A DNA stretch of 45,769 bases, taken from NCBI GenBank assembly GCA_015231305.1, contig JADGBW010000012.1, forward strand, positions 1-45,769. The letters run 5' to 3'. The notes under the pieces were generated by a model. That model was not told where the DNA came from, made no database searches, and was given only the letters and a program-made list of their open reading frames with translations. The number at the start of each line of letters is the position of its first letter. The first letter of the stretch is position 1. Source of the stretch: Magnetococcales bacterium. GTDB lineage: Bacteria > Pseudomonadota > Magnetococcia > Magnetococcales > JADFYX01. A program made the position numbers and the translations under genes. Of this stretch, positions 1 through 45,769 are shown piece after piece.

Positions 1-122
1 CGTAAGATATTGGTTTATCTGGTGTATTTGGGGAAATCGCAGTCACCTTGTTGGTAATAAGATTTGTCCTAAATATGCCAGGTTAATCAATGACTTGCGT
101 AAGGTGCGTGGCGACAACTGCC
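1..122 (+). repeat. Palindromic dispersed repeat, copy 1 (left end outside window)
   Basis: This stretch closely matches the reverse complement of 23784-23905. Most of the line from CGTAAGATATTGGTTTAT onward is shared, with scattered substitutions. Bases 1-99 are themselves an imperfect palindrome: cgtaagatattgg pairs with the reverse complement of the cttgcg end, around a centre AAATCGCAGTCACC/GGTAATAAGATTT. The right end carries CAACTGCC, the terminal inverted repeat seen in the other copies, and the GTTAAAC that follows it is also conserved. No ORF lies inside. It looks like a non-autonomous, MITE-like or REP-like element. Confidence 0.75.
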
Positions 123-146
123 GGATCTAAGTTAAACCTAATAAAT

Positions 147-285
147 TGCAATTGTCACCACCCGTCGGCGCAAGATATTGATTAACCAAGCATATCAATG
201 GAAACTATGACCACCAACAAGGTGACTACAATTTGCAATGATACACCTGATAAAATAATATTTTATGCCATACATGCACTGCAAA
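147..285 (-). repeat. Palindromic dispersed repeat, copy 3 (diverged)
   Basis: This is a more diverged copy of the same repeat, lying in the opposite orientation to copy 1 and only about 24 bases from it. It aligns base by base with 23785-23925 through GCAATTGTCACCAC, CAAG-TATTGATT, ACCAACAAGGTGA and TATGCCATACATGC. Copies 1 and 3 are therefore back to back, which makes bases 1-290 one large inverted structure upstream of the first gene. Confidence 0.6.
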
Positions 286-345
286 ATACCTAATTTCGTT
301 TAAAACGTGTAGAAGAGCAAACTGTAGAAGGGATATTTAAAAGCA

Positions 346-1254
346 GTGTTAAATATAAGACACTATAGAGAAAAAACTGCAAAACAATTTTTTCTTTTGG
401 CTCTAATGTGGCTATTTTTGTTACCTACACAGGCTAATGCGCAAAAAGCTACAATGGAGTGGCTAATATTTGATTTTGCCCCTATTTATATTGTCGCAGG
501 CCAAGGCAAAAATAGTGGGTTTGTTGATGGTATGGAAAATTATGTTAAGGAACGCTTACCGCAATACCGTCACAAACGAACCATTAGCAATATAAAACGC
601 CTTCTAGCAATTTTAAAAAACAGACGCCAAGCTTGTGCTTCAGGATTACTCTGGTCGCCAGAACAGGCAGAATATATTGAGTATGCCATCCCCTCTATGT
701 TTGTTTTCCCGGCCCACTTTGTTATAAAGTCTGAGAGGCTTAAATCATTTAAACCTTTAATGAATAAAGCAGGAGAGCTCTCCTTAAAAAAAATGCTTAA
801 GGAGTCTAAACTTGTTTTAGGCTATGCCAAACAGAGGTATTACTCCACTGCATTAGCACCTATTATTAAAAAATATGCAAATGAAAACAATAGCTTTGCC
901 TCTCATCGCCAAGCAGTAACTAAACCTCTTTTAAATATGCTCTATAAAGGCCGTTTTGATTATACAATCGCCTTCTTAGAGGAGGTATCGTACTTAAGCG
1001 AGGAGTTAAACATACCTTCAGGTAGCTTTATAACCGTACCCATTGCTGAGTCTAACGATACACAGTTTAGCCTATTTGGATGCCCAAAAAGTGAATGGGG
1101 CCGTAAAAAAATTAGTGAGATAAACGCAATAATAAAAGATGCTCGTTATAATCCGGCATTCTACAACCATTATTTAAAGTGGTTAGATGAGCAATCTCGA
1201 AACAGATATAAAAAATTAATTGAAAAAGGCTTTGAAAACCACCCACTACGATAA
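346..1254 (+). CDS. Secreted periplasmic solute-binding-like protein (TIGR02285-like)
   Basis: The 302-aa protein has a Sec signal peptide: a basic N-terminus, then FFLLALMWLFLLPTQANA, with likely cleavage after ANA near residue 32. The mature part resembles the SBP_bac_3-like family of lone periplasmic proteins I recall as TIGR02285. Its features are an aromatic FDFAPIYI start, a VKERLPQYRH segment, a 'ACASGLLWSPEQAEYIEYAIP' type block near residue 100, and an FVIKSERL strand. It probably binds a small solute in the periplasm, but no transporter or kinase gene is attached, so its partner is unknown. The start is GTG with GAAGGGA about 13 bases upstream. It stands alone, convergent with the next gene. 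The family call is from memory of motifs; the ligand is unknown. Confidence 0.7.
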   Translation: MLNIRHYREKTAKQFFLLALMWLFLLPTQANAQKATMEWLIFDFAPIYIVAGQGKNSGFVDGMENYVKERLPQYRHKRTISNIKRLLAILKNRRQACASGLLWSPEQAEYIEYAIPSMFVFPAHFVIKSERLKSFKPLMNKAGELSLKKMLKESKLVLGYAKQRYYSTALAPIIKKYANENNSFASHRQAVTKPLLNMLYKGRFDYTIAFLEEVSYLSEELNIPSGSFITVPIAESNDTQFSLFGCPKSEWGRKKISEINAIIKDARYNPAFYNHYLKWLDEQSRNRYKKLIEKGFENHPLR

Positions 1255-1291
1255 TTTGTTTAAGTTTGAAATCTTTATGTATAAATGTCTA

Positions 1292-3478
1292 CTATCTGCT
1301 TTCACACCATTTTTTCCATAGTTTTATATATACTTTTTCAACCTCTTCCACGTATAGCTGAGAATTTCCAAGGACTGAATTATCAAAACGACTACGTAGC
1401 TCTCTGCGTAAGGTTTTTAGCATCGCTATGTCATTGGCAAACTTAACTGCCAGATCCGTATAATCTGCTTCAGATTTTGCCCGCCACTCGTCTAGCCCTA
1501 ATACATGTAAAAGAGATGCTCCTGTTGGACCCACGGATACATTTTCACAGCTTAAAAGTGGTACACCCATACGTAATGATTCCAGAGTTGTTGTACCACC
1601 ATTATGAGGGAAAGGGTCTAACATTATATCTATTTGAGAGTGTGCTTTTAAGTGGTCTTGACGTGATGTAGTGCCTATTAAAATAAGACGTTCAGAAGCT
1701 ATTCCCAGTTTTAAAAAGGTTGCCTTAATAATTTCTACAGCTTCTTTATTATCTAATTCTCTTGTTTTTAAAAACAGTTTTGCAGTTGGTATTTTATGTA
1801 ATATATCAGACCATAATTTATAAACATCGTTGTTGTATTTTAAAATGCGATTAAAACCACCAAACGTTATATATCCATTTTTACAGACTGGTGGTGGTGA
1901 TACCTCAGGTAATAAAGTGTCTGAGTGTAGGTGAATAAAACACGTAAGGTCAATAACCTCTTCACAATATTTATGCCTTAATGACAGGGGTAAAAATATG
2001 GGGTCAGCAATAAGATAGTCCATAGCAACCATACCAGTGCCTTTAGGATACCCCCATGCTGAAATTTGTATTGGAGCTGGCTTTCTGGCAAACACTAACA
2101 ATCTGTTGCCAACAGTATGCCCTGATAGATCAATTAAAATATCAATTTTATCTTTGTTTATCTGCTCAACCAAAGTTAAGTCATCCATTGCAACAGTTGA
2201 AACCCACTTTGTTGATTTTTCTTTAAACTTAAACGTGAGATCATCTTCTACCCTGTTTCCGGCATAACAATAAACCTGGAACTTATCAATATTATAACTA
2301 AGCAACATAGGCCCAAAAATATGGGCTGCTGAATGTTTCTTAAAATCAGCACCTACATAACCAATGCGTAGTTTTTTTATTGGGTCTGGTGGGTTGCTAT
2401 GTGTAGGCCAACACGCTTGCAAGGGTTTAGCATGTATTTCGGCCCATTTTTTTCGTTCTAAATGTGATAAATCTATTTTTACATCTGATATCATGTCGAT
2501 ACAAAAAATAAGACTATCATGTGTGTTTACAAAATCGGGCCTTATTGATAGTGCTTTTTTATATTGTGCTATGGCTTCTTTTATCTTTCCCAAGCTTTGC
2601 AATAAATCACCATAACCGCTATAAGCTTTTGCAAAATTTGGGTTAATTGCTATTGCTTTTTGGTAACATTCTTCTGCTTTATCAAGCTTATCTTGTTTAT
2701 AATATGCATTGCCCAAATTAAAATAAGCATCTGCATTATCTGGATTTAATGCTATTGATTTTTTATAACATTTAATAGCATCGTCTAACTTTCCCAGTTC
2801 TTTTAATGAATACCCAAGGTTATTACAGATATTTGCAGAATTAGGCTGAAGATTAAGAGCTTTTTTATAAATGCTAACAGCATCTTTTAAAGCTCCTTTT
2901 TTATGATGGGCAGCAGCAATATAGTTATAAGCTTCTATATATTCTGGGTTGATAGTTATAACGTTTTTAAAACTAATAATAGCTTCATCTAATTTATTTT
3001 GGGTAAAGAGAGTTATACCAAGATTATATTGGGCTATTTCACTATTAGGCTTAATTTTTATTGCTTTGTGGAAAGTAGCTACCGCCTTATCTAATTTTCC
3101 TTGTTCTTTTAAGGTTAGCCCTAAAACATTATGTGCTTCATAATAAGTTGGCTTCAGTGATATTGCTTTTGTTAAAGCTTTTAAAGCATCTTCTTGTCGC
3201 CCTAATTTGTGTAGTGAAATACCAATATTATAGTATAACCAAGCTTGAGAGTTATCTATTTGTTCGGCACGTAAAAAAAGGTCTACTGCTAAATCGTGAA
3301 GATCTTTATTTTGTGCAATAACACCTAGTAAATTTATAGCATTTAAATGATTAGGAGCAATTTTAATAATAGCGGTACACAGTTTATCAGCCTCTGTAAA
3401 ACGCAAGGCACTGAAATGGTCTAAAGCTTGGGCGTACGCTTCGTCAATTGTTAGATTTGCTGGATTATTTTCATTCAT
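1292..3478 (-). CDS. TPR protein with O-GlcNAc-transferase-like (GT41) domain
   Basis: The 728-aa protein starts with about nine tetratricopeptide repeats (residues ~15-320, recurring pattern A-YNLG--L---GKLDEAI--YKKAI-INP). A GT41/SPINDLY-type glycosyltransferase domain follows (~345-725). Visible GT41 motifs are GYVGADFKKHSAAH (with the His expected in the active site), DLSGHTVGNRLLVFARKPAP, ISAWGYPKGTGM, YITFGGFNR and PHNGGTTTLESLRMGVPLLS, the nucleotide-sugar site. By family, it transfers a sugar (typically GlcNAc) from a UDP donor to Ser/Thr of cytoplasmic proteins; the TPRs pick the target. There is no signal peptide. No flagellin, adhesin or other obvious substrate is adjacent, so the target is unknown. 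It is monocistronic and ends close to the convergent upstream gene. Confidence 0.88.
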   Translation of the reverse strand: MNENNPANLTIDEAYAQALDHFSALRFTEADKLCTAIIKIAPNHLNAINLLGVIAQNKDLHDLAVDLFLRAEQIDNSQAWLYYNIGISLHKLGRQEDALKALTKAISLKPTYYEAHNVLGLTLKEQGKLDKAVATFHKAIKIKPNSEIAQYNLGITLFTQNKLDEAIISFKNVITINPEYIEAYNYIAAAHHKKGALKDAVSIYKKALNLQPNSANICNNLGYSLKELGKLDDAIKCYKKSIALNPDNADAYFNLGNAYYKQDKLDKAEECYQKAIAINPNFAKAYSGYGDLLQSLGKIKEAIAQYKKALSIRPDFVNTHDSLIFCIDMISDVKIDLSHLERKKWAEIHAKPLQACWPTHSNPPDPIKKLRIGYVGADFKKHSAAHIFGPMLLSYNIDKFQVYCYAGNRVEDDLTFKFKEKSTKWVSTVAMDDLTLVEQINKDKIDILIDLSGHTVGNRLLVFARKPAPIQISAWGYPKGTGMVAMDYLIADPIFLPLSLRHKYCEEVIDLTCFIHLHSDTLLPEVSPPPVCKNGYITFGGFNRILKYNNDVYKLWSDILHKIPTAKLFLKTRELDNKEAVEIIKATFLKLGIASERLILIGTTSRQDHLKAHSQIDIMLDPFPHNGGTTTLESLRMGVPLLSCENVSVGPTGASLLHVLGLDEWRAKSEADYTDLAVKFANDIAMLKTLRRELRSRFDNSVLGNSQLYVEEVEKVYIKLWKKWCESR

Positions 3479-3558
3479 TTTTTAATTAACCAATGAATCT
3501 TATCCCCATTTTGTAAGTAAAAAGCCGTAAAATTTAGGGAACAATTTTCACTATTAGG

Positions 3559-3596
3559 CAAATTTTGCTTTCATTAAGTTAGCAAAATTGGTTTTT
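3559..3596 (+). terminator. Hairpin plus T-tract, possible rho-independent terminator
   Basis: CAAATTTTGCT (3559-3569) pairs with AGCAAAATTGG (3581-3591) with one mismatch and an 11-base loop. GTTTTTAA follows. The shape fits a weak intrinsic terminator reading rightward, but no gene on that strand lies immediately upstream, so it could end a small RNA or simply be AT-rich chance. Confidence 0.25.
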
Positions 3597-3737
3597 AATA
3601 AACAAATAATCTATATTAAACTCTCATTAATTCTAACTTATCGGTAAGTTAGGGTCGTTGGCACGAAACACGCAGTTAGTGAAAGTAAGAAAGCATGAAC
3701 ATAATGTTGAATACTTTTTTATTATTAGGAAAAAAAA

Positions 3738-3866
3738 ATGCGTGTATTAATAAAGATAGACGACAAACCTCTGTTTGCACAACGCAAAGTAATTAACCAT
3801 ACAACAAGAAAAGCAGTGCTGTTTCTGTTTGTTATATGGGTGGGTTTTTTTCTATTAGGAATATAG
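3738..3866 (+). CDS. Possible 42-aa small membrane protein
   Basis: This ORF is too short for the track. ATG is preceded by TTAGGAAAAAAAA, a usable Shine-Dalgarno about 9 bases away. The translation has a charged N-terminal half (KIDDK, QRK, TTRK) and then one hydrophobic helix, AVLFLFVIWVGFFLLGI, before TAG. A cationic flank before the helix would put the N-terminus inside by the positive-inside rule. No family is recognised. It could be chance, since AT-rich intergenic DNA often encodes hydrophobic runs. Confidence 0.35.
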   Translation: MRVLIKIDDKPLFAQRKVINHTTRKAVLFLFVIWVGFFLLGI

Positions 3867-3907
3867 AGGTTTGAGTTAAAAAAATATTAAGAGTGAAATT
3901 ATTTATG

Positions 3908-5407
3908 CTAGCTCGCCAAGTTAATGTTCATACTATCAGCCATTTTATGCACAAGCTCTAAAGCCTCTTCAAACTCGTACTGGCTGACCATCTCTTGCAC
4001 CTGCTTGACAACATCTTCCATATCGGTTCCTGAAACCTCAGAAAACAGTCTTGAAGCTAGGTTTTTTGAGTCAGGGTCATCATCAGAGAGCAAGGCTACA
4101 AGCTCCACAATAATTGGCTCTACCACTTTTACGTCCACCTGCCCCTTTTCATCTTCTGTCTCTTCTTGGGTCAAACTAGCAGGCTCAGCAACCATCTCTT
4201 GCATATCTTTAACTGAAGGCAGGTTGCCATCTTGATCTACCTTAAAAGGCACTTTTACCCTATATAGCCTATAGTTGTCTTTAAACTTAGCAGACATTTT
4301 ATCTACATCTGCTTGATTTAAAACAGTATCTTTAGAAATTACTCCACTATCTCCAGGCAGTTCAATATCTTCATCAAGCAACATTCCTGGAGTTAATTTT
4401 TTTTGCGACAAAGCGCAAGAAATCCACTCCATCTTACCCACAACTTCTCTTAATGCTTGCACTAGCATAGAGTCATGCTGTGCATCTTTTTCTATTTTAT
4501 TAAGAGCAACAGAAGAGCTATCACCCAAAAGCTTATGGTCAAAGTCTATTATTAGACGCAGTAACTGCATGCCAATGGTGTATGTATCTCTTTCTGTGAC
4601 TTTATCGGGGTAATCACCTTTTTTAGGTAGTGGGGCTAGTTGGTTTTCAATGATTGCTGAAACAGTCTCAAGCCGAGGAACCTGAGCCAGTGCACGACCA
4701 CCTATTTCTGCTTGATTTTTAAAAAGGTTTAAAAATTTAATAGAGACCCCCTGACCAGTAGAGTATCTGTTCATCTCTTCTGCTGACAGGGCCACTAGAC
4801 CAATTTGCGAAAGTGTAGCTGCCAAATTTAGCTGCCATTTATCTTCAACTATTTCAAGCTCATCAACCATGCCCTCCATAAAAGCTCTTAGGCGTGAAGC
4901 GCGGAAATATGCCGAAGGGTTGGCCCATGATAGAAGGCTGGAAATTACATACATTGACCCAACAAGGGTTTGATCCAACATTTCGAGATTTTCATCCAGC
5001 AATCTTTTTGCCTCTTGTTGGGCATCAGCAAGATCAAGCTGAGTTTGCACACGAACTTTAACAATTTCAGGGTTTATGGGTTTAGCTATATAATCAGCAG
5101 CTCCTATTGCAAACCCCTCTTTTTCGTCCCCTGTACCTGTTTTAGCAGTTACAAATATTATGGGTATCTCTTTGGTGTTATCATCGGCCTTAAGAGTTCG
5201 ACAAACTTCAAAACCGTCCATGTCCGGCATCATTACATCTAATAAAATAAGGTCTGGCCTCTGTTTGGACCTAGCAATTTTTAAGGCTCGCTCTCCATTT
5301 AAGGCCACTTTAATTTTATAGTTTTCACGCAGAATACCGCTTAACACATCGAGGTTTTCTGGTGCATCATCCACTAGTAAGATGAGTTTTTTTTCTGGCA
5401 GGCCCAT
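3908..5407 (-). CDS. Response regulator: receiver plus degenerate HD-like domain
   Basis: The 499-aa protein opens with a receiver (residues ~5-125): acidic pair LLVDDAPEN, phospho-acceptor D57 in DLILLDVMMPDMDG, TAK and the KPINP lysine loop are all present. A helical linker (~125-145) leads to a region resembling HD-GYP phosphodiesterase folds (~150-340), with an RLRAFMEGMVDEL helix and an AQVPRLETVSAIIENQ helix. The metal-binding HD is replaced by TLSQIGLVAL and no GYP is visible, so c-di-GMP hydrolysis is unlikely. An ELPGDSGVISKDTVL-like tail and an acidic ~70-aa C-terminal module (~425-499) follow. That module is shared with the neighbouring kinases. It is the last gene of the leftward signalling cluster and probably its output or adaptor, with no DNA-binding domain. 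Confidence 0.8.
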   Translation of the reverse strand: MGLPEKKLILLVDDAPENLDVLSGILRENYKIKVALNGERALKIARSKQRPDLILLDVMMPDMDGFEVCRTLKADDNTKEIPIIFVTAKTGTGDEKEGFAIGAADYIAKPINPEIVKVRVQTQLDLADAQQEAKRLLDENLEMLDQTLVGSMYVISSLLSWANPSAYFRASRLRAFMEGMVDELEIVEDKWQLNLAATLSQIGLVALSAEEMNRYSTGQGVSIKFLNLFKNQAEIGGRALAQVPRLETVSAIIENQLAPLPKKGDYPDKVTERDTYTIGMQLLRLIIDFDHKLLGDSSSVALNKIEKDAQHDSMLVQALREVVGKMEWISCALSQKKLTPGMLLDEDIELPGDSGVISKDTVLNQADVDKMSAKFKDNYRLYRVKVPFKVDQDGNLPSVKDMQEMVAEPASLTQEETEDEKGQVDVKVVEPIIVELVALLSDDDPDSKNLASRLFSEVSGTDMEDVVKQVQEMVSQYEFEEALELVHKMADSMNINLAS

Positions 5408-5514
5408 TTAAACACCCTGTATAGGTAAAATAAAAAGCTAAAGTTAGGTAACTATACTTTCACACTATGCTAACCGCAAAGATATTAATAATTGATCATA
5501 AAACAGCACCATAG

Positions 5515-8500
5515 TCAATAATTTGCATTGCTGTCTAACTCCTTATCTAACAGTTTTAGACACTGCAACGCCTCGTCAAAATCGTAACCATCTATGGCTT
5601 TCTCTATTCTGCGTAAAGTTACTTCAAAACTGCTTCCTGCTAATTTTTCTCTAATTATTTCTACAACTTCAGTGGCATCAACATCATCATCTTCTAAAAA
5701 CTCACGTAAACGCTCTATTTCAGGTTTTATTGTTGCAATATCAACTTTTATGGATTTAGCAGCAACTGGCACATCATCTTTATCCAGTGTATCTATTGCT
5801 GTGATGACTTTATCCAGATTTTCTTTAACAACTGGCAACAATTTTTTAATCAGTTCGTCTCTCTCCTGGATAGCCTTCTCTAGAGATGCTGCAACTGTTT
5901 GTAAATCTACTGCACCAATGTTACCAGCAACCCCTTTAAGAGTATGTGCTAAACGCTCTGATAACTCATTGTCACCACTGTCTATTGCAGACTCTATTTG
6001 CTCTGTTACTCCCTCTTGGTTATCACGGAATTTTTTAAGCAATTTGCGATAAGATTTTACATTTCCCCCAATACGGGCCAGCCCAACTTCAACATTTATT
6101 CCTGCAAGCATTGGTATTTGATCAACATTGCTGGATTTTTCAGGAGTTGTTGGTATTTTTACAGCAACAGGGTTAGCTGGTTTAATCCATTTAGCCATGG
6201 TGTTAAACATATCATACACGTTAATAGGCTTGCCGATATGGTCATTCATGCCAGCATCTGTGGCTTTTTCTAAGTCGCCAGACATCACATTGGCAGTCAT
6301 GGCTATTATTGGTAGATCTTTAAATTTATCTTGTTTACGTATTTCACGACAAGCAGAATAACCATCCATTACAGGCATCTGCACATCCATTAACACCCCA
6401 TCAAACTGCTCACCAGAATTTATAATATCAAGGGCAAGTTGCCCATTTAAGGCAGTTTTGGCGGTAATTCCACCATTTGCAAGCAGCTCTAAGGCTAGTT
6501 CCTGATTAATTTCATTATCTTCAACTAACAATATATAGGCTCCTCCTAAAGTTTGAATGGCTGCTACATTCTCCTTTGTGCCTCTGTCTATACCGTCATT
6601 ACGCACAATACCCCGGCCTAAAACTTCACCTATTGCATCTAACAGTGATGACGGTGTAACCGGTTTTGCCAAGATAGACTTAAGAACAACCCCGCTTTTT
6701 ACAGCAGACTTCATAGCATCCTCACGGCTAAAAGCCGTAACCATAATTACGGCTGGTGGCGCAATTTGAGTCTGCTTTTGTAGTTGCTGCATGCAGGTTA
6801 TACCGTCCATTTCTGGCATCTGCCAATCCATAAGCACAACATCAAAGGCTATTTCTTTAGCATTGGCTTCTGCAATCTCTTTTAGTGCCGAAATACCATC
6901 ATTAACCACAACCACTTCCATACCAAAGCTCAACGCCATGGTAGCAAGAATTTCACTTGCCGATGTGTTATCGTCAACAACCAAAACTCTAAGCCCACTA
7001 AGCTCTTCTCTATTTACGACCATTCTTGGTTTTGGCTTGTCCTGAACACCCAGTCGGGCGGTAAAGTTAAATGTGCTGCCAACACCTGCTTTGCTATCAA
7101 TCCAAATTTCACCATCCATCATCTCGGTTAACCGCTTTGAGATGGTAAGACCAAGGCCAGTACCGCCATATTTACGAGAGGTTGAACTATCGGCTTGGGA
7201 GAACGATTTAAAAAGCTTGCCCTGCTGTTCAGTTGTCATACCAATACCGGTATCACTTACAGCAAAGTGGATAAGTGCTGCTCCATCGAACTCCTCTTTT
7301 ACCTTTATGGTAACAATAATTTCACCACTATGGGTAAACTTAACTGCATTATTGCCAAGGTTAACTAAAATTTGACCAAGGCGTAGGGGGTCACCAATTA
7401 GGGCTGTGGGTAGGTCAGGGTCTGTAGCAAAGAGAAACTCAAGACCTTTCTCTTCTGCTTTTAGGCCAACTAGGTTTGAGAGATTATCTAAAACATCTTC
7501 TATGCGAAAATCCACCACCTCCATATCCAGCTTGCCAGCCTCTATTTTAGAAAAGTCTAGGATATCATTGATAATACCCAATAAGGCTTCAGCGGAACGG
7601 TTTACTTTACCAATATAGTTACGCTGTTTTTTGTCTAGCTGGGTTTGTAGAGCCAAATAAGACATACCGATAATGGCGTTCATGGGTGTTCTTATTTCGT
7701 GGGACATGTTGGCTAAAAAGTCAGATTTTGCTACAGATGCCTCTTCAGCCTTTAACTTCTCTTCATCCAGGTCTTCCATCATATTAAGCATTGCCAACTG
7801 TGCATCATCTAATTCGGCAAGCTGATTGCGCATACTATCTTCTAGCTCTTTTTGTTTGGTTAAATCTAAAATTGCACCCACCAAAGTTGGCAGTTCTTCT
7901 CCATCCGCAAATTTTACAATGCCCTGTTCATGGACAAAACGAATTTCACCTTTGTTATCAAACAGCCGATAGTCAACTGTATAACTTGTACACTTTACTA
8001 CAGCATTGCTAATAGTCTCTTTTACCAACGAAGTATCTTCAGGGTGGATTAAGCTAAAAAATGTTCTTACTTGGTTGTTGATAAAATCAGAAGGGGCATA
8101 TCCACTTAAAGCTTCAATTTCATCACTTATAAAAATCATGGTCCAATCACTATCAAAGTGACATTCATATATAGTGGCTGGTACGGTCTCAACCAAATTT
8201 CTAAAATGTTCTTCTCTTGCAACAACCTGTGCCTCAACATGTTTTCGTTGGGTTATGTCACTCACAGAACCACTGGTACGCAACGCCCTACCCTTGTTAT
8301 CTCGCAGTGATTTAGCCCGTGATTGAAACCAACGATACTCCCCCTGCTTTGTTTTCATGCGGTATTCAATGTCATATACCACATCTTTATCCAGGTGCTC
8401 TTTAAAAGCTTGTACAGCCCTATTTTTGTCATCAGGATGCAGAAGAGATTTCCACCTGCCCTTTTCATGTACCAACTCTCCCTCTTGATAACCTAACATT

Positions 8501-9384
8501 TCAGAAAAACGTGGGGAGAACCAATTTGTCTGCTTTAGGCAATCATACTCCCAAAAACCATCACCCGAGCCAGCCACAGCTAGCGCAAAACGTTCTTGAT
8601 TCTCTTCAGATTTTTTAGCTAGGATACTAAATGGGTCAGTCAGCAGATTTTTAACAATCGCCTGATAAATCATCCAAAAAGAGAGAAATTTAAAAAGATG
8701 ACCAACTACAAAAGGCAAGCCATGAAAATCTGTATAAAAAGTAAAACACAGCTCAGCTCCTATGGTTAGCAACATGGAGAAAATCATGTAATATAAAACT
8801 TTAGGAGCCAGCCACTCTCTATATTTTATATAGAGAAATATAGAAACAACAAGTATGGCTATAACCGTGTATTCAACACCTATTTTAAATGCCGTCAACC
8901 CTCCTGCATCAAGCATTACGGGCTGGGTTAGCTCAAAAGATGCCCATACCGTAACAGCGGTTACAACCGCGCCACCATAAAGCATTTTTTGTACATTAAG
9001 CTTACGCTTTAAAAACAGAAGCGCAGTTAAAATTAAAAGTGCCTGAAAAAAACGTGCGTAAATCCATAAATGGAGTGTTATCTCTGCATTGGTTATTTCA
9101 AAAAATGGGATACCTTTTACCGTAAAGGTATGAAATGTATCCAGTACAGCAATCCAAAAATATCCGATACCCAGGTATACTAAAAAATCGTTTTTGGCAA
9201 AATTTCTGGTATTCAATGCAATTACCAACATTAAAATACCCACCACAACAGAGAAAAGCTCCGCTAAAGTGTGAAAAAACAACACTCCATTTAGCCAGCG
9301 AATTATCCCCAAACTTACCACCAACAAAACTGGGAATAACAGACCCAGCATATTGATATCTCTATTTTTTAAATAATCATTCAT
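5515..9384 (-). CDS. MASE3-PAS-PAS hybrid histidine kinase with two receivers and HPt
   Basis: The 1289-aa protein starts with a seven- to eight-helix membrane domain (~10-250) resembling MASE3 (FHTLAELFSVVVG, YLGIGYFWIAVLDTFHT). Two PAS_3-type domains (~260-385 and ~395-515) follow, each ending in a D-T-type motif (SDITQRK, LDLTKQK). A coiled coil leads to HisKA with H-box [15 protein letters not shown] (His ~562), then an HATPase with DTGIGM and [13 protein letters not shown], receiver 1 (Asp ~852, VLMDWQMPEMDG), receiver 2 (Asp ~999, VLMDVQMPVMDG), HPt (AHTLKGVAGNIGA, His ~1146) and an acidic C-terminal module (~1215-1289). All phosphorelay residues look intact. The kinase half closely resembles that of the 2819-aa kinase, so they are recent paralogues with different sensors. 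The gene starts 31 bases after the MHYT-PAS gene, suggesting cotranscription. Confidence 0.92.
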   Translation of the reverse strand: MNDYLKNRDINMLGLLFPVLLVVSLGIIRWLNGVLFFHTLAELFSVVVGILMLVIALNTRNFAKNDFLVYLGIGYFWIAVLDTFHTFTVKGIPFFEITNAEITLHLWIYARFFQALLILTALLFLKRKLNVQKMLYGGAVVTAVTVWASFELTQPVMLDAGGLTAFKIGVEYTVIAILVVSIFLYIKYREWLAPKVLYYMIFSMLLTIGAELCFTFYTDFHGLPFVVGHLFKFLSFWMIYQAIVKNLLTDPFSILAKKSEENQERFALAVAGSGDGFWEYDCLKQTNWFSPRFSEMLGYQEGELVHEKGRWKSLLHPDDKNRAVQAFKEHLDKDVVYDIEYRMKTKQGEYRWFQSRAKSLRDNKGRALRTSGSVSDITQRKHVEAQVVAREEHFRNLVETVPATIYECHFDSDWTMIFISDEIEALSGYAPSDFINNQVRTFFSLIHPEDTSLVKETISNAVVKCTSYTVDYRLFDNKGEIRFVHEQGIVKFADGEELPTLVGAILDLTKQKELEDSMRNQLAELDDAQLAMLNMMEDLDEEKLKAEEASVAKSDFLANMSHEIRTPMNAIIGMSYLALQTQLDKKQRNYIGKVNRSAEALLGIINDILDFSKIEAGKLDMEVVDFRIEDVLDNLSNLVGLKAEEKGLEFLFATDPDLPTALIGDPLRLGQILVNLGNNAVKFTHSGEIIVTIKVKEEFDGAALIHFAVSDTGIGMTTEQQGKLFKSFSQADSSTSRKYGGTGLGLTISKRLTEMMDGEIWIDSKAGVGSTFNFTARLGVQDKPKPRMVVNREELSGLRVLVVDDNTSASEILATMALSFGMEVVVVNDGISALKEIAEANAKEIAFDVVLMDWQMPEMDGITCMQQLQKQTQIAPPAVIMVTAFSREDAMKSAVKSGVVLKSILAKPVTPSSLLDAIGEVLGRGIVRNDGIDRGTKENVAAIQTLGGAYILLVEDNEINQELALELLANGGITAKTALNGQLALDIINSGEQFDGVLMDVQMPVMDGYSACREIRKQDKFKDLPIIAMTANVMSGDLEKATDAGMNDHIGKPINVYDMFNTMAKWIKPANPVAVKIPTTPEKSSNVDQIPMLAGINVEVGLARIGGNVKSYRKLLKKFRDNQEGVTEQIESAIDSGDNELSERLAHTLKGVAGNIGAVDLQTVAASLEKAIQERDELIKKLLPVVKENLDKVITAIDTLDKDDVPVAAKSIKVDIATIKPEIERLREFLEDDDVDATEVVEIIREKLAGSSFEVTLRRIEKAIDGYDFDEALQCLKLLDKELDSNANY

Positions 9385-9415
9385 GAAATAACCACTTTGA
9401 AGCTATAAGAGTAAG

Positions 9416-11122
9416 TCACTCTTTATTATCCACAACAATTTTGTACCTATTTTTTTTGCCCTGTTGTTGCAGATATTGATTTACCTCTTTTTTTAGCTCT
9501 ATCATTTGCAACTCTCGTCCTATGGCTAGTTTTCTAAAGCGTGCTAGATCTTCATATTTTTCCTGTAGCTCATCTTCTGCCTGTTTTCTTGCACTAAAAT
9601 CTGCGGCATAGGTTGCAACCCCCATCGCCTCACCAGTATCACTGCGCAATAGAGATAGAGTTAACAAAACTTGAATTTTATTACCATTTTTAGTCAACAA
9701 ACTGCTTTCAACACCCCTAATTTCTTTGCCTACAAGGCATGAAGCTAATAGCTTATCTGCTTGTTCGTGACGACTTACTGGAAGCAAAGCTTTAATAGTC
9801 TGCCCTAATAGCTCCTCTTTTTTCCAGCCAAATACCCGTTCTGCCTCACGGTTTATGTTGGTTATTTTGCCGTTTAAATCCTCAATTATCATGGGGTCGG
9901 AAGCATCACGGAATACTTTTGACATCTGCGCTAAAGCGGCTTCTGCCTCTTTTATGCCTGTAATATCGGTACTCATGGAGATGTATTGATAAGGTTTTTT
10001 TGTCTTATCATCGATAAAAGGCACAATGGTGGACCTTAACCACAATGGTTTACCCTCTTTGGTGGAGTTTTTAATCTCACCCTGCCAAATTTCACCTTTA
10101 GAGATAGCCTGCCATAAATTATTATAAAATTCGATAGAGTGGTGTTGAGATTTTATCATTCTGTGGTTATTACCAAGTAGCTCATCTCTACTGTAACCTA
10201 TGGATTCTACAAATTTATCATTCAAATAGGTTATATTACCCTCAACATCTGCAATACTTACTATAGCGTGATGATCAAGTGCGATTTTTTGAAATTTTAA
10301 TATATTGTTAGCACTACGTAATTGTTCATTTATACGCTCTATCTGGTGGGAAAACTGGCTATAAACCACAAGCAGTACCACACCTACTATAAGACCAGTA
10401 ACACCTGTAATGGTAATTGCCATGTTAGTGGGGTCAAAACCCGAAACAGCAGTGCTTGTCACGTCCCCTTTCAGAAAATAGGCAGCACTCATTGCAGTAT
10501 AGTGCATACCAGATACAGCCGAACCCATAACCACAGCCGAAATTAGCAGGGCGTATTGTTCAATACCGGGTAGTAGTTTGATAATTCCATAGCGTACCCA
10601 TAGGGAAAGCACCGCCAAAACAACAGCTACAACTATAGATAGCAAAAACAGTTTTAAATCGTAACGCAAAAAAGCATCCATCTGCATAGCTGCCATGCCC
10701 GAATAGTGCATCACCCCTATGCCACCACCAAACAGAACACCACCAAATAGCAGTGTGCGCCAACTATCACTTTGTTTACTAATTAAATGTAGGCTAAATA
10801 TCCCAGCAAAAACGCCAGGCAACATGGATAAAGCAGTGATATAAGGGTTGTAGGTAATGCCACAAGGAACACTAAAGCCCAGCATACCAATAAAGTGCAT
10901 AGACCAAACACCCATACCCAAGGTTGCTCCACCCAAGGTAACCAAAAAAAAGCGTCTTTTTTCATTGTCAACACGACCAGCAAGCTGCACAACCAACAAA
11001 GCGGTATAAGAGACAATAACCGCAATGACAATAGAAAGCGCCACAAGCCCCACATTGTGACTGCCTATATACAACTGGCTAGTAGCTGGAATTTGCGTAA
11101 TAAAAGCTAGAGGATTAGCCAT
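9416..11122 (-). CDS. MHYT-PAS-PAS membrane sensor without output domain
   Basis: The 568-aa protein has an N-terminal MHYT integral membrane domain (~15-265). It shows the three repeats that define the family: GVWSMHFIGML, GIGVMHYSGMAAM and SGMHYTAMSAA. MHYT domains are proposed to bind a metal and sense O2, CO or NO. Two PAS domains follow (~275-395 and ~400-515), with PAC motifs STDITGIKEAE and AADFSARKQAE. The end is a charged helix, RKLAIGRELQMIELKKEVN, which in relatives leads into a kinase or GGDEF domain; here the protein stops about 20 residues later. So it has sensing but no visible catalytic output, and may act through the adjacent kinase or receiver genes. GGAG lies 11 bases before the ATG. 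Confidence 0.88.
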   Translation of the reverse strand: MANPLAFITQIPATSQLYIGSHNVGLVALSIVIAVIVSYTALLVVQLAGRVDNEKRRFFLVTLGGATLGMGVWSMHFIGMLGFSVPCGITYNPYITALSMLPGVFAGIFSLHLISKQSDSWRTLLFGGVLFGGGIGVMHYSGMAAMQMDAFLRYDLKLFLLSIVVAVVLAVLSLWVRYGIIKLLPGIEQYALLISAVVMGSAVSGMHYTAMSAAYFLKGDVTSTAVSGFDPTNMAITITGVTGLIVGVVLLVVYSQFSHQIERINEQLRSANNILKFQKIALDHHAIVSIADVEGNITYLNDKFVESIGYSRDELLGNNHRMIKSQHHSIEFYNNLWQAISKGEIWQGEIKNSTKEGKPLWLRSTIVPFIDDKTKKPYQYISMSTDITGIKEAEAALAQMSKVFRDASDPMIIEDLNGKITNINREAERVFGWKKEELLGQTIKALLPVSRHEQADKLLASCLVGKEIRGVESSLLTKNGNKIQVLLTLSLLRSDTGEAMGVATYAADFSARKQAEDELQEKYEDLARFRKLAIGRELQMIELKKEVNQYLQQQGKKNRYKIVVDNKE

Positions 11123-11220
11123 AAGGGTTAGTGCTCCACTACAATTTTACAAAATTTCACAGATAGACAAACCCCAACTAATTTATAAAAAACAAAGCAG
11201 ATGATAAGTAACAATTAAAC

Positions 11221-11589
11221 CTAAGTACAGCTTAAAATAAGTGCTTTTAAAGCAACAGGGTCTACTGGTTTTGTAATGGTTCCTACTGCTCCAAACTCTT
11301 TCTCTTTAGTTTTATCGGCATCTTTACCTGTTACAAATATAATCGGAATTTTTGCAGTTGCTGGCTCCACCTTTAAACGGCGACAAACCTCATAGCCGTC
11401 CATACCCGGCATCAATACATCTAATAAAATAAGGTCTGGACAATTTTTTGCTGCAACCTTCAAGGCTTTTTCCCCATTGAGTGCCACCTTTAGGCGATAT
11501 TCAGCCTTTAAAAGTCCACTTAACAGGTCAATATTTTCCGGTGCATCATCTACAATTAAAATAGTTTTTTTATCTTTTGCAACATTCAT
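11221..11589 (-). CDS. Single-domain receiver (CheY-like)
   Basis: The 122-aa stand-alone receiver has the acidic pair IVDDAPEN, phospho-acceptor D57 in DLILLDVLMPGMDG, the switch Thr in FVTGKD and the TKPVDP lysine. The usual GADDY before the Lys is replaced by GAVGTI, and the last helix is short, so the protein ends right after the domain. It closely resembles the receiver of the 499-aa regulator (same DDAPENxDxLSG and VALNGExALK blocks). It begins 15 bases after the stop of the 2819-aa kinase and probably shuttles phosphate from that kinase's HPt or competes for it. Confidence 0.9.
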   Translation of the reverse strand: MNVAKDKKTILIVDDAPENIDLLSGLLKAEYRLKVALNGEKALKVAAKNCPDLILLDVLMPGMDGYEVCRRLKVEPATAKIPIIFVTGKDADKTKEKEFGAVGTITKPVDPVALKALILSCT

Positions 11590-11604
11590 ATATTAGCCAT
11601 TTTA

Positions 11605-14600
11605 CTAAGTGTTAAAATTATTAGATAAATTTTCAAGGTGCTCAATAGCCCCATCAAAATCATAACCTCCAACTGCTTTTTCTATTTTGTTCAAGCTGGA
11701 TGAATAAGGGCTGTTTGCCAGTTGTTCACTAAGCCTTTCTACCACCTCTATTGCTTCTGCATCATCATCTTCTAGTAGTTCACGCAAACGCTCTATATCT
11801 ACTTTTACCTTGGCTATATCAATGGGTTTATCATTATCGCTAGTGTTTGTATTGTTATTAGCAAGTGTAGCAATGGATGTTTGTACTATATCAAGATTTT
11901 GGGCTACCTCTGGCAATATTTTTCTTGCAGAGTCAATATCACCTTCTTTAATTGCTGACTCTAAAATAGTTGCAACCTTTTGCAGCTCTTGGGCCCCAAT
12001 ATTACCAGCTACACCTTTTAAAGTGTGAGCCAACCGCTCTGCTAACTCATGGTCACTATCATCAATAGCCATGGCTACCTGATCTGGCACTCCATTCTGA
12101 TTTTCACTAAATTTGTTCAGCAATTTTTTGTAGGATCTACTATTACCCCCTATACGGTCTAACCCAACCTCTACATTTATGCCGGGTAGTGGAGGCAATA
12201 TATCATCTTTTGCCGTATTTTTATTGGTAGTTGTGGCTACAGCAGCAACTGGGTTTGCTGGTGTAATCCACTTTGTCATGGTGTTGAACATCTCATACAC
12301 ATTTATTGGTTTACCAATGTGACCGTTCATACCTGCTTTTTCAGCTTTTTCTAAATCAGAAGACATCACATTTGCCGTCATGGCTATTATTGGTAAATCT
12401 TTAAATTTTTCTTGTTCTCTTATTTTACTAGCAGCAGTATAGCCATCCATAATTGGCATTTGTACATCCATTAACACACCATCAAAAACTTCACCTGAAT
12501 TTAGTATATCTAATGCTATTTGCCCATTTCCGGCTGTTTTGGCACTAATTCCACCATTTGCTAATAGCTCTAAGGCCAGTTCTTGATTTATTTCATTATC
12601 TTCTACAAGTAATAGGTGCGCCCCCCTCAAAGCTTGCATAGCCACAGTATTTTCTTGAGAATGTCGTGCTACGCCATCTTCACGAACAACCCCCCTACCC
12701 AACACTTCACCAATTGCATCAAGAAGTGAAGAAGGAGTAACAGGTTTGGATAGTATAGAGTTAATAACTACCCCCTTTTGTTCTGCTACCTGCATGGCTT
12801 CATCTCGCCCATATGCTGTAACCATTATAACAGCAGGGGGAGCTTCATCGGCCTCTGTTTGTAGTTGCTCCATACAAGACACCCCATCCATACCGGGCAT
12901 TTTCCAGTCCATAAGCACAATATCAAAAGCAATTTGTTTTGCTTTAGCGTTAGCAACCTCTTTTAAAGCAGCATTTCCATCATTAACAACAACTACCTCC
13001 ATGCCAAAGCTCACAGCCATGGTAGAGAGAATTTCACGAGCGGATGCATTGTCATCTACCACCAGCACCTTTAAGCCTGATAACTCCTCTCTCTTTACTA
13101 TCATTCTTGGTTTTGGGTTAGCTTGAATACCCAAACGGGCGGTAAACTGGAAACTACTGCCAACCCCAGGTTCACTTTCAACCCAAATATCACCTTGCAT
13201 CATCTGGGTTAAACGTTTGGAGATAGTCAAACCAAGACCAGTACCACCATATTTACGTGATGTAGAGCTATCTGCCTGACTGAATGATTTAAACAGCTTG
13301 CCACGCTGCTCGGTTGTCATGCCTATGCCTGTATCACGCATATTAAAATGCAACAGTGCGGTTTTATCTCCTATTTCTTTAATTTTAGTTTCAAGTACAA
13401 TTTCACCTTTTTCTGTAAACTTAACCGCATTGTTGCCTAAATTAACCAAAATTTGCCCTAGTCTTAATGGGTCACCAACTAGAGCTGTGGGAATATCAGG
13501 TGCAGTATCAAAAAGCAGTTCTACCCCTTTATCTTCAGCTTTTAAGCCCACAAGGTTAGCAAGATTATCCAGCACATCTTCTAAATGAAAATCCACCGCC
13601 TCCATATCTAGCTTGCCTGCTTCAATTTTAGAGAAGTCTAGAATATCGTTGATAATACCCAACAGTGCCTCAGCAGAACGGTTGACTTTTTCAATATAGT
13701 TGCGCTGTTTGTTGGTCAACTCAGTTTGCAGTGCTAAATATGACATACCAATAATGGCATTCATGGGGGTGCGAATTTCATGGCTCATGTTAGCTAAAAA
13801 GTCTGACTTGGCTTTGTTAGCCTCTTCAGCAATGGTGCGAGCCTTTGCCAGATCTTTTTCTGCTGCTTTTTGCATGCTTATGTCATACATCCAGCCAAGG
13901 TTTGCTGCTTCACCCTGATAAACAGTGTGCATAAAAGTTGCTAGCACTTCTCTTATTTCACCATCAGGGCCATTAATTGCCATCTCCACATCCCTGGCAA
14001 CTCCATCACGCTTCATAATATCAAATGCTGCATCTCGCTGTTCTAGCTTGGCATAAATAGGGTCTACAGGATCACCAACATTAATAGAGGAAATCTCCTT
14101 TATGCGTTGATTGCCAAAAACTAAATCTCTTTTAGAGTTAACTATACCAACAGCTATAGGTGCAGATGCCAACATCTCTTGCAGTCGCTGCTCCCCTTCC
14201 CTAAAACGTTCTTCACTCTCTTTTAACAACTGCTCTGCCGCTTTTTGTTCTGTTATATCTTGGTAAACCCCATACATATATTTAACCTTGCCATCTTCAT
14301 CTCGAACTAACTTTCCTGCTGCATGTAGCCATATAATTTTGCCATCAACAGGACGTTTGTAAGCATATATGGAGTCATATTTCTTATATTTTCCATCAAT
14401 TGCCCCTTGGTAACGCTCTGCTGTCTCTTCTGATGCTGCAACGTTGGCTTCTACAAGTCGTGAAAACCACTCATCTTGCAGGTGATAACGCCCATCTTCC
14501 CGCAGCTCTTCTCCTAACATCCTAGCTGCCCGTTCCGATTGATAATAAAAATCTGGCTCACTGTAATCTACATGCCAATATCCGCTATTGGTTAGCTCTA

Positions 14601-17600
14601 GGGCAATATCACTTAAGAAATTATTGCGCTTGATCTCCTCCTCCATAGCTTTACGTTCTGTTATATTTTCAAAGGCAATTGCTGCTCCACCTCCTGCCTC
14701 TATCTTAATGGGTGCTGCACTAACACTTATCCAAACCAAATCGCCTTGGGGACGATAAACACCCATTTCAACATTAAAAATCATACCTTCACCAGCAATT
14801 ACCCTTGATGCCGGATACTCCTCAACTGGCATATCTGTGCCATCTGGTCTAATAATGCGCCAATTTCCTTCTCGCAGACCTCGCATTTTATGTTCATCTT
14901 TACTAACACCTAAAACATCCTCTGTAATTGAGTTTGCTTCGAGAATTTCTCCCTCTTTGCTGAACATAACCACACCAATAGGCAGTGCCTCAAAAAGAGC
15001 GTTAAGTTTCTCTTGAGAACGCCTTATTTTATCCTCACTCTCTCTTTTAGCCTCTTCAGCTTTAACCCGCTCGGTTAAATCATGTAATACCACCATGAGA
15101 GCAGTCCGACCTTCTAAATCAATAGTATTGAGATTTACCTCTACTGGTAATTCATCTCCATTTTTCTTCTTATGCATCCAGTCAAAACGTGTCCAACCTT
15201 TCGCAAAAGCTTCCTCTACATGTTCAGTTGAGCGTTTTTTAGACTCTCGTCCATCAGGTTGAAACTCGGGTGATATTTCTAATGGGCTGCATTGCAGTAG
15301 GTCTTCTTTGTTAGCAAACCCAAGTAGGTTAACAGCAGCTTTATTGCAAGCAACAAAGTTACCATCATCATATATCAGGTTAGGGTCCACAGAGGCTTCA
15401 AACAGTACTTGAAAACGCTCCATACTCGCCTTTAAATCTGCTTCAGCATCTTTTGCTTTGGTTACATCAGCTGTCATGGCAACAAAGTGGGTTACCTCAC
15501 CATCTTCATTGCTAACAGGGGCAATAGAAATTGAACCCCAATAGTGAGTTCCATCTTTACGGCGATTAAGAATTTCGCTCTGCCACACACCACCTTGTAA
15601 AATACTATCCCACATCTCTCTATACTGCTCTTTTGTGGTCTCTCCACTTTGTAATATGCTTGGGTTGCGACCAATTGCCTCTTGGCTACTGTAGCCAGTT
15701 ATTGTTGTAAATGTTGGGTTTACGTACTCTATAACCCCTTTTATATTGGTTATAACAACACATAGGGGGCTTTGCTCAACTGACTGCACAAGTTTACGCA
15801 ACTCTTTGGTGCGCTCATCAACCAACAGTGTTAGATATTCTTTGGTTTTATCCCCCAGCCAAATACCCATGCTGGTGGAAAATAGAGAAAGAATAACCGT
15901 TAAACCAAGTGCACCAAGAACTAAATTTCGTACAATATAATAGTTTTGTAGTGCTACATCTTTATCAACTTCTGTCGCCAGCCCTATACCAAGATGTGGA
16001 GAGTACCGCCAAACACCAAAAACTTTCACACCGCGATAATCACGGTAGCCTTCAATGTTAATTCCGTTATGTTTTGCTGTTACTTCTGCTGCCATTAAAG
16101 TTAAAGGCCATGACTCTTGTTTGTTAGCTGGCACAAATCCCGTTAGTAAATTTCCACCAGGGTCGGCAACTCTAAAGCCAAAACTATCTGTATTAAATAG
16201 TCTGTTTATATCATCTTCAAAACGTGATTCTGTAATAAAATGCCCGCTGTTATCTACTGCATAGGTCTCGCCAGTATTCATTAAACGGCCTGAACGTGTA
16301 ATGCGATTAATAGCTGTATTTGGAGAAAAACGAACGGTTAATACACCTATGATTTTATTGTTATTTTTACGGATAGGTGTTGCTATAAACATTGTCGTGG
16401 CTTTTTTATCTATGTTGCCGTTAATATCCTTAAGTGGCACATCAGAAATTGAAGGTGGAATAAACACAGTTTCACCAGCAAAAGCCCGTTTTAGTAGCTC
16501 TGGGTACTGAGTAGCAATAAGATTTTTTATACCAAGGTTGCTGTCTCGCATAGAACCAACACTGGTATAATTTGGATCTATAATAAAAAATCCTTTTGCT
16601 CTCATTCTGGCTAGGCGTGGGTTTATAAGTTCACGAATTTGGGCAAGGTTGGTATTTTTTTTAAGGTCATCTCTATTTGTAGATGACTGCAAAAGACGAC
16701 TGGCTAAGGTTATTAACTCTGGGTTGTTTGCAATATCAATTACATAATCTTCATGGCCTTCCAACCATGTTTCTAATGATTGCAGAACCGCTTTATTAAT
16801 AACCGTAAGCTCATCACCCACACCAGTTCGTATGTCAGTATTTATTCGCTTAAGAGACAACAGTGCCAAAGCAATTACCGCTGTTAAAAAAAGCACCATT
16901 GCTGCTACTCCCACCCGTCTTATTTTGGGGGAGTTAAATAGCTCTGCTCCTCGTTGAGCTGGCAGACGACTTAAAAGGCGAGGAATAACAAGGACAAAGG
17001 CAACAAGCACCGCAGCTAAAGCAATCCAAGCTAACATCAATCCATAATTAAGTTCACTCTTTAAAACAGGTAGAGAGTCCTCTTTTACTACTAACTCATC
17101 TTCAGCATAAATTGGGTCTACCAAACCAAACCATTTATTATAGATCTTGTCATATTGACCAGTTGACTTGACCATACTAAGACCCTGGTTTAAATGTACT
17201 AAAAGCTCAGAATTGCCTTCTTGAACCGCAAAACCAACCCCCCGTTCTGATATTTTTATTGGTGGGCCAGTAATTTCAATGTTGTCTAGGGCCAAATCTT
17301 TGATTAACAACAGGCTAGAAAGCCTAGTACCAAAAAGTGCATCCCCCTGTCCTTCTGAAAGCTTTTTAAGTGCTTCAGATAGAGATTTTGTTAAAATTAG
17401 GTTATGGGTAAAACCACGTTTTGTAAGATATTCGTGAGTAGCATCTCCCTTCATGACAATAACATCACGGTCTCGCAGTGCATCTAGTGATTTAATGCTT
17501 TTTTCACCCTTACGAATAAAAATGGCTGAATATGCTGCTGTATGGGAGGTTGAAAAATCGAATACCTTATCTCGTTCAGCAGAATAAGCAACTAGGGGTA

Positions 17601-20064
17601 AAGCATCAATTTCACCTTTTTCTAGTGCTGTTCTTACCTCATCCCAAGGGCCAACTTGAAATTGCGCCTTTATGCCCATGGTTTTTGCTACAGCCTTGAA
17701 AAGATCCACACTAAAGCCATCAGCCTTACCATCTTTATCCACCGTAGCAAAAGGTGGGTAATCTAGCTCACTACCCACTTTGATAACCTGCAGTTTTTTT
17801 AACTTCTCATTTTTAGAAACTGAACTATCACCAATGGATTTAATGCCTAGCCAACGACGCAATAAGGTGCGTTTTTCTTCAACTGTTACGCTAGACAACC
17901 CTTTTTCAATAATATTTAGCAAAGGCTTAGATATATCTTTACGAACACCAATCCTTACTTTAAAAATATCATTGCCTTCAAGACCCGAACGGGCAGCAAC
18001 CTTAAGACCTAAAAGGCTGTTCTTCTCAAGTGTGTAGTTAACTACTGCATGGCTGCCTATAAAACCATCCGCTCTACCAAAGGCAACCTCCTCCAACCCT
18101 TCTAAAAAGCTATTCACCAAAACTATTTCAATATTTGGATATTTAGTTTTGACAGAATCTTCAAAATAATAGCCTTTGACTATAGCTAGTTTTTTTCCTT
18201 TCATGTCATCTATACTGCCAATATCATTACGTTTTTGCTGAGTAATAATAACAATTGGATTGGTTATATAGTGTGTTGAAAAATCGGAAAATTTTCGCCG
18301 TTCAGGTTGATCAAATATTGCTGGTAATACATCAATTTTTCCAGCTTTGTATTGCTCTAAAAGCTGCGACCAACTCAAACCTTTTATAAATTCAATATTT
18401 AACCCGGTTTTCTCTCCTATAAGACGTATAAGATCTATTGAGAAACCTTGGGGTTTGCCATCTTCAATAAAGTCAAAAGGGGGCCAATCAGTTTCGTTGC
18501 CAACCTTTATCACAGGATTTGCCTCAATCCAGGCCATCTCCTCCATTGTTAATTGCAGTTGCATTTGTAAAAGGTGTGCATTGGACCCAAAAACTCTGTG
18601 TTTTGAGTTTTTAACCCAGTTACTTTCCAGCTGTATTTTTTCTTGCTGGTTAAATAAAGCCAATCCATCATTAACTTTTTTGAGCAAAGCTTTATTATTT
18701 TTAATGACGGCTCCATATACTGCATTAGAAAAATATGGTTTTGCTAACGCACTTATTTTTCCACTCCAGCCTAAATCATCTAATAGAGCTTCCATGGTTA
18801 AATCTTCACCAATGGCTGCATCTACCTCACCAGTCTTAAGGGCTTCAAGTACAGTGGCCCAACTAGGATAAGTTTTTAAATTAAGGTCAGGAACTCTGTC
18901 GCGAAGTTCACGGGCTTGATAACTCCCCTTTAAAACCCCAACTAAGCGTTCTCCAAACTGTGAAGGATCTTTAGGCAACTTGATACCAACCCGATGATAA
19001 AAACTGGAATTTATTTTATAAATGGGGCTGGAAAATTCTAAATATTTTTGTCGCTCTTTATTAAAAAATAGACCAGAATGGATATCCGCCTCACCTTGCT
19101 CCATGGCACTGAGAGTTCCTTCCCAGTTGCTCATGCGAAAACGTACTTCATTACCGGTTTTTTTTGCCCAAGCCTGCCAAAAGTCAACCATAAGCCCAGC
19201 TGGCTTGCCAAATGAAGTCATTTTGGTGAGGGGGGGATAATCACGATCCATCGCGATTATAAGTGCTTTGCCTTCTCCTCTTGAGGTCCACTTGCGTTTT
19301 ATCTCAAGTCGTTCAGCATCTAAAATAAGATCAAAACCACTGTTAATATTTTTTAAAAGGGGTTGGTTGCCTTTTGTTACAGCTACAAACCAATCGTTGG
19401 CATATAGCAATTGCGATGGTTTGATGTTATATTTATTAATTAAGTTTGCTTTTTGTAAGTGGTATATACCAGTTGGGGTATCAGCAGCAAAGGCCCTTAG
19501 TTTACCAGATTTTAAGGCATCAATAATATCATCATAACTTGAAAATGGTACAATTGCTTCAGAGGGTAGGATCTCCTTTAGAAACCCTTCAACAAAATCA
19601 CCTCGTAAAACACCAACTCTATAAGATGCCATCTCCGAAAGGTCAGAGATTGGTGGTAAGGCTTTATGAAGAAAAATGTGGGTATTGGTACGACTAAGTG
19701 CTTGACCATAATCTAAAAACTCATCTCGTTTTGCACTGAAAAACAGACCAGCATGAGCATCTACTTTGCCACTGCCTACTACTTTTAAAGACTCTGCCCA
19801 ACTATATGGTTTAAATGTTATGGCTTGATCACTCATTTTGGAAAAATGCTTCCAAAAATCAATAATCAAACCATCAGGGTTACCCTGCTCATTTTGAAAC
19901 TGAAAAGGGACACAATCTATGCAAAAGGCAACTGAGATTGGGGATTTACTATCAGTTTTAGGGCTGATATGTGGTTGTTGAGCAAACAGTTGAGAACTAA
20001 TAAATAAACCAACCCAGGCTAACAGAATATTGAACAAGAAAATTTTCTTGTATTTACAAATCAT
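11605..20064 (-). CDS. Giant hybrid histidine kinase: 4 SBP_bac_3, dCache, 5 PAS, 2 REC, HPt
   Basis: The 2819-aa protein has a signal/anchor helix (FLFNILLAWVGLFISSQLFA) and four consecutive SBP_bac_3 Venus-flytrap domains (~45-260, 270-490, 510-750, 765-990; recurring PPF...G.ADGFS.DL.. and F.FS motifs). A helix (~1015), a short basic loop and a second helix (~1060) precede a double-Cache-like periplasmic domain (~1080-1370). A third helix leads into five PAS domains (~1430-2060), HisKA (His ~2095, [10 protein letters not shown]), HATPase ([14 protein letters not shown]), receiver 1 (Asp ~2385), receiver 2 (Asp ~2533), HPt (His ~2679, HTLKGVAGNIGA) and an acidic C-terminal module. By family the flytraps bind amino-acid-like or other small solutes. 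AGGGA about 9 bases before the ATG supports the start. It is the first gene of the leftward cluster. Confidence 0.93.
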   Translation of the reverse strand: MICKYKKIFLFNILLAWVGLFISSQLFAQQPHISPKTDSKSPISVAFCIDCVPFQFQNEQGNPDGLIIDFWKHFSKMSDQAITFKPYSWAESLKVVGSGKVDAHAGLFFSAKRDEFLDYGQALSRTNTHIFLHKALPPISDLSEMASYRVGVLRGDFVEGFLKEILPSEAIVPFSSYDDIIDALKSGKLRAFAADTPTGIYHLQKANLINKYNIKPSQLLYANDWFVAVTKGNQPLLKNINSGFDLILDAERLEIKRKWTSRGEGKALIIAMDRDYPPLTKMTSFGKPAGLMVDFWQAWAKKTGNEVRFRMSNWEGTLSAMEQGEADIHSGLFFNKERQKYLEFSSPIYKINSSFYHRVGIKLPKDPSQFGERLVGVLKGSYQARELRDRVPDLNLKTYPSWATVLEALKTGEVDAAIGEDLTMEALLDDLGWSGKISALAKPYFSNAVYGAVIKNNKALLKKVNDGLALFNQQEKIQLESNWVKNSKHRVFGSNAHLLQMQLQLTMEEMAWIEANPVIKVGNETDWPPFDFIEDGKPQGFSIDLIRLIGEKTGLNIEFIKGLSWSQLLEQYKAGKIDVLPAIFDQPERRKFSDFSTHYITNPIVIITQQKRNDIGSIDDMKGKKLAIVKGYYFEDSVKTKYPNIEIVLVNSFLEGLEEVAFGRADGFIGSHAVVNYTLEKNSLLGLKVAARSGLEGNDIFKVRIGVRKDISKPLLNIIEKGLSSVTVEEKRTLLRRWLGIKSIGDSSVSKNEKLKKLQVIKVGSELDYPPFATVDKDGKADGFSVDLFKAVAKTMGIKAQFQVGPWDEVRTALEKGEIDALPLVAYSAERDKVFDFSTSHTAAYSAIFIRKGEKSIKSLDALRDRDVIVMKGDATHEYLTKRGFTHNLILTKSLSEALKKLSEGQGDALFGTRLSSLLLIKDLALDNIEITGPPIKISERGVGFAVQEGNSELLVHLNQGLSMVKSTGQYDKIYNKWFGLVDPIYAEDELVVKEDSLPVLKSELNYGLMLAWIALAAVLVAFVLVIPRLLSRLPAQRGAELFNSPKIRRVGVAAMVLFLTAVIALALLSLKRINTDIRTGVGDELTVINKAVLQSLETWLEGHEDYVIDIANNPELITLASRLLQSSTNRDDLKKNTNLAQIRELINPRLARMRAKGFFIIDPNYTSVGSMRDSNLGIKNLIATQYPELLKRAFAGETVFIPPSISDVPLKDINGNIDKKATTMFIATPIRKNNNKIIGVLTVRFSPNTAINRITRSGRLMNTGETYAVDNSGHFITESRFEDDINRLFNTDSFGFRVADPGGNLLTGFVPANKQESWPLTLMAAEVTAKHNGINIEGYRDYRGVKVFGVWRYSPHLGIGLATEVDKDVALQNYYIVRNLVLGALGLTVILSLFSTSMGIWLGDKTKEYLTLLVDERTKELRKLVQSVEQSPLCVVITNIKGVIEYVNPTFTTITGYSSQEAIGRNPSILQSGETTKEQYREMWDSILQGGVWQSEILNRRKDGTHYWGSISIAPVSNEDGEVTHFVAMTADVTKAKDAEADLKASMERFQVLFEASVDPNLIYDDGNFVACNKAAVNLLGFANKEDLLQCSPLEISPEFQPDGRESKKRSTEHVEEAFAKGWTRFDWMHKKKNGDELPVEVNLNTIDLEGRTALMVVLHDLTERVKAEEAKRESEDKIRRSQEKLNALFEALPIGVVMFSKEGEILEANSITEDVLGVSKDEHKMRGLREGNWRIIRPDGTDMPVEEYPASRVIAGEGMIFNVEMGVYRPQGDLVWISVSAAPIKIEAGGGAAIAFENITERKAMEEEIKRNNFLSDIALELTNSGYWHVDYSEPDFYYQSERAARMLGEELREDGRYHLQDEWFSRLVEANVAASEETAERYQGAIDGKYKKYDSIYAYKRPVDGKIIWLHAAGKLVRDEDGKVKYMYGVYQDITEQKAAEQLLKESEERFREGEQRLQEMLASAPIAVGIVNSKRDLVFGNQRIKEISSINVGDPVDPIYAKLEQRDAAFDIMKRDGVARDVEMAINGPDGEIREVLATFMHTVYQGEAANLGWMYDISMQKAAEKDLAKARTIAEEANKAKSDFLANMSHEIRTPMNAIIGMSYLALQTELTNKQRNYIEKVNRSAEALLGIINDILDFSKIEAGKLDMEAVDFHLEDVLDNLANLVGLKAEDKGVELLFDTAPDIPTALVGDPLRLGQILVNLGNNAVKFTEKGEIVLETKIKEIGDKTALLHFNMRDTGIGMTTEQRGKLFKSFSQADSSTSRKYGGTGLGLTISKRLTQMMQGDIWVESEPGVGSSFQFTARLGIQANPKPRMIVKREELSGLKVLVVDDNASAREILSTMAVSFGMEVVVVNDGNAALKEVANAKAKQIAFDIVLMDWKMPGMDGVSCMEQLQTEADEAPPAVIMVTAYGRDEAMQVAEQKGVVINSILSKPVTPSSLLDAIGEVLGRGVVREDGVARHSQENTVAMQALRGAHLLLVEDNEINQELALELLANGGISAKTAGNGQIALDILNSGEVFDGVLMDVQMPIMDGYTAASKIREQEKFKDLPIIAMTANVMSSDLEKAEKAGMNGHIGKPINVYEMFNTMTKWITPANPVAAVATTTNKNTAKDDILPPLPGINVEVGLDRIGGNSRSYKKLLNKFSENQNGVPDQVAMAIDDSDHELAERLAHTLKGVAGNIGAQELQKVATILESAIKEGDIDSARKILPEVAQNLDIVQTSIATLANNNTNTSDNDKPIDIAKVKVDIERLRELLEDDDAEAIEVVERLSEQLANSPYSSSLNKIEKAVGGYDFDGAIEHLENLSNNFNT

Positions 20065-20409
20065 TTATACTAATCCCTGACCATATAATAAGTGTTTATT
20101 CGCAATATTCTATAGATTAATTAGTGTAAATGTCAGCAAATAATTTATTTAGTATAATTTTTGTATACCAGAAGATTTTTATTTATTAAGCACCCAGTTT
20201 TAATCTGTACAACCAAAATAGATAAAGTTTGATGAATAAGAGCGCAAAAATAATTAAATCAATACCATCTTGAAATTTTCTTTATAGTATAATCTATTGA
20301 TTTATCTGGTATGATGAGTAAAAATAACTGTGTTTTATAAGGCACACTTATAAAACTACTTTGTTTAGCTTGATAGCTAACTCTTTTTTTATTGAAAAAC
20401 TTATAAGCC
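20065..20409. promoter_or_regulatory. Divergent intergenic region, AT-rich
   Basis: These 345 bases separate the leftward kinase cluster from the rightward cNMP-binding gene, so promoters for both should lie here. A TATAAT-like hexamer (20288-20293) occurs on the + strand, but its upstream TTGAAA is only 12 bases away, so I do not call a sigma-70 promoter. No operator or riboswitch fold was recognised. Confidence 0.4.
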
Positions 20410-20853
20410 ATGCAACCTGAAATCACTCTAGAAGCCCTTGTAAAATTTATCAAAAAAATACAAGGCTTTGAGATTTTGTCTCATGGGGAAATTAAACAGC
20501 ACATCGCTCCAATTATAAGCATATCCATGTATGCCCCAGGACAGCTTATTTTAAAACAAGGCGATGAGGGTAAATCTGTTTTTTTTCTCTATAGCGGACA
20601 TGCGCGAGCTAATGTTCATGTAAACTCTGAAACAACCCTGCATAATGACATGAAAGAGGGTGGCATTTTTGGTGAGCTGGCACTTGTAACAAACGAAAAA
20701 AGAAGTGCCGATGTAGTAGCAGTTTCAGATGTTTGCTGTCTATCCATAGATATTGAAACTTTCCAGAAAGTAATGTTAAACAATTGGAAAATTACAAAAG
20801 CCATTGCTATACTTATAGGCAACAGAAGAGTAAAACAGCTTCCTGGTTATTAA
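20410..20853 (+). CDS. Single-domain cyclic-nucleotide-binding protein
   Basis: The 147-aa protein consists essentially of one CRP/PKA-type cNMP-binding domain (~15-140). APGQLILKQGDEGKSVFFLYSGHARA forms the beta roll and FGELALVTNEKRSADVVA is the phosphate-binding cassette, keeping the conserved Glu and Arg that contact the cyclic nucleotide. There is no helix-turn-helix, kinase, channel or other effector, so it cannot act as CRP does. It may be a ligand-controlled partner of a neighbour. It is transcribed alone, convergent with the collagen-like gene 97 bases downstream. No good Shine-Dalgarno is seen before the ATG. Whether it binds cAMP, cGMP or neither cannot be told. Confidence 0.85.
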   Translation: MQPEITLEALVKFIKKIQGFEILSHGEIKQHIAPIISISMYAPGQLILKQGDEGKSVFFLYSGHARANVHVNSETTLHNDMKEGGIFGELALVTNEKRSADVVAVSDVCCLSIDIETFQKVMLNNWKITKAIAILIGNRRVKQLPGY

Positions 20854-20950
20854 TTAAAAACTGTTTTTAAAAATTTTAAAATCTCAATTTTTAAATGTTG
20901 CGACCCCTTCCTTATCTATCAGATTATATTGAAATTTCTAAAAAAACAGA

Positions 20951-23497
20951 TTATTTATAACCTACCTCCAACTTTTTATATAAACGATGGGCTACACCCA
21001 TTGGCGCTGCTTGTTTTCTCTCTATCGACTGAACATCACGTATTGTAGTAGCCTTAAAAGGTTTAACAGTTAAAGGTGGGGTTGCTTCTCCACGTGTCTG
21101 GTTATTAGCTGCATTTTCTGGTTTTTTATTTTCCAGTATCACACTCTTTTTTGGAGTTACAGCAACACTTTCTTTATCTCCTGATGGACCTTTTGCCCCC
21201 ATGGGACCTTGTTTTCCTGAAAATCCAATTATACCTCTCTCACCCCTAGGGCCAGTATCTCCTTTTGGTCCACGCTCACCTTGTTTTCCTTGCTTTCCTT
21301 CCACCCCAATTGGGCCAATTGCTCCCACCTCCCCTTTTTCTCCGACATCCCCTTTGGGGCCAGTCTTCCCTTGAGGTCCAGTATCCCCTTTTGGGCCAAT
21401 TTCTCCTTTTACTCCTTGCTCTCCTGGTGTGCCTCTGGGTCCAGGTCTACCTTTAAGACCTTGCTTTCCTCTATCCCCTGGCTCCCCTTTAACACCTTGC
21501 CTGCCTTTTGCTCCTGTATTGCCTTTTTTGCCCTGTTTTCCTTTGGCTCCAGGTTTGCCTTCAGGGCCAACTTTCCCTTGTGGTCCTGGTTCACCTTTGT
21601 CGCCTTTTTCTCCTATTTTCCCATTTTCTCCTGCTGGGCCAACCTCACCTTTATCACCTTTTTCACCTTTATCTCCCCGCTCCCCTTTTTCACCTGTATT
21701 ACCTATTTCTCCTTTAGGGCCAACTTCACCTTGTGGGCCTTGCTCTCCAACATCACCTTTAGGGCCAGACTCACCTCTATCACCTTTGGGACCAGTTAGC
21801 CCTATAGGACCAATATCTCCTTTAGGGCCAACTATACCCTGTATACCTTGCGCGCCATCTTTACCTGCCGGACCTGTTTTTCCTAATGGCCCATGATCAC
21901 CTTTATCACCTTTAATACCAGGCTCTCCCTTATCTCCTTTTTCACCAGCTGGACCTGTTTTTCCTACTGGGCCAACAGCTCCTACTGGGCCAACTTCACC
22001 TGTTTTACCCATTGGACCTGCTGGGCCAACTTCACCTGTTTTACCCATTGGACCTACTGGACCAACTTCACCTGTTTTACCCATTGGACCTGCTGGGCCA
22101 ACTTCACCTGTTTTACCCATTGGACCTACTGGACCAACTTCACCTGTTTTACCCATTGGACCTATTGGGCCAATTTCACCAACTGGACCCATTACACCAG
22201 CTGGACCTTGAGCACCAACTGGTCCAATTTCTCCTTTTTCTCCTACATCTCCTTTAGGGCCAGGCTTTCCTTCAATGCCAGGCGAACCATCTGCCCCTTT
22301 TGGGCCACGCTGACCAATATCTCCTTTTATTCCGGGAACACCTTGCTCACCCTTTTCACCGCGTTCTCCTTTTTCACCACGTTCACCCTTTTCACCGCGT
22401 TCACCCTTTTCTCCTGGCACTCCCTTTGGGCCAATTTTACCCTCTTTGCCAGTCGGACCAATAGGACCAATAGGACCAACCTGCCCAGTTATATCTATAG
22501 ATTTAATCTCTTTTTGCAGTTGAGATACCTTGTAGTCAACACGGGTGATTGGCTCATAAATATTTTTAGCAAAAAGATCGGCAATTATGGTTTCCAACAT
22601 ATCCAGAGATGGTGTCTCTTTTTGACTGTTTTTTTCACCCTGCTCAATTTCTCCTCGAAGGGTTAAAATATTTCTCATCCATCTCTTTTCATCTTTTATC
22701 TTAACTTCATGCCTAAATAAGGCTTGGCTCATACTGTTAAACTCTTCAACAGATTGATGAGGAATTCCACCTATGGGTTGTAACTGATGACCATAATCAC
22801 CTAGCTTGATCAGCGACATACCGTTTTGTAGATAATTAACCCCACTTTCAAACCAAACCCTAAACAGGTACCAAATAACAAGCATAGAGAATAAAAAGAA
22901 GAGACTACATATAGTTATGTCTTGTCTGCTGGCAGCAGTGCTAATATGATTTATTGCTGATTTTTGTACTAAAAAACTAGTAACACCATGCAGGGTTGGT
23001 TTTATCCTCTCACTTTTATTTTCTGCTTTTGCTAATTGCAACCAGATAGGGTGAAAATATTGATACACCTCTTTTTCATTATCATCTAGATTAGTAACAA
23101 ACCATACTTTAGCCTCTGAATTATTTTGAAAATATTTAAGTGCTCTGTTCTCAATGTCGTTACTATTGTCACTTTGAGGAACCATTCTATTTAAAATATA
23201 ATTAAACTGCATATCTACTGGATATTGCTCTTGATAACTATTGAAAATTTTAACCATTACTTGTTGAGTAAGAAAATAGTCCATAGTCAAGCCAGAAAAC
23301 TCACCAGAAACAGAGCTTTTTTTCTTAAATTCTTGGGCTGAAACAGTCAACAACTGGTGGATTTGAGTTGTTTTATCTTTAAGGATCTCTATACCGTCTC
23401 TTTGTGTACGGCTAGAAATAAGATACTCAAATAAGACGATATTCATCAAAAAGAGCAGAGCTATAATAGTTACAGTCCATAGCCTAGACATTATCAT
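20951..23497 (-). CDS. Membrane-anchored collagen-like protein with predicted extracytoplasmic sensor domain
   Basis: The 848-aa protein has TM1 at ~6-27, an extracytoplasmic region (~30-190) and TM2 at ~193-217 (SLFFLFSMLVIWYLF). A HAMP/coiled-coil-like stretch follows (~218-330), then an uninterrupted Gly-X-Y collagen domain (~337-772, about 145 triplets rich in GPx, GEK and GPK) and a basic 75-aa tail ending LYKKLEVGYK. The 30-190 region resembles the Tll0287-like (DUF3365) sensor fold around NDIENRALKYFQNN, but no CxxCH heme motif is present. With a short basic N-terminus inside, the positive-inside rule puts the collagen part in the cytoplasm, which is odd. A 36-bp tandem repeat lies inside. 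AAGGA 8 bases before the ATG supports the start. Function unknown; it is surrounded by signalling genes. Confidence 0.88.
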   Translation of the reverse strand: MIMSRLWTVTIIALLFLMNIVLFEYLISSRTQRDGIEILKDKTTQIHQLLTVSAQEFKKKSSVSGEFSGLTMDYFLTQQVMVKIFNSYQEQYPVDMQFNYILNRMVPQSDNSNDIENRALKYFQNNSEAKVWFVTNLDDNEKEVYQYFHPIWLQLAKAENKSERIKPTLHGVTSFLVQKSAINHISTAASRQDITICSLFFLFSMLVIWYLFRVWFESGVNYLQNGMSLIKLGDYGHQLQPIGGIPHQSVEEFNSMSQALFRHEVKIKDEKRWMRNILTLRGEIEQGEKNSQKETPSLDMLETIIADLFAKNIYEPITRVDYKVSQLQKEIKSIDITGQVGPIGPIGPTGKEGKIGPKGVPGEKGERGEKGERGEKGERGEKGEQGVPGIKGDIGQRGPKGADGSPGIEGKPGPKGDVGEKGEIGPVGAQGPAGVMGPVGEIGPIGPMGKTGEVGPVGPMGKTGEVGPAGPMGKTGEVGPVGPMGKTGEVGPAGPMGKTGEVGPVGAVGPVGKTGPAGEKGDKGEPGIKGDKGDHGPLGKTGPAGKDGAQGIQGIVGPKGDIGPIGLTGPKGDRGESGPKGDVGEQGPQGEVGPKGEIGNTGEKGERGDKGEKGDKGEVGPAGENGKIGEKGDKGEPGPQGKVGPEGKPGAKGKQGKKGNTGAKGRQGVKGEPGDRGKQGLKGRPGPRGTPGEQGVKGEIGPKGDTGPQGKTGPKGDVGEKGEVGAIGPIGVEGKQGKQGERGPKGDTGPRGERGIIGFSGKQGPMGAKGPSGDKESVAVTPKKSVILENKKPENAANNQTRGEATPPLTVKPFKATTIRDVQSIERKQAAPMGVAHRLYKKLEVGYK
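21989..22168 (-). repeat. 36-bp tandem repeat, 5 units, in the collagen-like gene
   Basis: Five consecutive near-identical 36-base units encode the 12-residue block MGKTGEVGP(V/A)GP. The V and A variants alternate V-A-V-A-V, so the array may have grown by duplication of a 72-base double unit. It stays in frame and in Gly-X-Y register. The length is likely to vary between strains by slippage or unequal recombination. Confidence 0.9.
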
Positions 23498-24240
23498 ATG
23501 CTTGTTTCCTTATTATAAGCATTTGAACAATATTGCCGGGTAAAAAGAAGCTTTGCATCTAATTTAGGGAAAAATGTTCTATATTCAATAATAGTTATTA
23601 ATTTCATATTGCCTATAATATCAATGTTTTATGCTGCAATATTAACCTGGTTAAGCTACTAAAGCCTACTGACATAATTATTAAAACAGCAAAATACATT
23701 CCAGTTTAAAATTAGTAGGCACAAACATTTTTTAACGTAAGCAAACCTCCACAACTCTTGCCATGGTAGTTTAACCTTTATACGGCAGTTGTCCCCACGC
23801 ACCTGACACAAGCTATTGATTCACCTGGCATATTTGAGGGAAATCTTATCACCAACAAGATGATTGCGATTTCCCCAAATACACCAAATAAACCAATATC
23901 TTACGCCATGCACGTACCGCCAACTGCCAAATATTGGTTTAATTACGTTAAGTCAATTGTAGTAATGTATTGATTTATTTAGGATATGAACAAATGGTTA
24001 TAGTTATTTCAAGTCAGAAACAGATACTCTACAACCAACATTATGTCTTTCCCCTCAAAAGCGGGAATAACGAGGGTTTCTTATTGTGTACAGTTTTTTA
24101 AGTGAAGCCATTACAAATATGAAATTTACGAAAACTAGCTTATTTTTTTATTTTTACGATAACCCATTAATTATAAATTATCGCTTTTGAGTCAGGAACA
24201 GTATATTAACTGTTAAATATTTGAAATTATTATAAATTTA
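23498..24240. other. 743-bp intergenic region carrying repeat copy 2
   Basis: This lies between the start of the collagen-like gene and the end of the receiver-HPt gene. It holds the best-preserved palindromic repeat (23769-23942) and, further right, a short TTCCCCT..AGCGGGAA stem (about 24050-24070) of the kind common in intergenic REP sequences. No ORF with a plausible start and composition was found. Confidence 0.6.
23769..23942 (-). repeat. Palindromic dispersed repeat, copy 2 (complete)
   Basis: This is the only copy with both ends in the window. Terminal inverted repeats GGCAGTTG (23784-23791) and CAACTGCC (23921-23928) are flanked by GTTTAAC on the left and GGTTTAAT on the right. The inside is an imperfect palindrome of about 100 bases (ACAAGCTATTGATTCACCTGG against CCAATATCTTACG on the other arm). 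It is strongly similar to bases 1-122 in inverted orientation. No transposase is encoded, so any mobility would have to be supplied in trans. Confidence 0.75.
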
Positions 24241-25074
24241 TCAACTACTGCTATTAATACTAAAAATTAATTTGTTAAGTGCATCTAAGGAGCTTTCAAA
24301 ACCTGGTTTTAATTCTACAACCAAAAGGTCGATAAGTTTGTTGTCTCCATTCATAGCATATTGTTGTATATCAGCAACTTGGCCAGCAAGCTTTTCTAAG
24401 CCTAGGTGAATCGCCATGCCTTTCATTCTATGGCTTACTTCAATTAACCCCTCCATATTTTTTGAAGCTGCAAATCGTTCAATTTGTTGCACCATACTTG
24501 TACCAGAACTTTTAAATGAATCTACCACATAAAAGAGTTTATCAGGAGACAACGAAGCAACCAGCTTTTGTATATATGGTTTATTTAACAACAAGTTGCC
24601 TTCGTCATCATAAACATGTTTTTCCATGCCACCTTTAACCTGTTCTAGATTATTAGAAATTTGAATTTTGCAATCAGCATAGTCATGCAAGCTATCTAAC
24701 AATAATTTTCTTTCAATTGGTTTAGTTAGGTATAGGTCGCAACCCGCGCAATAACTGGCATCTTTATCTTCTTTAAATGCCATTGCTGTGAGAACTGCGA
24801 TGGGAGTTCTTTTAATATTTCTGTCTGATTCTTCCCAGGCACGAATTTTTTTGATAGTTGTAAGGCCATCCATTTGTGGCATCATTATATCAATAAAAAC
24901 CATGTTATAATGGTTACTCTGCATTTTTTTAAAAGCATCAACACCATTGTCAGCGGTATCAACATTACAGTAACCATTTAAAAATGCTATAAATGTGAAC
25001 AGGCTAGAGGGGTCATCGTCTACTAACAAAACCTTTGGCAGAGCCTGTCTATTGCTAGTTAATTCGTTATTCAA
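24241..25074 (-). CDS. Receiver-HPt phosphotransfer protein
   Basis: The 277-aa protein joins a receiver (~12-135; LLVDDDPSS, D62 in MVFIDIMMPQMDG, TAMAF, TKPIE) to an HPt domain (~180-275; HRMKGMAIHLGL, His ~213). The HPt motif is intact. Receiver-HPt proteins accept phosphate from hybrid kinases and pass it on. This one could serve the divergent kinases at 25619-31848, the second of which seems to lack a working HPt. The start is TTG, supported by AGGAG 9 bases upstream. I cannot tell which kinase it pairs with. Confidence 0.88.
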   Translation of the reverse strand: MNNELTSNRQALPKVLLVDDDPSSLFTFIAFLNGYCNVDTADNGVDAFKKMQSNHYNMVFIDIMMPQMDGLTTIKKIRAWEESDRNIKRTPIAVLTAMAFKEDKDASYCAGCDLYLTKPIERKLLLDSLHDYADCKIQISNNLEQVKGGMEKHVYDDEGNLLLNKPYIQKLVASLSPDKLFYVVDSFKSSGTSMVQQIERFAASKNMEGLIEVSHRMKGMAIHLGLEKLAGQVADIQQYAMNGDNKLIDLLVVELKPGFESSLDALNKLIFSINSSS

Positions 25075-25618
25075 AATTTTCTACTCCTAAAAAATGGCTA
25101 GAAAAAATTTCGTTTAACCTAATTTCGGCAGTTGGCTGAATGTTAGACATTAAGGGACAACTGCCATAATTTAGATTTAAGAATATTAGAGAGCAACCAT
25201 TTTAAGATTTCACAATAAAAATAATATATATAGCGTTTATTTACAATAATTAAATAGTATTTCACATAATATTTCTTACCTATATCACTGTTATTATACA
25301 CAATTTACAGTAATGGCATATATTTAAATATTCATATAATACAAAAAAAAGCAGCATTTCGATTTACCTTCATAGTCTGCTCATCATCCCCTACTAATTT
25401 GATATTTGCCATAAATATTATTAGAATACCTTTATAAATATACAAAGCATTTCGACATGAAATGGAGAAAATTATAACAAAAACAATAATATGACTAGTA
25501 TAATATCACAATAAAACCAACGATCTATACAACTATAAATTGTATATATTATCCACAAAAAAAATAAAGCAGCAGTCTGGCTTTAAAGGTATCGAGCTTA
25601 TAAGAGGGGCCTGATTTT
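25075..25618. promoter_or_regulatory. 544-bp divergent AT-rich intergenic region
   Basis: This region separates the leftward receiver-HPt gene from the rightward kinase pair, so it should hold both promoters. Apart from the repeat remnant at 25127-25165 I see only very AT-rich DNA with many TATAAT-like strings, too many to choose a promoter. No ORF is convincing. Confidence 0.4.
25127..25165. repeat. Internally deleted remnant of the palindromic repeat
   Basis: GGCAGTTG and CAACTGCC, the same 8-base termini as copy 2, stand only 23 bases apart. GGGACAACTGCC and the upstream TTTAACCTAATTTCGGCAG also match the ends of the longer copies. The 100-base palindromic core is missing. It sits in the leader of the receiver-HPt gene, about 50 bases before its start. 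Confidence 0.6.
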
Positions 25619-28600
25619 TTGAGACACTGGCTGGACAGATTTCCTCTAGCTATTCAAGCCGTTGTTGTCGGCTTATTAGTAACTATATTAATTAGCTTTG
25701 GGATAGATCGCTTTCAATCTTCACGTTTTAGAGGTATAGCATCTTATGCTTTACATAAAGAACTTGGGCATAACCTACATGTCGCCCGAGAAAGTATGGA
25801 CAGCTATAAACAACAATTCAATAACCTCTCTCGTTTGTTAGCAGAAAATTACCGCCTTATACACTACACTAATACCAGCACCTGGCAAAAAAACAAAAAA
25901 ACTATAACAAACAAAACCCCGCCTCAATGGCTCCCCCATGTTGGTATGTGGCGCAATGTACTGCCTAGCCATTTTCTACTTTTCTCCAAAGATAAGCAGC
26001 TAAACGAAACCTACTCACCCACAGGAGAGACAATACCTAATTGGATTATACAACAACTATCTCACTACCTAGATAAAAGTAACAACCAAGCCATTACCAC
26101 GGGCACTAAAGATAAAATTTCTTTTATTACTACTTCTACTATAAACAGCGATATTGATGGCAAGCCTGTAGGATTTCTTATGCTCATAAGGGAGATAAAT
26201 GACAACCTTATGAATAAAATTTATCCTTACATTGGAGACGATGGGCAAGTTGTATTAATAATGGCACACTCTCCCACACGTGTGATTGCCGATAACCTAC
26301 CCCATGATATCGAGGAGAACCGGCTTGAAACTATTTTAAATAATTATGAGATAGTCGGTAAAGAATATGAAAATGGTAGCAGCTCTGAGGTTGCTATTAA
26401 CCTTGCTGTTGTGGCTAAAAAAAGACGCGTGCAAGAGTTTATCGATCATCTTTTAGGTGAAGAGAGACTTTCACGAATTTTAATGGCTAGTATTTTAATT
26501 GCTGCACTTTTAGGGCTGGCCCTTATTGTTGTCTTTCGAGTTCGTAAGTTAACAGCAGGTGTACACAGGGCTTCTCAAGAACATCTCGGCATTACTATTG
26601 AGAGCAATAGGTTTGGTGATGAATTATGCATACTTTCTCAAGCTATGTCGAAACTAGAAGAGAGCAATGCACGGGCTTTAAGGTCCAGGGCCATAATTAC
26701 TGAGTTAGTGCGTGCAGGAAAAAAACATAAAAGCTTAACTTCCTTAATGGAAAAGTCCTTAAGACTATTACAGACTGGAACATGGCAGATTAAAAATAGT
26801 AAGGGGGCTATTTTTCTTATAAATGCCAAGAGTAAAGAGCTAGATTTAACGGCGCAAAGCGGTCTAGAAAAAGATTTTGCCAACAAATGCAAAACATACA
26901 ATTTAGGCCATATACTCTCCTTACAAACGGTTAAAAACAGAGAAATACTTTTTATCGAAAAAAATGAAAATGATCACGAAATATATTCTGATGGTTTATT
27001 TGAACACGGCTACTACTCCATACCAATTATTTCACAAAACAGTTTATTGGGTGTTATAATACTTTTTCTTAATGAAAATATTGTAATAGATACAGAGGAA
27101 GAGGACTATCTATGGAGCATATCTCATAGTATAGCTAGCTTGTTAGAACATTTTAATACTGATCATTTATTAACTGAAGCTAAAAAATCTGCTGAGCTTG
27201 CCAACCAAGCAAAAAGTAATTTTTTGGCCAATATGAGCCACGAAATTCGCACCCCCATGAACGCTATTATTGGTATGGGGCATCTTTTATTAAAAACTGA
27301 GATATCTGATAAACAACATGATTATCTAAATAAAATTCAGGGGGCATCACGCACTTTACTTGGTATTTTGAATGATATTTTGGACTTTTCCAAAATTGAA
27401 GCAAATAAACTGCAAATGGAAAGTGTGAATTTTTCAATAAAAGATGTACTACAAAACGTCACTGACATAATTATCACCAAAACTGATGAAAAAGGAATTG
27501 AGTTAATACATAATTGCCACACTGACACTCCATTGAACCTAATTGGTGACCCACTACGTCTTGGTCAGGTACTTATTAATTTAGCTAATAATGCCGTGAA
27601 GTTTACGGATTCGGGAAAGATAATAATTTCCATTGAGCCTGCACATCTCACAGAAAAATTTGCTTGGCTTAAATTTTCAGTAAGCGATACAGGCATAGGA
27701 TTAACCCAAAAGCAAGTTGATAATCTTTTTGTTGCATTCAGCCAAGCCGATACATCTATTACCAGAAAATATGGTGGAACTGGACTTGGATTAACTATCT
27801 GTGAAAGATTAGTAGGTATGATGGGTGGCAATATTAGTGTTAAGAGCGAACATGGCAAAGGGTCGGTTTTCTCCTTCACAGCAGCTTTTGATATCCAACC
27901 CCAACACAGTGTAACAACCTTAGATAATTTAAAAAATATAGCTAAAAACGACAATACTACCACTAAATTATCTCCAAAAATTGCACAAATAGAATCTGAA
28001 TTACGAGCAACAATTGGAGGAGCAAAAGTTTTATTGGCTGACGATAGCTCTATCAATCAACTAGTTGGCAAGGAAATTTTAGAAGACCTCGGTCTAGCTG
28101 TCACAGTTGTAAATAATGGTCAAGATGCGGTTGATATGGCTAAGGAGCTACATAAAAATATTGAGATAATATTTATGGATCTGCAAATGCCAATTTTGGA
28201 TGGTTTTGAGGCAACAAAATATTTGCGCAGTGATCCTGATACAATGAACATTCCCATTGTTGCTATGACAGCTCATGCGATGATTGGAGATAAAGAGAGA
28301 TGTCTTTTAGCAGGCATGAACGACTACGTTGCTAAACCTATTGAGCTTGACCAGCTATATGCATGTCTGAAAAAATGTGTAAAACCCAGAAAAATTGACA
28401 AAACAGCCTTACCACAACCCCAAAAAAATAAAAGAGAAGATATGAACCTACCAGATGCACTTCCTGGAATAAACATAGAAAATGGTTTAGCTCGTGTTGC
28501 TGGAAATAAACGCCTATTTCACGAGTTAGTTACATCTTTTCTAAAAATTAACATTTCAGTTGTTTCAGAAATTAAAATTGCCCTTGGTGAAAATAATAGA

Positions 28601-29071
28601 GACAAGGCACTAAGGCTGGTACACTCAATTAAAGGAACCTCTGGCAGTATTGGAGCTTTTGGGTTGTCCACATCTGCAAAAGAGCTGGAGAAGAACATTA
28701 AAGAGGGAGACGACAACTCTATTTATGATGCTCTTAAGCACTTTGAGGTATCTCTGCAACCAGTATTTAATTCTGCTAAACTTCTGGAAGATAACTTTAC
28801 CATACAAAATTCTGCTATAGATCCTGAGATGGTTATAGAGTTAGACAAAGGGCAAGTTACACAACTAATTGCAACTTTAAAACAGTCTCTTTTAAACAAT
28901 GATATGCTGGCAAAAAAACAGTTGGTAAATCTTGAAAAACACCTCTATGGTCATGGCTTTAAAGAAGAGGTCGATACATTAAAAGATAATATTAAATCTC
29001 TAAATTTTAGCAGTGCTTTAAAGTCATTAACTGTTGTTGCAGATAAATTCGGCATAGAAAGAGAGCTGTAA
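25619..29071 (+). CDS. Hybrid histidine kinase: TM sensor, HAMP, GAF, HisKA, REC, HPt
   Basis: The 1150-aa protein has TM1 (~12-30), an unrecognised periplasmic domain (~35-283), TM2 (~286-307) and a HAMP-like stretch. A GAF-like domain (~370-515) and HisKA ([15 protein letters not shown], His ~540) follow. The HATPase has DTGIGL and [14 protein letters not shown] receiver (Asp ~853, [12 protein letters not shown]), HPt ([12 protein letters not shown], His ~1001) and a C-terminal ~70-aa helical module complete it. All catalytic residues appear present. The start is TTG at 25619 with AGAGGGG about 10 bases upstream. The stop lies 5 bases before the next kinase, so the two are cotranscribed and probably one system. 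The ligand is unknown. Confidence 0.92.
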
Positions 29072-29076
29072 CCATA

Positions 29077-31848
29077 ATGGAATTTGAAAAAGATAAACTC
29101 CATTCGATCTTAATTGTGGATGATGAACCTAGCAACATTGAACAACTCAATGAAGCCCTTCAGGATGAATATCGCATTCTATTTGCCAGAAACGGTGAGG
29201 ATGCGTTAAAAATCGCAGAAACCCAATACCCAGATCTTATTCTGTTAGATATCATGATGCCCGGAATGGGCGGACATGAAGTATGCCAGCGATTAAAAGC
29301 CAACCAAACCCTATGCAATATACCAATATTTTTTGTAACTGCTATGACAGATATTGCCGAGGAAACTGCTGGCCTAGAGATGGGGGCAGATGACTATCTC
29401 TCCAAACCCATTAATCCATCTTTGGTAAAAGTACGGGTAAGAAACCGACTTAAAATTAAAAAAGCAGAAAAATTAATTATTCAGGCTTACGAATATTTAA
29501 AACACAGTGAAGCACGTACAAGAGCAATTTTAGAAAATGCATTAGATGCCATAATTACAATTGAGCAAGACGGTAAGATTCTTGAGTTCAACCCAGCAGC
29601 AGAAGAACTTTTTGGCTTTACAGCTGATAAAGTTATAAATAAAAATTTATCTACTCTAATTAATCAATATAAACTTTTAGATGCCATCATTGAAGATATT
29701 GCATCACAAGCAAAACAGAAACATAGAACCCCCAATGTAAAACGTAGGATAAAACTACCAGGTAAACGCGCCGATGGTAATATTGTAAACCTTGAGATAG
29801 GCCTAACTGCTATTTTACAAAAGGGACAACTGACATACACCTGTTTTATCAAAGATATTACCGACTACAAACAGTTATTATCTTCATTAAGAGAAACCTT
29901 GGCTGTGGCAGAATCGTCCAACCAAGCTAAAAGTGAATTTTTAGCCAACATGAGCCACGAAATACGCAGCCCTATGAATGCTATAATGGGTATGACAGAG
30001 TTGGTTTTGGCAACAGAACTTAATGAAAATCAACAAGAAAACCTAGAGATTGTGCAAAGTTCAGCTAACAATTTAATGACTCTCATAAATGATATATTAG
30101 ACTTTTCAAAAGCTGATGCCGGACAACTTTACCTTGAGAAAATTCCGTTTGATCTTCGAGGAATGTTAGAGAATAACTGCGATAACCTAGCAGTTTTAGC
30201 TCATAAAAAAGAGTTAGAACTCTATTTTGATGTAGCCGACAACATACCACCATTGGTTGGCGATCATTTACGTCTTAGCCAAATTATCACCAACCTAGTC
30301 AACAACGCCTTTAAATTTACAAACGAAGGTGAAGTTTCCATACTGGTAAAGAAAAATGACCAAGTAAAATGTCGTAAAGACCATATATGTTTACATTTTA
30401 CTATAACAGATACCGGTATTGGTATTCCTGCTGATCGTCTCACAACCATTTTCGAACAATTTACCCAGGTCGATGCCTCAACAACCCGTAAATACGGTGG
30501 TACTGGCCTTGGCCTTACGATATCCAAACGTTTGGTGGAGTTAATGGATGGTGATATTTGGGCGGAAAGCCAAGAAGGCATAGGAAGTGTTTTTCACTTC
30601 ACAGCCAAATTTGGAATTGGCTCAAGGTCGAAAACAATACCCCTTAAAAAGTCTATTAAAAGAGATATACAGCTATATCAACCTTCTCACCTTTTGGGTA
30701 TTCGCATAATTATTGCTGACAGCCATAAAACTGGAAGAACAATAATAAAAGCCATGATGAAGCGGTTTGGAGCAGAAATACAAGATGTTGCTAGTGGTTC
30801 TTCCCTGCTAAATGCTCTACGGCTGTCAAAACAAAACAACTACCCTTTTGATGTGGTTATAATAGATAATGAACTAGACTTTACCCATGAAGAAAGCTTA
30901 GAGATTTCATCTCTTTATACTAACAACATAATAATGATGCTGCCAACCAATATGAGCTATCCGCAAAATGCTCCTGGTTATCAAACTCAAGTTGACAATT
31001 CTCTTAAAAAACCTATAAAACAATACGCGCTACTTAAAAGAATTGACCTTATAATAGGGCGAATAACTAAATCTGAAACCATAAAAACAACGGCAAAAAC
31101 AGCTACTAAACTATCAATAAATTCTCTTAATATTTTACTGGTAGATGATCTCCCCACCAATCAAAAACTGGCCTATGATATTTTAACCCAAGCTGGTCAT
31201 AATGTAGTTGTGGCAAACAATGGCTATGAGGCATTACAAAATTTAGAGAGTGACCCATTTGATTTGGTACTTATGGACCTTCACATGCCAGAGATGGATG
31301 GTTATGAGGCAACTAAACGTATCCGTAACGGCGAAGAAAATGGTAAATGGGACAAAAACATCCCTATAGTCGCTGTAACTGCCCACGCTATGCAAGCAGA
31401 GACAAAAAAGTGTCTTGATGCTGGTATGAACAAATATTTAAGCAAGCCATACAGTGCATTAGATCTGCTGGGTACAATAGAGTCTTTTGCTAAAAAGCAG
31501 AATCCAAAAACTAGCAAAAAAATTCCTAAAAAAGAGTCTCCAATAATAATAAAGGTAAAAAGTGATGCTGAGACATTAAAAACTTTACAAAATAGTTTTC
31601 TTACACAAGGACCACAACACTTAAACCTACTGCATCAAGCCTTAAAAGATAAAAGGCTTGTGCAAACCTTAAAAGAGGTAGACTGGATTAGAAATGCTGC
31701 TTCTGGCATCGGTGCTAACCGGGTTAAAATTAGTGTGATACTTCTTAAAGGAGCTGTTGAGATGAAACAGTGGAGCGAATCTCTTAATATTTTTGTTAAC
31801 CTTAAGGAAGAGTTTAAAAAGGTTGTTGAGGTTTTAGAAGAGAGATAA
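29077..31848 (+). CDS. REC-PAS hybrid histidine kinase with degenerate HPt
   Basis: The 923-aa soluble protein has receiver 1 (~8-125; Asp ~58, LILLDIMMPGMGG) and PAS (~150-265). HisKA follows ([15 protein letters not shown], His ~292), then HATPase ([20 protein letters not shown]), receiver 2 (~545-665) and receiver 3 (~685-810; Asp ~732, LVLMDLHMPEMDG). The C-terminal ~95 residues are HPt-like. Receiver 2 is weak: the phosphorylation site reads VVIIDNELD and the acidic pocket is IIADSH. In the HPt-like end the motif expected as AHTLKG.AGNIGA reads VDWIRNAASGIGA, so the phospho-His is gone. Phosphate would have to leave through another HPt. It has no membrane segment, so its input is likely the upstream kinase through receiver 1. 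Confidence 0.92.
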   Translation: MEFEKDKLHSILIVDDEPSNIEQLNEALQDEYRILFARNGEDALKIAETQYPDLILLDIMMPGMGGHEVCQRLKANQTLCNIPIFFVTAMTDIAEETAGLEMGADDYLSKPINPSLVKVRVRNRLKIKKAEKLIIQAYEYLKHSEARTRAILENALDAIITIEQDGKILEFNPAAEELFGFTADKVINKNLSTLINQYKLLDAIIEDIASQAKQKHRTPNVKRRIKLPGKRADGNIVNLEIGLTAILQKGQLTYTCFIKDITDYKQLLSSLRETLAVAESSNQAKSEFLANMSHEIRSPMNAIMGMTELVLATELNENQQENLEIVQSSANNLMTLINDILDFSKADAGQLYLEKIPFDLRGMLENNCDNLAVLAHKKELELYFDVADNIPPLVGDHLRLSQIITNLVNNAFKFTNEGEVSILVKKNDQVKCRKDHICLHFTITDTGIGIPADRLTTIFEQFTQVDASTTRKYGGTGLGLTISKRLVELMDGDIWAESQEGIGSVFHFTAKFGIGSRSKTIPLKKSIKRDIQLYQPSHLLGIRIIIADSHKTGRTIIKAMMKRFGAEIQDVASGSSLLNALRLSKQNNYPFDVVIIDNELDFTHEESLEISSLYTNNIIMMLPTNMSYPQNAPGYQTQVDNSLKKPIKQYALLKRIDLIIGRITKSETIKTTAKTATKLSINSLNILLVDDLPTNQKLAYDILTQAGHNVVVANNGYEALQNLESDPFDLVLMDLHMPEMDGYEATKRIRNGEENGKWDKNIPIVAVTAHAMQAETKKCLDAGMNKYLSKPYSALDLLGTIESFAKKQNPKTSKKIPKKESPIIIKVKSDAETLKTLQNSFLTQGPQHLNLLHQALKDKRLVQTLKEVDWIRNAASGIGANRVKISVILLKGAVEMKQWSESLNIFVNLKEEFKKVVEVLEER

Positions 31849-32002
31849 CAAATTTGCCAGGCTTGATTATAACTGTAAAAATCATGATAATAAAACAGAC
31901 TACTAATACCAATATCACTATCTATTGAAATTAGGATTAAAAAAAAGATCCTTAAAATGAGTGGTAGAAGAGACAGATAGGAACTCATAAGGAACAAATT
32001 TA

Positions 32003-32692
32003 ATGACTATTATAAAAAAGGCTATTTTGCTGGCTATTGCGGCTATATTACTCTCTGCTTGTATTAAAAAAAATACTGGCTACCCCCCTAAAATTTCTAA
32101 AATTACCCGACCCCCTATAGGTAGTGAAAACACAGCAAAAGCAGGTGAGACCATATTAACTCGGGGAAATTACCACGAAACAAAATATTTAACTTTTCCT
32201 AATAAAGTTAGCGTTAAATGGGCTTATACGCTGCTCCCCGGTAAATATAATTTAATATCAGAAGATGATGTATCCGGTTATTATGTGCCTGCAAAAGGGG
32301 TAGATGAAGGTGGAAAAATCATAAAATCTTCTGTTGCTGACTCATGGCAGAGCATACAAATTTTTAAAAATTCACCAAAGCTATGTGTTGTCACAACTTC
32401 TGACAACAAATTTTGCAAATTTGATGTAAATTATAATCAAGTAACAGTGCCAGAATTTGGGAAAAATGGTTTTAAACAGATACTTGTTTATAACGGAAAA
32501 CATGAAAATATAATAAGCATAGGCTATTTAACATTTTATAACGATAATGAACAGACAAGGTTTAACAATACAATAGACTATGATTTAGACAAGTCTGACA
32601 TTATTGAATATAGAGGGGCAAAAATTAAGGTTATTGAAGCAACACAACAATATCTAAAATATTCGGTAATTAACGAATTCAAGAAAAAATAG
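32003..32692 (+). CDS. Predicted lipoprotein of unknown function
   Basis: The 229-aa protein has a type II signal peptide: KK, then AILLAIAAILLSAC with lipobox LSAC, Cys at residue 20. After lipidation it would be tethered to the inner or outer membrane; the residues after Cys are IKKN, with no Asp+2 retention signal, so outer membrane is favoured. The rest is beta-rich with no family I recognise (AGETILTRGNYHETKYLTF, a YYVPAKG loop). AAGGA lies 9-12 bases before ATG. It is 154 bases after the kinase pair and may be separately transcribed. Confidence 0.75.
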   Translation: MTIIKKAILLAIAAILLSACIKKNTGYPPKISKITRPPIGSENTAKAGETILTRGNYHETKYLTFPNKVSVKWAYTLLPGKYNLISEDDVSGYYVPAKGVDEGGKIIKSSVADSWQSIQIFKNSPKLCVVTTSDNKFCKFDVNYNQVTVPEFGKNGFKQILVYNGKHENIISIGYLTFYNDNEQTRFNNTIDYDLDKSDIIEYRGAKIKVIEATQQYLKYSVINEFKKK

Positions 32693-32726
32693 TAAATCCT
32701 ATCAAGGCTACAATCAATAGGGTTTA
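32693..32726. terminator. Stem-loop between convergent genes
   Basis: TAAATCCTAT (32693-32702) pairs with ATAGGGTTTA (32717-32726), ten pairs with one G-U and a 14-base loop. It sits immediately after the lipoprotein stop and before the convergent membrane glycosyltransferase. A T-tract is lacking, so termination is only a suggestion from position and structure. Confidence 0.35.
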
Positions 32727-32781
32727 AGGCATTCTATAGCTTTGATATTAAACAGGTATCGTATTTGTTAGGTGAGTTTCT

Positions 32782-34470
32782 TTACTTACCCGTATCATTT
32801 AATGGAACGATAAATGTTTTTCCCACAATGGGTACCGGTATTGTTATGGTGCTAGACTTTGGGGGCTGCCACTTTAAAAACTCATAAATTTGAATGGGTT
32901 TATCTGTTTTGAACCTATAAGTGTTGTATGAAGACACGGGAATTTCATGCAATAAGCGAAAATCGCTGCTGGTTACATATTTTCTAAGTGTATTGTGAAT
33001 GGCTATTTTCATCTTATATTGCCTATCTACAACAACATACTTAATACCATATTTTAATAGAATATTTTTAATATCTTTCGTAGACTTAGCAAGTTCAACA
33101 ACATTTCTGCTAGTAGGACTCATAGGGGCAATTGAGAGTACTTTATCACTACGAATAGTCCAAAACTTTCGTTCAGGATCACTCTTTCGCATAAAGTAGA
33201 TAAATTGCTCGTTGACGTAAGAATCTATCATTATAATTGGGTATTTTATGTTGCCGACAATATATTGTGCAGCTTGGGCCATACCTGTTGTCTGGCTTGG
33301 TGTCATAGCAAAAGATTGCACTACATTTAATGCTACCAAGGCCATAACTACACAAGATACTATAAAGGTTGGTAAAAATTGCCGTAGTTGGCTTATAAAA
33401 TAAGCTACAAAAAAACCAAATGCTGGTAGCCAGAAAACTGTATAACGTGGATTTTGGCCATTTATAAGGGTAAAAAATAGATAGGTTGCAACAAGAAGGC
33501 TAAAATAGAGAATAACATTGTACCTCTCACCTTTGCTCACCCCTTGATACAGACGATAAAAAGCTACTAAAACACCCGCAAAAGCTAAAACAGCCAAAAC
33601 CTGCGATAGCTGTTCTCCAAAAAGAGGCCTTATGTATTTAAGGATATTGCTAATTGGAGCAACAAATATAGATGAACTACCGCTATCAAAACCAATTGAT
33701 TGGGCAATATTTTTTTTACCAAATTCAATAGTTAAGAAAATTACTGGCATAATCAAAACAGCATAGCCTGCCATAGCCAGCCAAACTTCACGGCGTCTGA
33801 AAGTCTCTTTAAAGCCTAAGGATAATATAGCAGCAATAATCAGCCAAAAAGCACCCACAACAGCAGTCTGTTTGCACCATACACCCGCTGCAAGCAAAAT
33901 CACCATAAATACTAAATTACGATAGCGACCATCAGCTAAATAACGAGAAAAAGGCCAGCCCGCACTAAGAACAAAAGCCACAGCAGAAATCTCTGTCATG
34001 GCATACCAGCCCCACTGCACCAAAAAAGGAATGGAGATAGCAAGAGAGGCAGCAGCCCAAGCTAAAAAGACCCCTGACCCATGCTCTATTGTTCTAAATA
34101 TCGTTATACCAACAAAAACTGCCAGCCCCAAAAGTGCAAGGCGCATAACCCAAAAATCTTCACCAAATATTAGCATGAAAAAAGCTTGAATAGCGGGCCA
34201 TAAGGGAGGTTTATAACCTATGGAGAGAGCAGGAAATTGACCAAAATAGCGGATTGCATAATCCATAGGATTAACAAAACCACTGTTTATACTATCCCGG
34301 AGATAATCTGCAATTAAAAACCCGTCTAGCATAAGATGGCTAGCATCTGGATAAAAAATATCTGCATTAAACATATCCCTTGTATAAAGGGTGCAGATCA
34401 AGATTAAAATAAAAAATTGAGCGTAATAACGCGGCTTTATCTTAGAAATAGAAGTTAGAAGTGAGTGCAT
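32782..34470 (-). CDS. GT39-like polytopic membrane glycosyltransferase
   Basis: The 562-aa protein has about ten hydrophobic helices in the first ~400 residues and a soluble C-terminal part (~410-562). The first extracytoplasmic loop carries FYPDASHLMLDG and later GYKPPLWPAIQAFF, the acidic and P-P-L patterns of GT-C enzymes of the ArnT/PMT (GT39, PMT_2) group. These take a sugar from a polyprenyl-phosphate donor and place it on lipid or protein on the periplasmic side. Acceptor and donor are not evident. It lies downstream of trpBA by 64 bases on the same strand, but a functional link with tryptophan synthesis is unlikely; proximity to the exopolysaccharide operon is more telling. Confidence 0.78.
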   Translation of the reverse strand: MHSLLTSISKIKPRYYAQFFILILICTLYTRDMFNADIFYPDASHLMLDGFLIADYLRDSINSGFVNPMDYAIRYFGQFPALSIGYKPPLWPAIQAFFMLIFGEDFWVMRLALLGLAVFVGITIFRTIEHGSGVFLAWAAASLAISIPFLVQWGWYAMTEISAVAFVLSAGWPFSRYLADGRYRNLVFMVILLAAGVWCKQTAVVGAFWLIIAAILSLGFKETFRRREVWLAMAGYAVLIMPVIFLTIEFGKKNIAQSIGFDSGSSSIFVAPISNILKYIRPLFGEQLSQVLAVLAFAGVLVAFYRLYQGVSKGERYNVILYFSLLVATYLFFTLINGQNPRYTVFWLPAFGFFVAYFISQLRQFLPTFIVSCVVMALVALNVVQSFAMTPSQTTGMAQAAQYIVGNIKYPIIMIDSYVNEQFIYFMRKSDPERKFWTIRSDKVLSIAPMSPTSRNVVELAKSTKDIKNILLKYGIKYVVVDRQYKMKIAIHNTLRKYVTSSDFRLLHEIPVSSYNTYRFKTDKPIQIYEFLKWQPPKSSTITIPVPIVGKTFIVPLNDTGK

Positions 34471-34534
34471 GGTGAGATCTTTTCTATAGTAGTTCTATGT
34501 AACCTAGAAACTATAGGTTTTTATATTTGAGCAA

Positions 34535-35296
34535 TTAGCGCAAACCAGCAAAAAAATCACCCACGGCTTTTACTCCGTGTTCTTCATGAATTTTAATGGC
34601 AGCGGTTCCCACAACAGCAATCTCAGCCAAGTTGCTTAGTTGTGCAACGTCTTGTGGTGACTTTACCCCAAAACCTACCGCTAGAGGTAAAGATGTAGCA
34701 ACCCTACAACGTTTTATAAATTGCGCTAGCTCATTGCCAAAGTCAGTATCATTGCCAGTAACACCTTTTCTGGCAACGCAATAGACAAAACCACTGGCAT
34801 TATTGCCAATCTCTTGTAAACGAACATCACTACTTGTGGGGGTCATAAGTTGAATCCAATCAAGGCTCCCTTCGCCGTGTTCTTTACACCAGCTAATGGC
34901 TTGGGTAGCCTCTTGGGGTGGTAAGTCAGGAATTATCAACCCTTTTACACCAATACTTGCAGCCTCTTTAATGAACTCTTCTACACCATAAGCCATTAAA
35001 ATATTGTAGTAGGTCATTATTAAAAAAGGAATTTTATGTTTTTTTATGGTCTGGGCTATAAACTCTAACCCATCTTTAACCTTAAAGCCGTTATCAAGGG
35101 CGTTCTGGTTGGCAAGGGCTATCATAGGTCCGTCGGCAATGGGTTCTGAGAAGGGGATTTGCAACTCCATAAGATCCACTCCTGAAGCCACCATCTCGTC
35201 TATCACCTCCTGGTTAGCCTGCATACTTGGATAACCCAACACCAAGTGAGACATAAGGAGAATTTTTTTATCTGTGTTACGTATCATCTTTTCCAT
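34535..35296 (-). CDS. trpA: Tryptophan synthase alpha subunit
   Basis: The protein cleaves indole-3-glycerol phosphate to indole and glyceraldehyde-3-phosphate and passes indole to TrpB. I start it at MEKMIRN (253 aa), not the 288-aa track ORF. This ATG comes one base after the trpB stop, with GGAG inside the trpB end, and the extra 35 residues are only trpB read in another frame. The catalytic Glu (E44 in MELQIPF) and Asp (D55 in ADGP) are present. The usual SDP before them is SEP here, a conservative variant. The GVTGND loop and the VGFGV and VVGTAAI phosphate-binding strands are seen. Translational coupling with trpB is likely. Confidence 0.93.
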   Translation of the reverse strand: MEKMIRNTDKKILLMSHLVLGYPSMQANQEVIDEMVASGVDLMELQIPFSEPIADGPMIALANQNALDNGFKVKDGLEFIAQTIKKHKIPFLIMTYYNILMAYGVEEFIKEAASIGVKGLIIPDLPPQEATQAISWCKEHGEGSLDWIQLMTPTSSDVRLQEIGNNASGFVYCVARKGVTGNDTDFGNELAQFIKRCRVATSLPLAVGFGVKSPQDVAQLSNLAEIAVVGTAAIKIHEEHGVKAVGDFFAGLR

Positions 35297-35297
35297 A

Positions 35298-36530
35298 TTA
35301 AGAGGACTCCCCGGCATATTGCTTGGCTTTTTGGGCAATAAACTGCTTCCAGCCCGGATCGTCCAAAGCATCTGCCACGGTAAATATATCTTTATCTCCA
35401 CGGCCTGATAGATTTATAATTACCACTGCACCATCAGCTATATCTGCCATTTCACCAAGAGCACCTGCAACAGCATGGCTAGACTCCAGAGCAGCTATTA
35501 GACCTTCATTTTTCATTAAATATTTAAGAGCAGACACCACATCATCATCGTTTGCAGCAATAAAACGTACCCTTCCCTGTACATGTAAATCAGCTAAAAT
35601 TGGTGAAATGCCCACATAATCCAACCCTGCTGCTACAGAGTGAGTATCTAACATCTGTCCATCTTGGTCTTGCAGAAAAAATGTCTTATAACCTTGGGCA
35701 ATACCAACAGTAGCATCAGTTGAGGCAATACGTGCAGCATGTTGGGAACTCTCTACACCTTTACCACCTGCCTCCACACCAATTAGCTCAACCTCTTTAT
35801 TATCTAAAAACCCCTGAAAAACCCCCATAGCATTAGAACCACCACCCACACAGGCATAGACTCTATCTGGCAGCCGTCCCTCAAGCTTTAATATCTGTTT
35901 TCTTGCTTCTTGGCCTATTACCGATTGAAACCAAGAGACCATCTCAGGGAAAGGGTGTGCACCACAAGCTGTACCAAGCACATAGTGGGTGTTGTCCATG
36001 CTGCCAACCCAATCTCGTAATGCCTCATTAACAGCATCTTTTAGGGTTTGCGAACCAGATGTTACAGGAACAACCGTAGCCCCTAACTGCTGCATCCAAA
36101 ACACGTTGGGCCGTTGTCGTTCTACATCTACCGCCCCCATATATATAGTGCACTCAAAACCCATTCTAGCTGCCATGGTAGCAGTGGCAACTCCATGTTG
36201 TCCTGCTCCAGTTTCGGCAATCACCCGTGTTTTACCCATTCTTTTAACTAACAACCCTTGGCCCATGACATTATTGGCCTTGTGAGCACCGGTTTGGTTA
36301 AGATCTTCCCGCTTAATATAGATCTTTTTATTTAACTTTTTGGATAAGTTAGCAGCAAAAGTCAAAGGAGTAGGCCGACCAGAATAGTTCTCCATCAAGG
36401 CCAAATACTCTGCCCAAAATGACGGATCATTGCGTGCTGTTTCGTAGTGAGCAGTTAATTGCTGGAATGTCTCATGTAAAATTTCAGGAATAAATGCCCC
36501 ACCGTAAGAGCCAAAATAGCCTTTTTTCAT
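35298..36530 (-). CDS. trpB: Tryptophan synthase beta subunit
   Basis: This is the PLP enzyme that joins indole and serine to give tryptophan, in an alpha2-beta2 complex with TrpA. Its 410 aa match the usual length. The PLP lysine is K84 in NQTGAHKANN. The REDLN motif, the AETGAGQHGVA block and the phosphate-binding CVGGGSNAMG loop are all present, and the N-terminal GYFGSYGGAFIPE is typical. AGGACGG precedes the ATG. trpF, trpC and the other trp genes are not adjacent, as in bacteria with split trp operons. It is divergent from the exopolysaccharide operon. Confidence 0.96.
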   Translation of the reverse strand: MKKGYFGSYGGAFIPEILHETFQQLTAHYETARNDPSFWAEYLALMENYSGRPTPLTFAANLSKKLNKKIYIKREDLNQTGAHKANNVMGQGLLVKRMGKTRVIAETGAGQHGVATATMAARMGFECTIYMGAVDVERQRPNVFWMQQLGATVVPVTSGSQTLKDAVNEALRDWVGSMDNTHYVLGTACGAHPFPEMVSWFQSVIGQEARKQILKLEGRLPDRVYACVGGGSNAMGVFQGFLDNKEVELIGVEAGGKGVESSQHAARIASTDATVGIAQGYKTFFLQDQDGQMLDTHSVAAGLDYVGISPILADLHVQGRVRFIAANDDDVVSALKYLMKNEGLIAALESSHAVAGALGEMADIADGAVVIINLSGRGDKDIFTVADALDDPGWKQFIAQKAKQYAGESS

Positions 36531-36628
36531 TATCCGTCCTGTGTTGGTAAATCAATATTTTTTAATATATATGTATATGTTCCGATTATAACCTTTTAAA
36601 GTTGACGCATACAAGGCAAACTACCGGG

Positions 36629-37861
36629 ATGGAAGATTTACTATTTCTTAGCCATCGTATCCCCTACCCTCCAAATAAAGGGGATAAAATCCGCTCCTAT
36701 CACCTGTTGCAATTTCTTGCAAAGAGATACCGGGTCCATTTGGGCTGCTTTATTGACGATGAAAATGATTGGCAATATGTTGAGGCCAACAAAGCTATGA
36801 TTAGTGGTGAGAGCTGTTTTATCTCTTTAAACCCATTAACAGCTAAGGTTCGCTCTTTATCAGGTTTTTTAACCAATCAAGCTCTTACAATCCCCTATTA
36901 TAAAAACCGTAAAATGGCGGGCTTTGTTAACAAACTGCTAAAAGATAAACCTATAAAAAATATTGTCGTCTACTCCGCAGCGTTAAGCCAATATGTAATT
37001 GCAGAAAATCCACAGCAAATAAGAAAAACTGTAGATTTTGTCGATGTTGATTCTGACAAATGGTGTCAATATGCTAAAGATATGGGAGGGATTAAACGCT
37101 GGGTTTTTGCCAGAGAAGGTAAAAAACTACTCACCTATGAGCGTAAACTAGCCCAAACTTTTAACACATCCCTTTTTGTTAGCAAAGCAGAGGCAGAGCT
37201 TTTTAAAACCCTTGCGCCAGAATCTTCCCAAAAAATCGATTATTGGGAAAACGGAGTAGATCAAAAATTTTTCTCTCCAGAAATAAAATTTGCAAACCCC
37301 TATCCCCAAGGCCAAATACCACTGGTTTTTACTGGAGCCATGGGTTATAGACCCAATGTAGATGCAGTTGTGTGGTTTGCTAAAGAAATTCTGCCCTTAA
37401 TCCGACAAAAAATAAAACAGTGCCATTTTTTTATAGTTGGGGGTGGTGCTAGCCAATCTGTGCTACAGCTTGACCAGATTAAAGGGGTTAGCGTGGTTGG
37501 CAGAGTTAAGGATATCCGCCCCTACATTGCCTATGCCAGAGTATCTGTTGCACCATTGCGATTAGCAAGGGGAATACAAAACAAGGTATTAGAGGCCATG
37601 GCCATGGCCAGACCCGTAGTAGCAACTCAGCAAGCTATAGAAGGAATAAACCTACCACCCGATATGGAGAGATGGATAAACAACTCTGAAACCGAATTTG
37701 CCCAAAGCGTGCTAACTCTACTAGGCAATAACCCCCAAGAAAATACACAAGATAACCAACTAGCAAAGGAGGCAGGAGAAGCTGGCTTAAACTTGGTGAG
37801 AGAAAACTACAACTGGGATAATAATCTCAAGCGAGTATTAAAAGCTTTAGATAAGGGTTGA
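36629..37861 (+). CDS. XrtA/PEP-CTERM-system glycosyltransferase (TIGR03087-like, stp1)
   Basis: The 410-aa GT4-fold glycosyltransferase has N-terminal LFLSHRIPYPPNKGDKIRSYH, a hallmark of the family I recall as TIGR03087. The donor-binding half has FTGAMGYRPNVDAV, GRVKDIRPY and APLRLARGIQNKVLEAMAMARPVVA. By family it adds a sugar during exopolysaccharide assembly in XrtA/PEP-CTERM loci. I prefer ATG at 36629 to the track's TTG at 36602, because family members begin at MEDLLFLSHR and the TTG has no Shine-Dalgarno. The next gene starts 7 bases later. No exosortase gene is in the window. Confidence 0.9.
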   Translation: MEDLLFLSHRIPYPPNKGDKIRSYHLLQFLAKRYRVHLGCFIDDENDWQYVEANKAMISGESCFISLNPLTAKVRSLSGFLTNQALTIPYYKNRKMAGFVNKLLKDKPIKNIVVYSAALSQYVIAENPQQIRKTVDFVDVDSDKWCQYAKDMGGIKRWVFAREGKKLLTYERKLAQTFNTSLFVSKAEAELFKTLAPESSQKIDYWENGVDQKFFSPEIKFANPYPQGQIPLVFTGAMGYRPNVDAVVWFAKEILPLIRQKIKQCHFFIVGGGASQSVLQLDQIKGVSVVGRVKDIRPYIAYARVSVAPLRLARGIQNKVLEAMAMARPVVATQQAIEGINLPPDMERWINNSETEFAQSVLTLLGNNPQENTQDNQLAKEAGEAGLNLVRENYNWDNNLKRVLKALDKG

Positions 37862-37868
37862 TCTGCTA

Positions 37869-39029
37869 ATGAAAAATAACCCCATACTTGTAGTTCATCT
37901 TGTTTATAGGCTGGATATTGGTGGCCTTGAGACGGTAGTGGTTAATTTAATAAATCACCTACCACATGAAGAGTTTCGCCATGTAGTTATTTCTCTTACC
38001 CAAAGTTCTGATTTTAAAAAGCGCATTACAGCACCAAATGTAGGCTTTTATCAGCTAAATAAAAAAGCTGGTAAAGATTTAATGGTCTGGTTAAGGCTGT
38101 TTAAACTACTGCGAAATTTAAAGCCAGATATTCTTCACACCTGTAATTTAGCAGCTTTAGAAGGGGTTATTCCGGCCCGTTTAGCAGGTGTACCAGTTGT
38201 TATACATGCTGAACATGGGCGAGATAGCTATGATATAGACGGAAGCAACAAAAAATACCTCCTATTAAGAAGGTTTTTACTGCCGTTTGCTGACCATGTA
38301 ATTGCGGTGTCTCAAGATCTTGCAAGCTGGCTAGCAGAAAAAGTAAAAATAACACCCGGTAAAATTAAGCTTATTATCAATGGAATAGAATCCACACTGC
38401 CCCCACGCAACAAAAACAGACCCTACAACCTACCCAACCCCCCAGACAATAAGTTTGCTAACTCTGATAGCTTTATTATAGGTACTGTTGGGCGACTGTG
38501 GCCTGTGAAAGACCAAAGCAATTTAATTAGAGCATTTGCCCTACTAGTAGATATATGCAAAGAAGATAGCAATAAGTTGCGCTTAGTTATAGTGGGTGAT
38601 GGGCCACAACGAGAAGAGCTTGAAAAGCTGGCGTGTGAACTAGGTATTAACGAGAAATTTTGGATAACAGGCTGGCGGAATGATGTAGGGCAGTTATTGC
38701 GAAGAATGGATCTTTTTGCCCTACCATCACAAGCAGAAGGCACACCTTTGACCATTATCGAGGCCATGGCAGCAGCTCTGCCTGTGGTAGCAACTAATGT
38801 CGGTGGAGTTGCTAATTTAGTAATTGAAGGCAAGACAGGGTTTTTAGTTCCCCCACAAAACCATCAAGATTTGGCTCAAGCTCTTTATAATTACATTAAT
38901 AACCCCAGCCTTGGCCCTAAACATGGATCAGCGGCAAGAGAGTATTACTTACAAAAATTTACTTTGGAACATATGGTGCATCAATATAAGAGTCTGTTTA
39001 GAGATAGTTTAGCTAAAAAAATCAGCTAG
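37869..39029 (+). CDS. XrtA/PEP-CTERM-system glycosyltransferase (TIGR03088-like, stp2)
   Basis: The 386-aa GT4 retaining glycosyltransferase has an N-terminal HLVYRLDIGGLETVVVNLIN acceptor-side Rossmann motif and an AEHGRD.YD segment typical of TIGR03088. The nucleotide-sugar site is IIGTVGRLWPVKDQ, LVIVGDGPQREEL and EGTPLTIIEAMAAALPVVAT, with the E-x7-E pattern. It pairs with the preceding stp1-like gene (AAGGGT Shine-Dalgarno overlapping the end of stp1) as in known XrtA exopolysaccharide loci. The exact sugar is unknown. Confidence 0.92.
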   Translation: MKNNPILVVHLVYRLDIGGLETVVVNLINHLPHEEFRHVVISLTQSSDFKKRITAPNVGFYQLNKKAGKDLMVWLRLFKLLRNLKPDILHTCNLAALEGVIPARLAGVPVVIHAEHGRDSYDIDGSNKKYLLLRRFLLPFADHVIAVSQDLASWLAEKVKITPGKIKLIINGIESTLPPRNKNRPYNLPNPPDNKFANSDSFIIGTVGRLWPVKDQSNLIRAFALLVDICKEDSNKLRLVIVGDGPQREELEKLACELGINEKFWITGWRNDVGQLLRRMDLFALPSQAEGTPLTIIEAMAAALPVVATNVGGVANLVIEGKTGFLVPPQNHQDLAQALYNYINNPSLGPKHGSAAREYYLQKFTLEHMVHQYKSLFRDSLAKKIS

Positions 39030-39128
39030 AGAGCAATTCAAGTTTTGATTTTTTCTTGTAAAGAGGTTAGTGTTAATAGGTATTTGTTAAAGAAAGAGTA
39101 ACTTAAAAAAGCTTTTGGGGAAATGTAC

Positions 39129-39659
39129 ATGGCCGATCAACACCAAGATAGTCCTAAACTACCAGAGCAAAAAGCTTCGGGTATTGGGCAATCTGAGAAG
39201 CCTAACCTAAGCCCGGAAGATCAACTTCTGGCAAGACGGCGTAAACTACTAAAAGGTTTGGTGGCTGGTGTTCCAGCTATTATTACCTTGCAAAGTGGTG
39301 CTGCTTTAGCTGGCACATCCATACCTCGTGCTTGTTTGGATACTAGCCAGGGAAAAAAACTAACAACTATGAATGTTGGGGGTCGCTGTAAAACTGCGGG
39401 TGCAGTGACAGGTAATGAAGAGTGGCATTATGCCCCACCCCAAGGCAATACATCTGTATTTGGTGTAAATAGCGGACCAGGTGGCGGTACAAAATATTGC
39501 TTACCCTACATGACAGCTAATGGAATATTAGCTACACAAAACCAACCAGCAGCTAACAGATGGGGAGCATTAGCGACAGGTGGTGGTACAGATGCTGGGC
39601 CAGTAAGTGGTACTTATTATGCTGTAAAACAATCATGTTGGACCTCTTTTTATCGTTGA
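39129..39659 (+). CDS. Small Tat-leader exported protein, four cysteines after the leader
   Basis: I prefer the second ATG (39129, 176 aa), which has GGGGAA about 7 bases upstream; the track start is 6 bases earlier and sits on the Shine-Dalgarno. A polar ~35-aa N-terminal extension leads to a twin-arginine signal, RRRKLLKGLVAGVPAII, and an LQSGAALA-G cleavage site. The mature ~115 residues are Gly/Thr/Asn-rich with four Cys (RACLD, GRCK, KYCL, QSCW), enough for two disulfides, and end CWTSFYR. No catalytic motif is visible. The Tat route suggests folding or modification before export. It opens the PqqD-HprK-like gene set and is a natural candidate for their substrate; that is inference. Confidence 0.8.
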   Translation: MADQHQDSPKLPEQKASGIGQSEKPNLSPEDQLLARRRKLLKGLVAGVPAIITLQSGAALAGTSIPRACLDTSQGKKLTTMNVGGRCKTAGAVTGNEEWHYAPPQGNTSVFGVNSGPGGGTKYCLPYMTANGILATQNQPAANRWGALATGGGTDAGPVSGTYYAVKQSCWTSFYR

Positions 39660-39692
39660 TACAATAATATTATTGCTTAAACTTCAAATACT

Positions 39693-40025
39693 GTGAATAT
39701 CTCTCAAGAAACCCAGTGGATTGTGCCCCAAAGGTGCTCTCTGCTATGGGAGCAATTCGAAAACGGATGTTTAATATTTAACCCACTATCTGGCACTACC
39801 CATCTTCTTTTTGACCCGGCTCTAGAAATTCTTAAATTATTAGAACAAAAACCCATGACCGCCCAAACAGTAATCCAAAGCCTTGACCTAGCTTTGGAGA
39901 GTAAAGCACAAAACAGTGAAGTGCTGGCTAATATCTGGAAAATTATCATTGATCTTGACCGCTTAGGGATTATTCAACCACTGTTTTTAGAAACCACAAA
40001 AAACAAGCAAACACCTACCTCATGA
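39693..40025 (+). CDS. PqqD-family protein of the HPr-rel-A system
   Basis: The 110-aa protein has the small winged-helix PqqD/RRE-like pattern: a beta hairpin (CLIFNPLSGTTHLL), then helices (PALEILKLLEQKPMTAQTVIQSL, LANIWKIIIDLDRLGII). PqqD-like proteins bind leader peptides and present them to modifying enzymes. NCBI names this variant, as I recall, 'HPr-rel-A system PqqD family peptide chaperone' because it always neighbours an HprK-related kinase. The start is GTG. Its stop overlaps the kinase start by four bases (ATGA), so the two are translationally coupled. Confidence 0.82.
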   Translation: MNISQETQWIVPQRCSLLWEQFENGCLIFNPLSGTTHLLFDPALEILKLLEQKPMTAQTVIQSLDLALESKAQNSEVLANIWKIIIDLDRLGIIQPLFLETTKNKQTPTS

Positions 40026-40957
40026 TTATTGCCGATTTAAGCAATCGTGAGTTGACACGTATCCTAAATGGTCCTGGTCTACGTTGGGGTTCTGGTCCTT
40101 TTTCAATCCACCTTAAAAATTCCATCCCAAATTTTACCGACTATTTATCTCTAATTTACGGTGGGCATCCAGTTATTGAGGAGCCTTGGGAAGATATTGC
40201 TGATTTTCATATACAACTTACAACAAACTCTAACTATCGCCGTTTTTGGAAACCACAGGTCTTTTTTCAGCTAGATGGAGTAAACCATCTTGCACCTTTT
40301 CCCAAAGATCATGCCCCACCAATGTTTGAATGGGGCTGGAACTTTTCAATTGCAGGCCGGGCCAACCATTTTTTAATACTGCACAATGCGGTTATTGCCA
40401 AAGGAGACCGGGCCATGTTGTTGCCAGGAATACCCGGCAGTGGCAAAAGTACCCTTTGTGCTGCCATGGTTTTAAGAGGTTGGCGGTTGTTGTCTGATGA
40501 GTTCGCCTTGTTACATCCTGAGAGTGGTCTTGTTTTTCCAACTGCTCGCCCTATTGCCTTAAAAAACCAATCCATAGAGATAATTCGTGAATTTTCTAAA
40601 GATGCTATCTTAGGTCCAGATTTTGCCAAAACCCGTAAAGGCACAGTGGCCCATATGCGCCCCCCTGATGATAGCATTAAAAATATGGACCAAGTTGCCA
40701 AGCCTACATGGGTAGTCTCTCCACATTATCAAGAAGGACAAAACCAAATTTTAGAACAGATACCCAAAGAGCACGCATTTTTACTTGTGGCTGCTAATGC
40801 CTTTAACTATGAAACATTAGGAGATGCTGGCTTTAAAGCAGTCGCTCGTGTTGTTAAAGAGTCTACTATTTTTAATTTTCGCTATAGCAACCTTGAAGAG
40901 GCTGTTGAAACCCTGGAAATAATGACCAATAACGATAAAAAAGGTCTAGCTCCATGA
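40022..40957 (+). CDS. HprK-related kinase A
   Basis: The 311-aa protein has a P-loop LLPGIPGSGKST (~135-147) and an LLSDEFALL acidic motif about 20 residues later, arranged as in the C-terminal domain of HPr kinase/phosphorylase. The N-terminal ~110 residues are specific to this family (WEDIADFHIQL). Bifunctional HprK phosphorylates HPr Ser46; no HPr or PTS gene is nearby, so a different protein or peptide is probably the target. Homologous HprK-like kinases tailor some lasso peptides by phosphorylating a C-terminal Ser. ATGA overlaps link it to both the preceding PqqD-like gene and the next gene. Confidence 0.88.
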   Translation: MIIADLSNRELTRILNGPGLRWGSGPFSIHLKNSIPNFTDYLSLIYGGHPVIEEPWEDIADFHIQLTTNSNYRRFWKPQVFFQLDGVNHLAPFPKDHAPPMFEWGWNFSIAGRANHFLILHNAVIAKGDRAMLLPGIPGSGKSTLCAAMVLRGWRLLSDEFALLHPESGLVFPTARPIALKNQSIEIIREFSKDAILGPDFAKTRKGTVAHMRPPDDSIKNMDQVAKPTWVVSPHYQEGQNQILEQIPKEHAFLLVAANAFNYETLGDAGFKAVARVVKESTIFNFRYSNLEEAVETLEIMTNNDKKGLAP

Positions 40958-42648
40958 TTATTCAACCCTTAAAACAGAGAATTCTCTATCTGCCTCTGTT
41001 TTTTCACCGTCGTAAATTAACATGGTTAGCCCAAAAACTCTGTCTTTTGTTCCTACGTTTTCGCCCTATACATCCTGAGCTTATCCATCAGCTGGTACAA
41101 ATATTATCCCAAAGTGACCAAATTGGGATTGCAATTCGACTATTAAAACAATACCTACAGCAAAACCCGCAAAACCCCTATCTTCATATAAGCTTAGGTA
41201 ACGCTTATATGTCATGTCAAAGACTAGAAGATGCCGCAAAATGCTTCCGTAAGGCTTTAGCCATACAACCCAATATGATAGGAGCACTTATAAGTTTAGG
41301 TAGTGCGCTTACTCAACTAGGCAGGGTTGATGGGGCCATGAACTGCTTTTTTAAGGTTATAGAATTAAGGCCGAATTTTCCCAATAGCTACCACAGTATC
41401 GGTATACTTTTTTTAAGAGACAGCCAACCTGAGCATGCTATCCCATATTTTGAAAAAGCCTGCCAACTAAATCCTAAAATGGCATTCGCCTTTATACATA
41501 TGGGCCATGCATTAACCGAATTAGGCCGTTTTAAAGAGGCTGAGGAGTCACTACTTAAAGGGTTGGCTATTGAAGAAGGAAATGCAGGAGGTTACAGCAG
41601 CCTAAGCGAGCTAAAATCTGATGATAAAAATAGCTCTCATCTAAACAAAATGGAGATATTACTACAAAAGAATATCTTATCTGCAAACGATCAAATTCTT
41701 ATGTATTTCTCTCTGGGCAGAGGGTATATGAGACAAGGGGAGAAGGAGCGTGGCTTTAGGTTTTTATCTCAAGGTAACCAGGTCAAAAGGGCAAGTTTCC
41801 ACTACGAAATAAACCAAGATGCAGCCTTTTTTAACCGTATTGTAAATTGTTTTGATACTGCTTTATTAGAAAAGTGTAAAGGTTTTGGCTCACCTTCTAA
41901 AGTACCTATTTTTATACTTGGCATGCCACGTTCTGGAACCACTCTTGTAGAGCAAATTATTGCTAGTCACTCTCAAGTTTATGGAGCTGGTGAAGGTATG
42001 GGGCTTTGGCATTTGACCGATGAGCTGGCTCTTTTGACCAAAACCAGAGAGGGTTTTCCTGAGGGTGTTAGAGAGATAGAGCAAAATTCTTGGCATGATT
42101 TAGCCCTGGCTTATGAAGGAGGTCTTAGGGAAAAATCAGCAGATGCTCTGCATATCACTGACAAAATGCCCCATAACTTTTTAAATGTTGGTCTCATCCA
42201 TTTAATGTTTCCCAATGCTGTTATCATCCACTGTAAAAGGGAGGCTATAGATACCTGTCTTAGTATCTATATGCAAAACTTTACCGGTCACCATCCCTAC
42301 TCCTATGATCTTACAGAGCTTGGAGAGTATTATCAGCTTTATCATGGCCTTATGGGCCATTGGCAAAACGTGCTGCCCAACCGTATGCTTGAGGTGCAGT
42401 ATGAACAGATGGTGGAAAAACCAGAACAGACAGCAAAAAAAATTATTGCCACTTGTGGGCTGACTTGGGAAGATGGCTGTATGGATTTTCATAAATCTAA
42501 TCGTGCAGTCCACACCGCAAGTTTAGTTCAAGTACGTAAGCCAATTTATAAAAGCGCAGTTAGTCGCTGGAAAAAATATGAAGCACAACTAAAACCTCTC
42601 ATAGAAGCCTTGGGAACTCTGGCTCCTAGCAAAAAAGAAGAGGGTTAA
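40954..42648 (+). CDS. TPR-sulfotransferase fusion
   Basis: The 564-aa protein has TPR repeats at ~40-220 (e.g. PYLHISLGNAYMSCQRLEDAAKCF, NSYHSIGILFLRDSQPEHAIPYF) and a sulfotransferase domain at ~315-555. The PAPS 5'-phosphosulfate loop is PIFILGMPRSGTTLVEQII. HITDKMPHNFLNVGLI and the 3'-phosphate-region block IIHCKREAIDTCLSIYMQNF are typical of the Sulfotransfer_1/3 group fused to TPRs. It would move sulfate from PAPS to a sugar, tyrosine or peptide. ATGA overlap couples it to the kinase. Whether the target is the exopolysaccharide or the small Tat protein is open. Confidence 0.9.
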   Translation: MIIQPLKQRILYLPLFFHRRKLTWLAQKLCLLFLRFRPIHPELIHQLVQILSQSDQIGIAIRLLKQYLQQNPQNPYLHISLGNAYMSCQRLEDAAKCFRKALAIQPNMIGALISLGSALTQLGRVDGAMNCFFKVIELRPNFPNSYHSIGILFLRDSQPEHAIPYFEKACQLNPKMAFAFIHMGHALTELGRFKEAEESLLKGLAIEEGNAGGYSSLSELKSDDKNSSHLNKMEILLQKNILSANDQILMYFSLGRGYMRQGEKERGFRFLSQGNQVKRASFHYEINQDAAFFNRIVNCFDTALLEKCKGFGSPSKVPIFILGMPRSGTTLVEQIIASHSQVYGAGEGMGLWHLTDELALLTKTREGFPEGVREIEQNSWHDLALAYEGGLREKSADALHITDKMPHNFLNVGLIHLMFPNAVIIHCKREAIDTCLSIYMQNFTGHHPYSYDLTELGEYYQLYHGLMGHWQNVLPNRMLEVQYEQMVEKPEQTAKKIIATCGLTWEDGCMDFHKSNRAVHTASLVQVRKPIYKSAVSRWKKYEAQLKPLIEALGTLAPSKKEEG

Positions 42649-42657
42649 AAAATAAAA

Positions 42658-43767
42658 ATGGCAAAAAGTAAAAAAGCTGGCGATATATTTGTCGAAGTCT
42701 GGAATAAACCAGCTATATTTTCAACTCTAAATATTGATGAGCAAGATCTTTTTCTACGTATTGCCCGTAAGGCGGGTCTGCTCTCGCGTTTTTGCAACAT
42801 CCTCGATACAGCTCAACTTAGCGACTCCCTCACCCCAAAAGTGAAAAATCATCTACAAGGCGCAAGAGTTGTAGCCCAAGAGGATGCACGGATGTTGCGT
42901 TGGGAGGTTAACCGTATAAAAAGGGCTTTTGTCGGCTCAGATCTTCCTCTTATTCTCCTTAAAGGGGCCGCATATTTAATATCCGATATCCCCATGGCCC
43001 AAGGAAGGCTGGTTGCAGATGTCGATATTCTTTGTAAATTATCAGATATTGCCCAAGTTGAAGAGTTGCTTAGTAACAATGGCTGGCAAGGGGTAGAATT
43101 AGAACCTTACGATCAACGATACTATCGTGACTGGATGCATGAAATACCACCCATGCGCCATAGTGAAAGATTAACAGAGGTAGATGTCCACCATGCTATT
43201 TTGCCTAAAACTGGTAGATTAAACCCCGATTCAAAACTACTTTTACAAGATATTGTTCCAGTAAAAGAAGAGACTAATATCTATACATTATCCCCTGTAG
43301 ATATGACCCTTCACGGTGTAGTACACCTTTTTTATGATAGCGATTTTGACAAAGGTTTAAGGGGTTTAACCGACATGGATGGCCTGTTTCGCCATTTTGG
43401 TAAGCAGGATGAATATTGGCAAGCCTTGATTCCCCGCGCAAGACAACTTAATTTAGCTCGTCCGCTATATTATGCATTGCAGATGGGGGTAGAGATAGTG
43501 GCAACTCCTGTACCTAAAACAGTACAGGAAGAGATTAAAACTCATGCTCCCATACAGCCAATTGATTGGTTGATGACTATATTAATGCGACGAATGATGA
43601 TCCCCAACCATCCTGAAGAGAAAAATTTTCTCTCTTGGTTAGCTTGGTTTTTACTTTTTATTCGTTCCCACTGGCTGCGTATGCCGCCAGGACTTCTATT
43701 TAAACATTTGACCAAAAAATGGGTCAGAAAGTGGCGTTTTGATGTGCGGAATCGTCGGACTGTTTGA
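42658..43767 (+). CDS. Nucleotidyltransferase-family protein (NTP_transf_5-like)
   Basis: The 369-aa protein resembles the nucleotidyltransferase family found with HPr-rel-A and lasso-peptide kinases. The motif LILLKGAAYLI, then RLVADVDILCK supplies the paired acidic residues of the polymerase-beta-like fold (DVD), with EVDVHHAI further on as a third acidic strand. A helical region (GVVHLFYDSDFDKGLRGLTDMDGLF) follows. Expected chemistry is transfer of a nucleotide or related group to a protein or small molecule; the substrate is unknown. It starts 9 bases after the sulfotransferase and its end overlaps the next gene by 26 bases. Confidence 0.82.
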   Translation: MAKSKKAGDIFVEVWNKPAIFSTLNIDEQDLFLRIARKAGLLSRFCNILDTAQLSDSLTPKVKNHLQGARVVAQEDARMLRWEVNRIKRAFVGSDLPLILLKGAAYLISDIPMAQGRLVADVDILCKLSDIAQVEELLSNNGWQGVELEPYDQRYYRDWMHEIPPMRHSERLTEVDVHHAILPKTGRLNPDSKLLLQDIVPVKEETNIYTLSPVDMTLHGVVHLFYDSDFDKGLRGLTDMDGLFRHFGKQDEYWQALIPRARQLNLARPLYYALQMGVEIVATPVPKTVQEEIKTHAPIQPIDWLMTILMRRMMIPNHPEEKNFLSWLAWFLLFIRSHWLRMPPGLLFKHLTKKWVRKWRFDVRNRRTV

Positions 43768-45631
43768 CATACGGGGTCAGCGTGACCCTGACCGAGCTAT
43801 ATTGGCTGATATGAACAACGCTATACGCCACCGCGGTCCGGATGGCGATGGGCTGTTTGCAAAGCCAGGGGTAGGTCTTGGTCACCGTAGACTTTCTATT
43901 ATCGATTTACCTAGTGGTGGGCAACCTCTCTTCAATGAAGAGGGTACAGTGGCGGTGGTGTTTAATGGTGAAATCTATAACTATAAAACACTCACCAGTC
44001 AGTTAGAGTCTTTAGGACACCTTTTTAGAACCGTATCTGACACTGAGGTGTTGGTCCACGCTTGGGAAGAGTGGGGTGAAGGGTGTGTTGACCGACTACG
44101 GGGTATGTTCTCTTTTGCTATATGGGACCAAAAACGCGAAGTACTTTTTTTAGCTCGTGATCATCTTGGTATTAAACCCCTACATTATGCTTACCTACCA
44201 AGTGGATGGATTATTTTTGCATCAGAACTCAAAGGTTTAGCTGCACACCCGGCACTAGATAAAACTTTAGACCCTCGTAGTATAGAGTGTTATTTTGCCT
44301 TAGGGTATGTGCCAGACCCCAGAACAATATATAAAAGTGCAAAAAAACTACCTCCAGGTCACCTTTTGACTGTTCATAGAGGAAGAGGAGAGTGTCAACC
44401 ACGGGTTTATTGGGACTTAACCTTTAACCCAAGCCAAAATATATCTATTGAAGAAGCATCAACCACTTTAATTGAACGACTCAGAGAGTCAGTCAACTCA
44501 CAAATGGTATCTGATGTTCCCATTGGCTCTTTTCTCTCAGGGGGTATCGACTCCAGCGCAGTTACAGCTCTTATGGCACAAATATCAGCAGACCCAATAA
44601 CTGCATGCACTGTATCGTTTGATGCAAAAAATTATGATGAAACCCCATTTGCTCAGGAAATGGGAGAAAAATATGGCCTTAACCATTTTATAGAAAAAGC
44701 AGACCCCAACCAGTACCACTTGATAGACCTAATAGCCCACCACCACGACGAACCATTTGCTGACAACTCTGCCCTGCCCACTTGGATAGTTTGTGAAATG
44801 GCCAGAAAAAAAGTAAAAGTTATTCTCTCAGGTGATGGTGGCGATGAATCTTTAGCAGGCTATGAGCGTTACCGCTTTTTTATGGCAGAAGAGAAAGTAA
44901 GAGCAGCCATGCCCCAATGGGTTCGCAGCTCTCTTTTTGCTCCCATGGGTTGGGCCTACCCTAAAGCAGATAACTTACCACGCGTTTTAAGAGCCAAATC
45001 AACTTTGCAATCCTTGGGGTTAGATGCTACCGCAGGTTATCTTCACGGCGTGTCCATGTCATCTGGTGATATCCGTAGCAATATGTTTTCGACCGAATTT
45101 AAAAATAAGCTCATGGGGTTTAATACTGTACAAGTTTTTCAAGACCTTGAGAAAAATGCACCACAAGATCCACTGTCACGTATTCAATATTTTGATTTTA
45201 AAACTTTTTTAGCAGCAAGAGTACTAACCAAAGTAGATAGAGCAAGTATGGCCCACGGTCTTGAAGTTAGGGTTCCACTGCTAGACCACGAACTTGTTAA
45301 CTGGATGGCAAACCTGCCCCCAGATCTTAAACTTTTTGAAGGCCAAGGCAAACATATCTTTAAAAAAGGTTTAAAAGGACTGGTTCCAGACCAAATCCTC
45401 AAACGAAAAAAACAGGGTTTCTCTATACCAGCGGCTCAATGGCTAAGGGGTCCACTAAGAAAACGACTAAGAGGATGTTTTCTAGAAAAACGCTTAAAAC
45501 AGTCTGATATTTTTGATTTGGACTACTTAGAGGTGCTAGAAGAACGTCACATGGGCGGCAACAAAAACTATAGCGGGCCACTTTGGGCAGTGTTGATGTT
45601 TGATGCCTTTTTAAAAAAAGAGATGGGTTAA
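43742..45631 (+). CDS. XrtA/PEP-CTERM-system amidotransferase, asparagine-synthase-like
   Basis: The 629-aa protein has an N-terminal class II glutaminase (MCGIVGLFD; Cys2 becomes the nucleophile after Met removal; RHRGPDGDG, VFNGEIYNY). A synthetase domain with the ATP-pyrophosphatase loop SFLSGGIDSSAV (~260), SFDAKNYDE, LSGDGGDESLAGY and the C-terminal KVDRASMAHGLEVRVPLLDH follows. The track's TTG start adds one residue before MCG and would block the N-terminal Cys, so ATG 43742 is right. By family (TIGR03108, as I recall) it amidates a component of XrtA exopolysaccharide; it uses glutamine nitrogen and ATP. It overlaps the nucleotidyltransferase gene by 26 bases. Confidence 0.93.
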   Translation: MCGIVGLFDIRGQRDPDRAILADMNNAIRHRGPDGDGLFAKPGVGLGHRRLSIIDLPSGGQPLFNEEGTVAVVFNGEIYNYKTLTSQLESLGHLFRTVSDTEVLVHAWEEWGEGCVDRLRGMFSFAIWDQKREVLFLARDHLGIKPLHYAYLPSGWIIFASELKGLAAHPALDKTLDPRSIECYFALGYVPDPRTIYKSAKKLPPGHLLTVHRGRGECQPRVYWDLTFNPSQNISIEEASTTLIERLRESVNSQMVSDVPIGSFLSGGIDSSAVTALMAQISADPITACTVSFDAKNYDETPFAQEMGEKYGLNHFIEKADPNQYHLIDLIAHHHDEPFADNSALPTWIVCEMARKKVKVILSGDGGDESLAGYERYRFFMAEEKVRAAMPQWVRSSLFAPMGWAYPKADNLPRVLRAKSTLQSLGLDATAGYLHGVSMSSGDIRSNMFSTEFKNKLMGFNTVQVFQDLEKNAPQDPLSRIQYFDFKTFLAARVLTKVDRASMAHGLEVRVPLLDHELVNWMANLPPDLKLFEGQGKHIFKKGLKGLVPDQILKRKKQGFSIPAAQWLRGPLRKRLRGCFLEKRLKQSDIFDLDYLEVLEERHMGGNKNYSGPLWAVLMFDAFLKKEMG

Positions 45632-45724
45632 ATAATGTAAATGATGTTAAACTGATTTAGTAATATATAATTTTTCCAATTAATAGCAGCACAAACAATA
45701 ACCAACCCCTTCATTAATTCCCGC

Positions 45725-45740
45725 GAAGGTTAAAACCTTC
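45725..45740. repeat. Short perfect stem-loop after the operon
   Basis: GAAGGTTAAAACCTTC forms a 7-base-pair stem with an AA loop, just after ATTCCCGC. It lies about 95 bases after the last stop without a following T-tract. It may be part of an intergenic REP-like sequence cut off by the window end. Confidence 0.3.
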
Positions 45741-45769
45741 ATATTTCTGCATTGTCACACTAGCCCGGA

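Follow-up and report, generated by a model that had tools for sequence, protein, structure and literature searches.

Gene content of the locus

The window, i.e., the whole stretch of 45,769 nucleotides that was analysed, is contig C84 of the Magnetococcales MAG G000, a close relative of which (L022) is a public Magnetococcales MAG. On the forward strand, an ORF at positions 39129–39659 encodes a 176-aa twin-arginine protein with four Cys and a C-terminal end of the type [ST]CWxS[FLI], hereafter called the precursor and assigned below to class A. Two in-frame ATG codons, namely 39123 and 39129, are candidate starts for the frame closed by the stop at 39659, the latter being favoured since a MADQ start is common to the close homologues and the GGGGA spacing is better. 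The ORF is confirmed as genuine, chance being rejected on the grounds that homologues occur in 35 of the 61 genomes searched (E-values from 1e-98 to 1e-3), all 35 among the 48 genomes of the order.

The precursor is the first gene of a cassette, as judged from the overlapping or tightly spaced run directly downstream on the same strand, which comprises (i) PqqD_rel_X (TIGR04353; 39693–40025; 53.3 bits for a cut-off of 35), a discrete RRE-type peptide chaperone, (ii) the HprK_rel_A kinase (TIGR04352; 40022–40957; 364.3 bits for a cut-off of 200), (iii) an accessory TPR and Sulfotransfer_3 protein (40954–42648) present only in some Magnetococcales, (iv) an NTP_transf_5 nucleotidyltransferase (PF14907; 42658–43767; 180 bits), a core gene with a single genomic copy, and (v) an amidotransferase of the XrtA/PEP-CTERM system (TIGR03108; 43742–45631; 921 bits for a cut-off of 816.9), which belongs to the EPS context and not to the core. 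Upstream of the precursor, two XrtA-system glycosyltransferases (TIGR03087, 36632–37861; TIGR03088, 37869–39029), both on the forward strand, complete this context. Both marker proteins, HprK_rel_A and PqqD_rel_X, score above their curated cut-offs and place the locus in what NCBIfam names the "HPr-rel-A system", where TIGR04353 is entitled "HPr-rel-A system PqqD family peptide chaperone". Neither Pfam nor NCBIfam holds a model for an HPr-rel-A precursor; the terms HPr-rel-A, TIGR04352 and TIGR04353 are not mentioned in the literature searched, nor is HprK in the RRE surveys searched. No ABC exporter was seen within the window and no SipW-type SpI-like peptidase was found in the cluster, the genome having a single Peptidase_S26 match, on contig C155.

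The AF2 model of PqqD_rel_X (pLDDT 85) has as best PDB folds the lasso RREs TbiB1 and TfuB1 together with PqqD (TM-scores by target of 0.67–0.74), and its sequence profile gives a weak match to TfuB1 (E 0.05); computation thereby assigns the predicted structure to the RRE fold. In HprK_rel_A, the conserved sites are a P-loop (G139–T144), H121 and D159–E160.

Elsewhere in the window, hybrid kinases are packed unusually densely into a block made up of positions 5515–9384, 11605–20064 and 25619–31848; the second of these ORFs, on the reverse strand, encodes a 2819-aa hybrid histidine kinase with solute-binding-like, PAS-like and receiver-like stretches as judged by eye. Adjoining sensor-kinase genes, an 848-aa protein (20951–23497, reverse strand) has an N-terminal membrane segment followed by a long collagen-like Gly-X-Y tract.

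The twin-arginine signal and the conserved residues of the precursor

The first-pass annotation had described a protein lacking any recognisable enzyme domain, with a small, Gly/Thr-rich mature part and four Cys, and this description stands: searching Pfam and NCBIfam with the precursor matched no domain, and the 115 residues following A61 include 19 Gly, 14 Thr and the Cys residues 69, 87, 124 and 170, the protein ending with CWTSFYR. AF2 predictions for four precursor sequences reached a pLDDT of 39 and these models were not used. A substrate of the PEP-CTERM/XrtA system was considered and rejected, the C-terminal CWTSFYR end being devoid of a hydrophobic segment or sorting signal.

The twin-arginine motif RRRKLLKG (residues 36–43; 39234–39257, forward strand) is followed by the h/c region LVAGVPAIITLQSGAALA (residues 44–61; 39258–39311, forward strand), a candidate RRE-binding segment ending with AALA. 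The predicted signal peptidase I site lies after A61, a residue present in 88% of the aligned Magnetococcales precursors. In the alignment of 32 Magnetococcales precursors, R37, R38, K42, P49, T53, C69, C87, C170, W171 and S173 are invariant, while the four Cys and the C-terminal CWxS are found in 32/32. The label "Tat" is based on the conserved RRxLLK, the h-region and the AxA, together with the TatC gene found in the genome; as originally proposed, the precursor is thus probably a Tat substrate, going by these signal features. The generic Tat model TIGR01409 (TAT_signal_seq) does not match the window precursor and gives 11.7 bits with an alphaproteobacterial relative, i.e., below the cut-off of 16.7. 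Across the other classes, the RR pair is retained in almost all precursors and is replaced by KR in one relative (L036).

The RR pair (residues 37–38) is preceded by 36 mainly polar residues, in keeping with the long stretch noticed at first reading, where it had been likened to a RiPP recognition leader. This likeness did not hold. The extension varies from 12 to 58 residues in Magnetococcales, is reduced to 5–14 in some other classes and, with 1.26 bits per column, is the least conserved part of the precursor, as against 3.67 bits in the RR motif and 3.12 in the h/c region. With so little conservation, the extension does not qualify as recognition leader; a leader, if there is one, would be the hydrophobic core of the Tat signal. 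As regards the question of what homologues conserve, the Cys and the C-terminal CWxS are kept and the extension is not; the mature middle averages 1.70 bits per column and the terminal SCWTSF 3.72.

Two Ser residues may be candidate acceptors in view of their conservation, which has no obvious structural reason. The first, Ser64 (codon 39318–39320, forward strand), is the third residue beyond the predicted cleavage site and lies 15 residues after P49; the second, Ser173 (codon 39645–39647, forward strand), belongs to the C-terminal CWTSF and is invariant in 32/32. Counting from the h-region Pro, or from the Ser or Ala that replaces it in sphingomonad-like precursors, 38/43 class A proteins have a Ser at +15, and their position +12 is mainly Ala or Thr. 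In ordinary Tat signals from the same genus, 2/17 Pro anchors have a Ser at +15. The 43-protein set having been gathered with a C-terminal pattern, the C-terminal statistic relies on the 32 proteins collected by homology.

Precursors fall into two classes. Class A, found in Magnetococcales, sphingomonad-like alphaproteobacteria, Nitrosomonas and others, has a C-terminal end of the form [STA][CA][aromatic or I]xS[FLI]. Class B, found in other beta- and gammaproteobacteria as well as in L034, lacks both the +15 Ser and CWxS but exhibits an invariant Ser pair after the signal, directly after the first Cys, and often also an SPGYWKN-like motif. Whereas the mature parts of the two classes do not align, an alignment is obtained for their signal modules (HHalign probability 96%, E 3e-9, from RR to the Cys region), which designates the signal as the shared, selected element.

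Distribution and linkage to the cassette

Within the order, the precursor is present in 35/48 genomes and HprK_rel_A in 36/48, and the two co-occur (Fisher p 2e-10, uncorrected for phylogeny) with a sole mismatch, i.e., the 57%-complete genome G047. In the phylum, HprK_rel_A exceeds its cut-off in 61 of 399 genomes, and 54 of these 61 have a twin-Arg ORF linked to it, by our own tally from the locus tables; such an ORF is also present in 11/11 further complete, non-duplicate loci from the species-genome collection. This linkage reaches from alpha- to gammaproteobacteria. The constant set across classes consists of the precursor, PqqD, HprK and NTP5, while glycosyltransferases, sulfotransferase and amidotransferase vary between loci. 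The partnership of the precursor with the cassette is well supported, and with such a protein adjacent in 54/61 genomes and 11/11 loci, precursors being too divergent to align beyond the signal, the notion of an ordinary hypothetical Tat-exported protein standing incidentally beside the cassette, for which its lack of a recognised domain could be invoked, is already contradicted by synteny and most improbable.

The precursor was not found in three HprK_rel_A genomes, namely G047, G267 and G213, nor in the loci L077 and L093. Of the four genomes in which HprK lies apart from the precursor, three keep the precursor next to PqqD: in G005, G017 and G019, HprK is on another contig and PqqD remains the neighbour of the twin-Arg gene, the exception being G011, where the precursor is next to neither gene. 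With PqqD, sequence distances correlate at a partial r of 0.20 for the signal and 0.34 for the mature part, so that the signal does not stand out as the part tracked by PqqD.

Several loci depart from the usual arrangement. In L116 (1530–2323; G013:C66), a second precursor copy has its own PqqD in a kinase-free vicinity; as the kinase of this genome lies elsewhere with its own pair, one kinase may serve two precursors. In L111 (1197–1760; G011:C72), the precursor is found beside a short Cys-containing protein, YkgJ-like by eye, instead of PqqD. In L124 (near −432 from HprK; G046:C129), the signal is intact and the +15 Ser present, and the reading frame is closed by a stop some 46 residues beyond RR, possibly as a frameshift or a shortened form. 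In L028 (8104–9594) and L031 (5689–7107), both among the 11 further loci, the precursor is downstream, as two tandem class B copies 3' of HprK, the upstream gene being HslV-like by eye. L034 (JADLDX010001005.1), another of these 11 loci and a 4.2-kb contig labelled Pirellulaceae, carries an HPr-rel-A cassette with a class B precursor, which may reflect true transfer or mis-binning.

Proposed function and comparison with known systems

We consider it rather probable that the precursor is the partner of the HPr-rel-A cassette and in all likelihood serves as its substrate, being modified in the cytoplasm and then exported via Tat. Modification ahead of export had been suggested from the precursor itself and looks probable given its near-constant neighbours, i.e., a PqqD-type RRE, an HprK-like kinase and a nucleotidyltransferase. 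From binding to export, we infer the following steps. The PqqD-type RRE would bind the precursor in the cytoplasm, probably along the conserved hydrophobic h/c region of the Tat signal, and may also keep it from the translocon. HprK_rel_A would then phosphorylate either Ser64, the third residue of the exported protein, or Ser173 in the C-terminal CWxS, and the PF14907 enzyme would add a nucleotidyl or sugar group onto the Ser phosphate. Upon release by the RRE, the precursor would be exported by Tat and cleaved after A61 by a housekeeping signal peptidase I (presumably the match on contig C155), whereupon the four Cys could pair outside. The exported product would probably act in or on the exopolysaccharide of the same locus. 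A more specific version, which we consider tentative and somewhat doubtful, is that the Tat signal is itself the leader read by the RRE, so that a segment of about 30 residues would both recruit a Ser kinase and a nucleotidyltransferase and gate export; in that case, the phospho-glycosyl protein so released could prime or anchor this exopolysaccharide.

Among the alternatives, PqqD could be a Tat-proofreading chaperone and nothing else, with the kinase and nucleotidyltransferase acting elsewhere, e.g., on a polysaccharide precursor, and the Tat protein reaching the surface unmodified and disulfide-bonded to work with the exopolysaccharide. REMP chaperones provide a precedent (PMC3316669), the pair of PqqD and precursor stays intact where HprK is elsewhere, the locus is rich in glycosyltransferases and Cys conservation would account for Tat or oxidation with no Ser chemistry; against this, HprK_rel_A and NTP5 belong to the four-gene core across classes, enzymes of like kinds target Ser residues of lasso peptides and LPPs, and Ser64 and Ser173 are conserved in a way that structure does not obviously explain. 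On balance, this explanation appears unlikely. Export by a route other than Tat seems quite improbable: here, the precursor would still be the cassette substrate, but its RR segment would serve as a Sec signal or as an RRE leader that is kept, and the protein would exit via Sec or another route. The failure of TIGR01409, the strong hydrophobicity of the h-region, the KR pair of L036 and the Sec signals of MNIO bufferins (PMC12452194) speak for it, whereas the invariance of R37, R38 and K42 in 32/32, the retention of RR in almost all other classes and the presence of TatC speak against it.

Under the favoured reading of a cassette substrate modified before Tat export, the findings suggest that, in bacteria with the cassette, a protein receives a phosphate or sugar tag in the cytoplasm before leaving through the Tat pore. 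In the NCBI annotation, the HPr-rel-A system has a "peptide chaperone" and a kinase with no described peptide family; a candidate is now available in about 60 genomes and brings two specific Ser to test. If this reading is true, RRE-guided phosphorylation would extend beyond small ABC-pumped peptides to Tat-exported proteins and a signal peptide could double as a leader. It would also offer a handle on the role of the kinase and nucleotidyltransferase module, which recurs in lasso peptides and LPPs.

Compared with known systems, the cassette is identical to the HPr-rel-A system of NCBIfam (TIGR04352/TIGR04353), which comes without a precursor model and for which a candidate is supplied here. 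By enzyme kind, it resembles the LPP clusters of Bacillota (PMC13381572), where a discrete RRE, an HprK-like kinase and an NTP transferase likewise accompany a precursor; in the window, these correspond to PqqD_rel_X (by sequence family and fold), HprK_rel_A and the PF14907 enzyme. LPP precursors of 35–200 aa also have a conserved N-terminus and a variable C-terminus and are found in polysaccharide loci. Their leader motif YxxPxVLxHQxIxFETxxS is cleaved after the Thr at +12 and the Ser at +15, which is core position 3, is phosphorylated in a kinase-dependent manner; LppN deletion caused no change in the heterologous host used (PMC13381572). The same layout is seen in the window precursor, i.e., a Pro-to-Ser distance of 15, a predicted cut after +12 and a Ser at what would be core position 3; of the [Y/W]xxP motif of lasso and LPP leaders, the Pro is present and the aromatic at P-3 absent, and since the layout is short and this aromatic is missing, the match, striking as it is, is taken as suggestive. 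A dedicated SipW-like peptidase, an MsbA-like exporter and the [Y/W]xxP leader are particular to LPP, whereas the HPr-rel-A cassette has a twin-Arg signal in place of the leader, a Cys-containing mature protein and mainly Pseudomonadota as hosts, with neither a local peptidase nor an ABC exporter in view.

Phosphorylated lasso peptides, such as paeninodin and pseudomycoidin, share with the cassette a B1-type RRE, an HprK-like kinase and a nucleotidyltransferase acting on Ser, and some lasso clusters carry a sulfotransferase as does the window cassette. In the case of pseudomycoidin, Ser is phosphorylated by the kinase, and the addition of one or two hexoses requires the nucleotidyltransferase homologue (PMC8498205, PMC9266682). 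Ser173 is reminiscent of the Ser at the C-terminus of kinase-modified lasso peptides but is not the last residue; moreover, no B2 protease is seen and the precursor is a 176-aa Tat protein. A lasso peptide cluster as such was rejected, with no cyclase above cut-off (NF033535, 282 versus 525 bits), the nearest Asn-synthase homologue in this lasso protein C test being the XrtA amidotransferase TIGR03108.

MNIO bufferins and oxazolins (PMC12452194) also have long Cys-containing RiPP precursors in which an export signal replaces the classical leader and modification precedes export, but the signals are of the Sec and not the Tat type and the enzymes are iron oxidases instead of a kinase and a nucleotidyltransferase. 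In its working, the proposed system comes near the REMP chaperones TorD and DmsD, dedicated chaperones that recognise Tat signals by their h and c regions (PMC3316669) and delay export until maturation; their fold is unrelated, PqqD_rel_X being predicted as an RRE-type winged helix.
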